Notes under the pieces: model-generated
Database searches by the model: none
Told to the model about the DNA's origin: nothing
The model's input: the letters and a program-made list of their open reading frames with translations, nothing else
Part shown: positions 1 to 64,000 of the stretch, one piece after another
Layout: each line of letters begins with the position of its first letter
Numbering within the stretch: position 1 is the stretch's first letter
From: Cloeon dipterum
Taxonomy: Eukaryota > Arthropoda > Insecta > Ephemeroptera > Baetidae
Reading direction: 5' to 3'
Length of the DNA stretch: 64,000 bases
Assembly (NCBI RefSeq): GCF_949628265.1
Contig: NC_088790.1
Span: 11,288,545 to 11,352,544, forward strand
Position numbers and translations under genes: made by a program

Positions 1-800
1 AACTCGTTGGATAATGCATGAATAAATAATTTCACCAAGCTAAAACATCGAATCCTAAGAGTTCTCTTGAAAGTGCCAATACTTTCATTTTGTGCTCACA
101 AAAATGGATTCTATATAAAGCAAATATTTAATTCATTCAATGCATATAACTTTAATCATTATACTGTCAATTATTTTAAATTATTATTAAATAATATTTA
201 CAAAGAATACCTTCCTCAAATATTAATTATATTTTAAATATTTGCAAACATTCAGTCCGATTCGGCATCAATCTTGTCCAGAAACAAAAATTTGCTCTTA
301 TTGCCATTCGGTGTTTTTTCCAAAAATTTAGCGGACACTGATAAAATATTGTTAATTTGCTAGGAAAACCAAAATCACATATTTGGCCAGCTACTTATAA
401 ATGGAAACAAACAAAATTATTCACGTCCCTTCACATTACGTACAAAGCAATCTTTCCTTGCCGGCTTTAGCCAGCATCTGTCCGCCCAGAAGAGAAAATC
501 AAGGAAAACTGACTGATCTGAAGAGGTTGGCTGCAAGCACCAGACCAAGCTTTGAAAATAAATGAGGAATGCACCACTTGAGTAAGAAAAAAATGCACAA
601 ATTTTGGGCCCTAAATCTCCAAGAGAATTGTTCCGCGTAGTTCCCCATTGTAACATTCTTCCAATCAATTGGTTGCGATGAAGAAATCATCCGCACGGTG
701 TAAAAGAGAACATGATCGTTGCAATAAGGAAATGGGTGTGACACTTAATTTTTCTGACTAACTACATGAAAAATTCTTCTGTGGACAGAGAAAGGGAGAG
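1..800. other. AT-rich flank and probable GOLGA7 3' UTR
   Basis: No coding exon could be supported here. The part next to 800 is probably the 3' UTR of the minus-strand GOLGA7-like gene that ends at 801. Open frames at 417-668 and 499-744 on the minus strand overlap in different frames, show no recognisable family and lack good splice context. The first 400 bases are very AT-rich. Confidence 0.5.
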
Positions 801-1564
801 TCATGACCTGTTTGTTGCTGTTGCTGGCTCATTTAGAATTGAAATCTCAATCTGTAAAGAAGAAATCCCTTATCAAGATCATGAATATAAAAATACAGCC
901 AACTTACAACTCTGAGCCCTCTTTCCGAGGGATCGGTGACGAGTAGACCTCTAGGTACGTACACCCTTTCATTCTGTTCCACGACAAATTTGGCAATCTT
1001 CTTCAGACACTGCAAATTCATCACGCTGGTTAGTTAATTGAATCTCTCGTATTGGAATTCAAACCTTTTCGTAATGGGTTTCAGTGCACATGTACATGAG
1101 GTAAGCTGTGAGACAAGCAAGGCATCCTTCGCAATAGGTTCCACAACCAGCTTTTTCCGCCTCGGAGTACATTGCGTTCATTTGGTTTACAGTATATTCA
1201 AAAGCATGTCTTTCGATCTGGAAAAACAGTTTTTTGGTGAAGAAATACAAGAGAGTCAAAGTAAACAAAAATAAATGTGTAAATTGAAATTAGGAAAACA
1301 AGCGGATATCATGTGCTCTAGTTTAAGCTCAACGCAAATTTCCGCAGATTTTCACACACCTTATCTTCTAGTTCAGGAGGGAACCAAGTATTAAACTTGA
1401 CCAGTGTGCCGTCGCTGTAGTCCCTCTGAATAAAAACCTTCATGCAGCCTTGGTTAGTTGTGGTCCGCTGCTGTTGCTGCTGCTGCTGGTTTTGCTCATT
1501 GCTGTGATTCTGATGACCCAAAATTTTAATAAAAGCATTTTTTCGCATGTACAAGACTCACCAT
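801..1564 (-). CDS. GOLGA7: Golgin subfamily A member 7 (Erf4-family palmitoyltransferase partner)
   Basis: Small acylated Golgi protein that by family knowledge partners DHHC9-type palmitoyltransferases, as yeast Erf4 partners Erf2. Coding exons, in transcript order on the minus strand, are 1564-1562, 1509-1360, 1217-1065, 1009-908 and 851-801. This gives 152 residues against about 137 in human. Every junction is GT-AG and keeps phase. The product has a Gln-rich N terminus, then [43 protein letters not shown] and [14 protein letters not shown]. All of these match the human protein nearly in register. Cys83 and Cys86 in the CLAC motif correspond to the palmitoylated pair of the family. The start is inferred: an ATG is followed directly by GTGAGT, so exon 1 carries only the start codon. 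It lies head to head with GIGYF. The body is secure; the start is less so. Confidence 0.9.
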
Positions 1565-2821
1565 TGTGTGGGCGTGATTGTCAAAAGGCTGGGTGAAAAC
1601 TCATAGCCGGCGAAAGTATGAAAATTTTAGCCTAAAACCTTTTATTTACGTCAGCCGATTCGCTTTTCGAGATCGTGATGATTGGATTCGGGGACACGCC
1701 CCTCGTTATTTAACTTGATGCAGTACCAATTCGCTCCGCTAGGGGGACACGATCCTAAATCCAGGCAAATTTTCGTCAAATTTACGAAATCCAACACTGA
1801 ATTTTTTCCAAACACCCTGGAAAATCAGTTCGATAAGAAGCGCTTTTATTTTTCCTTTCCAGTGGAAGTAATCATATAACTATAAAATTTCGGCAAATTT
1901 CCAGCAACTCGCTCGCTCACGTTCCCCATAAGATTCAGATTTCAGATTCTTTTCATACTGATTCACACGCAGATCGCGCGTGCAGTCGAAGTCAACTAAA
2001 AGACAGCCCTCCGATTGGTCGACTTGAGCAAAGGTAGCTCTAGATTGGTCGCGTCAAAAATTCCTCAGATCGCTTTTCTCGCGGATCACGGGTGAGAGCA
2101 GATCGCGTACGCGAGTTTTTGGAACAGGCTTTCATGCTTGCACAGCAGGTTGCGTAGTAGCGTAGAAGTTGGTCCTCGCACATGCGCTCTAGCGCCGATT
2201 AAGTCGTCAGCATTCAATTGCGGCCATATTGCTGTGTGGTTTGTCCTTATTCAACTAAACGTTCTGCTTACGAGGTAATTTCCGTGCGTTGCACCGCGAC
2301 AACATTTTCCCAAAACGGTTTGGTCAGACACACGAAATCACTTGCTTCGAATCGGTGCCAATAAAGGGCACCTTTATTTCAAATGAGGCCGTCAAGGGCC
2401 GATCGAAAAGGAGCCTGGACGTGCAAGAATAATACGTATTTACTTGCGGCGGAAAGGATGGCCCTGTGTGCCAGAACATATTGTTCCGTGCCTTTTCCCC
2501 TCAGATTCCCTTACACCTGGGCAGGCTCTTTGTCCACCGGGTCCGACGACCTTCGGAAGGCTTTCGAGCACATTCCTGGTGCGACCCTCGCGAGTCAGGA
2601 CTTGTTTTCTCAGAATGCACGATCCTGCGGTATGGAACAAAGCTCCCCTATGCTCTGCCCGCACGTAGCAGTGCTTCACCTATGTAAACAAGCCAAGGAA
2701 AAATGTTGGAATCATTAGAAATGTAGTATATTAAATTTGTTCTACATTGTTGGTCATCGTCCTTCTCACAAATAAGCTTTCTTATTTTTTCAGTGGCATT
2801 TCTGGTGTCATCCCGTTAATC
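1565..2821. promoter_or_regulatory. Divergent promoter of GOLGA7 and GIGYF, with GIGYF 5' UTR exons
   Basis: The gap between the two divergent start codons is only about 1.26 kb. Two ATTGG (inverted CCAAT) boxes lie at 2014-2018 and 2044-2048 in a CpG-containing stretch at about 1980-2150. A likely noncoding GIGYF exon ends at 2274 before GTAATT. The next acceptor, TTTTTTCAG, ends at 2793, so the start-codon exon begins at 2794. No TATA box is convincing. The two transcription starts are not defined by sequence alone. Confidence 0.55.
2383..2718. other. GC-rich intronic island with overlapping open frames, unidentified
   Basis: Inside the first GIGYF intron, a GC-rich stretch has open frames on both strands and in three plus frames. 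No product is recognised. It stands out from the AT-rich flanks and may be a decayed repeat fragment or part of the promoter region. I do not claim that it is translated. Confidence 0.3.
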
Positions 2822-5800
2822 ATGACCGACTCACTTAAGTTTGGTCCAGAGTGGTGAGTGGCTATTTTTTAAATTTATTTTTTAATCTATCTGATTGGTC
2901 GGTTGAATTTAAATTTAAATGTTTTTGTAGGCTCCGAAACTTAACGCAACCTTCTGACAGCTCCGGAGGGTTAGGTGGTGGTCCCACAAGCACAGCGCAT
3001 CGGTACCAGCTAGCAGAATATCGTTACGGCAGGGAGGAGATGCTTGCCATATTCGGCAGCAAAAAACCCAGTGTACCAGATTGGCAGGACATCTTCCCAA
3101 TGCTCTTTCTAGATAAGCCGCTGCCACCCTTGGCGCTCACTCAAATGACAGAAGAGGAAACTGTGAGATGAACATGTCCTTGAATAAAAGTCTGAATTTC
3201 TAGAACCTTTTGCAGAGGATGTGGCAGCGGGGCATAAACAGTGAGGTGGTGGTGCGGAGCACTGGATATGGCAGGGGTTCAGGACCCATACCCATAGGGG
3301 GCCGAGGTTTGCCTTTGGTAGGTGGATCTCTTCCGAGCTGCATTTGCAACAGTCTCATAGTTGATTTTATGAATATAGCATGGATGAATTTCAGTTTGCC
3401 TACAATTTTCCTGATATTACTCTCTATAACTAATAGCAGTTTATCACATATGATTGAAATTATAATTCAGAGAAGTAGTTTTAATTTATTTGATTAGATA
3501 TATAGATGGTTTCTATTAAAATTTGATTAATTAAGCGGTATGAAATTTTAAAAATTCAGTGGTATAAATATTTTTTCGTGGAAATAATTTCTAGGGGCAT
3601 GAACTTTAAAAAATGTATGTATTTTATCGGAGAGACAAAAACTGTCTCTGGAGAAACAAATGAAAAATTAAATTGAGATTTTGAATAAAATATTCTCTTA
3701 ATAGTATCATAAAAGTGGTTAGTTTAGTGACTCGAATTGCTCAAATTGCTCAACGGGCTGGGAGGCGCACCGGCGCCGACTCGCTACTTGCTGGTTTGCA
3801 CCTTTCCAGCATGCGTGATTTGGCTTCACGGGACAAATGTCTAGCGTTTCAATGCAGTCCTCGGTGCGGAGGCAAGTGGCCCTTCAGTGGTCTGGGTCCC
3901 TGTGCGGCCTGGTGCGCCCATGTTATCCGTTCGCGGTGTTATTGGGACCCGGGTTTCAGCATTCGTGCTAGTGCAGTGCGCGCCCTTCCCGGTCCTCCGG
4001 TCCTCGGACAGGGATAAAAAGAGCAAAAAAAAAAAAAAAAATAAAAGTCGTCTTTGATCGCAAAATATAGTTCCTTGCCAGGAATAATAACTTGAGAAAA
4101 GCGACCACAATAAAAAACATCACCGCGTGGGAGATGATTCAGATCCCAATCTCAAGCAGTCCTTTATGCTCTTAAGTTGTGCAAGCTTGCTTGCCTAATG
4201 TCTAGTAATATTGCGCAACATGTTTCATGGTAATTTAAAAAGAATTTGTAATCTCCCCTGTTGCGTAATAAGGTGTTTCCTGAATCCCGCTTTGATTTGT
4301 AGTAAATCGGGTCTAAAACACTCACTCTATTCCCTGAAATGGCTTTGCAGCAAAATTCTTCCAATTATGGACCTGGGGTCGGACGAGGCAGGGCTCGATT
4401 CAGTAACGGCAGGGGCCGTTTTGAAGAAGACACTCCTCGGGAACCAGGAGGTAGTGGATTTCCAGTCAACAACTACGCGTCAAGAGGCCGCTTTGATAGA
4501 TCTGTCGTGAGTTCGCTCCACTGAAGTAACTTTTATTTGGTCTAACGAGCGCGTGTGCAGAGCGGGCCAGAGAGGACCTGGACTGAGAAAGCCGAAAACG
4601 GGGCTGAATGGAGTGGAGGCTCGGTCAGCCCACGTCGCGAGTTGAAACCTTTCTTTGGCAAACCGCCAATTGACAACTGGAGGAACAACAGCATTGATGG
4701 GGAGGAGGGAACCCAGGGGAGAAGGCCAAGTGGAGGCACTGGAATTAAGTGGAGTAAGCGCACAATTTTAAATTATTTAATAATTGAAACATTCTTTTTT
4801 TGGCTTGTCACTGGTTATGGAAGATTTTCTACCAATATTTTTTTCGCGCTAGGAATTGCAAGAATCTCATGTGTTTTTTTATTGAATAGCGAAAATTGCT
4901 GTTTTTTGTCCTAAATTGGGACTTATAAATATTTTTTTTTAATTTTGACTTGGATTGTTTCTCCCATAAAACCAAAATCAGTTAATTACTCACAAATTGA
5001 ATAATTTGGTAAAAATAACATTTTGTGCCTAAGATGATGGTTAAAATCAAAGAAATATTTTAACCCCTATTCATTTAATATTTAAAAATCACCTTGGTGG
5101 GCCGTTAGCAGCACTGGTAGAGAATCTGAAGTTTGAACACCATGGTAAGGCTGATATTATCTGAATCGATCGCATAATGTGTTCATATTTCCATTAATAT
5201 TTTTTTATTCGTCAAGCAATTTTAAGTGATAATAAATCGAGATAAGTTTATTGTGCCAGCGCCAAGTAAATATTTGAAATGGAATGGATCAAATTTAGGA
5301 ACAAATTCAGAAATAAACTCACCACGTGTCTGCTGGAATCTTTGACAACCTGAGACTGAAAAACTAGTTTAAGTTTACGCAGCATTTTTAGTTGGGCTCT
5401 TGAATAATGTTTCTAGACCGACCAAGCAGCTGGCGCAACGAATCTGGTGGCAAAGACAGGGAGTCTGACTGGCACGGAGAAGGCGAGCACGGCAAAGATC
5501 TTGGCTTCAAGTACAGTGACGCACAAGAGAATGATAAAGTTGATAAACGGTAAATTTGTAAGAATATAATGAGGTTGTGAGCTGACCGTTTGGACTACAG
5601 AATCGATCCCAACTTCAAGTTTCTGGATGCTATCAAAGAAACAAAAGAAATGCAGCGGCGAAGAGAGCTACTGGTAAAAGAGCTTGATGAGCTGGACAAG
5701 AAAGTGAAATTCTAGTAGGTGTTTGACTCGTAATACCCGACTCATTTTTTATTTCTGGTTGAAACCCTAGTGAAGAGCAGGAAAATTCGGGTTCCTGCCC

Positions 5801-8800
5801 TGTTATTGATTACGCAGAATGCTTTACCCGAAAACATACGATCCAGAGTGAGATCAAAAAGAGCGTTGAACTGGAGCAGGCACTCATTGACAAGATTAGG
5901 CACCACTTGGCTGTTAATCCTAAGGATGGAGAAATGGGCGACTCTGGGCTGAGAAGACACCATGACTCTGATCTCCCAGAGTGGTATTATGCTGTCCATT
6001 TTAATTGGTTTTTGTTATTTTCACAAAACGGCGTGTTCCAAATCCAAAATTCAGGATTTCGGGTTTGAATCATGAGTGTTCTTATTTGAAAGAACAATGT
6101 ATTGACACTATGGACGACATAAAAGCTCTGTTCTTTTAAACTAGAATACTTTAGATTCAAACTATAACCCTGCATTTTTAATCTAATATAATTTTTAATT
6201 TTCTCTTTTCACTTTAAATTACCTGCCTTGGTAGTAAAAATTCATCTTAATCAGAAATTGCTAAGAAATATGATTTGCTACCTCTTTATAATTCCATTAT
6301 TTTTTTCCTAAAATTGTTATATTATCATTATCAGATGATACTCGGTAAGTAACAAAGAATAAATTACAGGGCCACCATGAATGCAGCAGACGAGGGTGGT
6401 TCTTTTGATGACAGTGGTGCCTACCATGGTGGAGTTTTCTACTGTGAAGATGGTCCGGAGAGGGAAAGCCCTTCGCAGACCAGCAAACACAGTTCCGAGT
6501 TGAGCCCAGAGCGGGCGAATGAGGGCCACAAAAACTTAAGAAACAAGGAGGGGGATAGAAGAGAAGAACCAAAGCTGCCGAAGCAAGTTTCGCACGTGAA
6601 GCCTCTGATACCTCAGTTTGAGCAGGAGCAGAGCAGCTTCAAGAAACATGAGAGCGTCAAAGAGCAGCAGCAGTCAGTGAATATTCTGCCCCTGATCATG
6701 GGTGAGAAGTCGATCAGCAATGAAAAGTGGCCTGAGAAAATGGTCGACGACGTGATCAAGGACGAGGTAGTGAAAATCGCCGAGGAAGTGATTCAGCCGC
6801 CCGCCAAGGAGGAGTTCTGGTTCTATTTGGACCCGCAAGGCTTTGAGCAGGGCAAGTTCTCGACCGAGCAAATGCTTGCTTGGACCAAAAGTGGCTTTTT
6901 CCCGCACAACCTGCAGGTGCGAAGAGACAGTGATAATTTCTTCTCGGACATTTGTCGATTTTCTGCCATTTGGGAGCAAGCCAGTCCCGTGCCTGACCCT
7001 GTTCACACTGAGGTAAACTCAGCTTTTAGCTTAAATAAGGGTGCTTCATAATTCAATTGCAGATTCCTTTGATACCTAATGCCTTGAAAAGTGGAAGTCC
7101 AACAAATAATAGTTCTGGCAAAGTGTTTGATAGCGTTCGCGTAGCTCAAGCAGAAATTGCTATGAGACAGTATGAAGAAGCTGAGAGGTAAATTCTTGCA
7201 ATATGTTTATATTTTTGCAACTTTACATTATACGATCTCCTTGGCAGGATTAAACTTGATAGACTTGCTTTCGAGTCTGATGAAGGATATTTGTCACCTG
7301 AGGAGAGTTTTGAGACCAAAAACTATGAAAAGCAAATGATCTGGAACGAATTAAAGAAGGAGAAAGAGCGTAGGGATATGCACAACAGAATGGGTGGAAC
7401 ATTTGCAAATTACGTGCCACTTGATTCATCCTCAGCACCCAGCCTCAAACCGACCTCAGCGTGGATCTCCCAGTGGTAAGTATTTATTAATTTTGTCCAA
7501 GCTGGATAATTTTGAATTTAGTTTCCGTTATAAGGCAACTCTTAATGCTATGTGATATTTCATGTAGATCTAATTCTTAATTGATGCAAAGTGCTCCAGT
7601 TCAATAATTTCACATAAGTATTTAATCAAACAATGGATTCTATAAGTTTCCTTTTAAGTTTTAAAATAAGCTTTTAAAAATATTTTATGATGCTCATTTA
7701 AATAAAGTTGTGTGCAAGGTTTCAATGCTATTAAAGATAACCTACTCTGAATTTATTAGTCTTAAACAATAAATTGACCAATTAAGGCCTTATTAATTTG
7801 GAAAAATATTTTTTACAGGATGCAGAAGCAGTATGCCAAATTACTTAATGGCAAGAAACGCTTCCTGCCTGAGGAGCGGGAACTGCTTATCCTGTGCAAA
7901 CTGCACGAGAAGAAACTAGAACTAGACAACAAAGAGAAAATGGTGCGCGTGATGCCAAATCTGGCTCCTGGTGACTCATGGCACCTGCCTCCTGTGCCCA
8001 GTGTGCCCGAATCTGTCTGGGGCTCGGAACCAGCTGCCGCTCCTTCCCCCTCCAGACTGGTTGACTCCCTCTGGGGTGACTTGGAACCCATTCCAATGCC
8101 CCAATCTGTGCCTACGTCATTATGGAGCATGTCAAGCCCAAATGGATTACCTCAGGTTAGCAGCCAGATTGTTATACTCAAGTCAATATTCAGGTTAAAG
8201 AAAATTATTTTAATTAAATTTTTCTGCTCTTGGTTATATTATGGACTGGGAACTTTTTTGTGAAACTTAAAGGTTTAGACTCATTAGACGATTTTTGCAG
8301 TTCCAGATGATTTTGAGTAAACTTTCAATCGCTTGAAATTGCAAGATTCATGTATATTTTATACTTTCGCTACGGTTGGAATTTCAGTAAAAATTGGCGA
8401 CTGTCTTTTTTCTTTTCACTGTTAATGAAAATGCTGCCAAATCAGGCATTAAATGGCGTATCTATTGATGTTTACTCTGTAAGGTAATAATTATGGAAAC
8501 AATTTTTTTAACATTTGATCAAACCTCTATGACTTTGGTTAGTTCTGTTGAGTGTTATTTTTATCAACTCTAATGGGTAAATACATCTCTTGGGTTTTAC
8601 TCATTAATATTTCATTTTCTATATTGAAAAATTCACATTTATCCAGACAAATAGATACACCTGCTAAATCAAATATGCACATTCAATCATTCATCATTCA
8701 TTGAAAGTACAACTACTTTAAAACCGCAGGCGAGGCACCAGTTCACTGGTCAATTCGACAAAGTCGAGGCAGATGCGCTGGAGCTGGAGAAGCTGGCGGC

Positions 8801-11800
8801 CGAGGCTACAAGTCGGCGCGAGAGTCACAGGCGTGAAGAAAACCTGCGCATACAGAAGGAGCTGGAAGCGGCAAAGAAGGCCATAGAACTGAAGAGGCTG
8901 GAGGAGGAGAAGCGATTGCAGGAGGAGGCTGAGAAGCAGAGGCAGGAACTTATGATCGCTAGACAAATGGAAATTGAGCTAGAGAAGGAAAGACTGCGGC
9001 TGGAACAGGTGAAACAAAGATAAGTAATGAAGGTCGTTCATGCTATTAGTTAATTTTTACAGGAAATCCAAAAGAAGAAATTAGAAGAGGAGGCAGCAGC
9101 CGCTGCAGCTGCTGCTGCAGCAGCGATGCGACAAAAAATGGAGTTGGAGAAAAAGCTAGCTGAGGAGGAAGAAAAGAGGAGAGAAACGGAGGAAAAAGAG
9201 AAGAAAAAAGCCAAGAAGTAAGTTGAGAGGGAAGGTTTCTAGTTTCTAGATAGTTTCCTTTGACAATTCCATATTTGAAACTTAAATTAAGTAAAACAAA
9301 GACGCTAAAAACTCAGTAATTCTTGCTGTTGTACAAATTTTCGGTGCATAGATGATTTCTGCGCCAAAAATAGTTATTATTAATATTAGAGTATTTTTTA
9401 AGAAATATGGAAAGTTAAAATCTCAAGATGGAGTGGAATATTTTCCCAAGATTTTACAGCCAGGAATATGAAACATAATTTGAAAAAAAAAATTATTGGA
9501 ATCAAGAGAGAAAGAGAGACAACAAAATTTATCCAGAACTCTTAATAGTCTCTCTCGTTTCCAAATAATTTTTCGAATTATATTGAATTTGGAATAAGTG
9601 AATGGCTCTACTCTGCGTGGAAAATTAACTCTCTATGATTAGCTAACAGTGAAAATCTATGAGGAAAATTAAACAGCAAGTTCTTGTACTGATACAGCTG
9701 TTTTGGCTCCGCAGACCTCATTAGCAGTAATACATCCAAAACTTAATTCATCAGCTGGAAAGTATTTAACAATCAGCGATCGTCAGAAATGTCTGGCTTT
9801 ATTTTGCACTGAAAAATATATTAACCATCATTAGCGTAAAACCTATAGTGGCTCTATAATGTTATTTAGTTCTTCATTTATTCTAAATGACAATGATTTT
9901 GAATCTCGGGGATTTGTTTATTTTGCTAATTTTGTTAAGGCATTCTCGGGAGTGTCAAAGCAATGGGAGATATTTGAGCAGTTCGGAGATCTAATACTGG
10001 CCACCCAATGTCATAGATGGCAAAAATTGGTTAGTGTAGTGACTCGATGAAATGCTCAAATTGCTCAACGGGCTGGGAGGCGCACCGGCGCCGACTCGCT
10101 ACTTGCTGGTTTGCACTTTTGCAGCATGCGTGATTTGGCTTCACGGGACGAATGTCTAGCGTTTCAATGCAGTCCTTGGTGCGGAGGCATGTGGCCCTTC
10201 AGTGGGCTGGGTCCCTGTGCGGCCTGGTGCGCCCATGTTAACCGTTCGCGGTGTTATTGGGACCCGGGCTTCAGCTTTCGTGCTAGTGCAGTGCGCGCCC
10301 TTCCCGGTCCTCGGACAGGGTAAAAAAGGGCAAAAAATATAAATTTATTATCAACGAAAAGAACTTGTCTTTTAGTGCTCTTCTAATTTAAAATCTAATC
10401 TCGTTGTTGAAGTGAGCCTTCTATTTCCAGAGCCCAGGAAGAAGCACTGAAAAAGCAGCAGCAGTTGGCAAGAAAGAAAGAGCTGGAAATGCAGAGCGTG
10501 CAGCAGGTGGAGGCGCAGCAGCGGCAGGAGCAGTTGCGGAAACAGAAGGAGCTGCAACTTAAGCAGCAGCAGGAACAGGAGTTGCAGCGGCAGCTGGAGA
10601 TTCAGCGGCAGCAGGAGATGCGCAAGCACCTTGAACTGCAGCAGGAGCAGCAGCGCAAGAAGCTGGCCGAGGCGAAGGCGGCGAGCGCCAAGGCGAGCAA
10701 GGTTGCGCCGTGGATGCAGCAGGCGGCCGGCATCAAGAACTCGGTCACCAGCCTAGCGGAGATCCAGAAGCTGCAGAAGGAGGAGACGCAGAAGGAGATG
10801 GCTGCTGTTCAGGAGCAACGCTCCAAACTGCAGCAACAGCAGCAGCAGAGTTTGTTTGCCGAGGAGCACATGCGCCCTTGGGACGGTGCCAACCAGAAGA
10901 TAGCTCAATCCATGCTCAACTTGCAGCAAATCCAGGAGGAGCAGGTTAGTGTGGAGTTAATTTTTTTAAACTAAAAATTAATGAGTCGCCTAACTCTGCG
11001 TGGAAATTAATTTAGGATGGTTAGCTTTTAGTTAAATTTTGAAAGGAGAAATAAATACCATGCTCTCGTTCTGTATAGCAGCTGTTTTAGAACCTAACCT
11101 TTGAATGTCATCTTGCTATACTTTAATTTTTAGACGAAATGTTTTCTGGTATTCAAATTTCTGTGCAATGTTACTTGCATGTGGATACCTTCTTGATTGG
11201 GCCAATTCCATTAGGAACTATCCCCATTTAGGTGTAATGCAGGAAATCCTAGTGAATTGAAAGATGAGCTATCGATGATTCATTCCTGACAACTTTACCG
11301 CTGGTTTTGTTAGCTCTCAGTGTGTCTTAATGTTTACGCTTGCACTGCCAGCAAGACCTGTAGTTCTGTCAGTTCATATTGTTTCTAAGCGTTGGGATCA
11401 AAATATTTAGAACTCAACGTTTAAATTTAGGCACAAAGCACGATGCAATATTGACGTCACACATGAATCATTTTGGTTTTGGCGATTTGCCTTTGCTCTT
11501 CTCAGAATTTCATCTTGAAAGCTGACATTTCACAGGCTAATGCCATTTTTTCTTTTTCATTCGAGATGAAAGCAACTACTAATAAATCTGATTTCCGGCT
11601 TGGCAGTTGATAGTAAAATGTTCAATTTGCAGAAGAAAAGCCGTACAGAGCTGACTGTGGAGCGGCCACCGCCGGCTGTGCCTGCGCCCGTCGCCAACCC
11701 CATCAGCAACATGTGGAACTCCGCCTGGTCTCAAGCGCCGCCCCAGACTTCTGGCATCTGGGGCCAGAGCGTGACCTCTAAGGTCATCGCCAAGCCAGTC

Positions 11801-13557
11801 CATTCCACTCAGCCTGCACCCCAAGTGTCCGCCATGCCGGCCAGCATTTGGAACGCAGACCCTGAGCCAGGTACTTTTTTTCATTTCTATCAATCCGAAA
11901 ATAAATTATATTTTGCTAAAATAACTCAAATTTCATGTAGACTAACGAAAATAAAAAAGTCATAAACTTGAAGCTAATTTCACACGTTTGCGCGGGAATT
12001 TTTGGAACGATGCCATGGCCCATTATGATAGATTATTGTAAAATAGTCATTTAAACAAACTGCGAATTTCCTTTGTTGGAGTTGGAAGATTTTTAGTCAG
12101 GTAAAAGAAAAAATTTCCACCTCCAACTTGTAATTAAATTTTGTACTCCAATTTGTCGTAAAATATTGCCTCAACCTGAATTATCTTCAATTTTTTAAGA
12201 TTTGCTTGCTCTTCAAGTGTGAAATTTTTCTCTTTTCAGCTCAAAGTGCACCGCCTGCTGCTCAAAAGACAGCTCCGGCAAATACAGCCGCGGCTAAGAA
12301 GAAGACCAGCAAGAACAAATCAAAGAAAGAGGAGGCGCAAGTCATGAAGATTTTCGAGTCGAAAAAATGCTCGGATGATTTCACCTCATGGTGCGTTCAG
12401 TCATTAAGTGCCCTTGACTCGGACGTCGACATCGACAGTGAGTTTAAATCAAAACAATTTATTTTCCCCTCCCTCACTGATACGGCCCCTTTTGTTCTTG
12501 CAGTCCCCACGTTTGTTAACTTCCTGAAGGACATCGAGTCGCCCTTTGATATCAATGACTATGTCCGCTCCTACTTAGGAAACGGACAGGAGGCGAGGGA
12601 ATTTGCCAAAAATTTCATCGAGAAGCGCTCTAAGTGGCGTAACTCGCAGAAAAAGTCTGTGGCAGCCGACGACCTGTGCAAACCTGCACCCGCCGTCAAC
12701 CCCATGGAGAATGATTTCCTCGAGGTCAAGGTACGAATTCAATCATAGGAAAAATGAATTTCCGAGTTATCTGTTTGATAATATTTATGAATGTTTAATT
12801 ATGCACTAAACTTGTTGTGTCACGTTCAAATATTCAAACATTTGCATGTTAAATTTTTTTAATAAGCTCAAGCTTCATGATTCCGTGGTTTAAATCCATG
12901 AAAATGTATTTCTCGGATTTTCAGTAAACTTAAGATTCAGAAGCTCAAACAGATTGAAATTACATAGCACACGCTTATTTGATGTTCCCATGTTGGCTTA
13001 AAGCCAGTAAAAAATTGCTATAGTCGTTAGTCCACACCCCCTTCATAAAAATTTAGTTTCTTTCCTGTAGTCAAATATTTTATTGCAGATTCCGACATGT
13101 CTAATGACGATTTGAGTCACATTTTTTCAATCAAACGTTATTGCTAATATTTTCACATGACTAAAAATGAAACTAAGAACATTTTGATTAATTGTGTCCT
13201 GTAATATTTTAGATTTTGTACGTCAAAATCGATACTTGAGGTATTATTCTGGACGATATTCTGGACGAAAAATGACACATTGGTCGATTCATTAGGCCAA
13301 ATTTCATACCTTCCACTTTTAAGAAGATATAAAAAACTTGCTCAAGAATTGACATTTAAATCAATTTAGAAACAATATTAAAAACTTAAGGTTCAAGTCT
13401 GGAAAGTTATGAACGATTATTTTTGTTTTTGCAGGGTAAGGTCAAGAAACCCAAAAAGAAGCAGATGACCAAGGTGGACAGCAGGATTCTTGGCTTCAGT
13501 GTGACCGCAGCTCCAGACAGACTGAATGTGGGCGATCGAGACTATGGTGAACAGTGA
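2822..13557 (+). CDS. GIGYF: GIGYF, GRB10-interacting GYF-domain protein (4EHP partner)
   Basis: Family role: with 4EHP (eIF4E2) it represses translation and recruits decay factors to mRNAs. Nineteen coding exons keep phase throughout: 2822-2853, 2931-3162, 3216-3317, 4351-4506, 4561-4753, 5417-5549, 5601-5714, 5771-5983, 6370-7012, 7063-7187, 7248-7475, 7819-8155, 8730-9008, 9063-9217, 10431-10944, 11633-11870, 12240-12437, 12504-12730, 13435-13557. They give about 1413 residues (human about 1300). The N terminus has LKFGPEWLR and the 4EHP-binding motif [11 protein letters not shown]-rich repeats follow in exons 3-4 and LPEW ends exon 8. A divergent GYF domain lies near residues 540-590. Exons 13-15 encode a long Glu/Lys/Gln coiled coil. 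The C-terminal helical domain contains [20 protein letters not shown], and the end is [14 protein letters not shown], all as in human GIGYF2. Individual junctions near introns 3 and 5 are the least certain. Confidence 0.95.
3711..4045 (+). repeat. SINE-like dispersed repeat, copy A, poly-A tailed
   Basis: About 300 bp in GIGYF intron 3 is nearly identical to 10027-10330 and related to part of 57310-57545. Shared landmarks are GGTTAGT(T/G)TAGTGACTCG at the left, GGGCTGGGAGGCGCACCGGC, GCGTGATTTGGCTTCACGGG, and a shared 3' block ending TTCCCGGTCC. It ends in a run of about 18 A. TAGTxTAGTGAC resembles a pol III A box, and GGTTTGCACC a degraded B box. A tRNA-derived SINE is inferred. Confidence 0.75.
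9218..9929. repeat. GIGYF intron 14 left part: imperfect inverted repeat plus shared block
   Basis: Between about 9465 and 9600 two arms are roughly complementary: AAATTATTGGAA...GAGAGAC on the left and GTCTCTCTCGTTTCCAAATAATTT on the right. The loop is about 25-30 bases. Just downstream, about 9612-9712, a block starting CTCTGCGTGGAAA and ending CAGCTGTTTT recurs in the next intron at about 10994-11090. This looks like an old fold-back element or repeat remnant, with no coding content. Confidence 0.45.
9930..10335 (+). repeat. SINE-like dispersed repeat, copy B, longest copy
   Basis: It lies in GIGYF intron 14. The right part (10027-10330) matches copy A closely. The left part, from about 9930 (CATTCTCGGGAGTGTC, CAATGGGAGAT, TCTAATACTGGCC), matches copy C at about 57208-57300 but is absent from copy A. 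Copy A is therefore probably 5'-truncated. The 3' end is A-rich (AAAAAAGGGCAAAAAATA). Confidence 0.75.
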
Positions 13558-14500
13558 TCTGGAACATTTTTCTCTCTTCGCATGCACACTGTACACATCC
13601 ACTCAGACTCCTAGTGAGAACATAAATCTCTGCTGTCTGTCAACTGCGCATTTTTAATTTTCTCATTGGAGTCGCCAAAACAATCAAAAGCGGAAACAAA
13701 ATTTGATACAGTATTATGTGTGATCGACACATTAATTCTATTGTTAATTTATTTATTGAAGGAAAAACTTATCGAGTTGCGCGCTGTTGTACTTTTAATT
13801 CCATTCCTGAAAGACTTGATAACTAGCAACATCAACCTTCCTTTTGGAAACTAATGAACAATATTTAAACAAAGTTAAACAAAAAATTGCGGCCCGAGTA
13901 GTTTGAAGATGTGAGAGCTACGGGTGAACAAACGACTGAAATACTTACCAAGCATGAGACAAGTGTTTTGCAGAAATCCTTTCGATGATGTATTTTCAAC
14001 ATGAAAAAAAGTAATAATTGAAAATCTGCATATTATTATTGATCCTTGTACAAAATGATATTTATAGTACGTTGAAAACATGATGCAATAAATTTTATTT
14101 CCGACAACAGACACTGAGTCTTGTCAATATCAGAAACCCATCTTAAAAGCTATCATCTAACAGGTTTATTATGATAAAATTTAAATCACTTTTGCTATTG
14201 GGAATTCTAAACTTAAAGTTTGATGCTTACTGTAGCGATAGAAAAACTTAGTAAATAACCAAATTACGTATGAGATTGTATTGTGCCACCTATTGGCAGG
14301 CACTACACAGATGTATTCCTTAATTAACCCCCTCAAGATCAAAGTGAGATATATTGGACTAATGTCTCTTTTATTTTTTTCTAAATAAACTATATGTCCT
14401 CAATCAGGGGATTTTGGAGATAACTTTAGATTTTCTAGCCTAAAAAGAGAAAATAAAGCAAGTAAACCGAGATTTTGTTAGAACTCTGTATTCCTCAAAG
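13558..14500 (+). other. GIGYF 3' UTR and AT-rich spacer
   Basis: After the GIGYF stop, an AATAAA hexamer at 14087-14092 is followed by a TG/T-rich stretch. This suggests a 3' UTR of about 550 bases. The remaining sequence to 14500 is AT-rich with no exon that I can support. Confidence 0.45.
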
Positions 14501-14519
14501 ACGACAAAAAGCAGAATGT

Positions 14520-15030
14520 ACGTGAGCATAGTTCCACCCCCGCAACACAAACTGTGCTTCTCTTCCTCATCACACACGCAGCATGCTGTTCCTGTTGACT
14601 CACCCGGCCGACCCAGTGCCCTGAGCCATCCTATTTTCGCGAGAAATCAGCGTGCGTGGCGGCGCGTTCGGCAAATATTTGCTCCCGATTCGGCGGGCGG
14701 CGCCTCGCTCGGCTCATAATGTTTGCTGCCATTTCGTCGGTGCTGCAGTCATAAATGAGATGAGTCACAAATTAATTACCGCCTTATCTGCTCTCTCGCG
14801 CTCTTTTGGACCAGCGCGAGCCGCACGCTGGTGCGCAAGTGTCGCTTTAACTCGCTGCGGTGGTGGCGGCGGAGCACCGTCCGTTGCCTCGCGTGTTTCA
14901 AGTTCGTGTTAGTCCATCGCCGCGCTCCTTCCGAGGTGCACACACCAGACAACACAGACCTATTCCCAGAGAGCACACCACGGAGCAAAATCTCTCTTGA
15001 TTGCTCAATTTGCCAAAGAACGGACGATAG
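14520..15030 (+). promoter_or_regulatory. Probable promoter and noncoding first exon of the HOPX-like gene
   Basis: This CpG-bearing stretch ends in a strong donor, GATAG|GTAAGC, at 15030/15031. The HOPX-like coding exon is preceded by a good acceptor, ATTTTCGCAG, ending at 16753, so a 5' UTR intron of about 1.7 kb fits. An AP-1-type TGAGTCA (14761-14767) sits four bases from ATTAATTA (14771-14778), a homeodomain-type core. The transcription start is not resolved. Confidence 0.45.
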
Positions 15031-16753
15031 GTAAGCGGAACTGATTTCCTGCATTCCTCGCGAACTAGAGCTCCGCGTGATTAGTTTTGATTGACGTGTG
15101 GTAATTATTTTTTTATAACATTGAGGGGTTTAATTTGATACAATTTTGAGGAAAACGTCAGGTTGAAGAAAGATACTACAGGAAGTTACAATTTCTGTAT
15201 TTTGTATTTCATGAATTTTTTAAATTTTAAATAATAATTATTCCGATCAAAAGTTTGTCTTTAAAAATGCTTAAAATCCTCTGATATGATGATGTTTTAA
15301 TAATATTTTTATTCTCTGTAAAATTACATTGCTGGTTGCATAATCTTGGACAAATCCATGAAGCAATTTATTTTCCTAGTTATTTTTTACAACATAAAAG
15401 TTTTTGTGCCGGCTTAAGTTCTTATTTCTTAGTCCATGAATTCGGTTGCGCGTTAAATCGCAATTTCAACTTAATTTCAACATACTTGAAGGCAGGTGCA
15501 CTATATAGATGTATTCATAATTTTAATTTGAAATTATAGGAGGAGCTTCCTCAGTTTTTTTTTTTAATTTTTGCATGCATCTACAGAGCATGCAGGACAA
15601 ATCTGTAAATAAACATGGAATGATAATTGCTCGAGAAGCATTGGGTCTATTTCAACCGAAAAATGTTTTAGACTATGTTAAATTCTAAAATAACCAGTAA
15701 GGGAATTTTGGAAAATCTTTAAAAAAACTGATTAAAAATATATAAAATTATTTGTGCTTGGATTGGTTTTCAAATTTTAATCTGTGACTAAAAATGTTTA
15801 CTCTTGAATTCATTTTTAAGAGCAATTTAAAAAATGTTTTAATCAGCAAAAGTTATTTTGACTTATTTACGCAAATATTTAGCTTTGCGCCTTTACGTGA
15901 AATGTTGTACTAAATCTAATAATACGTTGAAGCAACACAGTAGTGAGAGAAAACGAAAAGAGGCACTTTCGTGGGAAATAAACAACGCGCAGTTGATGCT
16001 GTAGGTATTTTGCTCACAACGTCGTGTTGCAACGAATTATCTGCATTTTGCTTGCCTTCCGCGCAAAAGCACATGCAAAAGAAGCTAGGCAAATTACGCG
16101 CGCCCCATGCATAATCTTGTCCATCCTGCCGCTTCAACAATCAACTTCCCGTGCTTCAGACACAATTTATTGAATAATAAGGACAATTGGTCTCTCCTGA
16201 GAGTTCTCTCACATTTGACTCGGGTTTTGTAGTGCGGAGTACGGACGACCTTGGGTGCGTCTTGCTCGGCTCACTCTCAAGGGTCAATTAAAGCATGCAT
16301 GCTCCCACTCGAATTTTGCAGGTTCAATTGGATATTAATCTGATTTTCAAGCACCACTCTATTTGAAATATAAAGACGGCGGCCTGCTCATCAATTTTAA
16401 TTGAGACTTATTAGCTCTGATTAGTCCTTATTAAATTTGTTTACTTCACTTCTCCCTTTGTCTCTGATGGGCCACTTATTCGGTTGGTCGGTGACGAAGT
16501 AAATCTGAAGGAAGTAAAACAGTATAAGTATGAGGTTCGTTCTCATTTTTAAATTTCATTACTCAAAGTGGAAGGAAAGGATTGATATTCCCATAATTTT
16601 GCAAACAGGATTTTACAATACACTAGATTTCCCGTACAATAACCGTTAATAAATTTTGCAAACAACTTGATTAATGACATCTACATTAAATCTGTCTCCG
16701 TCTCGATAAATTTATTTCTCCAATAACGTGACCCTTTTGTGGTATTTTCGCAG
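15031..16753 (+). other. Probable 5' UTR intron of the HOPX-like gene
   Basis: AT-rich sequence between a candidate donor at 15031 and the acceptor ending at 16753. Open frames are short, overlapping and unrecognised. Nothing coding is supported. Confidence 0.4.
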
Positions 16754-16805
16754 GCTTTTTTCCCCACAACGGTCTCCTTTTCTGAAATCCGCAAACACGC
16801 GTAAG

Positions 16806-19800
16806 ATGAGTTCCTCCTCCGGCTCAATCCAGTCGATGTCGCCGCCAAACATGTCTCCGCAGAGGAACGTGATTCAGATCACCGCAGAGCAGTGGGACGC
16901 CCTCGAAGCGCAGTTTGCCAAAGTCAAGAACCCGCACCCTACCGACCTAGTGCTGCTTGCAGCCGAAATCGGCCTCGACGAGTCCGACGTGCAGGTAAAA
17001 AAAAAAAAAAAAAAAAATAACCAACCCCCTATGAAGCAATCAAAGCTTTTATAGTTGATTTTTGTCTATCCCAAGAAGTTTATACTTTCATATAAAAATA
17101 AGTAATATAAACTATTTACCATCGGTAGATATCCGCTTGATATCAAGTCGAAAATTTAAAATTACTCTATGATTTGATGCCTAAATTTGTGCCCCCTAGA
17201 AATGGAAAAAGCCACGGAGTTATGTTTGAAATCGAATCACCCTTTTAAATCTTTTGAGGCACTTTTATATCTAAAAATTTATTAGATCAGAAAGATTAAA
17301 CGATTTTTTTTCATAAAACGTCGCTTGGTCGCTTTGAAAAATAAATTGATTAGTTGATTTCCTGTGTAGTTTACCGCCCCAGGAATAAAGCACGACGTGT
17401 ACGGTGTAACTTTTTACTAACAGATAAAATAACCGACGTAACATGTACTTTCAAAGCTCCCCGCGGATAAAGTGTTACATAAATGCATCGCACAGTCGAG
17501 TTGCTCAAGAACACATTTTTCTATAGTACAACAAGGTAAATCAATGTTCCGGAGAAAACAGCTAGAACATTGACACGAGGTGAGACGCAAAAGCGATAAG
17601 ACACATGCATGTTGTCTCTATTTTTTTCTCTCCCAGCCTGGCGCCGGTGCATCTCGATTTCCGTGATATCTGCGGTTGACTTTCGATACAAATACTCAAT
17701 TCGCTGCTGTCACTGCAATTATAATACGAGGATGTACACACACATATGAAATTTATTCGCGCACGTACGACCGCAGCCAAGCATACAACACATGCGGATC
17801 GCGTTTCTTCCTCCTCTCCTCTGCGTTTGCATGGCGACTTTGTGCTCTCCGGGCTCTTGGCAAAAGTTTTTTTCAATTTGTTGCGTGTGTTTCTGCGGCA
17901 CTGAGACTTAACTCTCTTTTACACAAGTGCACCGTGAAAGAGCTAGCGCAAACAACAAAAACAGAGCACCCGCCGCCGTCGCCATCCGCGTGTCTCGTTC
18001 TTATTCAGCATGATTTAAACCTTTGACTTTCGAATGACCTCTGATTTGTGTCAAAGTTTAAAAATCAGAATTTCGTTCTTTATAACTTTATTTTCCAGTC
18101 TGTAAAATATCCTCTGAAAATTTTAGAGAAAAAAGCAAGCAAAAATTCATATTGCTAAGGAAATCAGGAATAATTCTTTGGTGTTTTCGTGGAAACACAA
18201 TTTTTATGCATTTACTGTCGGTCAAATTATTTAGTAAATTTAACTATGACAGTTCTAATCTGTAAATTCTAAAATGGACAAAGAATAAAAAGGAAATTGG
18301 GAATACTTGCCTTGCTTGAATAATAACAATATTATTTAATTTAATTATTAAATATTAAAATAAAATTAGCGCTTCATAAGACCATCTTGTAGTAATGTCT
18401 CTGGTTGATTTTGCAAATTTAATATCTTCTCTTTGGCGCCTCAGCTAGAATTATTATTCTATAAAGAATTAATTATTTTTTATCTTTGGAGCGTGGTTTA
18501 TTTCTGGCCAAAACGATTGCCGCCCTTGAGCTTTAGGCTTGAAACAAACCAGACACTCTCTCTTTGAAATTGAAAAAGAGCTCCCCCTTCGCAGCACTTT
18601 GGACTCGTTTTTCGTTCCCACCGACAGATTTTATCTGCGTGTGTCCATCTCGTTTGAGAGTGAAAATATGAAAGACGCCGGCCGCTAACTCCAAACTATC
18701 AAAAGTGCAGGCCTACTTTTCCGAAAATTAATTCCCACGCGTTTTATCAAGATTTTGAGCAATTTTCAAATAGACACTTTCACCATTATTGTTTGCACAT
18801 CTCACAAGCTTTGTGGCTCCTCTGACGAAATGTTTGCTCTGCGCGCCGACGACTATTATTTGTTACCGCGCGCGACGTGGCTAATTATCGCTTCCGAAGC
18901 CAATTTGCGATTATCTCTGTGGAATTATACTGTTTCGTCCCGCTGGCTGCCGAGTGAGCTCTCGTGGCTGCGTGTTGTGGGCGGAAGAACGATAATAATT
19001 GACACAGCATATATTCAACTTGTCGTGCCCGCGGTTATCTGCAATTTTTATCGCTGCCTTATAGTAGGTTTGCGACACTTGAACGGACAAGGACGTTTCT
19101 GCACTTCAACATAGTTTTATCAGCTCCGAATGGAAAATTTCGCATCGCAGATTTGAACTAGTAGATTATTCGATTTACAATCGTCGGCTGGAGTTTAAAA
19201 CTAGACATTATCTTCCTACAGTGACTGAAATGGAAAGAAAAAAACTTGTTTGACACATTATTATAAAAGGCGATAAAGAGCACTAAACATTTTAACAGCC
19301 GTTAAATATATAATGGAATAAATGAGAAAACCCCTATCGTTTGGAATATTTATTCATATATAGAATAAAAAATACCAAAGAGAACATTTAAAGCTGAATG
19401 GTAACTTTCGTTACTTAAAATAATCCTTTTTAGAATTAATTTGAACCCTACTTTAAACGGTCAATAATCCTTTAGGTTTAATTTAAATACCAAAATTGAC
19501 CAAGAAAGAGTGAAAATTTCGACACAAATTTTTTTTTTTGTTAATTTGTGAGCTAGTATTCCCTGTCTCCCTACTTCGAAATCTTAAATTAAATTTAAAA
19601 AAGGAGTTACTCCATCGTACGACACACATCAATGAATAAATATTGTCGAGGGAATACGAAAATTGTTATTAAAAACGGTCAATCTTTTTTTCTGAGGCTT
19701 GATGTTACTCTGGAGTGTGAACATACTGGAGATATATTTTCATGATCGCTTTTTACTAAATCCGAATAAATTTAAATTGCTGCCCTGCTATGTCATACCA

Positions 19801-22800
19801 ATTTTAACACAAAAGTTTTAATCTTTCGAGACAACGAGGCAAAATATATTGATTACTATTAGCTAGACTAGAATCAATCAAATAATTTGACAAGCCTCTG
19901 TATAGTTCGATATGCTGATAAAACGACAGCGAACCTTTAAGAAAGTCGCAGTTTAAAAGAGAACTTTTATTTGGTCCTTGGAATCTCATGTTAACGAGAG
20001 TCTTTTGATTCACGCCGCACGCACTTTCCAGAGGCAAGATTTGCATGATTTTCATAGAAATCTCAGATCGTCCCCGCGTAATGGCTGGAAGGGAATTATT
20101 TGAGTGTTAAAATTCTGGTTTAGAAACCGTTTTCTGGTCAAATTGTTTCCCGTTTAGTGAGTTCATTCTCAATTATCGGCCCTGCAGGCCTCCTTCTTTC
20201 TTTTTCTGATAGCATAATTACGTCCAAACAGCGGTAGCACGCGGCCGCGTGTTTTCTTCCTCCGATATTTATTTTATAAAAGCCTCTCTGGTAATTGCTC
20301 ATTTACCTAAAAATATAGGCCGTCTGGCGAGTCGTAAAAGACATAAATTATATTATCGAGAGGAGTAGTCGCTCTTTCTCGCGCGCGTACGGTAAATATC
20401 ACATAAAATGTAAATCAGCCGCACGACTTGCTGCTCTCCGCATATGATTTTCAACTCTGTAATGGCGTTTCAGTCCAGTTTAATCGGGGAAAATAACCGC
20501 TGGCCTTTGATTGAATCAAATTATAGATCGGAATTTTCTTGTTTCCTCCGATTATATTTATTTGCAAATTACACCTCTTTCAAAAAATTAAAAATAGATA
20601 TATGCAGAACGTCAGTTTTTTATTTTAAAAAATAAAATGAAACCTGCAGAAGTTCAAGAGCTGTTCAAAATATTGGCAACAGTGGATTATTTTGTAACAA
20701 CTTTATTTGAAGATAGTTTCAAGACTTTCAATGGACTCAATAGATCAACTTTGGCTCTAAGTTAGTTTTCCGCCACCCCTGCTATGATGAACCAAAATTT
20801 GAAGTGATATTTTTGCTGAAAGACACGACGTGCTGACGTGCTTTAATGACACGCGTCCCAAAATTATCATTTTTTTTTAAATTTAATTATCACTTCACAT
20901 GAACTCCACTACGATAATGAGGAATGAGAGTGCAAATACTTGTGAGATAAACCAATCAATAATTGGTACGTTTTCCTGACCGCGGTGGTAAAACTACTAA
21001 AACACTGTCTCAAACTGCGAAAGTAAACGTTGATTTCTAAATTTCATATTTTCTGTCAAACCCGTTATTCATTAATTTAAAAATTAAACATTATTGGTAC
21101 AGATACCAAATTTCAAAAGTGTCCGGTGTAACCTTCCGTGCAAACGAGCATTGGGGGAGCGAATCGATCTGCAGAATGCGTTTACGTAATATAGCCTAAT
21201 TGTAAGAAAAATGTGTGCCAATTTGTCTGTATGCGCTCCGTATTGGCTTCCCCCTGTTAACGCGAAGAGACACGAAAAGAAGAACTACAACAAGCACATG
21301 GACACGAGAGAGCGAAACTAGATTCAATTACAGGCCGCGACATGTCAGTGTGAAATATCAAACCGACGCCCTTTATGTCTCCGCCGCGCACGCGGCGCCG
21401 CACAAATCGCGAAACTGGGACGAGAAAAAAATCGTCTCAAGCCGTGAGCTTCAAGCACGCATCCAACTTTGACGAACTAGTGTTAATGCGACGGGAATGA
21501 GATGATTGTGATTATGGGACGCGAGCTGACAGTGAGAATAAAATTAACGAAAGTGCGTGCCCGTGAATATGAAATTAGATAGTGACACTCACGCTTTACA
21601 ATCAACAAAGCGGCTGCTAAAAGGATTACAATCCGGTGCATAACGGAAATATTAGACTGCAGTAAGAAGTGAGAGTTATCAAATCAAACTCAAATTTTAG
21701 CAAAGGATATAAAATATCAATTTTTTAAGAGCTTGATATATATCTTAGAATACTATTAAGTGTGTGTTAGTTGCTGGAAAAGTGTTTTTATTTGTTAATT
21801 TTTCTGAAAATTATTTTTTTTTCGGAAAAAAATAAAATATTTTTTCGCAGGAAAATTAATGATGTTAGAGTTAAAATGAAAGAAACTCTGGTCCGAGACT
21901 GCTAGAATATTTATCCAGCTTGCAAATGAAGACAAGCCCATAATTTTAAAAATGCAATAAACCGCTTCCCGCTTTACGCCCAAAATAAACACATTTAAGA
22001 ATGCAAATATTATCTAGCCACTCATAAGTTTCGCTACACATGTAGGGGGACAACAAATCTGCCTCAAAGGCAAAATTTACAGCCGCGGAGATAAAATTCA
22101 GTTCCCTTTCATGTCTTGGCTCTGCGACGCTACAAGCATAAAGCCCGTAAAACTTTCCCGGTCCTCATCTCTACGATTGCTGGCTGGAACACTGAGAGAG
22201 CAGCAAGACTTTGAGCTTTTCTTTTCTTCCGCAGGCAATAAACTCACAGAGCGGAGACGGAACTGGGGCATTCGGTGAGCCGCAGTGGCAAATTATAATA
22301 ACGCGTGTGTGTTTAGTGTATTGCGCACAAATGCTGCAAGCCACACAAATTCATCTCCAAGTCTGGGACTGAAATTCGCCGCGCATTCTATTTCGGAGCG
22401 CAGAGAGAAGATGATGGCGCAGAAACACCCGCGCTCGTGCCCGGCAGCAAACGTCGAAATTTATAAAAGGGATGCATAAATATAAATATGCACATATATA
22501 TACACACGTTACGGATTCAAACAAACTTGACGTCCGTATAAAAATAGAGTCAGCGCTTGAGATGTCGGCGTCTCGTTGAGAGAGAGACTGCTTCAAAACA
22601 AACTGTTGCGAAAATGATGGAAGAGGGTGCATAAAATGTGTCATAAAAGCGCCACGCTTTGTGGTAATCAGCACAGAAGATGGGCTTCGTTGCAAATTCC
22701 CAGAAGGCTGAAGTGGCAAGGCGGTCTATTTTTTATTTTAGTAAATATCAAGATTGCAAAGCTTTAGAAAGTGCCGTTTAGATGAGGAATCAAAATAGGC

Positions 22801-23216
22801 GCGGGGCAGTGTAGATATAAAGACACAAAATGCGGTTCAGAAATTAAATAATGCTGAATAATTTATTGCCCTCGCAAATATCTTGAAGAGAGGAACTAGA
22901 ACCCCTTTAAAAATGGTCAAAAGTGCTGAGAATTTTGGAGGAAAATACACACCAAAGATTTTGTCAAAAAAACAAATCGATATTAAGTTCTAGATCATTT
23001 TGTATCACTTTTTTACTTTTGATTTGCCTTGCCTTGCCCTCTTCTTCCCCTTGACCCTAACTGATCCTTGCTTTCGTAAAAGATTATTGAGCGATTCAAT
23101 GATAATGTTTTTGCTCATTAATATTTTTCAAAATGTTTCAGGCCTGGTACACGCAGAGGATTGCAGCCTGGCGGAGGTCTCAGGGTCTCACCCCCTATTC
23201 AGGAAGAGTCGACTAA
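16806..23216 (+). CDS. HOPX: HOPX-like homeodomain-only protein
   Basis: Two coding exons, 16806-16994 and 23142-23216, join in phase to give 87 residues (human HOPX has 73). After a Ser/Pro-rich N terminus the protein is one homeodomain. Helices 1-2 carry EQWDALEAQF, KNPHPTDLVLLAAE and GLDESDVQ. Helix 3 is AWYTQRIAAWRRSQGL, against KWFKQRLAKWRRSEGL in human HOPX. The position equivalent to Asn51, which contacts DNA in ordinary homeodomains, is Gln, as in HOPX. By family knowledge HOPX does not bind DNA and acts through partners such as SRF; the role here is inferred. The ATG at 16806 is the first in the exon, which probably begins at 16754. The intron opens with GT followed by 21 A. Exon pairing rests on homology and phase. 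Confidence 0.85.
16995..23141 (+). other. 6.1-kb intron of the HOPX-like gene
   Basis: The donor GTAAAA is at 16995 and the acceptor ATGTTTCAG ends at 23141. The A run 16997-17017 starts inside the donor. The rest is AT-rich, with CpG-bearing patches near 17.6-18.0, 18.8-19.1, 21.2-21.5 and 22.2-22.7 kb that could be regulatory. Open frames in these patches overlap on both strands and match nothing I know. Confidence 0.5.
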
Positions 23217-26200
23217 AGCGAATTCAGGGAATCCTCAAAGCAAAGAACCGCAATTGTAAAATATAATTTATAAATAATATACACACTTAATTGAAGATAA
23301 TGCGGAAGCCGCGAATCGTAACATATGTTGATCGCAATTATTGCCAAAAAGCAGCTGTCCATCAACGCTCCACTTCGCTGTCATGAATAGCAACTCCAAC
23401 TGTCAGGCCTCAACGGGAAGAAAAATGCTGAAAATTACCGTAAATCTGTATGTAGAGCAATTTAACACGAGATCTGCTAAACTCTGATGAATGGAGAAAA
23501 ACGAGCTGGACAGCTGCCAAGATTGTTGTTAAGATTGTAAAAACTAAACCTGGAGGCGCGACTCGCCGCCCACGCTATACTCTGTAAGCTACACAGCCTT
23601 TCATTTCCTTGACTAATTTCGGACCAAAAAGATAATAATCTGTTATTGTGTCTAACATTTGATATTTCAACGAAGACAAGAGGCCCTTTTGCTATTTTTC
23701 TCTCTATCTGTCACAAACTCTCCTTGACATCACATTTTAGTACCTGAAGATGTTAAACTATGTATGCTAAACGGGAGGGTTTGAGCTTTTTGTTATTTAT
23801 GAATTTGTACACTATATATTGAACGATACTTGCTAAAGAAACCAAAGGCAGATTTAGAAACAACATTGTAATATATTTTCATACTGAGCACGTAATTTCA
23901 ATCTCTTTTGCCACATGCAGCTATTAATTTTTTTTCTGAAATAGGATTTGCACAGCAGCACCTGTTAAGCTAAATAAAAGTGGAATATATACAACTAAAA
24001 TAATTAATTGTTATTATTGTGAATCCAATAGCAGATCGAAGTAAGTCCAAATGAGAACTACAAATAATAAAAAATGGAGTTTGCATGAGACGTGGAATCA
24101 ATTGAATTCGCGATTGTATTGAATTAATTGAAAGCAGATTTTTTTCATGGACATACTAAGAATTGATATTGATCTATCTAGATTCGTGAGCTTTTATATC
24201 TGATAATTTTTCTCGAGGTCAAGGCATCTGGTCAAAGCCTCTCATTCTTGGCTAATCCCCAGGCCTCAACGATATTCACACCTAAGCAATAATAATTGAT
24301 ACCTTTCAAGGAAAAGAAATTGTTTATAAAATTGATTTTGCAACGGTTACTCACATAGGCGAACAAGAAATTGGTGGCTATAAATTGAAATAATTGCAAA
24401 AATAATTTCGCACATTCTCGTAACAGCGGCTGTTTTGGTCCCTGAAATCTCACCTCTAAAACACAAGTTAGACTATATTCATTATATTAGCAGCAGAAAA
24501 TTCTGAATCAGCGATTGTTGATAACGTCCGCCTGAACTCATCTGGTTTTGAGAGCAAACGGAAAGAGAAACGAGCAACAAAAACTTAAAAAAAAACCAAC
24601 CCTGTTTCCAAAAGTGTTATATTAATTTCCTGTTTTGAAATAGGTTTTTCCTGAAGTAAATAAAGGTAAAGAATGATTCAGTACAAGATATCTTAAATGA
24701 AGATCAATCAAGATTGAAAATGGATAAAATACCAATTTTTTATTCAAGTAAAAAATAATATTTAATTTGAAAGCTAGAGCTCTGCTAGAATAATGAATCT
24801 AGACAAGAATGCACGCTGCCTATTGATAGACTACTTAATTAAGCGATGTGCGTTCGAGATTAAAAAAGAAGCAGGCTGCATTCCAAGAAACACTCGAGAG
24901 GTCGAAAAACTGGACGTTTATTGTCCGCTGGCCGGTGTGCGTCGAAGAATAGAACGCATATTATTGGTTTTATTTTGGTGCGGCGCGTCACCTCTTGCAT
25001 GTGCGATGCGTGTTTGGATTCCCTCTCAAGAGGGATACACTCATATTCTCGTGCCGACCGGGATAGCAAGGAATTTTGACGTAATCTCAACAACCACGGC
25101 GCGACCATAGCGTGATGAGAATGATATTTCCTAATATCTTGCTGCGTCTTTCAATTTTTTCTCGGCAGTGAATATGTGACTTGCGTTTCGCCTGTGTCGT
25201 GATTGATGCATTCATTCACTGCCTTTTTCGCACCTCGTGCGTCAAAGAAGTGAATCAGAACACGGCTTACGCGTGCACACAATATCATTGTTCGCGTTCT
25301 CCCCCGGAATCGAGCTGAATACTGATGAGTTGAGGTCTTTCCTCACTTGAATATCCTTGACCTTCACCAAACGCAATGTGAATCGCACGCTTTGTGCACA
25401 TTTCTTCAGCCGAATAGGTCGGTCAGGGAACACTCCACTTGATCAGATAGCTGCTTCACGTAAGCGTCCGGCGCACTTGGCACAAACTGGATATTCATCT
25501 TCCTGACAATTTGTTCACGCATGAATGTGGGCCAAGGGTGTTTGAGAAATTTTGGGTTTCGGCCAAACAAATCCAGTATGAAAGGAAATTCAATCAAAAT
25601 ATGTTTTAGCATAAATATATTTTTTCGGTGCATGTTATACAGCATATAACAAGGTTAAACAGTTGCACAAGGGATAGTTTTAAATAGCTGTTAACAATAT
25701 TCACAGCAAAAGCTGCAGCAACGAGTATAGGTTAAAATTTGCACATGTAGCATTTGATCAGATTAACTTTAAAAGGCAAATGATGAACGTCAACTCAGCC
25801 TAAAATGACAGCTTTTTCGCATGTAGCTTGATCCTTGAGGTGATTGAAATTGCCAATATTGAATTTAATTTTGTACGCGGGGTTAGATTCAATTGACAAT
25901 TCTCGGTGAAGTCATCTCGATCTAGAGTAAATTTCGTAAATTTTTCTCTAAATCGGTTATTTGCGTAAATTTATAGACTATGCAACCTCCAAAGGTTGGC
26001 GTCACCGCTCAATTACATTTTCAGGGAACTTAATTAGTTTTTAAATTAGCACCGTAACTTCGTTTTTGGTTTCATATTGGCTCTTCCAATCACGTAATTC
26101 ATCGTCCAGCACACCAAATGGAATCGTTATCAAAGGCAAAAATGCGTAGGAGCAAGAATCAAATGAACAAGAGTTTAAAAAAATGGAAATAGACGATGGC

Positions 26201-26467
26201 AATGTGTTCAAAAGTGACTCCTGACATTGGCCCATCTACCATCAATTTTGAATCCTAAGGAACTTTAAAAGAGGCGAACGCAACACATCAAGTGGTCGAT
26301 GCAAGATTATTTGTTTGATGAGTTTCAGTCTTTAGGCACGGAAAATTTCATCTTGGACAAGCACTTTTTGGAATCAACTGGCGGCGCGCGGAAAAGACAA
26401 TAAAGATGATAATAATAATAATAACTCAATTTCTGAGGCGAAGTTTTGACCTGACACGCAACAGTTG
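23217..26467. other. Intergenic region between the HOPX-like gene and BIN3
   Basis: No exon is supported. Minus-strand open frames at 25406-25645 and 25242-25433 abut in different frames and could be a broken gene fragment. I recognise no domain in them. The rest is AT-rich and should include the 3' UTRs of both neighbours. Confidence 0.4.
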
Positions 26468-28005
26468 TCAGGAGGCGGCCGTCTGTCCGCCTGGCCCGCC
26501 CACGATCGCCAGGGCCCTGATCGCATTCAGTTTGCTGTCAATTTCTGCTTTCTTTTCGGACAGTCTTTGCGGCGTGTTGATGGCAGTGTTTTCGGTCGAC
26601 ATGTTGCTCAAATGTGTGAAAAGCTGAACCGTTTTCCCATAGTAATCAGCCTTAAAAAATTAAAATTGATTTTTCATGCTTGAACCTCTGAATATTGATT
26701 AAAATAATGGTTAGCTATAACCGTGAACAAAACAGAGAAAAACAATAAAAATTAATTCTAGGTGAGCCCAATTCACTTGGCTAGACACTGGAGAAGGAAA
26801 AAATAACATAAGGCTCTGATTTAATAATAAAATATTTTTGAGATTATAATGAAATAAATTCAAATTTTTCAAAATATTATTTAAATTCTCTTAAAGAAAA
26901 ATATATAATAAATACAAAATAGATTTTGAGCCTACCTGAGTCTGGATGAGGGAGTGTAAGGAAGGTGTCAAGTACTGACCCCTCAGTTCGTGGAAAATAC
27001 TCAAGTCCTCGAGCAATTTGTTGTGAGTCACTTGAGCTTCATTAATGGCCTGTGCAAAATTTTAAATCATTGAACTTACATTAAGTAAAAGAGAATGACC
27101 GTCTCTACCTGCTCCAAGGTTTTCTTGAGGAGTTGCTGCTTGGCCATATTCGTAGTTGACTTTTCTTTATCCTGCAATTTCCTCAGTTTGGCTTCGAGCT
27201 TCTTGACATCAACAATTGAGCTGTCTCTTTTGTGGATATAGGAAGAAATATTGGAGAACTCGCTATTGTACTTTTTCATTGGATCAATAACAGTTTTTTG
27301 ACACACTTTTGACGTGTCCTGCACCGTTTTGTTCATCTAGATAGCCAAAATATTTATAAATTAATTTTTCTGATTAAAGTAGTCTACAAAATTAAAATTA
27401 CATACCTCAGTTGTGACCGTGATGTACTCCTCAACAACGCTTCTGAATTTTTCATTTTTATTGCACGAGGCAGAAGAGGACAAATCATTGATGAGCTTGT
27501 TCTCCGCCTTGCTCAGACTCTGGATGCCTTCAGAGAACTTTTTTATGTCCTTGATTATCCTCTTGTTGGCCTCTTCCAGTTTCTGCAGGTTGACATACAG
27601 GTCTTCCAGCTCCCTGTCCTTGAGCCTGTCGATGATCCCTGGAGCTGGGTCAGGCTTGTGGGTCAGAGAAGACCTTCGTAGAGGGTTCCTAATAAAAATT
27701 AAATAAATTTAATATTATATTAGATTTATTTTTCATATCAGTTCCATTCTTATCTGGCAATTGCGTGTGTTTATTAATTAATTATTTAAATGAAGTGTGA
27801 TAATGAAATGTTAACGCAAGGGCATGAGCGTAAAAGGCGTAAAAGGAATGGGACGCCCGACGAGTTATTGATAACAGCAGGCGTCGAGTACATAAACACA
27901 GTCGTGCGAAATTTAGCACGCAATGGTTCTCGATGAATTCTCTTTAACAAGCCAAGTCGCTCTAATTCAAGAAAAATCCCGAGGAAAATTCACAAACCAC
28001 GTCAT
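26468..28005 (-). CDS. BIN3: Bridging integrator 3 (BIN3-type N-BAR protein)
   Basis: BAR-domain protein; the family binds curved membrane and is linked to actin organisation. Five coding exons on the minus strand, in transcript order: 28005-27998, 27688-27406, 27336-27109, 27049-26936, 26650-26468. They give 271 residues (human BIN3 about 253). The first exon supplies only ATG ACG TG, completing MTWNPLRR, compared with MSWIPF in human. The body matches BIN3: DLYVNLQKLEEANKRI, then a helix ending QKTVIDPMKKY, then KKLEAKLRKLQDKEKS, then SLHSLIQTQADYYG, and near the end KLNAIRALAIV (human KLSELRALSIV). The protein is nearly all BAR domain, with no SH3. It is head to head with transketolase. 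The tiny first exon uses a weak donor (GTTTGTG), so the start is less sure than the rest. Confidence 0.9.
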
Positions 28006-28560
28006 AGTTGTCCAAAGGAGTCTTCTATTCCGAAACAAATGGAAGTGTTATCATTTTATTTGGTCTGTCATCTGACAATCAGGCAGGTCTAAAGTACGAA
28101 AATGTAAACACTAAAAATAAAAACAGCTTTGAAATAGTATCATAGCAGAAATACCGGTTTTAAACCAAAAACTCCTCATCAAAGGAGCGTCATTGATTTA
28201 TTCCTTTAGAAATTTCCTGAATTTTAATAAAAAAATAAATTTGCCTTATTGGAGCAAATCATTCTACTCAGGAATATACGAAGGGGAAATTTAAAAGAAA
28301 TTGGAAACCGGAACCAGCATAACCGGTTTTAAATTCATACAACACAAGGGTTGACTTGAAACTTAGTCACATTGCTCAGCACAGATGGCGTTAGCAAACA
28401 GTCTAGTCCGCTTTCGTTCCGTGTTCCGTTCCGTCTGGTCCCGTCTCGTCGGCTCTTGTTCTTCTTGTTGTATTCAGTTCGTCTTGTGGTTCACGATTCT
28501 GTTAGGCAGTCGCGTCTGAAGCCGGATTTGTCGCCCTTACAAATTACGAACCCCTCCGAC
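28006..28560. promoter_or_regulatory. Divergent promoter of BIN3 and transketolase, with 5' UTRs
   Basis: Only 555 bases separate the inferred BIN3 start codon from the upstream transketolase start codon, so the two genes must share regulatory sequence. The part nearest transketolase (about 28370-28560) is pyrimidine- and CG-richer and open in frame, but has no in-frame ATG above 28561. It fits a 5' UTR. There is no clear TATA box. Confidence 0.55.
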
Positions 28561-28667
28561 ATGGCTAACTACCACAAACCCGAATCGAAGACCATTCAGG
28601 AGTTGCGAGACATCGCCAACAAGTTGCGAATCCACTCAATTTCGTCCACGAGTGCCTCGAAGTCAGG
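28561..28667 (+). CDS. Transketolase alternative first coding exon 1a
   Basis: The exon encodes [20 protein letters not shown] and on through [16 protein letters not shown]. It ends GG|GTGAGT in phase 2, which fits exon 2 at 31515 and completes the conserved GHPTSC. It resembles the human N terminus [20 protein letters not shown]. It is homologous to, and exchangeable in phase with, exon 1b. Confidence 0.85.
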
Positions 28668-31600
28668 GTGAGTACATAGAGAGCCGGCTTGATTGTGCTT
28701 GTCCACAACCACCTGTTAATTTGCGCATTCTTGCGGTTTGCTTGCATTTTATTGCTTGACTAGAGTTTCTCTTTCAAGTGGATGGTTTCATACTTTTTTA
28801 ATTACTTTGCATCAGGTGTTTGAGGTTAAAAAAACCCTCGTTTTTATTGGACCAGCAGACGGTGAATTTAACGAATTAAAATGCTCTCATTTCATTTCAT
28901 TTCATTATGATATTGGTCACATCCGCTTGTGGTTTGTATATCCTCTGAATATGCATGGATCATTTTCCCTCATTTTAAATCCGTTAAAAACTATGCAATA
29001 TTTCAGTATTTGTCCGCGTTTTGCTGAAATTTGGAAAACATCATTATATGTTTGTTTTAAAATCGTTTTATCATCTCTATCTTTTGCAAGATTATGATAG
29101 GGCCGCCCATAATACAGTATGTTTTTTTATCTCTTTTGGCATGGTTGTAGAGGGTAGGGTAAAATCTTATTTTTAGTTCTTAGTGTTACATATTCATGCC
29201 CAGACTGGCGGAGGAGGTCATTGACCCCCGAAATAATGTTAATAGTGCAACGTACGCTTGGTTCAACTCGAATCGCTTAGTGCCATTAATGTTATCTATG
29301 GCTATGACTGTTGTAAAAATGGGACTTTGTTTGCTGATAAATCCTAAATTGCAGGGAAAAAGTGTGACTGAGAATGTTGATTCGCCTGTGGCCACTCGCG
29401 AGAAAGAAAATCTCGTAAGTCGGGTCTGCCTTTTCTGGTCTTGTGTTGCTCTCCGCGAGTCACGTTAGCAGGACTGTTGCTGACTTAGCTTTTTTTGTTT
29501 GAAATTATTGCAGCTCAACAACTGACAGTATAAATATTTGGTTTGTTTATTCTCACTAAAATATCATAATCTACAATACATAATATGTGTTTGTCAAATG
29601 ACCTGTCAAAAGGCGAAGAAAGTGAGAAAGGGCACCACTTCTGACATGCACCGTGTTAAGACTTAACTCTGTGAAGAGTAAAGCCAAAGTGGGCCCATAC
29701 TAAAACACTAGAGTTAGATAATAGACTAGCACTAAACGTATACCTTGCTTAATAATTCATTCAAATCATGAATTCGATTTTGAAAATAAAAACTGAACTG
29801 GGTGAATAAATACGAAAAGCTGCTCTCGAGTTGTTGTTGTCTTTTCTGATTTCTGATTTTTATTCAGCCTATCAGGGAGCAGAGCGTCCCCAGTCCCCAC
29901 TTAGCGTATTTTCTGCGATGCTCTTTAATTGGAAAATGATCCTGAATCCTGAAAATCAAGTTTGCGTAATTGGACTAATTCAATCAGTTCGTGAGTGCTT
30001 GGCGGCTTGCTCAGGTTTTTTTAGCTTGGTTCTATTTAAGAGAAAAAATACTGGACAGTTCTCTACCTCCGTGCACTTTTTCGCATTCCAATGAAAGTGC
30101 TCTTCCTCCTCTTGTTATCAGCGGTGTTGCAGAAATCGCGATGCTCCCGCGTAGCCTTGACTCTTCTCTCTCGTCTTCTTCATTTGCTGACTGAAGCATT
30201 ATGGGCATGAGTTTGCACTGCCCGCCGGTGGAAAGGCGCACGCGGTGACTTTCAGAATTTCAATGCCACTTTTTGCGTTTGTAATAATTCATGACCATAT
30301 TCAGAACTAGAAAATCAAATTTCCTAAAACCTATAATAAACAAAATTAACTCATTACTTTCTCATCAAGTGAAGGAAATCTATTAAAGGATTAAATAATA
30401 TTGGCTTCTAAAAATTAGCTCTGATTATTTGTGGTCGGTGTAGATCAGAGGGTTTGTCTTTTGGAAATTGGGAAGCATTGGCGTTGGTGGCGCTGAGGAC
30501 GGTGCGCGCTGATAAAAGCGGTGTTGGGCCGGTGCGGCAGTCTCATTGCCCGCTTATCAGCCTCTTCACGCACAAGTATGAAGGACCTCGTCTCCAAGGA
30601 GCAGCTGGCCCAGCTGCGGGACATGGCCCACACCCTGCGTATCCACAGCATCACCGCCACCAACGCCTCAAAATCAGGGTACAAACTTGAAATTTTATCT
30701 GATAATTTAACCGAAATTGAAATCTTCGTTAATCGTTAAAGAATTGCTTCGCTTCATAATTCTTTAAGAGATGTTCTGTTAAAAACAGAAAAATGGAATT
30801 AACTTAATTTGGTTGGAATTTACTTTTAAATGTTTTTTTCTACGGTCAGTATATTCATTAGTGTATCACAATCAACGTCAATCAAAAGCATGTGAGAAAG
30901 GGCGAAACTTCAGGCAAACAAGTCAGCAAAGACCCTATCCAGGAGGGCAAAGCTGTAGTGGACCAAGATCAGTAACATTTTGAATAAAATAAGAATTGAT
31001 AACCCTTTTAAGATGCTTCACCCCGCCCTAAAAGGCAACCAGATTTCAAATCAATATTTTCTCCAATATGTTTTTTTATTTATTCACCTCCCCCAGTAGT
31101 AATTATGCATCTCGTGATTTGCTGCATAAATTATGCAACATTTGCGATCAGCGGAGCACGCGGGTGGCAGACGGTCGGGTCTTTCAATTGCAACGGCCGC
31201 AATTCGGCTGAACTTGAAGGTGACCCTGGGCGTATCGATCGTCTGCCCATGCCCACCACCAGACTTTTCCCACGTGCAGCACGCTGATCGGCTGCTTCTC
31301 TTCATTTCGGCAGAAAAATAAAATCTGAAAACGCACCGCGCTTGCTTAGTTCTTAGTTTCTTGCATGACTGGCGATTGTGGTTGAAAGCTTTGCATCCTA
31401 TAATTTCCTTTATGGTTTCGGCTTCCCTTTTAATAACCAAGGTAAACAACCATTTGTTACTCGATGGCAAAAATCATGTTTTTATAACTTGAATTATTTA
31501 CTCCTGGTTCTTAGCCATCCGACATCATGCGCCTCCATCGCCGAGCTCATGTCTGTGCTCTTCTTCCACACGATGCGCTACAAGGTGTCTGCACCCAAGG

Positions 31601-34600
31601 ACGCGTCCAGCGATCGCTTCGTGCTGTCCAAGGGACACGCAGCTCCTATCCTCTATGCTGGTAAGTGCTGAGGTAAAATTTTAAGTCTCGTAGCATTTTT
31701 CAAAATTATTTTTATTTTTTTTTTAATTAAGAGCAAATAAAAATTTAATATTAAGCTGCTTTGATAATTAAAAGCATTTCGAGCTGAAATATTTAAAACC
31801 TTGAATTTTCAGTATTTCATTATCCTGAAATATAATTTAAACCACGTATCATGTCATGGAAAGCCACATATTTTGCAATCACGTGGATAAAATAAAAATC
31901 TCCACACAAATTAATATGAGTATAAAGGCAGATCACTAAATTTTTGTCATGCTTTTTATTCCAGCTTGGGCTGAGGCTGGACTCTTCCCTGTGGCTGATC
32001 TACAGAACCTGAGGAAGATCGACAGCGACCTGGAAGGTCACCCCACCCCTCGTCTCAACTTCATCGATGTGGGCACTGGCTCTCTTGGACAGGGCCTGTC
32101 TGTGGCCGCTGGAATGGCATACGTCGGAAAGTACTTTGACAAGGCGTCGTACAGGTAAGATAACTGCGATTAGGCAAAAAGCCTTCATTTCTCACTAATT
32201 TAAAAAATTAATTTCCTTGTATACTTAACTGGAAGTAGAGAGTAACGGGATTGAAAACTTTGTAATAATTGAATACTAGAGGATTGTTCAGATAGCAGTA
32301 ACCGCAGCAACAATTTCACTAGAATTATTGCCCCTTCTGTTTTTTCTTTGAAAAAGAATTATTATATTATTTTCTTGAGCAAGAAATCGACTTGGGAGGA
32401 AGCGGTAAAAACCAGAGGTGAAACCAGCTGAATTGTAACTCCTGATAGAGAGTAATGAAAATATAATGTTGGCTTGAATTAATTTTTAATTTGATTTTCT
32501 AATTAAATTTGATATTTTCGAGCAAATGAATCTGGATTGATTAACGCTTCGACTGTAGGACCTACTGTCTTCTTGGCGATGGCGAGAGTGCTGAGGGCTC
32601 TGTGTGGGAGGCTCTGCACTTTGCCAGCTACTACAAGCTGGACAACCTGTGCGTCATCTTTGACGTGAACCGCCTGGGCCAGTCTGAGCCAACTTCTCTG
32701 CAGCACGACATGGAAGTCTACCGCAAGAGGCTGGACGCCTTCGGCTTCAACGCACTTGTCGTTGATGGCCACGACGTTGAAGAGTTGACCAAGGTATTGC
32801 TTTATTTACAATTAAAAAGGATGATTGACTCATGAATATTTTCCCAGGCTTTCCATGAGGCGTCAGTCACCAAGGGCAAACCGACTGCCATCATCGCCAA
32901 GACATTCAAGGGCAGGAACTTCCCCAAAGTGGAGGATGAAGAGAACTGGCATGGAAAGCCCCTTGGAGACAAGGCTGAGGCTACCATTGAGGTGAATGCT
33001 GTGATGAGATGTTGAGAAATATAACTTATTAGTACATATTTGATCTCACGTTCAATGTAAATCCACATTTCACATATGTTTATTTCTTTTTGAATCAGTG
33101 TTCCGAGTTTTATCCAACCGGTTTAATCCATGGTGGTTTAAACCACCCTATTTTAGCCGGCTTTATTCTGGCTTTTTTAATTTTTCTCACAGCTTATAAA
33201 AAATCCACAAATTTGTTTAAAAAATAGTTTTTTGTTGCAGCCAAAAAAAGCCAAAAAACCGGATTAAGCCGGATACAATCCGGATAAAACCACCTTGTTT
33301 TTAAAAAAGCAGGCTTTTTTGGAACACTGTTTTGAATTGATTTTATTTTTTTTCTCAAATAGAAAAATGCATGTTCTGGGAGAATTAAAGGGAAATGAAG
33401 TATTAATTACTAATCATCTCCATTTCAGCACTTGAAATCTCTGATCAAGAACGCTGGGCCACTGCAGCTGCACCCGCAAAAGCCCCTTGTTGAAGACGCA
33501 CCTGCTACCGACATTAGCAACATCCAGCTCTCCTCCCCGCCCAACTACAAGCTGGGCCAGAAGGTAGCCACCAGGGAGTCGTACGGCGTGGCTCTGACCA
33601 AGATTGCAGAGAATAATAAGCATGTGATCGCCCTTGACGGTGACACTAAGAACTCCACCTACTCGGAAAAGATCAAGAAGGTCTCCGCCGATCGCTACGT
33701 TGAATGCTTCATTGCTGAGCAAAACCTTGCGGGAGTGGCCATTGGTGCCGCCTGCAGAGGCAGGACAGTTCCTTTTGTCTCTACTTTTGCCGCTTTCTTC
33801 ACCAGAGCCTTTGATCAGGTTATTTTTAATTTGAATATAACCTTTGAAAAACTAACGCAATTTATTGACAGATCCGAATGGGAGCCATCTCCCAGACGAA
33901 CGTCAACTTTGCTGGCTCGCACTGTGGCGTCTCCATCGGTGAGGATGGTCCCAGTCAGATGGGGCTTGAGGATATTGCCATGTTCCGCACTATTCCTGGT
34001 ACGTTGGAAATTAAGTCAGACAAAATATTAAATTTCTCTCATTAACTGCATTATTTTCAAGCATATTATTAATGGCATACCTTGTTTTACAGGAGCCACC
34101 GTGTTTTACCCCTCTGACGCAGTGAGCTGCGAGCGAGCCATTGAGCTCTCTGCTAATACTAAGGGCGTGTGCTTCATCCGCACTTCTCGACCAGCCACTG
34201 CCGTTATCTACCCCAATGACACCATCTTCCAGGTGATTTGGTCGAAATTTTAACCCTAAATGTCTCACCTGTGGGACATTTTGAATTAATTAGCTATAAC
34301 TAAGTTACTTCGGAAGGTTTTAAATGGATCTTAAAGTAGAATTTGGTAAGTTTTATTTTTACTTGACAATCAAATTTGAATATGACAAATTTAAAGCAAT
34401 GATACCTTGGTTGTATTGACTATTGGTAACATAATATAATGTCGTATATTTTCTTTTCAAATGATACTAAATTAAAAGGAAATGAGAAAAAATATTGGCA
34501 AAATTTTTCAAATGATTTGGTGTAATAAACAAATCCCCTGAAAAATTATTTCAAATTCCTTTCATAAAAGTTAATTTAGTTGTAAATGAGCATTGATGCT

Positions 34601-35089
34601 ACCAGAAAGGTTCAAACTAGTGTTAAATTAGTTTTGTAGGTAATTGACATCAGAATTTATTTTAATCTTGTCTGTTCCCCTCATTTTCAGATCGGCAGAG
34701 CCCACGTGGTGAAGAAGTCAAGCAAGGACACCGTGCTGCTTGTTGGTGCTGGAGTGACCTTGCACGAGGCTCTGAGCGCTGCAGAGACCCTCGAGAAGAG
34801 CGGTGTGCACGCGCGCGTGCTGGATCTGTTCACTGTCAAGCCCATTGACCAGGCTGCACTTGTGCAGAACGCCAAAGAATGCGGCGGACGTGTGGTCACA
34901 GTCGAGGACCACTACCCCGAGGGTGGGATTGGCGAGGCGGTGCTCACTGCGCTGGCTGATGAGGCGGTCAAGGTGAAGGTGCTGGCAGTTCGGGAGGTAC
35001 CGCGCTCGGGACCACCAGCGGTCCTCATTGAAAAGTTCGGCATCGGCGCCAACAGCATCGTCGGGGCGGTCAAGGAGATCACCGCTTAA
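28561..35089 (+). CDS. Tkt: Transketolase
   Basis: Thiamine-diphosphate enzyme of the non-oxidative pentose phosphate pathway, moving two-carbon units from ketoses to aldoses in the cytosol. Common exons: 31515-31660, 31965-32154, 32559-32793, 32848-32991, 33429-33818, 33872-33998, 34093-34232, 34691-35089. With first exon 1a (28561-28667) it is 625 residues; with 1b (30578-30678) 623; human is 623. Conserved features are GHPTSC at the junction of exons 1 and 2, [11 protein letters not shown], the ThDP/Mg motif GDGESAEG starting at residue 154 followed by [14 protein letters not shown] with the catalytic Glu, [38 protein letters not shown] and [14 protein letters not shown]. All junctions keep phase. 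It converges on blue cheese, 1.4 kb away. Confidence 0.96.
28668..31514 (+). other. Transketolase intron 1 region containing exon 1b
   Basis: Apart from exon 1b and its leader at 30445-30678, this holds no exon I can support. Open frames at 28738-29097, 29196-29468 and 29831-30094 lack ATG or family resemblance, or overlap others. A CpG-bearing patch lies near 31.1-31.3 kb. Confidence 0.4.
30578..30678 (+). CDS. Transketolase alternative first coding exon 1b
   Basis: The exon encodes [20 protein letters not shown] then [14 protein letters not shown]. It ends GG|GTACAA, also phase 2. It parallels exon 1a along almost its whole length, with RIHSI and NASKSG shared or similar. A GC-richer leader (30445-30577) precedes it, suggesting its own promoter. 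The frame stays open upstream but contains no ATG. Mutually exclusive use with 1a is inferred from homology and phase. Confidence 0.8.
33096..33329. mobile_element. hAT-type MITE (234 bp) in a transketolase intron
   Basis: The ends are CAGTGTTCC on the left and GGAACACTG on the right, a perfect 9-bp terminal inverted repeat. It is flanked by an identical 8-bp duplication, TTTTGAAT, at 33088-33095 and 33330-33337. The CAGTG end and the 8-bp target duplication are typical of the hAT superfamily. Subterminal AACCACC and GGTGGTTT, and repeated CCGGATT/AGCCGG motifs, form further inverted pairs. No coding capacity, so it is non-autonomous. Confidence 0.88.
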
Positions 35090-36465
35090 GCATAACTTCG
35101 CAGATTCAACAAATCATTCCATAGTTGCTTGTGGTCATTCCATTCTCTCTGAAGACTATGTTCACAAAATGCATTTATCACCGCGGCACAAATTTTATTT
35201 CTAATGATCAGAGAATAAATCAATTATATTTACTGTCAAATTTTTAAATGCGGAAATCCTGCCATCATGGTTGTTCAGCGCAAAGTTTTATTGAAAATAA
35301 TAAAGAGAGATTTATTTACTAATTTGGTTGTTTAACTTATAGCTTGAGTTAACAAATCAAAGACAAGATTACTCTGTCTACTAAATGGGCATTTTTATTA
35401 AAAGCAATTGACAAATTTTTGAGGAATACTATCTTGTATTGTGGTGGACATAACCAGCTTCATCGCACAACCTGTGTTACACGCTCCGGTCTTGCTAAAC
35501 TAAACACCGAAATTTTTTAATATATTGGTACACAAAGTCGATATTTAACAACTGTTTAGAGCCGTACATCAAATGATAGCTATGCATTTTGAATGATACT
35601 GATATGTTCTGGAAGAATTATACGGAATGCCGATTATTTTTTTGGGAAATCCGAAACTTAAAATTAGTTGACGGGAAACATACATCTCGTGTTACACCCT
35701 GGTTACACTAAAGATTCTGCGGCTATTGATTAGTAGACAAATAAAAAGATCCAGCTAATACAGTTAAACAATCATTATTGTTCTTTACTATTCCTCGGAT
35801 TGAGCAAAATCGTTAACAGATTGAGATCAAATTTGGAAATTATACCAAACATAAAAGTAGTCAACAATAAGGATTATATTTTGCTCTGTAATTGCACCAC
35901 AAACAGTTGCAAGAGGGGTTGCCGTGACCAAGCATCGACTGGATAATTAGGCTGTATGTTACTTTTTTCACGCTTTGATTTAATTTTCCCCTTAGCTTAT
36001 TACGGTTTTCTAGAAAAATATCAGAGCGCTGTTTAGAAAATTAAAGATGTGCTGATCAACAAACATATTATTATCGTCTTACAATATATACTATATTCAT
36101 TTCCATTCTTTTATATACCTTTGCCCTATTTCATAGAAGCTATTATGCTTATTAGATTTCCCTCACTGCATTTGGTATGATATATATTACATGTAGCTAT
36201 TTACAAATATTTGTTACATCTGCAACGCCGTGTTCTATAGTATATGATCACAATTATCTATTTGCTGTTAATTTTCTTTAATAAATATTATCTGAGACTA
36301 TTAATACATTAACTACAAAACTCGAATCTTGTCAGTTTCAAAAAGTTATTATCAATTTACTTTTTTACAAGACTTAAGTTGTTATCACTATTTGGTGGCT
36401 GAAGCATAACGTTATGCACATTTACAATTTGGGTGGTTTTGACTTGCACATTTCACAGAATGTTT
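35090..36465. other. Convergent 3' region of transketolase and blue cheese
   Basis: AATAAA at 35214-35219, about 125 bases after the transketolase stop, is a good poly-A signal for the plus-strand gene. The rest is AT-rich and must include the blue cheese 3' UTR on the minus strand. No exon or structured element is seen. Confidence 0.55.
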
Positions 36466-39400
36466 TCATTGCGATTCCACTGAAGCTGATCTGAGCGTAG
36501 CGTGACACCCTTGGCATACCCGCACCGGCTTTAAAATGCGTAACCGTGAGATTTCGGACTCAAATTTGCTGCACCTGAAACAAAAGGTTGTCCTTAACTT
36601 TTTATCAAATAAGGGGCTAGTGTCACACTCACTTGGAGCAGAAAAGCTGGCCACAGTTTCTGCAGTGGTGTCGCCTTTCGTAAAGACTGAATTTGACGCC
36701 GCACCCGACACAGCTCTCAGCACCCTCGTCTTTTAGCCAGTGGTCGGCTCGACCAGGCTGCTCGGCCATGCTCCATGAAAACACTCTCCCTCTTGCGTCT
36801 CCTACGTACATTGTGCGATGGTCTCTGGAATAACCCAAAATGGTTTATAAGCAAAGATAGTCGGAACAAGTAACAAGGCGAAAAACGTACTTGGAAACAG
36901 CCAGGCAAGTGATCGAAGCTGGCTCTGCATTGTCCTTTCGGTCGTATGCTGTATGCATGGTTAATTTGCTTCTGAACACCAGCTGTCGTTGCCATTGAAA
37001 GCCTATGAACAAACATGAATACTTTCGTAATCCTACACTTCATTGAACATTCTCATCATACATATAATTATAATCAGGTGTGTTCTGATATTGATAGCAT
37101 GCTAAGTGTACTAATTTGTTTCGACTTGTGCTTTTTATCATGTGCCAGTCAAGCATATTTAAGTGCACATTCCTTATATATTTCAATCGTCAAAATTGTC
37201 TCTCACCTTCTCGAAGCACGTTCTGATTTTTCCTTCTAACTTGACTCATCTCAGAGGGAATCTCAGACTCGCTGACCATCACGAAGGAGTCTGTGAGGCT
37301 AGTGTCGCTTTTACTCGTGCGCATGCTGTCCCCAGAGCATGACAGCGTGTTTGGATTGTTAGTTTTGGACTCTGTTGTACTGCTACTAGTGTCCTCTCGG
37401 CCCTCGCTATCCGACCGCACTCTGCCGCTTAGACTCATCAATCCAGCTAGTCTGCTGCCTTCACTCTTCCTAAAGGCCGGATTGTGTGAGGCGCTAGGCC
37501 TTCGGCGCACCACAACCATGGATTCTTCGAAGCTGCCTCCGAGTGGTCTCTCGACTTCTTCTACGTCGATGGTCGGCAAAGCTTCGGATGCAGTTTCATC
37601 TTTTTTGTCTTTGCTTTCGTCTTCGTCCTCAGTTAGACTACTTTCCGAACCGCTCTTCACCAAAATCATTCCATTTTCTTCAGTGTATTCGCCAGACAGA
37701 CTCATTTGTTTGACGAATTCTTTCACGCGGTCATTATCTGGTAGAGTTGCTGATTTTTCTTCTTCTTTTGTGTCTTTTGTCGCCTCACTTTTCTCAATGA
37801 TCTGCTGCTCAGGCTCTTCCTTTGGCACTTGCACGTAATCTATTGACCACATCCTAGCAACTCCATCAGTGGAACCAGTCATAATGACATTTTGAGGGTC
37901 CCATTCATTCGCCTGGGAGAACGCAACGCAAAGAATTTGCTGCATGCGGTCGGCTCTGCCTACGCTGGTGTCCACGCATGCTAACTCAGTACCGTTGATT
38001 GTCCACACGTGGAGCCAGGTGCCAGCGCACGTTGCAATGTCTCCTGTGACCTCATTGATAGCTACAGCCGCGACGGGCGCTGAATGACCTCCAAGCTGCC
38101 TCACGAACATGAGCCGCGAGAGGTCCCAAATGATCGCCGTTGCGTCGCGAGATCCAGATACGATGACGTTGTACGCAGGGCTTGCAGCCAGGCAGGTTAC
38201 AGCATCTGTGTGTCCGTACAGATTTTGCTTCACTCTCATCTGCTTTTTTTGGTATTCCCAAACTGTCACAATTGTACTGGTTCCTGCCGTAATGACAAGC
38301 TTCGCATTAGGGCACACGCAAGCTACCACTTCTCCGTTTTGCGGAGCTTCGCAAATGAGAACGGCTTTGTCGTTGTCATAATTTCCTATTCGCAGACTGT
38401 GGTCGGCAAATCCCCAAGCAACGTATTTGGTGTAGTTTGGAGGCATTAGCGATTTGTTCTGCTCGACTGCTAAGACTTGTCTATCGTGTTGTAGAATTTG
38501 GCCGACTGGAGCTTTTAGTTCTTTTATCGGTGTCAACGATGGTCGTAAATTATCAAGTCCGTGGAAAAAAAGACCTGTGGTGAGGTTGACTGTTGGTAGC
38601 AATTGTCCAGAATCAAAGATGGAAGACGTTCTGTTTGAAGCCACACGTTTCGCTGGATGAGCCTTCTTAAAAAGCTGCTTCGGTATTTGTCCAAAGTTGT
38701 TGATGAATCCAATCGTGGCGTTCTTCTTAAGAGGATCATCTATGTTATATATATCCACGTTTCCTTCGTAGAATAAGTGATGAAAAACATTCACAGATTC
38801 AACCGCTCCTTGGCCTTTCTGTTTGCATCCAAATATCAGGTCAATCCACTCGTGCAAATGAGCTGAAACATATTCGCACTCGAGGGCTTGTCGGTGTACC
38901 CTGATGAACTCCAGCGGGTCATCCTTTGCCCATGGTGGAAGAATCACGTCACCTAAATGTACACCATTCTGTTTGGCACCAAGATCAAAGTTATTTGAGT
39001 TCTGCAGAAACTCTGGTAGATAGAAGAATTCAGGAATTAGTTCTTTGACATCAGCCATGTTGTGCTTTGAGGCGGATGTCCATGCCTCTTTAATACTGTG
39101 GAACATTCGATCAGCTAAATCAAAGTGTCCTCCTTGAAGCCGGAGAAAGTGCTGCGTGAACGGTTCCATGCGTACCAAATACGAGCAGACAATCATTGCT
39201 GAAGAATAATGAGTACCATAATGGTATGGTGGTGTTTCACCGTGGGGGTCGTCCCATTCTCGGTATCTTTTCTTGAACTGTTCCAAGCGGTCAGCACTCT
39301 GCGCACCCATGGGCCTTGAAAAATCTCGAAACGTTTTCGGGTTCGTCAAATCAAGTTCTTCTACATCATATTCGGCCAAAATCCACGGGAATACTGGGTA

Positions 39401-42400
39401 CTGCATGAGGTCATTGTAGCTTCTTCCAGCAAGTGTGTTTAAGTACATAAGATATTGAAAGTTTGAAATTTCTCCGCGCACCCACCGCTGAGTGACCGAT
39501 GTTTCCCCAATCAAACTAGAGAGGATGCTCGCAGACTGCTCCACATTTGCTGTTCTCTTTTGGCCTGCTACTGACTGTTGTGCGCTATCGTTCATTGAAG
39601 TCGCATGCGTTGTTAGCCTCTGGTGAACCTTATTTCTTACTTTTCTTGAAAAGGCTAGGAGGTAGTTGCGGCCGTCGCTTGAAAAAACTTCGAGTGCAAT
39701 CGGCTGAAGAAGATATCGGCGTAAGTGAACCTCTCGAATGTCCTCGTAAGAGAATTTGGAGCATTGCTTCATGCTGCGTGTTCTTCGTGGACTGCCGGTG
39801 CTTGGTAGTATCGGCTCATATTGATTCGAACGTGCGTTGTCTAGATTGTCAATATCACATATTTCTCTCGACTTTAAAACTGTGAAACCGTCTATCACGT
39901 ATAAGTGCTCCTTACCGAACAAAAGCAGCCCTTCTGTAGTATCCAGTCCCTGAATACGAGCACATCTAAACATGTGAATAATTTTTTCTCTATCCTCTAG
40001 AAGACGCATCAGTGTCTGATTGTCGCTGGCCTCATCAACCTGTCCGCTGTGATCATGGTTAGGATCAATTTCAGAGTCAGCATTTTCGTCTTCTTGCTCG
40101 GATATGCTTCTTATTGGTTTCATGATGGCACCGTGCAAACCTTGGAAGCCGATTTCCTTGAAATCCTCAGTTTCATTGTCGACAGATTCTACGCTAGATG
40201 TGTTGAAAACGTCATGCATTGCGTCAGAGTTGTCTCGCTCAAACATATTTTGTGGCTTGAATCTTTGGTAATATTCTCTACTGTCATGGCTTGATGCTAC
40301 TTTGTATTTTATGGCTCTGACGTCACTTTGGTCCATTTCAGGGCGGTAAGGATAGTGAGCATAGAAGAGGTCATTTATCATCATTTTCTTCCTCATTCTG
40401 CAAGGTCCTTCGGTTGTATCCAGCATCCATTTGTCTAGTTTGCTGCCTTTCATTGGTCCCCACAATCCTCTTTCGCGAGTAAGTTCTGACTCGGTTTTTA
40501 ACCATTCATCCAGTAAATATTGCTGCATATGCTGGCTTGTGTCCACGCTGTGTTTCAACTGTGCCATTACCAGTTCGCGAACAAGAGAAACTTGATTTAG
40601 AACTTGGTTGTTTATTTCGTTTAGCATTGCTGCCGTATATTTCACTCGAACTGCTTCATCCTTCTTCACTTTGGTTCTGCTGGCCAATCGCGTCAGTCCA
40701 CCAGTTACTTTTTGAATTTTCTGAAACAAAATTGCTTCTTGTTAAAATAGAGTGTCTGACATGAGTTTATTTTATTAATGACTTCGTTTAAAAATTAATA
40801 ATAATTAATTTTTATAAAGATTTATTAGAATAGAATTAAAGAACTGAATGAAATGAAATCTTTCGACTTGGTATTTACTTACTGACTGAATTTGGTTGTG
40901 AGATTCCCATGGTACTTTGAAGAACGACTTTTTCTCAGTTTCAATGTAAGTGCTCCAGGTTTTATGCGCTGCTTCCAACACCTGCTCTCGAACAATCATG
41001 AGATGCGGTGCTTTGTCCTTTGGTGCTGGCAATGTTGTCTTGAATATTTCCTCGATGGCGGGTTTCTTTGATACGTAAAGCTCTTCCCAAACTCGTTTTG
41101 CCGCCACACTCATTAAGTTCATGCCTTGAACAGTGTTCATCGCCGTTTCTTCTGCCGTGTCCGCTTTTTGATTCGGATTTACGACCCAAGTTGTCTTTGC
41201 GGTAACGTCTGCATTTATTTTCAAATCTGAAGTTACTTGAAGAAGGCAAAAGGTGAGGCAGCCGAAGAATTCGAGCTCATGGTTTCCAGCACCAAAAACG
41301 AGGTTGCGCTGACTTGTTATTTTGTGAAGTGTATCAAGAACAGACATTTGCTCAGCAATTGAATTTGTGGGTCTTGATAGCAGATAAAGTATCGTTCGGT
41401 TGAGGCAATGATATATTCCTTCCGTGGAAACTATGACTACAGTGGCTGGTCTTCTCTTTGCTTGTGCAATCAACTTAATGACGAACTCAAATACATCGTG
41501 AGGGTCTCTTGTGAAAGATCCTTGCCACATTTTATCTACGATTCGACCTGCCAGGTAGTAAACATTTGGTGCCAAATTTTGTATGCTTCCACCAGGCACA
41601 ACGGGTAGAGCTGCTTGCTCTCCAATTAGGACATCTGCTGCCAAAAGATGCTCCATGAGGATGGCCAAAAGCTCTGTCTGGAATATACTTTGTTGTGCAG
41701 AGCTGCTTTGCTCAGGAGATGCTTCAAGGATGATGTCGATTGTTGGTGGTCCTTTCCCAGAAACAGGCAGCGATAATGAGTCTACAATGATGACTCGGAG
41801 AAAGTCCATAACAAATTTCTTAGCAGGGTGAGTAGTCAGACCCATATCTTTTGATGGAGATCTGGTTAGCATCGTCATATTATTACTGGGAACCTTAGCA
41901 TCTTCAATTGGAGTAGAAGCTCCACTAGAAACTTCGCTCCCATGTCTTGGAAATAAAGTACATGCAAGTGCAACTAGCACGTCAGCGCTCATGAATATTG
42001 GCATGAAGTCGGCCATATTTTGATATAGAAAATAGAGAAATTGGATAATAGTGACCGGATAATCTCTCAACCACTCGGGTAGACCTTCAGGCTTTCTCAA
42101 TTCGTGGTTCAACATAGCTCGCACCATTGCAAGAAGAGCAATAACAGCTTCTGCGCTCAGAGTCACGCGCCCAGCTAAACTTGTCACTGATTGACTGGCA
42201 GGTACACCGAACATGAAGTTCCAAATGGAATCCAAGTTTAGCTTCAAGTCAGCTGGGAGTAGTCTTACTGGTTGTCCCATCACGAGAGCCACTAATAAGA
42301 AGTAAACTTCAGGGATAGCTATATGCTGTGGCATAATCCATTCAAGACGTTGAAATCCTTGCACGTTGGAAAGGTCAGCTAGCTTCGGGCTCTGTGGTCC

Positions 42401-45400
42401 ACACTTGCTCAATGGAGAGCCAATTTGATACCCGGCCAATATACCTATCGAGCTGTTGACTGTCTCGGTTTCCTTCAACCAGCCGCCATTGTGTGTTCCT
42501 TCTCTGAACCGTTGCATTAGGTTTGGACAGGAGCAAAGCACTACGAGAACTCTTAAACCCCAAACCACTGTTGTTGGATGCAGATGTCCTTGCAGAAAAA
42601 GCAGCACCCAATCGAATCCTAGAATCTTCGTGACTTCATCACAAAAGCTCATGCAAACTTTCTTGTTTTGAAAAAGAAGAGAATGCAATATTTGAAGGCA
42701 TTTGTTCCTCAAAATTATGTTCCCGATAATGTCATTTAGCTCATTGTCTCCCGATTCAAATTGCACATCGGACAGCGTCAACAGCTTTTCTGCGGGTGCA
42801 TTAGCAACTGACAGAGTTGATGCTATTGCTTGACCAAAGACCAACAAATCGTGTGATCTAGGGTTGTTTGCAAGTAATGCTGCAATGAGCGAAAGAAGAC
42901 ATTGGTTGTAGTTGCTGTTAGGAGCTGCCGTTAGCAATATTCTGAGCAATTTTGGTAAAATATTTAGGTCCCTTGCTATCTTGAGGTTGGTTTTCTTCTC
43001 GCTTGACTCTGATATCAGCTCCAAATGGTGTTCAAACAATGATCGAGTTAAATCACCTGGTGCCTCGTACCAAACCTCCAAGTCACACAGCAAGTCCCTG
43101 TAGGCTGCAATATTTGGGATTGACGAGCTTTCTCGGCCACTGTCCACAGTTCCAACCAAACTGAATGCAAGGTGTAGAATATGTGAATTAAGCAGAGGCT
43201 TCTTCCTTCTTAACAGAGTGGCAAGCATTTGATATCCTCTTTTTCTGTCCATTTCTTGCTGAGATGACTGACTGCTTTTTACGACGCAAACCAAAGCTTT
43301 CACTGCTGCGTAGAGACTCTCGACGTCTTTTGCCATTGCGATCAGCCCCAACAAAACGTTGCATCCACCAACACTCTCTACCATCTTTGCTACTGGACGC
43401 GGGGAAAAAACTCTGACGCCCAGGTATCCGATAACAACGCCTCCAAGCGTTCGCGCAGGTCCGGAGAGATGTCCAGCCGAATTATGGAGCACTCTGATCG
43501 GCGTTGCATTCTCATGTGATGACATTCCAAGCTGTTTGGCAATCGCTCTATTATCAGCTCTGCTGTATACTTTCCTTATTTTAGCAAGGGTTAGCTGGGA
43601 GACTGCTTTTGAGTTCAACCCAAAAACTAGTTTCTCCTCTGCTATCAAAGGTCCGTGAGGCTCAGAATGAGTGATTTCTGGAGCCTGTAAACTGCCCATG
43701 TATTGAGGACCAAGTTTGTGTATGACTGTGACCATCTGTGGGCTCAAAACTTCTTCTAATAATTGACATGGGCCCTGTTTCCAAGATAGTCTCGAATATT
43801 TTCTCCACGACGGAGGGGTTCCTATGAATCCGTACACAGATGAAGGCACATGCAAATTTGCTGATCCACCGCCTGGATTTTGTGCAATGTAGTGCATTCT
43901 TTGCGTGTGTATATGCTGACCATCAACAAATATCGAAAATGATGAATTCTTGGCTGATTGGCGAGTAAGAACAAGCACCAAATGATGCCACTGACCTTCT
44001 TGCAAAAGGTCAGGGCACCATACTCGAGTGCTTCCGTCGCCGCAAACGTCAGGCTCCCACTCGCCAACATTTGGTGGTACAGATATTTCTTGAGTGCTGA
44101 CGATTATCGCTTTGTCTCTGGCTGACAATATGAACGTCAAGCACGCTAGAGGGTCTTCTTTACCCAATATTTGCCTGACAACAGTCAACAATCTCACGCA
44201 ATGGGGATCAGTTCTTGGATCAGAATATTTATCCACGCACATCCAAGTTGAAAACGTCAGCCCGCCCGGTGGTGGGAAAATCCTGTCGCCAGCTCCTATT
44301 CCACCTACAACGTTCATGTCTTGTTGGTTTCCAGATGCTGCAACGCCTTGGATATTTGATGACTGAGGAGCTAAACTAGGTAAAAACAAGCAGCCGAATC
44401 CTTCTGCACTCATGTCGAATTCAACGAATGGAGGAAGTATTGAGGCGCCATGAAGTCTGAAATCTCTTGGTGTTGTCATGGATACCAGCGTTTTTATCCT
44501 CGTGAGAGGAACCGGACCTCCGGGTTTTCTATGAAGAGGCTTTTTTGAATTGACCTCTTCAAAGTCTTCTATTGTAAGCGTGTTTAATGGTTCCCCCAAA
44601 CGTAGGAATGACCTCAAATCCTTTGCCTCTAACGTCTGCGCTGCAAGTCTTTCAAGCATGTACTGTACAGATGGGTGGAGTGGGTGTGTTTCTTCGTCTA
44701 GAGCAACAGCGCAGCACTTAAGAAGCTCTCCTGGCATACCAGCTTCGCACATAACTTGCTGATTCCGCTCAGAACGAACAAGTGATTTCAGCACCTCTGA
44801 GCAAAATACTTGCAAGGTTAGAGACTGGCTCACATCTTGATACTGGATTGAAGGCAACAGGTGAAGCATAGCAACCACCACTCCAGGATGAACAATGATG
44901 GGATCAGATGGTTGTGGTGTCAAGTTCAGATTGGCGACAGGCTTTTTGGGTGCGTTCGAGTTCTCGGACTGTCTTCTAGGAGATCGGACCGCAATATTTG
45001 CAATGCTCGCGTGAGAGTTGTTAGAAACTTTGTCGTAGAGGTCTAAGGCTAGATCGTATAGCATTCTTAGTATAATTGTGGCGTACATCAAGTCCTTGTG
45101 TATGCTTTCGTCCACTGCTGGATTCAATACGTTTCCTGTGAATATTTTTTGGAATGTGTTTTCGTCTTTTTGACTTGCTGGAGGCAACTCCTTTGTCATT
45201 TCTGGAATGGTTTTTTGACTAGAAAAACAGCCTAGAAGTCTGATGCTATCACACAAGGTAGAGAAACATATTTCCTGTTGAAAGAATTTTGCATTTGCTG
45301 GCTCAAACCGCATGGCAACAGAAACAGTGTTAAAAACAAGATGTAGGAGCGAGAGGACTTCAGACACTTTGATGCCTTTCCAAAAATCTGTAAGCTGGTT

Positions 45401-48054
45401 CTGTAGACTTCCTTCCATCGATACAAGGACGCTCATCACGTATACAAATCCGCCAACTTTGCGAAACACCGTTCGGGTTCTATGACTTTCTCGCAGACAC
45501 GTTAGCAGAGATTTCAAGATGTCAGACTTCAAATCTAAATTTGTGTGTGGTGCTGAGTGCATGGTCGCAAGGAGTATTCCCAAATCTTCGTCTCCTCCCG
45601 TTGTTAGGATCAATTCCTTGACGATTGTTAATGCTTCCTGTCGGCATTCCCTGTATTGAACCAGGTTGTGCACACATTTTGCACCCCCACTCTCTCTGAA
45701 AACAGCTGCATTATTGGCATTTCCACTCAATAGCACGATCAATGACTCTATGATCATATTTCCCAGAGAGATCTCATCTTCTGACAGCACCGATTTATCT
45801 CCAAATGCATCTTTGATGTGTGAAGCGTATCTTTCCAAGCATGTGACGAACACCTCCAGCAAACCAACTTCCCTATAGACATCCTTGAATACTATATTGT
45901 GCTTTAGAATGTCCCTAAGTGTGTACATGCAAGTGATGCTGCACTGTATCGAACATTGATCTCTGAGGATTATCGAGAGAGATATGAGCTCTTTGCAGGG
46001 TACAAAATTGAGCTGGAAAACTATGAACTCGAGAAGCTGAAAGAATTTTTCTTGAATTTCTGTAGGTTTTAGGTGAATTTTTTCCGCAAATTGTGGCAGT
46101 GTATTTTGTCCCTCTAAAATGAAATAGTTTGCGTTGTCCGCGTGGTATACACTTGAAATCGCGTCTAAAATCGTGCACCCCAGATTTGCAGAACTCGCTT
46201 TGAGGAAAACTGTTTGAAGAACTTGGAAAGCTTGAATGTTTCGTACACTAGCTCCACGTCCAGTTGGCTGGGGCAACAAAAAGCCCATAATTCTGAAGAG
46301 TGATCCCACGCTGGCTTGACTTGGGTGAAGTTCATTGTGCCCACACATAGTCAGAGAGGCAACCAACAGAACAAGATTTCTGATAGCATCTTGATTATCC
46401 TTAGATGGATCTTGCTCTAGCTTCAGTAAGAACTCCGATATAAACTGGTATCCCTGGCACGACTTGAAATCATCTAACAGCGATTGAGCAACGTCGCTCG
46501 AGTCTTTCAGGAAACAGAAAATGGTTACAAACATCTCGACTACTTCAAGAGGGGACAATTCGGTCACTCGCTGCATGTTGTCTATGCACAGTGCAACGCA
46601 ACCTTTACTATGAATGTAAGCAACAACTTGTTGACTGAGACCGTGTCTCGATATTGTCATCAAAACCTCTGCAGCACTCTTCCTCCAGAGAGCGTTGTAT
46701 TGAGGGCACCAGCTCGTTATGGCAGAAAACAAAAGCGCCAGGTCGTCCTTTCTGGCTAGCTCATCGGCTGGTTGAGGGTGACTGCACAATCTTACCAACA
46801 GTTGAACAAAAACCTTCTGAAGCAGAATTCTGCGTTCTCCAGGGCTGAACTCACTGCCTTGTTCGGTGACGTTCTCGTTCTCCATCTCTGGCAGGTCGAA
46901 AAATAAATATAGACATTTCACCAACGTTGACGGCAGTGCAGCAGCAGTCATTGCCTATCAAAAATATTATTTATAAGTCATCACCGCCATTAAGTGGCAC
47001 GCAGGTGTTGCAATACAGAGCTGTTTTAGCGTTCATCCCTTTACATACAAAATACAAGTGCATCTACAATTACGATTAAAGTATCTGCTATTTACGTGTT
47101 AGGTTACAGATAACAGATTTTTATCGACTTGATCGTGCTATATAATTTTGAATTTTCATTGTGTAGTGATTTACTTTTGTTAATTAATAATTAATTTGGA
47201 TGATAGTATTTATCTTTTAATTTGATTCAATTTATCTTTCATATTTTCTCAAATTTCTAGATTTCTTTTGTCTTTTTAAACTTGCTAACAAATAATTATC
47301 CAAACCTGTATCAATGATATTTCTCCCTCAGCCAAAAGGTTGAGCGTAGTAAGTAACATCCATCCGTTGCTCGTGTTTTCTGAATTTTCTATCTCCAAGA
47401 ATTTTGCGATGGCACAGCTTGCGCTCTCGGTCGACTGATTTGAAGCTCGCTTCCTGATCTCGCAAACCATCAGCCTCGAAACGTATGTACAAAACGTGTG
47501 TACGTCTCGAAACTTATCCACCATTTCTTGAGAAGCGCAAGTTCCAAATACCTAAGAATTACAAGAACTTAATAATTGTCATTAACTAACGCTGGTTTGA
47601 AATGAGATATCAATCTTTTGACTGTAATATTAGATTTGTGCTTTGCTTCGTATTTTTTCTCAATGCCCCACCTTAATAGAAAGGCTTTCGAAATATTTAC
47701 CAGTCGCTTTATGAATCATACATTTAGTTGAAATGGAACCAAAATGCTAAATACTTCAAAACACAGCCTAATCTGGAAGGGGACAAAACGATCATTGATC
47801 CATGGGTTGAAATGCATTTCTCCAACCTTGCAAAACAATGGAAGCATGTTGTAAAGCTTGTCATCCCGCTCGCGCTCGTTCAGAGGGTGGCTGGGGTGGG
47901 TGAACTCGGCAAAAAGCTTCTTTAGGTGCATCAACCCCAGAGCCATGTGTTGCGAGTTCTGATTCTGCTCGTCTTTCTGGGCCGCGGAGGCTGTGTTGGA
48001 GGTGGCCGAGCCACCGCCTCCGCCGACCCTGGCCAACTTGCGCACGATATTCAT
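36466..48054 (-). CDS. bchs: Blue cheese / WDFY3 (Alfy), BEACH-WD40-FYVE autophagy scaffold
   Basis: Giant adaptor for selective autophagy of aggregates. Coding exons on the minus strand: 48054-47827, 47551-47306, 46954-40883 (6072 bases, one exon), 40720-37207, 37002-36891, 36824-36633, 36574-36466. All are in phase and give 3490 residues; human WDFY3 has 3526. The start MNIVRKLAR parallels human MNMVKRIMG. Domains by residue: helical/armadillo-like and ConA-like N-terminal region; PH-like about 2425-2555; BEACH about 2590-2875 (NTLAGRSYNDLMQYPVFPWI); WD40 about 2940-3180; FYVE about 3418-3480. The FYVE domain retains HWLKDEG, RRHHCRNCG and RVC, needed for zinc and PI3P binding. FVMV at residues 3328-3331 fits an Atg8-interacting motif. 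A likely noncoding first exon ends at a GTAAGT donor (minus strand, exon edge 48432). Confidence 0.97.
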
Positions 48055-48700
48055 CTCGACCTGCAATTATTCACTCGTTTTAATGGTTTTGTGTGGGTCT
48101 GTGGGAGTATTTGTGCCCGCCGCACCGTTGACAGAAATATAAACACACGAAACGCGGCCGACTGACAGTAGTAAGAACTGTCAAAATAACAAGAGCGCCA
48201 ACAAAAATCAATAATAAGCACAAAAACAGCGCTTTAACAAGCCTGACGCCTGATCGATTAGGGAAATCCCGGATCGGGTTGCGCCCTGTATCACATCGCG
48301 AGCCCTGTTCCAGGGCCTAGGCCCCGTCGACGGGCCCTGGACCCTCTAACAGGACTTTTTCGGAAAACATATGATCGAGGGCCCAGGACGGCTCCCGTTC
48401 GCTTGGGTGTTGGCGCTCAGCTCGCACTTACCGTCTTTCGGGGGCGCTGGGGGTCATTTCATTGACGTTCCCCGACGGCCTGGGGCTTCAAGGATGGCCG
48501 CAATCATTCGAAGTCGCCAAGTTAGACGCCCACTTTTCCGAAATTTGCTTCTCTTATGAGGCCATTTTCTACGTGCACTGTGCGTTTTTCTCGCTGTTCA
48601 TTTGCTAAAGCGCATGCCTCGCGATTTCGAGGTCTGCACGGCGCCGTTTTTCCTTCTTTCCCTTTATCTTAAAAATTTATTCCATGAAATATATCGTGTT
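48055..48700 (-). promoter_or_regulatory. Blue cheese 5' UTR, first intron and promoter
   Basis: On the minus strand, the acceptor AATTGCAG ends just above 48060, leaving six UTR bases before the ATG. A GTAAGT donor at 48431-48426 borders a probable noncoding exon from 48432 rightwards. A GC palindrome, CCAGGGCC (48310-48317) and GGCCCTGG (48333-48340), lies in the intron. Transcription probably begins near 48.5-48.7 kb, but this is inferred. Confidence 0.5.
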
Positions 48701-51700
48701 CTTAAGCTATTTATTGTGTCAATCTCAGTTTTTTTTTTATCAAAACCAAACTGAAACGACGCTTGTTTGTTTATTTCTTTGCGGTGCATAGTTATCGATG
48801 TAAACATGATAAGACGTTAACTTCGCTTTAATCTCGCTACCGCGGGCTTGATTGTTTCTGTTGAGCCTTTGTGAGCACGGCCTTCCGCCAATTAGTGCGC
48901 GGTTTTTATTTCTATCGTCGGCTAATGATGCTAATTAGAAGAATTCCTTTGATAATTACTGGGTTTATGAAGAGCAAAAGTTTAAATAAAATAATATCAA
49001 AAAGGAAATATTGAATTAAGAAGAATACTCAGAAATGAATTGTACATGCGGAAATTCTCTTCTTTATTTCTCTCAATTCTCAGACACGTACATCTATCGA
49101 CTGTTTATTTGTAAAATATAAGCAATTTGTAGTCAACAAATAGTGCAGGGGAACACATTTAAAACATTTACATTTATTGATTTTGTTAAGAATACAACAT
49201 CCGCTCGCGGAACACGATTTTCATTAATCATTGATTTTCAATATATTGTCATTTCAAATCGGATGAAGACAAAGAATATTTTGTATTTACAAAAATGAAA
49301 GTGCAATCATAAAACAGGACCATCCTTTTAGAAAATTTTGCTTTTTAAGACACTAAAACAATGGTTAGCGACATTTGACATACCACAACACATTAAATAG
49401 TATACACTTGAACGCGCGAGTCGTGCGAAAAGTTCGCTACTTTTAATTTACACGTAATTATATAACAGCCAAGAGGTTCCTCGATATGAATCTGCATCTT
49501 TTGCAATTTTTAAAACGCTGGAATAACATTTACTCTCAGTGCAACGTTGGAATTGTTAAGTTTTATCTCTTTCAATTTTGTGGATCACTGCCAGCAATAA
49601 AATATTATTTTTCGATATTCTACTGCCAAAAGAATATCTATTTATAAATTTTCATTCTTTTCTAATTATTTTGTTTTTAGTATTAACAGCAACACTTTAT
49701 ATTATTCCTTTTTGATGGAACAACAAACTTTTTATTTACTCTTTTATGATAAGTGACAAGCATCGCAATTTTGAAACGCTTCTCTATTACACGATAACGT
49801 CATAGAGGGCGGATCTACGCACTATAGAAAAGCTCTACACACCAAATCATTACGAGATTGTTAATTATTGCTACATGAGGACGCGGGAACAGCTTTCGCC
49901 TCTTTCGCTACTTATTAATTTCAACTTGCTATACTGTTCTCTGCACTGATTTTCCGCACCATGGGTACATAATTATGCGTTCGAATTATATTTATTTCCC
50001 TGCAACGAATCCAGATCCACGCTTCTACGCCTAACCGTTGAATACCATTTATAAGAATAAGTGTGTGTATGATTAGTGGAATACTTTAGGCCCTGGTATT
50101 TTTGATTTTTGTCAATATTTTAGACAAGTGCTCGTCGGCTTTGCAAACTCTGCGCGCGCGGAGGGAAAACGTACGAGGGTTTATTATACGCCCCATTTCA
50201 TTCTTTCTGCGTCCAATAGGCAGCAGGTGATTCTGCGGCTCGCTCCCCTATCAGCATAAATTTTGATTGTCGGCAGGGATAATCAAAAGCACAAATTAAC
50301 GAACCCTGCGGTGGCAAGCGTAATCCACAAAAAGTTTAAACGCCGAGTCTCGTTCTATTTTTATTAATATATTAATCATTTGGATTCGTGCGTAGGGTTT
50401 AGCGGGTTTCCGGCGGAGGAAACCGGTTTATTTTGTGGCAAATCAAGCCAAGAAACATCTTGGGAAACACGCTTTCCTATAATGGTCAATTAGGGTCGTA
50501 TATCACAGAGGAATATGAAATACAATAATGCAGCGTCAATCTTCCAGCCACTCGACACTGTCTTTCCATCAAGGGATCTTTTTACTACAAATGCTCGCTC
50601 TTGGAATAGTTTCTGGAAAATGGTCCGAATGGATATCTAGAACGGCAACCTGGATGATATAATATAATTTTCATAGCTTAAATTTGAAACAAACGAGTTT
50701 TTCAATGAAAAATGGTGAACAAATCAAAAGCAAGAAAATATTTCTCTGCGTTTGAGTTATTAGTATATCGAAATGATTGAATCAACGATCCGATCAACAA
50801 GTGAAAATAGTTCATTGGATTGAGTCTGCGAGTTAAGGTGTTCAGGTGCAACCTAAATAGTTTGTTTAAGGTACGAGATAGTTACTCCCAATTTGCTTTG
50901 CTGATTAACAAGTCAACTCAAGGTTTCTATTTCCCTTTTAAGAATTAGGAATGAAACACTTGAACGCGCATTTTTAAATTTAAACGTTTTTCGGAAAGAG
51001 CTAAAACAGCAAGAAAACTTTGGCGTAATGAAAAAATTAATTAATGGTTGGATTGCAGAATAATGAGCTGTACACTATGATTAGGTTTTCTATGATACAT
51101 GCAGCGCTTAAAGCGAATCCTTGATGGAACAATTTTGGATTTTTTTTAGTGTAAAAATGGCTCAACAACAATTGGTTTTTAAATAATTTTTAAATCTCAT
51201 GAAATCGCTTATAAATTAATTGTTGAATTGAAAAATTTTGTCCGATGAACCTGATTCATATTATGACAGAGTACACGAATTCAACGAGTTGGTACTAGAA
51301 AAAAACACTGGATCTTTAAAAGTTCATTACAAAACGATGGAAACGTATTTAAATATTTTAGATTTAGAATTGCAAAAATTATGAAAAAGAATTGAATTAA
51401 ATATGATTTTGTTGTTTCCATTTTTTACTCAAACAATAGTCTAAAAAGACTTTAGGATGGAGAAAAAATGCATGGAGGGATTTACATACTATATCTCGTC
51501 TGTGATAGTTTCAATTATCAGTGCTTTACGACGTTTGTAATTTATTTGGCCAATTTAAACCCATAGCCGGCGTCTGCTCTATCTCGGGCCTATTAAAAGC
51601 GCGAGATGCAGCACTTGACAAAACGCTGTTCACAGCAGAAATGCATCACCTTGCAGGAAAGACGCACACTCGCCCTCTTTTTATTCTCTATCACTCGCGC

Positions 51701-51801
51701 ACTCGAACACACGAACAATAAAGCGTCACGGGCGCACTCGCTCGGCACTGCTGCTGCTGCTTATTCAGCTAATCGTTATTCTGGTAAAGTCACAGTCCCA
51801 G
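48701..51801. other. AT-rich intergenic region
   Basis: No coding exon, RNA gene or clear repeat is supported. The sequence is AT-rich throughout, with no long open frame between 48.6 and 51.5 kb. The right end should include the 3' UTR of the next minus-strand gene. Confidence 0.5.
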
Positions 51802-54312
51802 CTATTTGACGAACAAATCCTTCAGCGTGGAGCAGATGGACGACGAGGTCGACGCAGACTGCTCGCACGCGTCCTGTGGCTTGGCCTCGGTCTGCTCGGC
51901 GCCTGGCTTTTCGGCGCCGGGGTCCTGTTTGGGGTCGGCCGGTCCACCGGTGGGCCCCGAGTCGCTGCCCCTGCGCAGGAAGTCCTCGATGGCACTGCCG
52001 AGAATATGTGCGTCGACCACGGAGCCGCTGGGCCGGTCCCACACGAGCCGCTTGGCCGCCTCAACGCAACTGAAGCTGCGCTTGGACCGGCCGGCCGCCT
52101 CCGGCTCGGTGAACGTGACCTTGGGCGGCTCCGGCCGGGCCGCCTCCTCTTTCTTGGCCATCGGCTGATGCCGCTTGGCGAACCACGACGCCGGGCTCAC
52201 CTTGGCCGACTTGCCGGCGGCGGCCGCCTCGCCCTCGTCCTGCAGGATGGTGGCGTCAAAGCTGCTCGACCGCGAGTCCTTCATCCGCGACCGCTTCTCG
52301 TCGGCCCCTGCCGCCGCCTCGGCCGCCGGTCCGGCCGCCGAACTGGCCTCTCCACCAGCCGTGTTGATCTCCTGCGCGGACGACGTCAGGGACAGCAGGC
52401 TGCGCAGGTCCGAGTTCGTGCACACGATGCCCGCGTTGCCCACCACCAACTGCTCGGACGACTTGCGTTTCGGCTGCACCGCCACCGGCGGCACCAGGCT
52501 GGCCAGTCCGCCCGCCTCCGAGTGCCGTCGCGACTCGACCGGCGACCGCAGCATGCCCGACATGCCCTGGAAGCGCACCGGTGAACCCGAACTACCGCTC
52601 TCCTCCACCTACGGGGTTAAGCAAAATTGCCAGGGTTAATATGAAATCAGGATTGAGACATGTCTTAACTATTACTCTTCTACAGGTTTATCTACAAAGC
52701 AGTTGTTGATGTGTGAGGGTGGTAGATTTTCTAATGAATTAGCTGAAAATGAATGGGACTTTGTTTACACAGAAACAGATTTTTGAAATGTTAGAAAGGT
52801 TGGGTATTATTTAAGAGGACTTTCTTACAGATTCTATCTTTTGATTTTTAGGCGCATGAATAACGCAATTTAAATATTCTTAAGCACCCAACTTTATAAA
52901 AAAAATCATTTCCAGAGAAAGATAAGTCAGATTTATATTACAATATATTATAGGATGACGGTTGACCTGTATTATACTTTCAGTGCAAAGTCCAGAAAAA
53001 TTTTAAAATTTACAATTCTCGTATTTATAAACTAGAGTCTTTTTTAAATGTCATCTGTTTACCAGTTTAACTATAGCCATGACTTAAAAAATGATTAATT
53101 ACTCTTGGATTTGGCTACCTCTGAATTTTAATTCCTGTACCATATTATTTTCTTTTCTGCAATTCATGGTAAAACGTGAATGGCCAGAGTGTTGAATGTC
53201 AGATATAAAAGAAACCGTATGTCTGTGGAACTGTTTGCACATGTTGCGCAGCTCTACTTTTATGCATATGAATTGTGTGTCACGCACTGAGCAGAAGGGA
53301 TAAAGAGTTTGCAGCTTGGAAACTTCAACAATGGGAGTCGTCACTCCGTTGTGTGTAGTACTCACTAATCCTTTACGAAGTTTCCTCGTTTGGCTGAAAT
53401 TCAAACGATAGAAAACTTGTACAGGGACGCATCAAACACAAAATCAATTTCTTAAACGGTAACAATCTTCCTAAAATTTGATGCTTTGGAGATATTGACA
53501 AAACAAAGAGCTATATAGTTTTTTATCTCTATTGCGGAGGATGAGAAAAGTTTCTGTTTCTGTTAAAATTCAGTGTTCTTCAAAAGGGCATCAAAATCAT
53601 TTAATCACAAACATATTGCTTACTCTCATAAATAAAAATTTTACAAAATCTAGCCTGAATGCAACTATTAATACTATTAATCTTAAAAGCCGGGGAGCTC
53701 TCAAAAACATTTAGCACGATTCCTATAGAATAAATTTGAAAGGATTGGCTTAGTTACCTCGCAAACCTGCTCCCTGCTGTCAGTCTTGTAGATTTTCAGC
53801 TTGGCTTTGCGTGCGCCCTTGATCTCGGCGATGTCATCCATGATGTCGAGGTGCAGGTTGAAGCTGGCTGAGTCGCGCCTTGAGACGGGGAAGGCGGCGA
53901 ACGACTCGCGCCTGCCGCGATTCAGCACGCTCGTCGGCGGGAATTTGCTGATGGTAACCGAGTGGCGGCGGCCGCCGGCCGCCGCGTTGGCCGTCAGGGT
54001 GGCCAGGAAGGCCGACTCCTTGGCGATTTCAGACTGGCGGCCCTCGGACAGCCGCCGCACCTGGCTCGCCGTAATGCCCGACGTGCATGACGGTGTCGGC
54101 AGGCTACGCTTGCGCAAATCGCGCGGGTCACGCCACGGACAAAGCAGTGCCGGGTCGGCCACGTCGTCGTCGTAGTCCTCCTCGGACGCATGTTCGGAGC
54201 CGCCAACGGCGCCTTCCGCATCTTTCTCGTCATCTTCCTTGATCGCCTCCTCCACTACGATCAGCGGCTCCGGCGTGTACGAAGAGCGACGCATCTTCGG
54301 CGAAGCGGTTTC
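51802..54312 (-). CDS. Unrecognised RRxS-rich disordered protein, last two coding exons
   Basis: Two minus-strand exons, 54312-53758 (185 codons) and 52608-51802 (268 codons and stop), join in phase 0 with good splice signals (TTTTGTGCAG acceptor, GAG|GTAACT donor, CCCCGTAG acceptor). The chain is low-complexity, rich in Ser, Ala, Glu, Pro and Arg. It has basophilic kinase sites of RRxS or related type: RRSS, RRLS, RRHS (twice), RRES, RRDS, RKRS, KRKSS and KRSFS. One less disordered stretch is NLHLDIMDDIAEIKGARKAK then LKIYKTDSREQVCE. The C terminus is STLKDLFVK. I recognise no family. It could be the regulatory tail of a channel, a phosphodiesterase or a kinase substrate. Both exons are GC-richer than the flanks. 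Upstream exons must lie at least partly beyond the window, since the first exon seen opens at an acceptor with no start codon. Confidence 0.7.
52609..53757 (-). other. Intron of the RRxS-rich gene
   Basis: AT-rich intron bounded by GT (minus strand, at 53757) and AG (at 52609). A minus-strand open frame at 53099-53404 is preceded by a plausible acceptor (TTGAATTTCAG). In the phase required from the upstream exon it stops after six codons, so it is not a supported alternative exon. Confidence 0.55.
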
Positions 54313-55274
54313 CTGCACAAAACAACAAGAAAATAATATCTTTAATTCTTCTGAATATGTAAGAATTATTGATTTTATTTAAGGTGGCGAAATGCTATTG
54401 TAAAAGCGGGACAATATTGAGCACGTTTTTATTATGAATTAAATTTTTTGGTGCGTATACTATATAGACCATTATAACATTTCGGAAAAAAATTGCGCAG
54501 TAATATTATAATGTACCTATGCTGTTTTGGCTGGCCCAGCTGTGTTTTTCATATCTCTGGTTGCCAAGCAAAATTGATCATTGCACAAGTATTGAGTTAA
54601 TTTAATATTGGTTTTCCTTCGATTTAATTACCTACTTGATTGATTATTTATAGCGAAAATTCTTTTATACTTGCTAAAATAGCATAGGTACATATAATAT
54701 AGGGAGATATTAAAAACCGTGCGCCTAGACATTGTTTGGAAATTTCAGGGAGGTGTTCGCTTTCAGTTCGGAGATATTTGACTTTTAAAGAGACGAATTT
54801 TTTCAAATTTTTCAAATTCTGCTTATTTTTTTGACGTGTACCAAAAACCGTCTGTTACATCTGTTTATTAGATTGTTTGAACTTAAATTTAAACAAAAAG
54901 CACTCTGAACTCTGAAAATCTTGAACATAATTTAATATAGAAAAAACCCTCATACCATGCACATTATGAAATCAATCATCGATTCACTCTACATGAATAT
55001 AATCAAAATTTCTAAAACTGTTTTCAGTGCAATTTACGCAAGAAAGTGTAACTTCTGTTTCTGCATTTTTCTCGTGAAATCGCTAATTTGTTCAGCGGAG
55101 CAATTTATGAATTAAAATATTCTGAAAATAATTTTAACTAAATGTAATTGACACGAAAACTAGTGCAATGCATTTTTTAAAATTGATATTATCCTATCTT
55201 TAATCACTATCAGCTAAAGATATAATAATTGCTTACAGATCAGGAATCAACGCATTGTAGGTAATCATAGATCT

Positions 55275-55544
55275 CAGCGGGGTCCAGATTTCTGCAGATA
55301 TGGCGTCCGGTGGAGTATATGGCTCGAAAAAACGGTCACGTGAAAATGCGCGAAAAGAAGCAAGTTTTCGTCAATATTGTGACATAATTTGCATTACTTG
55401 TACTAATTGTGTCTTTTGGATCTTAAAAACAAACTCTTGACACTCGTACGGCAATCCAAAGAGAGTTTTTTGTTTCCCACATTCAGACGCCATCTTGGAT
55501 CTGCGCAGTGGGAACCAATTTTATCGCACATCCGGCCCCCGCTG
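55275..55544. mobile_element. hAT-like MITE (270 bp)
   Basis: The left end CAGCGGGG and right end CCCCGCTG are an 8-bp perfect terminal inverted repeat with imperfect extension. Flanks are ATAGATCT (55267-55274) and ATAGATAT (55545-55552), an 8-bp duplication with one mismatch. A subterminal inverted pair, ATGGCGTC (55300-55307) and GACGCCAT (55486-55493), adds support. There is no coding capacity. The sequence differs from the element at 33096, so it is a separate family. Confidence 0.75.
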
Positions 55545-56342
55545 ATAGATATAATATTTTTCTCTGGTCGTTCATGAAACTTAAATTCACGAGTTTGTGA
55601 TTTGCCATTTTGTCAAGTTCCAAATGTTTCTTGCCACATCATGTAATCGCTAATTTAAAATTATTCCTTTTAAGTATACATGGAAATCTTTAATTAAGAA
55701 AATTTTGTTGTTAGATGCAAATTCGCTCTTTCATCATATGTATTTAATTAACCTCAACACTAGGAATAAGCACACCCGTCATAAGCCTCAAATGATGAAG
55801 ACAGAGCAGAATAATTTTGCTGTCAATTAAATTAACAAACAAAAGAGATGGATCAAAACCAGAATGATATTTGGTTATTAACAAAAAATGCTGGCAGCGA
55901 TGACAGAAATAGAACAGAAAAAATGCAGTTGCTTGTAAAGTACAGGTTCAGTTAGTTTTTTTCAGAAACTCACAACTCAAAGAGCATTAGATATCATGTA
56001 CGAAAATTTAATTTGCTCAATGCGACTCGTAAAAAATCTGGTGGTTTGAGCGATTTACCCCTCAAAATTGTAAACTGGCATCAACAGGACCAAGCAGAAT
56101 TGGAGCTACATTTTCATCCGCAAGCCCACCTGTTTGGCGGCGCGCGGAAAAGGCGCGGGTAAAAATAGCTTTTTGGCCGCCCCGATTGCCGCCGTCCGCT
56201 CCACCGACCTCTCTCTCGCCAAAGCGAGACTTGAATACGGGGGCCGTTCTGCTCTCTTCCAACGCTGCCTTTCGCCTTTGGTGCGTGTTTATACTGTCTG
56301 GCTGGCGTTGCCTGGGCCAAAAGCATTTCCCTGCCGCCCCCG

Positions 56343-56414
56343 AGAGTGAGTGAGTGTGTGTGTGTGCGTGCGCGCCGACAGAAATTAGATTATTATTCAC
56401 CCCAAGCGGCAGCA

Positions 56415-56444
<30 letters not shown>
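56343..56444. repeat. Simple repeats: (GT)n/(GA)n then (CT)14
   Basis: A GAGTGAGTGAGTGTGTGT run with GTGCGCG tail starts at about 56343, and a pure (CT)14 tract occupies 56417-56444. It lies in a CpG-bearing stretch that could be promoter-proximal. Confidence 0.9.
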
Positions 56445-56445
<1 letters not shown>

Positions 56446-57207
56446 GCGTTGCGAAACCCCGCAAGAGGAAGACAGACTGCGTTATTTGCATCAACCGGTT
56501 TTGCAAAGTTTGGCTTGCCCAAGAGGGACGCGAGAGCACGTTGAGTCGAGTGGCGGCGCCAACGTCAAGACGTAATTATTCGTATAGGGGTTGGGCAAGA
56601 TGTAGTGCTGAATAGAACGCTTATTGGGCATCGATGCATTATAAATGTATGCATGCTTCGATTGGAGCCCAGCGAAAACGAGAGATGCCCCCAGCTGTAT
56701 TGACCAGATAGGCGTACTGGCGCGCATATCCAATGAGAACGACATTGCTCATAGCTCATGCTTTCCGTGGGGCTTTTTGATTGTTAATCCGAAATTCGAT
56801 GGAACTTTTTCACTTTCCTCTATCAATTATACCTATGGTTAAAGACTGTATTTAAAATTTCAGCTTAATAAAGCTGTCATTAATAAGAATAATTAAAATG
56901 TGTTCTACTAACAAAATAATCATTTTGAAGAGGTGCGATCAAGATCAATCAGAAAAAGACCTTGCGTGAAAGATTCAGACAGCAATATGTGCGCCTACCT
57001 ATTTCCGTTACTTTTTCTGTGACTCAATGATGTTTATTTTTAATCCTCTATGCATGTCCCATATTTTTTAAAATTTTTGCAAATTTACCCTCTTCCAGCA
57101 AACTTTGTTGGTAGGTTATGTATCTAAATTACGATTATTCAATTTAGAAATTTATGCTAAATGCAATTTAATCTCACTGTTCTTTATGAAACTAGCCCGT
57201 TGGCTCG

Positions 57208-57590
57208 CATTGTTAGGACATTCTCAGGAGTGTCATAGCAATGGGAGATTTTTTAGCAGTTAGGGGATCTAATACTGGCTACCCAATGTCAAAGATGGCA
57301 AAAGGTGGTTAACAAAGTGACTGAAATTTCTCAAATAGCTCAACGGGCTTGGAGGTGCACCGGCGTCAATTCACCCGTTACTGGTTTTCGCACCCTTCCA
57401 GCGACTTAAGGGACAAATGTCTTGCGTTTCAATGGAACACCTCGGTGCGAGGAGGCGAAAAAATGGCCACGTTGGGCCCAAGCTCCTCTGCGGCCACTTG
57501 GGCCCCTTGCTGTCCGCTCAGCGGTGTTATTGGGATCCGGTGAGAGCTCATAGCCCACGGGATGTGCTGAGTAGACGCGGTTAAAAATAA
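57208..57590 (+). repeat. SINE-like dispersed repeat, copy C, diverged
   Basis: The left part (57208-57310) matches copy B at 9930-10035: CATTCTCAGGAGTGTCATAG, CAATGGGAGAT, TCTAATACTGGC. The middle matches copies A and B (CTCAACGGGCT, GTGCACCGGCG, GGACAAATGTCTTGCGTTTC, GCGGTGTTATTGGGA). The 3' end diverges after GGGATCCGG. It is the oldest-looking of the three copies. Confidence 0.65.
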
Positions 57591-60500
57591 ATAATCCAGA
57601 ATATTGCAAACAATTGAGGTTGAGCAGCAATCCCTCTGCAATTGGGTCACCGCAGCATGCAACCCACTTCGCGAATTTGCATTAAATGCTCAAAACATGG
57701 TAAACTCGATTAGTTCTCACCAAGTGCTGAAAATGCTGGTGTGTGGGTTGCATCCGCCTACTTGCACCACCGGGTACAAGTCCAGGTACGTCGGGTGATT
57801 GGAATCGAGGAATTTTCAAACAAATGGCAGCAATATATCAGACTGGCAGCTCAAATGCTCCAGATTGTTTCGTAATTTATAATTTGAGGGATATTTCTGT
57901 CATTGAATAAGACTAAATATTTTAGTGTGAATTAATAATTTTCCGTTAACTTTTGTTAAAACAAACTATTAAAAGACAACTTGAGGCAAATAGGTTTTAG
58001 TAGTAATTTAATTTTTTCTGAATGGGGGGTAAAGATAAATTTTTTAGAGGGAGGTTAAAAATCACAAATTATTTCTCTGTTGAGGTTTCAGCCGCGTAAT
58101 TTTTTAGCGGCGGCTGGTTGACCCAACTTCAGCCGAATTTTGGTCTGGTGGCGGCTGAGAATTTTTATCGGCGGCTGGCAAACTCAATAATTGAAGTTGG
58201 ATTGTGCTTTACGGAGACCATTTTTTTAACTATTTAGACTGGCGTCACTGGGACAGCATAGCCAAAGTCACGGCGGATGCGGCTGGCCAAAGACCTCTAC
58301 TACTTTTTGCATTCTGACTCTGATTAAGCGGCTAAAAGTGAACATAATTAAGAGTGGAAAATTATTTCATCCGGACAGCAGCTCTTTCGGCCCCTGTCAT
58401 GGAAACTATATCTATAATAACCCCAGAGAATTAACGGCAGAGTACTGTTCACTTTTCGCTATCCACCCCGAGTCACACCACACACAGATAAACAATACTT
58501 TGTTTAAACTGTCACAGTTTTTATTCAATTTCCTAGGCCTCTGTAATATTTATATTATCTTTCCTACTAAAAAAGGAACAAACGCCACAGCATTGGAAAA
58601 AAATCAAAATTGGGAGTCTGCAACACGAAACAAATTTAACTAAAAGAGTTGATAAATATTGCATACTCGCCGCTCGGCGTGAATAATAAACTTGCTGTCG
58701 ACACTCACTCAGCGGCGTCTCAGGTATCGAAGCACGCGATCATTTCGCTCAGTGCTTTGACCTAATTATAGGAATTGCGGCGTGTACGGAGTCATCGATC
58801 CTTTTTACTCGGTGAAAAATCCAATAGGTTCGTGCAACAAGCTTGCCAAGTGCGAATAATCTGATTTGAGTGGCGGTCGGCTCACATAATTTGACGCCGC
58901 TCGCGCGGCCAGAGCTGCCACTTCATCGAGCTGAAAAAAATAGCGCCTGTGTGCGTCTCTGACAGTGGGGTTTTCTCACGTAGGTGATAGACTGAAAGGA
59001 ATGCACCAATTGAAAAGTATTTCCTTGTTTGGCTTTTTGATATTTATTTGTGAATCGATTCGATGCCCTTTGACTGTAAATGGTGATTGATCGTTTGCGC
59101 GGCACAAGACGCTATTCAATAATTCCTCAATGCGGCTGCAGGAAAGTGAAACTAACAGCCTGTTAGCGCGATCACTTGACTTTTTCCGGGTCACGCAAAT
59201 TGACTGTGTGAAATGCCATGAGACACAAACACAGTGTATTTTAAATAATTAAGAAGTGTTTTGAATGCTAAAAATGTAATATTCAGAAGTATTAATTCAT
59301 GGCAACAAATGAAATTGAATTTATTTGTCGTCCTAAAAAAATGTATGTATTTTGAGTTGATTGTACGAGATATTGGAGTGAAGTGCATCAAGCGAAATGC
59401 CAATTATAATGCATCACAATGTTATGCCAATTTTCCTAAAAATTTGCAGCGCTGGACCATCTTTTCGATACGTCTATTCTTTCTGACGAGATCTGTCCAA
59501 AAATGCATGTGCCATATGACGTGGAAATTATTTGTAAAGAAAAAATTATGATTTCTAGAAGGGAGACGGTGCTCAACTTTTTTTAAAGCCAATGTTCCTT
59601 AAAAATAATGTAGCTTATACTTCATTGACGAATTTTCCCGCATTCCCCTTTAATTCAAGTCTTGGGGTAATTTTCAGTGGTGTTCCACGCATATATGCAT
59701 GATTTTTTACCGCAAAATGCAACTTCACTCATCCAATCTCACCAGAAGAAAGATTTCTGCGCGTGCATTTTATCCCACTTCTGGAGTGAAATATTTATTC
59801 TGTTTGAAATGCAACTGGCCGGAAATTGCCATGCATAGGCGTGTTGAGCGTAAAAGCAGTAGAGAAGAAAAACGTGCGAGATTCATCTCTCGCAAGACAA
59901 GCAGGCAGCTAGACGATGCCAAGATGCACTTTGCGAGTCTTTTCCGCCAGCACGATGAAAAATTCATCAGGCGCAAATGGAGCTGAAGGTCGGCTTCTTT
60001 ACTCTCAGGCCTGAAAAGTGCGACACGAAGATTGTTTACAACTCATCTCCGCCTGGAAATCGATACACGCACAGCTCGCTCGCTGGCTCTTCCAGCTTGC
60101 AAAGCACGCATTTTCCGGTTCGGTTGGTTCTCCTCTCCTCCCAGCTGCATTTGGGGACTCGGACCCTCAGTCTCCGAAAACCCGCACAAATGCCTCGGCG
60201 GCATAGCGATGGATGTTTTCCCACTTGTTGCGCCAATTGTGCAGCAGCTACGAGCTCGTCGGTGCACCCCACGCAATATTTGTATTTCACCCAGCGAGCA
60301 AATATACACGAGCTTCGAGCTTCGTCCCCGCCGCGCGTGCTAAACCGACAACGACGACGACTGCTCAAATATTATCGTGTACTATGCTGGCACAATGTAA
60401 CGAGCTAAGGGCTCGTTGTTCGCACGGTCTTTCTTCTTCCAGGACCCGAAAATACACGTCACCTAAAATATCACATCGCCCCTTGCGACTGGTATCTACG

Positions 60501-63500
60501 AAATAATGGCTCAGAGGTGGATTCCATCATTTTATCAAGCTTTGTTAATATCTGTAAATGTTTTTTCATAAATGATGGGAGTTGGTGAATTAAAAATGGG
60601 CTGGATTTTTTAAAGGCTCAGGTAAGTGTTATTTGGCCTGCTCTCATCAGCTTTCACCCTCTTAAAATGAACACGAATCATGCCACCATTGAAATCCCCC
60701 AAAACAGCAAAAATATTTACCTCTTACTCATCAGATTTGACTTATTAGTTTGTGGCGAAATTATTGAATTCCTGTAGTCTTTCCTAAAGTAAACCACGTA
60801 CAGTGGTAGGAATAGAAATACTTTGATTTGTCGATTTACCAATTTTTGGAGATATTTTCAGTTTCAAAATTAATTGAAAAATACAGCTCTTGCTCAATTT
60901 CTACACAATTTGGTTATTGTTTAATGAGACGAATAGATCGGTGGGTGGGTAGTTTTTTAAGTTCCGGCGAGACCATAGTGAACAAAAAGGGTTCAAGAAA
61001 ACAAGAAAAAGCAAAAAATATCACTTTTTTCATCACATTGAATGAATGATGAATGATTCATTTCCTTTCATCAGATCGATCAAAAGTTTAAAAGTATAAC
61101 CAGAAAAGTTTTGCTAGAGGTAGTCAAAGCAAAATCCTGCAAATTGTAGATTCCACGAATTTCCCTCGTTCCAAACTTTGTGCAAAAACGGAAGTTTCCC
61201 GTCAAGCGAAGCGGAACGAGAAACTTTTGCTGTGTATATGAAAAGGACTGATGGACGTCAAACCTGTTCCGCGACCGGTCGAAACAAAATTGCTGTTGGA
61301 CGAGGGATGCGCGCTGCTCGGCGACGGAGGAAAAGAAGGACACGCTCGCTTTTGTGCAAGCAGATTTGTTGTGACGCGCGCTGCCAATAAACCAAATCGA
61401 TATCGATGCGTGAGCAGGGCGGGCGGACGGGCGCTTGATTGCCTCTGGATTGGCCGCTGAGCACCTGAGCGTGAACGCACCGACACATGCCCGCTCTCAT
61501 ACGCACACATATTAGTTTGCAAACGCAGCCGGCTTATTTCCCCGCGCCTTGCTAATCCACGCGTGTGCTCGTTGCCAGCTCCGAAATTAATTTTGCAGAG
61601 CGCGCGGCGGGAAACCCGCTCTGCCGGCACGTTTGTTTCCCGCTTTTCCCTGTGGGACGCTGTGCGACTTGGCACGATTTAATAACTGGGTCACGGACGT
61701 AATCGCCTGAAACGGGAGAAATCAAATCGGTGGGGTGGGTGTTAATGAAGGTGGTAATTATTGGATTGCTCAACATATCGGCACTTCAACTTTTTCTGCT
61801 AAAAGTGAAAGTCGAGGCTCATTTTTACTCACGTTAAGCAAAATCAACAGAAATTTACTCCAGTTATCAGGCTGCACTATCTAGAAAATTTTTGAAAGAG
61901 CAATAACTCATTAAAGAGTGCTGCAATTTCAAAAATTAAGTGTGCTATGGAATTCTTTCAAGCCCTGCCAAATGAGCACCAAATATAAGGTCATTGGACA
62001 AAGTTTAAAGTCATTATGGAAAATTTTCTGTTAAATTCTAAACGTTTTTTATGACTTTCAAACGTAATGGATTATTTTTTAAATGTGAGAAAACTATCTC
62101 AAGTAGTCCCAAGACTCGTGCAAACTTTTGTGAAGTTCGCAGACCGGTATTCGCTTTTGCTTTTGAGAAATTGACCGTCCGAACTTGATAAACATGCGTT
62201 TTTATTTCTGCAATTGCGCATTGGACCACCAAATCTCATGTTGTTAAGCTTCAAGTGCTAACCACTTTGATCACCATTTTTTTGTATTTACCTCGCTTTC
62301 CTAGCCAATCTTAAAAACTTTTGAGCCCCTGTGAAATAGGCAACAAGGTTGCCACATGGGTCGAATTATTGGCGACACATGCTCCAAATTTCGCAAATAA
62401 TTCAATTGAAACCTGAAGTCCTACCAAGAGGGTGTCAAAATTGTTCAGTGCATAATTATGACCTTCATTCTTCTCATCCGCACACATGTTGAATCCTATA
62501 AACAGTTAGAGAAGCTCCGTTTAGGCCTCCCGCTTGGCATGTCCGTTGTTCGTGGTTGTCTAACTCCTTAATACTGCAGGCGCTTCGCGGCGGAGCACGC
62601 GATATCCGTGTATGTGTGCTCTACGAGGAATTATAATTGGGATTCCGCCACAGCCGTAAAGCTACCTCTTAAGATTCCAACAAGTTTGTAACCGCAGTGT
62701 GTGACTTTTATGCTAACACCGTGGCTTTTCTTTGTCATCTTGGATTACCTTTTAAATTATTTTATAAATTCCCTGTTATTGTGTGAAATTATTCAGTTTT
62801 AAAGTTTTAATTCACGAAAAAACTACTGAAATATTTAGGAATATTAAAGATGTAAACTTATGCTGTAAGTAGGGTTAGTAGTATGGCTTTCCAAAAATTT
62901 GTCAAATGGTCTCTTTTTCATCGTGATCAGCAATGATTGGTGTTGATCGTTTCCCTGTAGATTCTAAATATCCTACAGCTCATGTGGTTCAAAATCTTTG
63001 TTTTACTGCTAATTCGAGGGGCCTAAATAGTTGTTCCATTGCGTAAAATATTCCTCTTTAATGTTTCACTTTTCTCTGCCTTTTTGTAAATTTTCCCCTT
63101 CTCGTGCTTAAATCAATATAAGAAAAGCTAATGGTTTCGTTGATACGTATATTTGCGGTTGAGAAAAGTTGTCCAAAGTTTGGGGTGACAGAAGAGATCA
63201 AAATTCGTGATGGAAACTTGGCGTCTTTAGACGTCGGCCTCGTTTTTCCTCTCTACATAAACGTCAGTTCGCGCCGAGGACGAAACGGCTCGGAAAATCT
63301 AAGGCGTTAATCTCACTTGCAAAACTCAATCGGCCCGACAAGCAAGTTTCTTGATCAAAAGACTCTGCCTCTCTCTTTTTTTGTGCACGACCTGGCCGCC
63401 CGCGCATGAAAACGTCGCCGAAGACGCGATCAATCAAAATCGAGGACGGAAAATTTGATTGGTCGCCGGCCCAATTAGGGACTGGCGGGTCTCGGATTCA

Positions 63501-64000
63501 ATCTGTGCCGACTGATTGTTTCGTCGCAAGGCCTGGCTCAAAAATATCGATTGGCGTGCGCGACGAGCCGCCGCCCGCTCTGCTGCCGCCGCCCGAGAGG
63601 CGAATTTGAGCGTTAATGCGGCTGCTCGCTGCATTCTGGCGGAAAAGGCTGTGAAACCTGTGGAATTGGTAACAGGTGTCTGACCGCACGGACGAACGCG
63701 TCTGAATTTGTTCCAAATCTCCGCTCCCACGCAGAGACAACACTGCCTCTCTTGTTTTCCCACTCTGACACGCGACCTCAATTCTTTCCTTTTTTACCCT
63801 TTGTTATGCGACTGCAATATCCAATGTTATTTCTGGTCAGCTGGAACAATTGAACCCGTGAGAAAATAATGCAAAGTAATGACTTTCATTGCGCATCACG
63901 CTTGTTGTTAAGCACGCTCTGGTGGCTTCGCTGACATCCCCTGACAAGGACAGAACCGCATGAATTTCACAATTTTTCCCTCTCGCCACCTACCATTTCA
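57591..64000. other. Right-end noncoding region
   Basis: No exon is supported. It contains a GC-rich inverted-repeat cluster near 58.09-58.2 kb and CpG-bearing stretches near 58.7-58.9, 60.0-60.5, 61.2-61.7 and 63.2-63.8 kb. Open frames in these overlap on both strands, as expected for CpG-rich noncoding DNA. These stretches may be promoters or enhancers of the RRxS-rich gene or of a gene further right. Confidence 0.4.
58092..58200. repeat. Nested GC-rich inverted repeats (CAGCCGC/GCGGCTG)
   Basis: Within about 100 bases, CAGCCGC is followed by several GCGGCTG or CGGCTGG copies. A second pair, CCAACTTCA and TGAAGTTGG, flanks the right half. The stretch could fold into a branched hairpin. No target duplication is evident, so assignment to a transposon class is open. 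Confidence 0.5.

What the first reader, a model, noticed from the sequence alone, without database searches (positions are those of the whole stretch)
16806..23216. HOPX-like homeodomain-only gene in an arthropod-type genome
Two exons 6.1 kb apart join in phase into an 87-residue protein that is essentially one homeodomain. It shows the HOPX hallmark: Gln in place of DNA-contacting Asn51, in WYTQRIAAWRRSQGL versus WFKQRLAKWRRSEGL of human. HOPX is best known from vertebrates, and I do not recall an orthologue in Drosophila. A conserved arthropod member would suggest that the non-DNA-binding homeodomain is ancient and was lost in some lineages.
Basis: partly seen in the sequence, partly recalled or inferred. 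Interest (0 to 1): 0.75.

Follow-up and report, generated by a model that had tools for sequence, protein, structure and literature searches.

The report
Mayfly member of the HOPX family
A mayfly carries a tiny gene for a homeodomain that appears to have lost DNA binding, like the vertebrate heart and lung regulator HOPX, and relatives of it turned up in many insects and a water flea but not, in these searches, in flies, moths or beetles.

Summary
Confirmed. Two exons (16806-16994 and 23142-23216, + strand) join in frame at a GT-AG intron into 87 residues. The product is identical to an NCBI protein named 'homeodomain-only protein-like [Cloeon dipterum]': the genome is this mayfly's, and the gene already bears a HOPX label. 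Relatives occur in dragonflies and kin, cockroaches and termites, a locust, stick insects, Hemiptera, thrips, Hymenoptera and Daphnia; no named fly, moth or beetle appeared. An arthropod-only profile finds mouse HOP first among PDB sequences (77.1 bits; best ordinary single homeodomain 43.9). Arthropod and tetrapod members share loss of Arg5 and Arg53, an unconstrained position 51, low net charge, Ala36-Glu37 and Gly61-Leu62. Cloeon lacks the loop insertion of vertebrate HOPX. A 57-column tree groups HOPX (100/99), but AU tests do not reject alternatives (p 0.078, 0.082), support is weak without DNA-facing columns, and macrosynteny gave nothing. Best reading: a true HOPX ortholog, a co-regulator that does not read DNA. 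A bilaterian origin of Hopx was already published; I saw no paper on the arthropod family.

The parts
16806..16994 (+). Coding exon 1: N-terminal tail and homeodomain positions up to Gln46 (63 codons)
   Evidence: identical to NCBI protein P0001
16995..23141 (+). Intron of 6,147 bases, phase 0, at homeodomain position 46/47; GT...AG borders, run of 21 A just inside the donor
23142..23216 (+). Coding exon 2: homeodomain positions 47-60, Gly-Leu and C-terminal tail, stop codon TAA (24 codons plus stop)
   Evidence: identical to P0001
16754..16805 (+). Possible 5' untranslated segment after an acceptor-like TTTTCGCAG (ends at 16753) just upstream of the ATG; inference only
   Evidence: Sequence read; not tested with RNA

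Best explanation
This is the single-copy mayfly ortholog of HOPX. It encodes a small protein that folds as a three-helix homeodomain but has lost the residues and the positive charge with which ordinary homeodomains bind DNA. It most likely works in the nucleus as a co-regulator that binds transcription factors or chromatin enzymes through protein surfaces, as vertebrate HOPX does with SRF, HDAC2 and EPC1. Shown here: the open gene, the exon junction in sequence, the kinship by profiles, the loss of DNA-contact residues and the predicted fold. Inferred: transcription in the mayfly, nuclear location, lack of DNA binding, and the partners.
For: Mouse HOP is the best PDB sequence match both for the single protein (52.7 bits; Pax6 38.5) and for a profile of 27 arthropod members (77.1 and 74.8; Pax6 43.9). 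A profile of 13 tetrapod HOPX ranks 34 of 34 arthropod members above all 80 other Cloeon homeodomain segments (Cloeon HOPX 67.2 bits, best other 35.4). On exon-1 residues only, which is fair to split genes, Cloeon HOPX scores 39.7 and the best other 19.9, with 33 of 36 arthropod members above that other. DNA contacts, given as arthropod HOPX, tetrapod HOPX, other Cloeon domains: Arg5 0 of 36, 0 of 13, 25 of 25; Asn51 2, 0, 25; Arg53 0, 0, 23. Net charge of positions 2-58: arthropod HOPX -3 to +1, tetrapod median -2, other Cloeon domains +3 to +13. Shared positive features: Ala36 with Glu37 in 49 of 49 HOPX rows, in 0 of 25 intact other Cloeon domains and in 1 of 32 split ones; Leu, Ile or Val at 53 in 49 of 49 against 1 of 25; Gly61-Leu62 in 49 of 49, not compared in the others. 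Intron at 46/47 as in human HOPX (PMC2211742, passages). All HOPX rows lie on one side of a branch at 100/99 and 100/100 on 57 columns. AlphaFold model: three helices, pLDDT block means 76-90 from residue 21 to 80; Foldseek ranks the two HOP structures first and second.
Against: AU tests do not reject trees that put arthropod or tetrapod HOPX separately with PRD-class rows (p 0.078, 0.082). Without the arm and DNA-facing columns (39 of 57 left) the best tree no longer separates the groups cleanly, and 65% of bootstrap trees keep the other homeodomains on one side. Cloeon lacks the one-residue helix I-II insertion. Five markers near human HOPX (recalled) all lie on other Cloeon contigs. Mouse HOP against the unspliced genome hits another homeodomain slightly better (27.0 bits) than the lone HOPX exon 1 (23.4). 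VIA-align 2 ranks ordinary homeodomains on top and HOP is not among its 50 rows, so fold alone does not discriminate. Two aphid members have Asn51. Nothing here tests function.
Confidence: 0.82

Rival explanations
1. Arthropod HOPX arose independently: a different PRD-class homeodomain gene in an early arthropod lost its DNA-binding residues and any other domains and came to resemble vertebrate HOPX.
For: AU tests do not reject it (p 0.078 and 0.082), and support drops when arm and DNA-facing columns are removed; long stem branch (0.94); no macrosynteny; loop insertion absent in Cloeon.
Against: Loss of DNA contacts alone would not predict shared positive features: Ala36-Glu37 in 49 of 49 HOPX rows against 0 of 25 intact and 1 of 32 split other Cloeon domains, and Gly61-Leu62 in 49 of 49. 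Profile scores in both directions are well above those of PRD-class domains, for Cloeon also on exon 1 alone. Hopx in molluscs is already reported (PMC5322547, passages).
Confidence: 0.12
2. The protein is HOPX-derived but still binds DNA or other nucleic acid, weakly or with changed specificity.
For: Trp48 (49 of 49), Arg52 (34 of 36 arthropod, 13 of 13 tetrapod) and Lys/Arg57 (49 of 49) remain; two aphid rows have Asn51.
Against: Arg5, Arg31 and Arg53 are gone in 36 of 36 arthropod rows, Tyr25 too, Lys/Arg55 in 35 of 36, and net charge lies between -3 and +1.
Confidence: 0.05
3. Chance join of two unrelated open stretches, or a dead gene.
For: The intron is 6.1 kb and no Cloeon RNA was examined.
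Against: Exact match to an NCBI protein, conserved relatives with the same junction, intact frame.
Confidence: 0.01

Closest known systems
Vertebrate HOPX (HOP; PDB 1UHS, 2HI3)
   Same: Homeodomain-only protein, loss of DNA contacts, 46/47 intron, Ala36-Glu37, hydrophobic residue at 53, Trp56-Arg57, Gly61-Leu62, low net charge; 27 of 57 homeodomain positions identical between Cloeon and mouse
   Different: Cloeon has no helix I-II insertion, Gln60 instead of Glu60, Tyr49 instead of Phe49, Thr50 instead of Lys50, and another N-terminal tail
Insect and Daphnia proteins, many named 'homeodomain-only protein(-like)' by NCBI
   Same: Same family; Ephemera danica 41 of 57, Blattella 35 of 57, Apis 28 of 57, Daphnia 21 of 57 homeodomain positions identical; several share an N-terminal SxSPxxSP stretch
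   Different: 13 of 36 rows (12 named Hymenoptera, one unnamed) carry a Pro insertion in the helix I-II loop; bee and some wasp models have longer N-termini
PRD-class homeodomains (Pax6, Pax3/7, Goosecoid)
   Same: Fold, 46/47 intron in many, Pax6 the best ordinary single-domain match
   Different: Pax6 keeps Arg5, Asn51 and Arg53 (letters); class members have a DNA-binding function
Lopx (lophotrochozoan-only homeobox)
   Same: Reported as separate from all PRD-class families except the divergent Hopx (PMC6118893, passage)
   Different: Proposed from lophotrochozoans; not compared here

Membership tests
HOPX | Short protein made almost only of one homeodomain | tested here: met
   87 aa; only Pfam match is the homeodomain, residues 24-75
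HOPX | Loss of canonical DNA-contacting residues | tested here: met
   Positions 5 V, 25 N, 31 L, 47 A, 50 T, 51 Q, 53 I, 55 A; of the nine checked only Arg57 is kept
HOPX | Intron at homeodomain position 46/47 | tested here: met
   Exon 1 ends after Gln46; human feature from PMC2211742, passages. Shared with many PRD genes
HOPX | Closest sequence kin is HOPX, in both directions | tested here: met
   Exception: mouse HOP against single unspliced exons
HOPX | Groups with HOPX in a homeodomain tree | tested here: met
   100/99 and 100/100 on 57 columns; weak on 39 columns; AU p 0.078 and 0.082 for alternatives
[quoted passage not shown] not treated here as defining, since one of the tetrapod HOPX rows lacks it too) | tested here: not met
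   Absent in Cloeon and in 23 of 36 arthropod rows; present in 12 of 13 tetrapod rows, absent in Microcaecilia
HOPX | Does not bind DNA; binds SRF and HDAC2 | not testable with these tools
   No biochemistry; Cloeon has a strong SRF-type MADS-box match (74.1 bits)
DNA-binding PRD-class homeodomain | Asn51, Arg5, Arg53 and a basic domain | tested here: not met
   Gln51, Val5, Ile53, net charge -2

The most novel reading that the evidence does not exclude
A homeodomain that does not bind DNA has been kept as a stand-alone protein since the bilaterian ancestor. Residues still shared by insects and vertebrates (Ala36-Glu37 in helix 2 and Gly61-Leu62 after helix 3) mark an ancestral partner surface, and the gene was lost in the non-hymenopteran Holometabola, which is why fly genetics never saw it.
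Probability: 0.5. Interest if true: 0.55.

Novelty: new member of a known kind. Interest (0 to 1): 0.42.

Why it matters
HOPX is usually discussed as a vertebrate gene of heart, lung and stem cells. A conserved insect family would allow its ancestral role to be tested in honeybee, locust, cockroach or mayfly, and would show which surface has been kept while DNA contact was given up. If the loss in flies holds, Drosophila-based homeobox lists miss an ancient gene.

Tried and rejected

Mouse HOP against the unspliced genome gave 27.0 bits for another homeodomain and 23.4 bits for HOPX exon 1. I put this down to the split gene, because the joined protein scores far higher and exon 1 alone ranks third of 116 with a tetrapod profile.

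Rows dropped before counts. The 36 arthropod rows and 13 tetrapod rows are my choice, for spread, among full-length proteins; no fish is among them. The 25 'other Cloeon domains' are intact domains of at least 53 residues out of 80 fetched segments; two more intact ones, of POU and TALE look (L038, L101), were left out beforehand, and both read Asn at 51 by eye. One of the 25 ends at position 54. The 80 segments come from the 101 rows: of the 21 others, one is the HOPX exon itself and 20 were left out as short, gapped or weak.

Paper searches for arthropod or insect HOPX: one search found no paper, the others gave capped listings in which I saw no paper reporting an arthropod Hopx. Two searches on Cloeon led to one paper on mayfly Hox genes, seen as passages, with no occurrence of 'hopx' (PMC9331126). 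Most subscription papers are not in that library. Absence from flies, moths and beetles rests only on named hits (120 of 183 listed; 118 hits, all listed).

One search shows Ala36 alone in 2 of 25 and Glu37 alone in 3 of 25; only the pair is rare.

Full report
Observation. Exon 1 runs from the ATG at 16806 to 16994 (189 bases, phase 0) and is followed by GTAAAA. Exon 2 starts at 23142 after TTTCAG and ends with TAA at 23216. The join gives 87 residues, and an in-frame stop lies upstream at 16707. Pfam sees only a homeodomain (37.9 bits). The protein is identical over its whole length to the NCBI protein 'homeodomain-only protein-like [Cloeon dipterum]', on a contig of 33,197,927 bases. That is the length of contig C5, on which the window lies. 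The organism is therefore the mayfly Cloeon dipterum (order Ephemeroptera), and a HOPX label already exists in the database, probably from an automatic pipeline (inference).

Splicing. No Cloeon RNA could be examined. In a relative, P0018 (1,036-base contig) reads through the junction as ...DVQ-AWY..., while P0110 shares its first 59 residues, up to DVQ, and then continues as intron-like sequence. That fits splicing at the same place, homeodomain position 46/47. It does not prove it for Cloeon.

Family. A profile of mayfly and mouse sequences found 183 proteins, of which 120 were listed; it brought in cockroach, termite, locust, stick-insect, leafhopper and scale-insect proteins alongside vertebrate HOPX. 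A profile of eight insect sequences found 118 proteins, adding Odonata (Hetaerina), thrips, aphids, a psyllid, many Hymenoptera (sawflies, parasitoids, ants, bees, wasps) and Daphnia magna. None of the named hits is a fly, moth, beetle, chelicerate or myriapod (orders recalled); unnamed rows cannot be placed, and both searches scored a capped set of candidates. In the Cloeon genome the gene appears single: the next homeodomain scores 27.4 bits against 125.8 for exon 1.

Orthology. The arthropod-only profile (27 rows) picks mouse HOP first among 177,635 distinct PDB sequences (77.1 and 74.8 bits). The next row, 54.7 bits, is a chain with two engrailed homeodomains of 30.7 and 26.5 bits each. 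The best single ordinary homeodomain is Pax6 with 43.9. A profile of 13 tetrapod HOPX ranks 34 of 34 arthropod members above all 80 other Cloeon homeodomain segments (67.2 bits for Cloeon, 35.4 for the best other). Many of those 80 are split-exon pieces, so I repeated the test on positions 6-46: Cloeon HOPX 39.7 bits, best other 19.9; 3 of 36 arthropod members fall below that best other. The tree on 57 columns with 26 arthropod and 9 tetrapod members and 26 other rows puts all HOPX on one side of a branch at 100/99, with arthropods at 93/91 and tetrapods at 91/29. With 51 rows the same branch has 100/100, arthropods 95/99, and tetrapods are not one clade. Removing 18 of the 57 columns (arm and DNA-facing positions) leaves 39 columns; the best tree then has a row on the wrong side, and 65% of bootstrap trees keep the other homeodomains together. 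AU tests of arthropod or tetrapod HOPX joined separately to four PRD-type rows give p 0.078 and 0.082; all HOPX with those PRD rows is not rejected either (p 0.113). Sequence evidence for orthology is thus good, but the tree alone is not decisive. Macrosynteny gave no support (0 of 5 markers).

What changed in the domain. I compared 36 arthropod and 13 tetrapod members with 25 intact homeodomains of the same mayfly genome, in that order. Arg5: 0, 0, 25. Tyr25: 0, 1, 19. Arg31: 0, 0, 18. Ile/Val47: 2, 1, 21. Gln/Lys/Ser50: 5, 13, 23. Asn51: 2, 0, 25. Arg53: 0, 0, 23. Lys/Arg55: 1, 3, 24. Lys/Arg57 stays: 36, 13, 24. Position 51, invariant in the ordinary domains, shows 13 different letters in the arthropod members (entropy 3.26 bits against 0). 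Two aphid rows have Asn there. Net charge of positions 2-58 is -3 to +1 in arthropod HOPX and +3 to +13 in the other Cloeon domains, without overlap. Meanwhile Ala36, Glu37, Trp48, Gly61 and Leu62 are invariant in 49 of 49 rows, and position 60 is Gln in all 36 arthropod and Glu in all 13 tetrapod rows. The pair Ala36-Glu37 occurs in 0 of 25 intact and 1 of 32 split other Cloeon domains; positions 59-62 were not compared in them. The constraint has moved away from the DNA face, which is what a protein-binding co-regulator would show (inference).

Differences from vertebrate HOPX. Holland et al. [quoted passage not shown] Cloeon has the intron but not the insertion. The insertion is in 12 of 13 tetrapod rows. 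A Pro insertion in the same loop is in 13 of 36 arthropod rows, 12 of them named Hymenoptera and one unnamed. It is a variable trait, probably gained more than once (inference), and I do not treat it as defining.

Mechanism. Vertebrate HOPX binds SRF, recruits HDAC2 and interacts with EPC1 rather than binding DNA (review PMC9179269, passages). Cloeon has an SRF-type MADS-box match. That the mayfly protein uses these partners is inference.

Novelty. Paps et al. 2015 reported Hopx in molluscs and placed its origin at the base of Bilateria with several losses (PMC5322547, passages). A mayfly member fits that. In eight paper searches (listings, one empty) I saw no report of the arthropod family, although the databases carry the name. 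I rate it a new member of a known kind, moderately interesting because it makes the ancestral role of HOPX testable in insects.

Noticed in passing
window 6353-12748 (+): Exons of a GYF-domain, glutamine-rich gene, GIGYF-like (GYF domain at 57.8 bits in 6353-7051; the gene name and the extent to 12748 are my reading of open frames).
   Followed up: partly
window 33414-35089 (+): Exons of a transketolase (pyrimidine-binding and C-terminal domains).
   Followed up: partly
window 37190-46954 (-): Two very long open frames (1183 and 2049 aa, stop to stop) of a BEACH, PH-BEACH and WD40 gene, WDFY3-like by recall.
   Followed up: partly
window 51802-52608 (-) and 53701-54378 (-): Open frames of 268 and 225 aa without a Pfam match at E 0.001.
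   Followed up: no
hymenopteran proteins such as P0126, P0134, P0129, P0158, P0171: A Pro insertion in the helix I-II loop in 13 of 36 arthropod rows, in the loop where most tetrapod HOPX also have an extra residue.
   Followed up: partly
P0136 and P0143 (aphids): Asn at position 51 in an otherwise HOPX-type domain: a natural test of whether Asn51 alone gives DNA binding.
   Followed up: no
window 16997-17017: A run of 21 A directly inside the splice donor of the HOPX intron.
   Followed up: no
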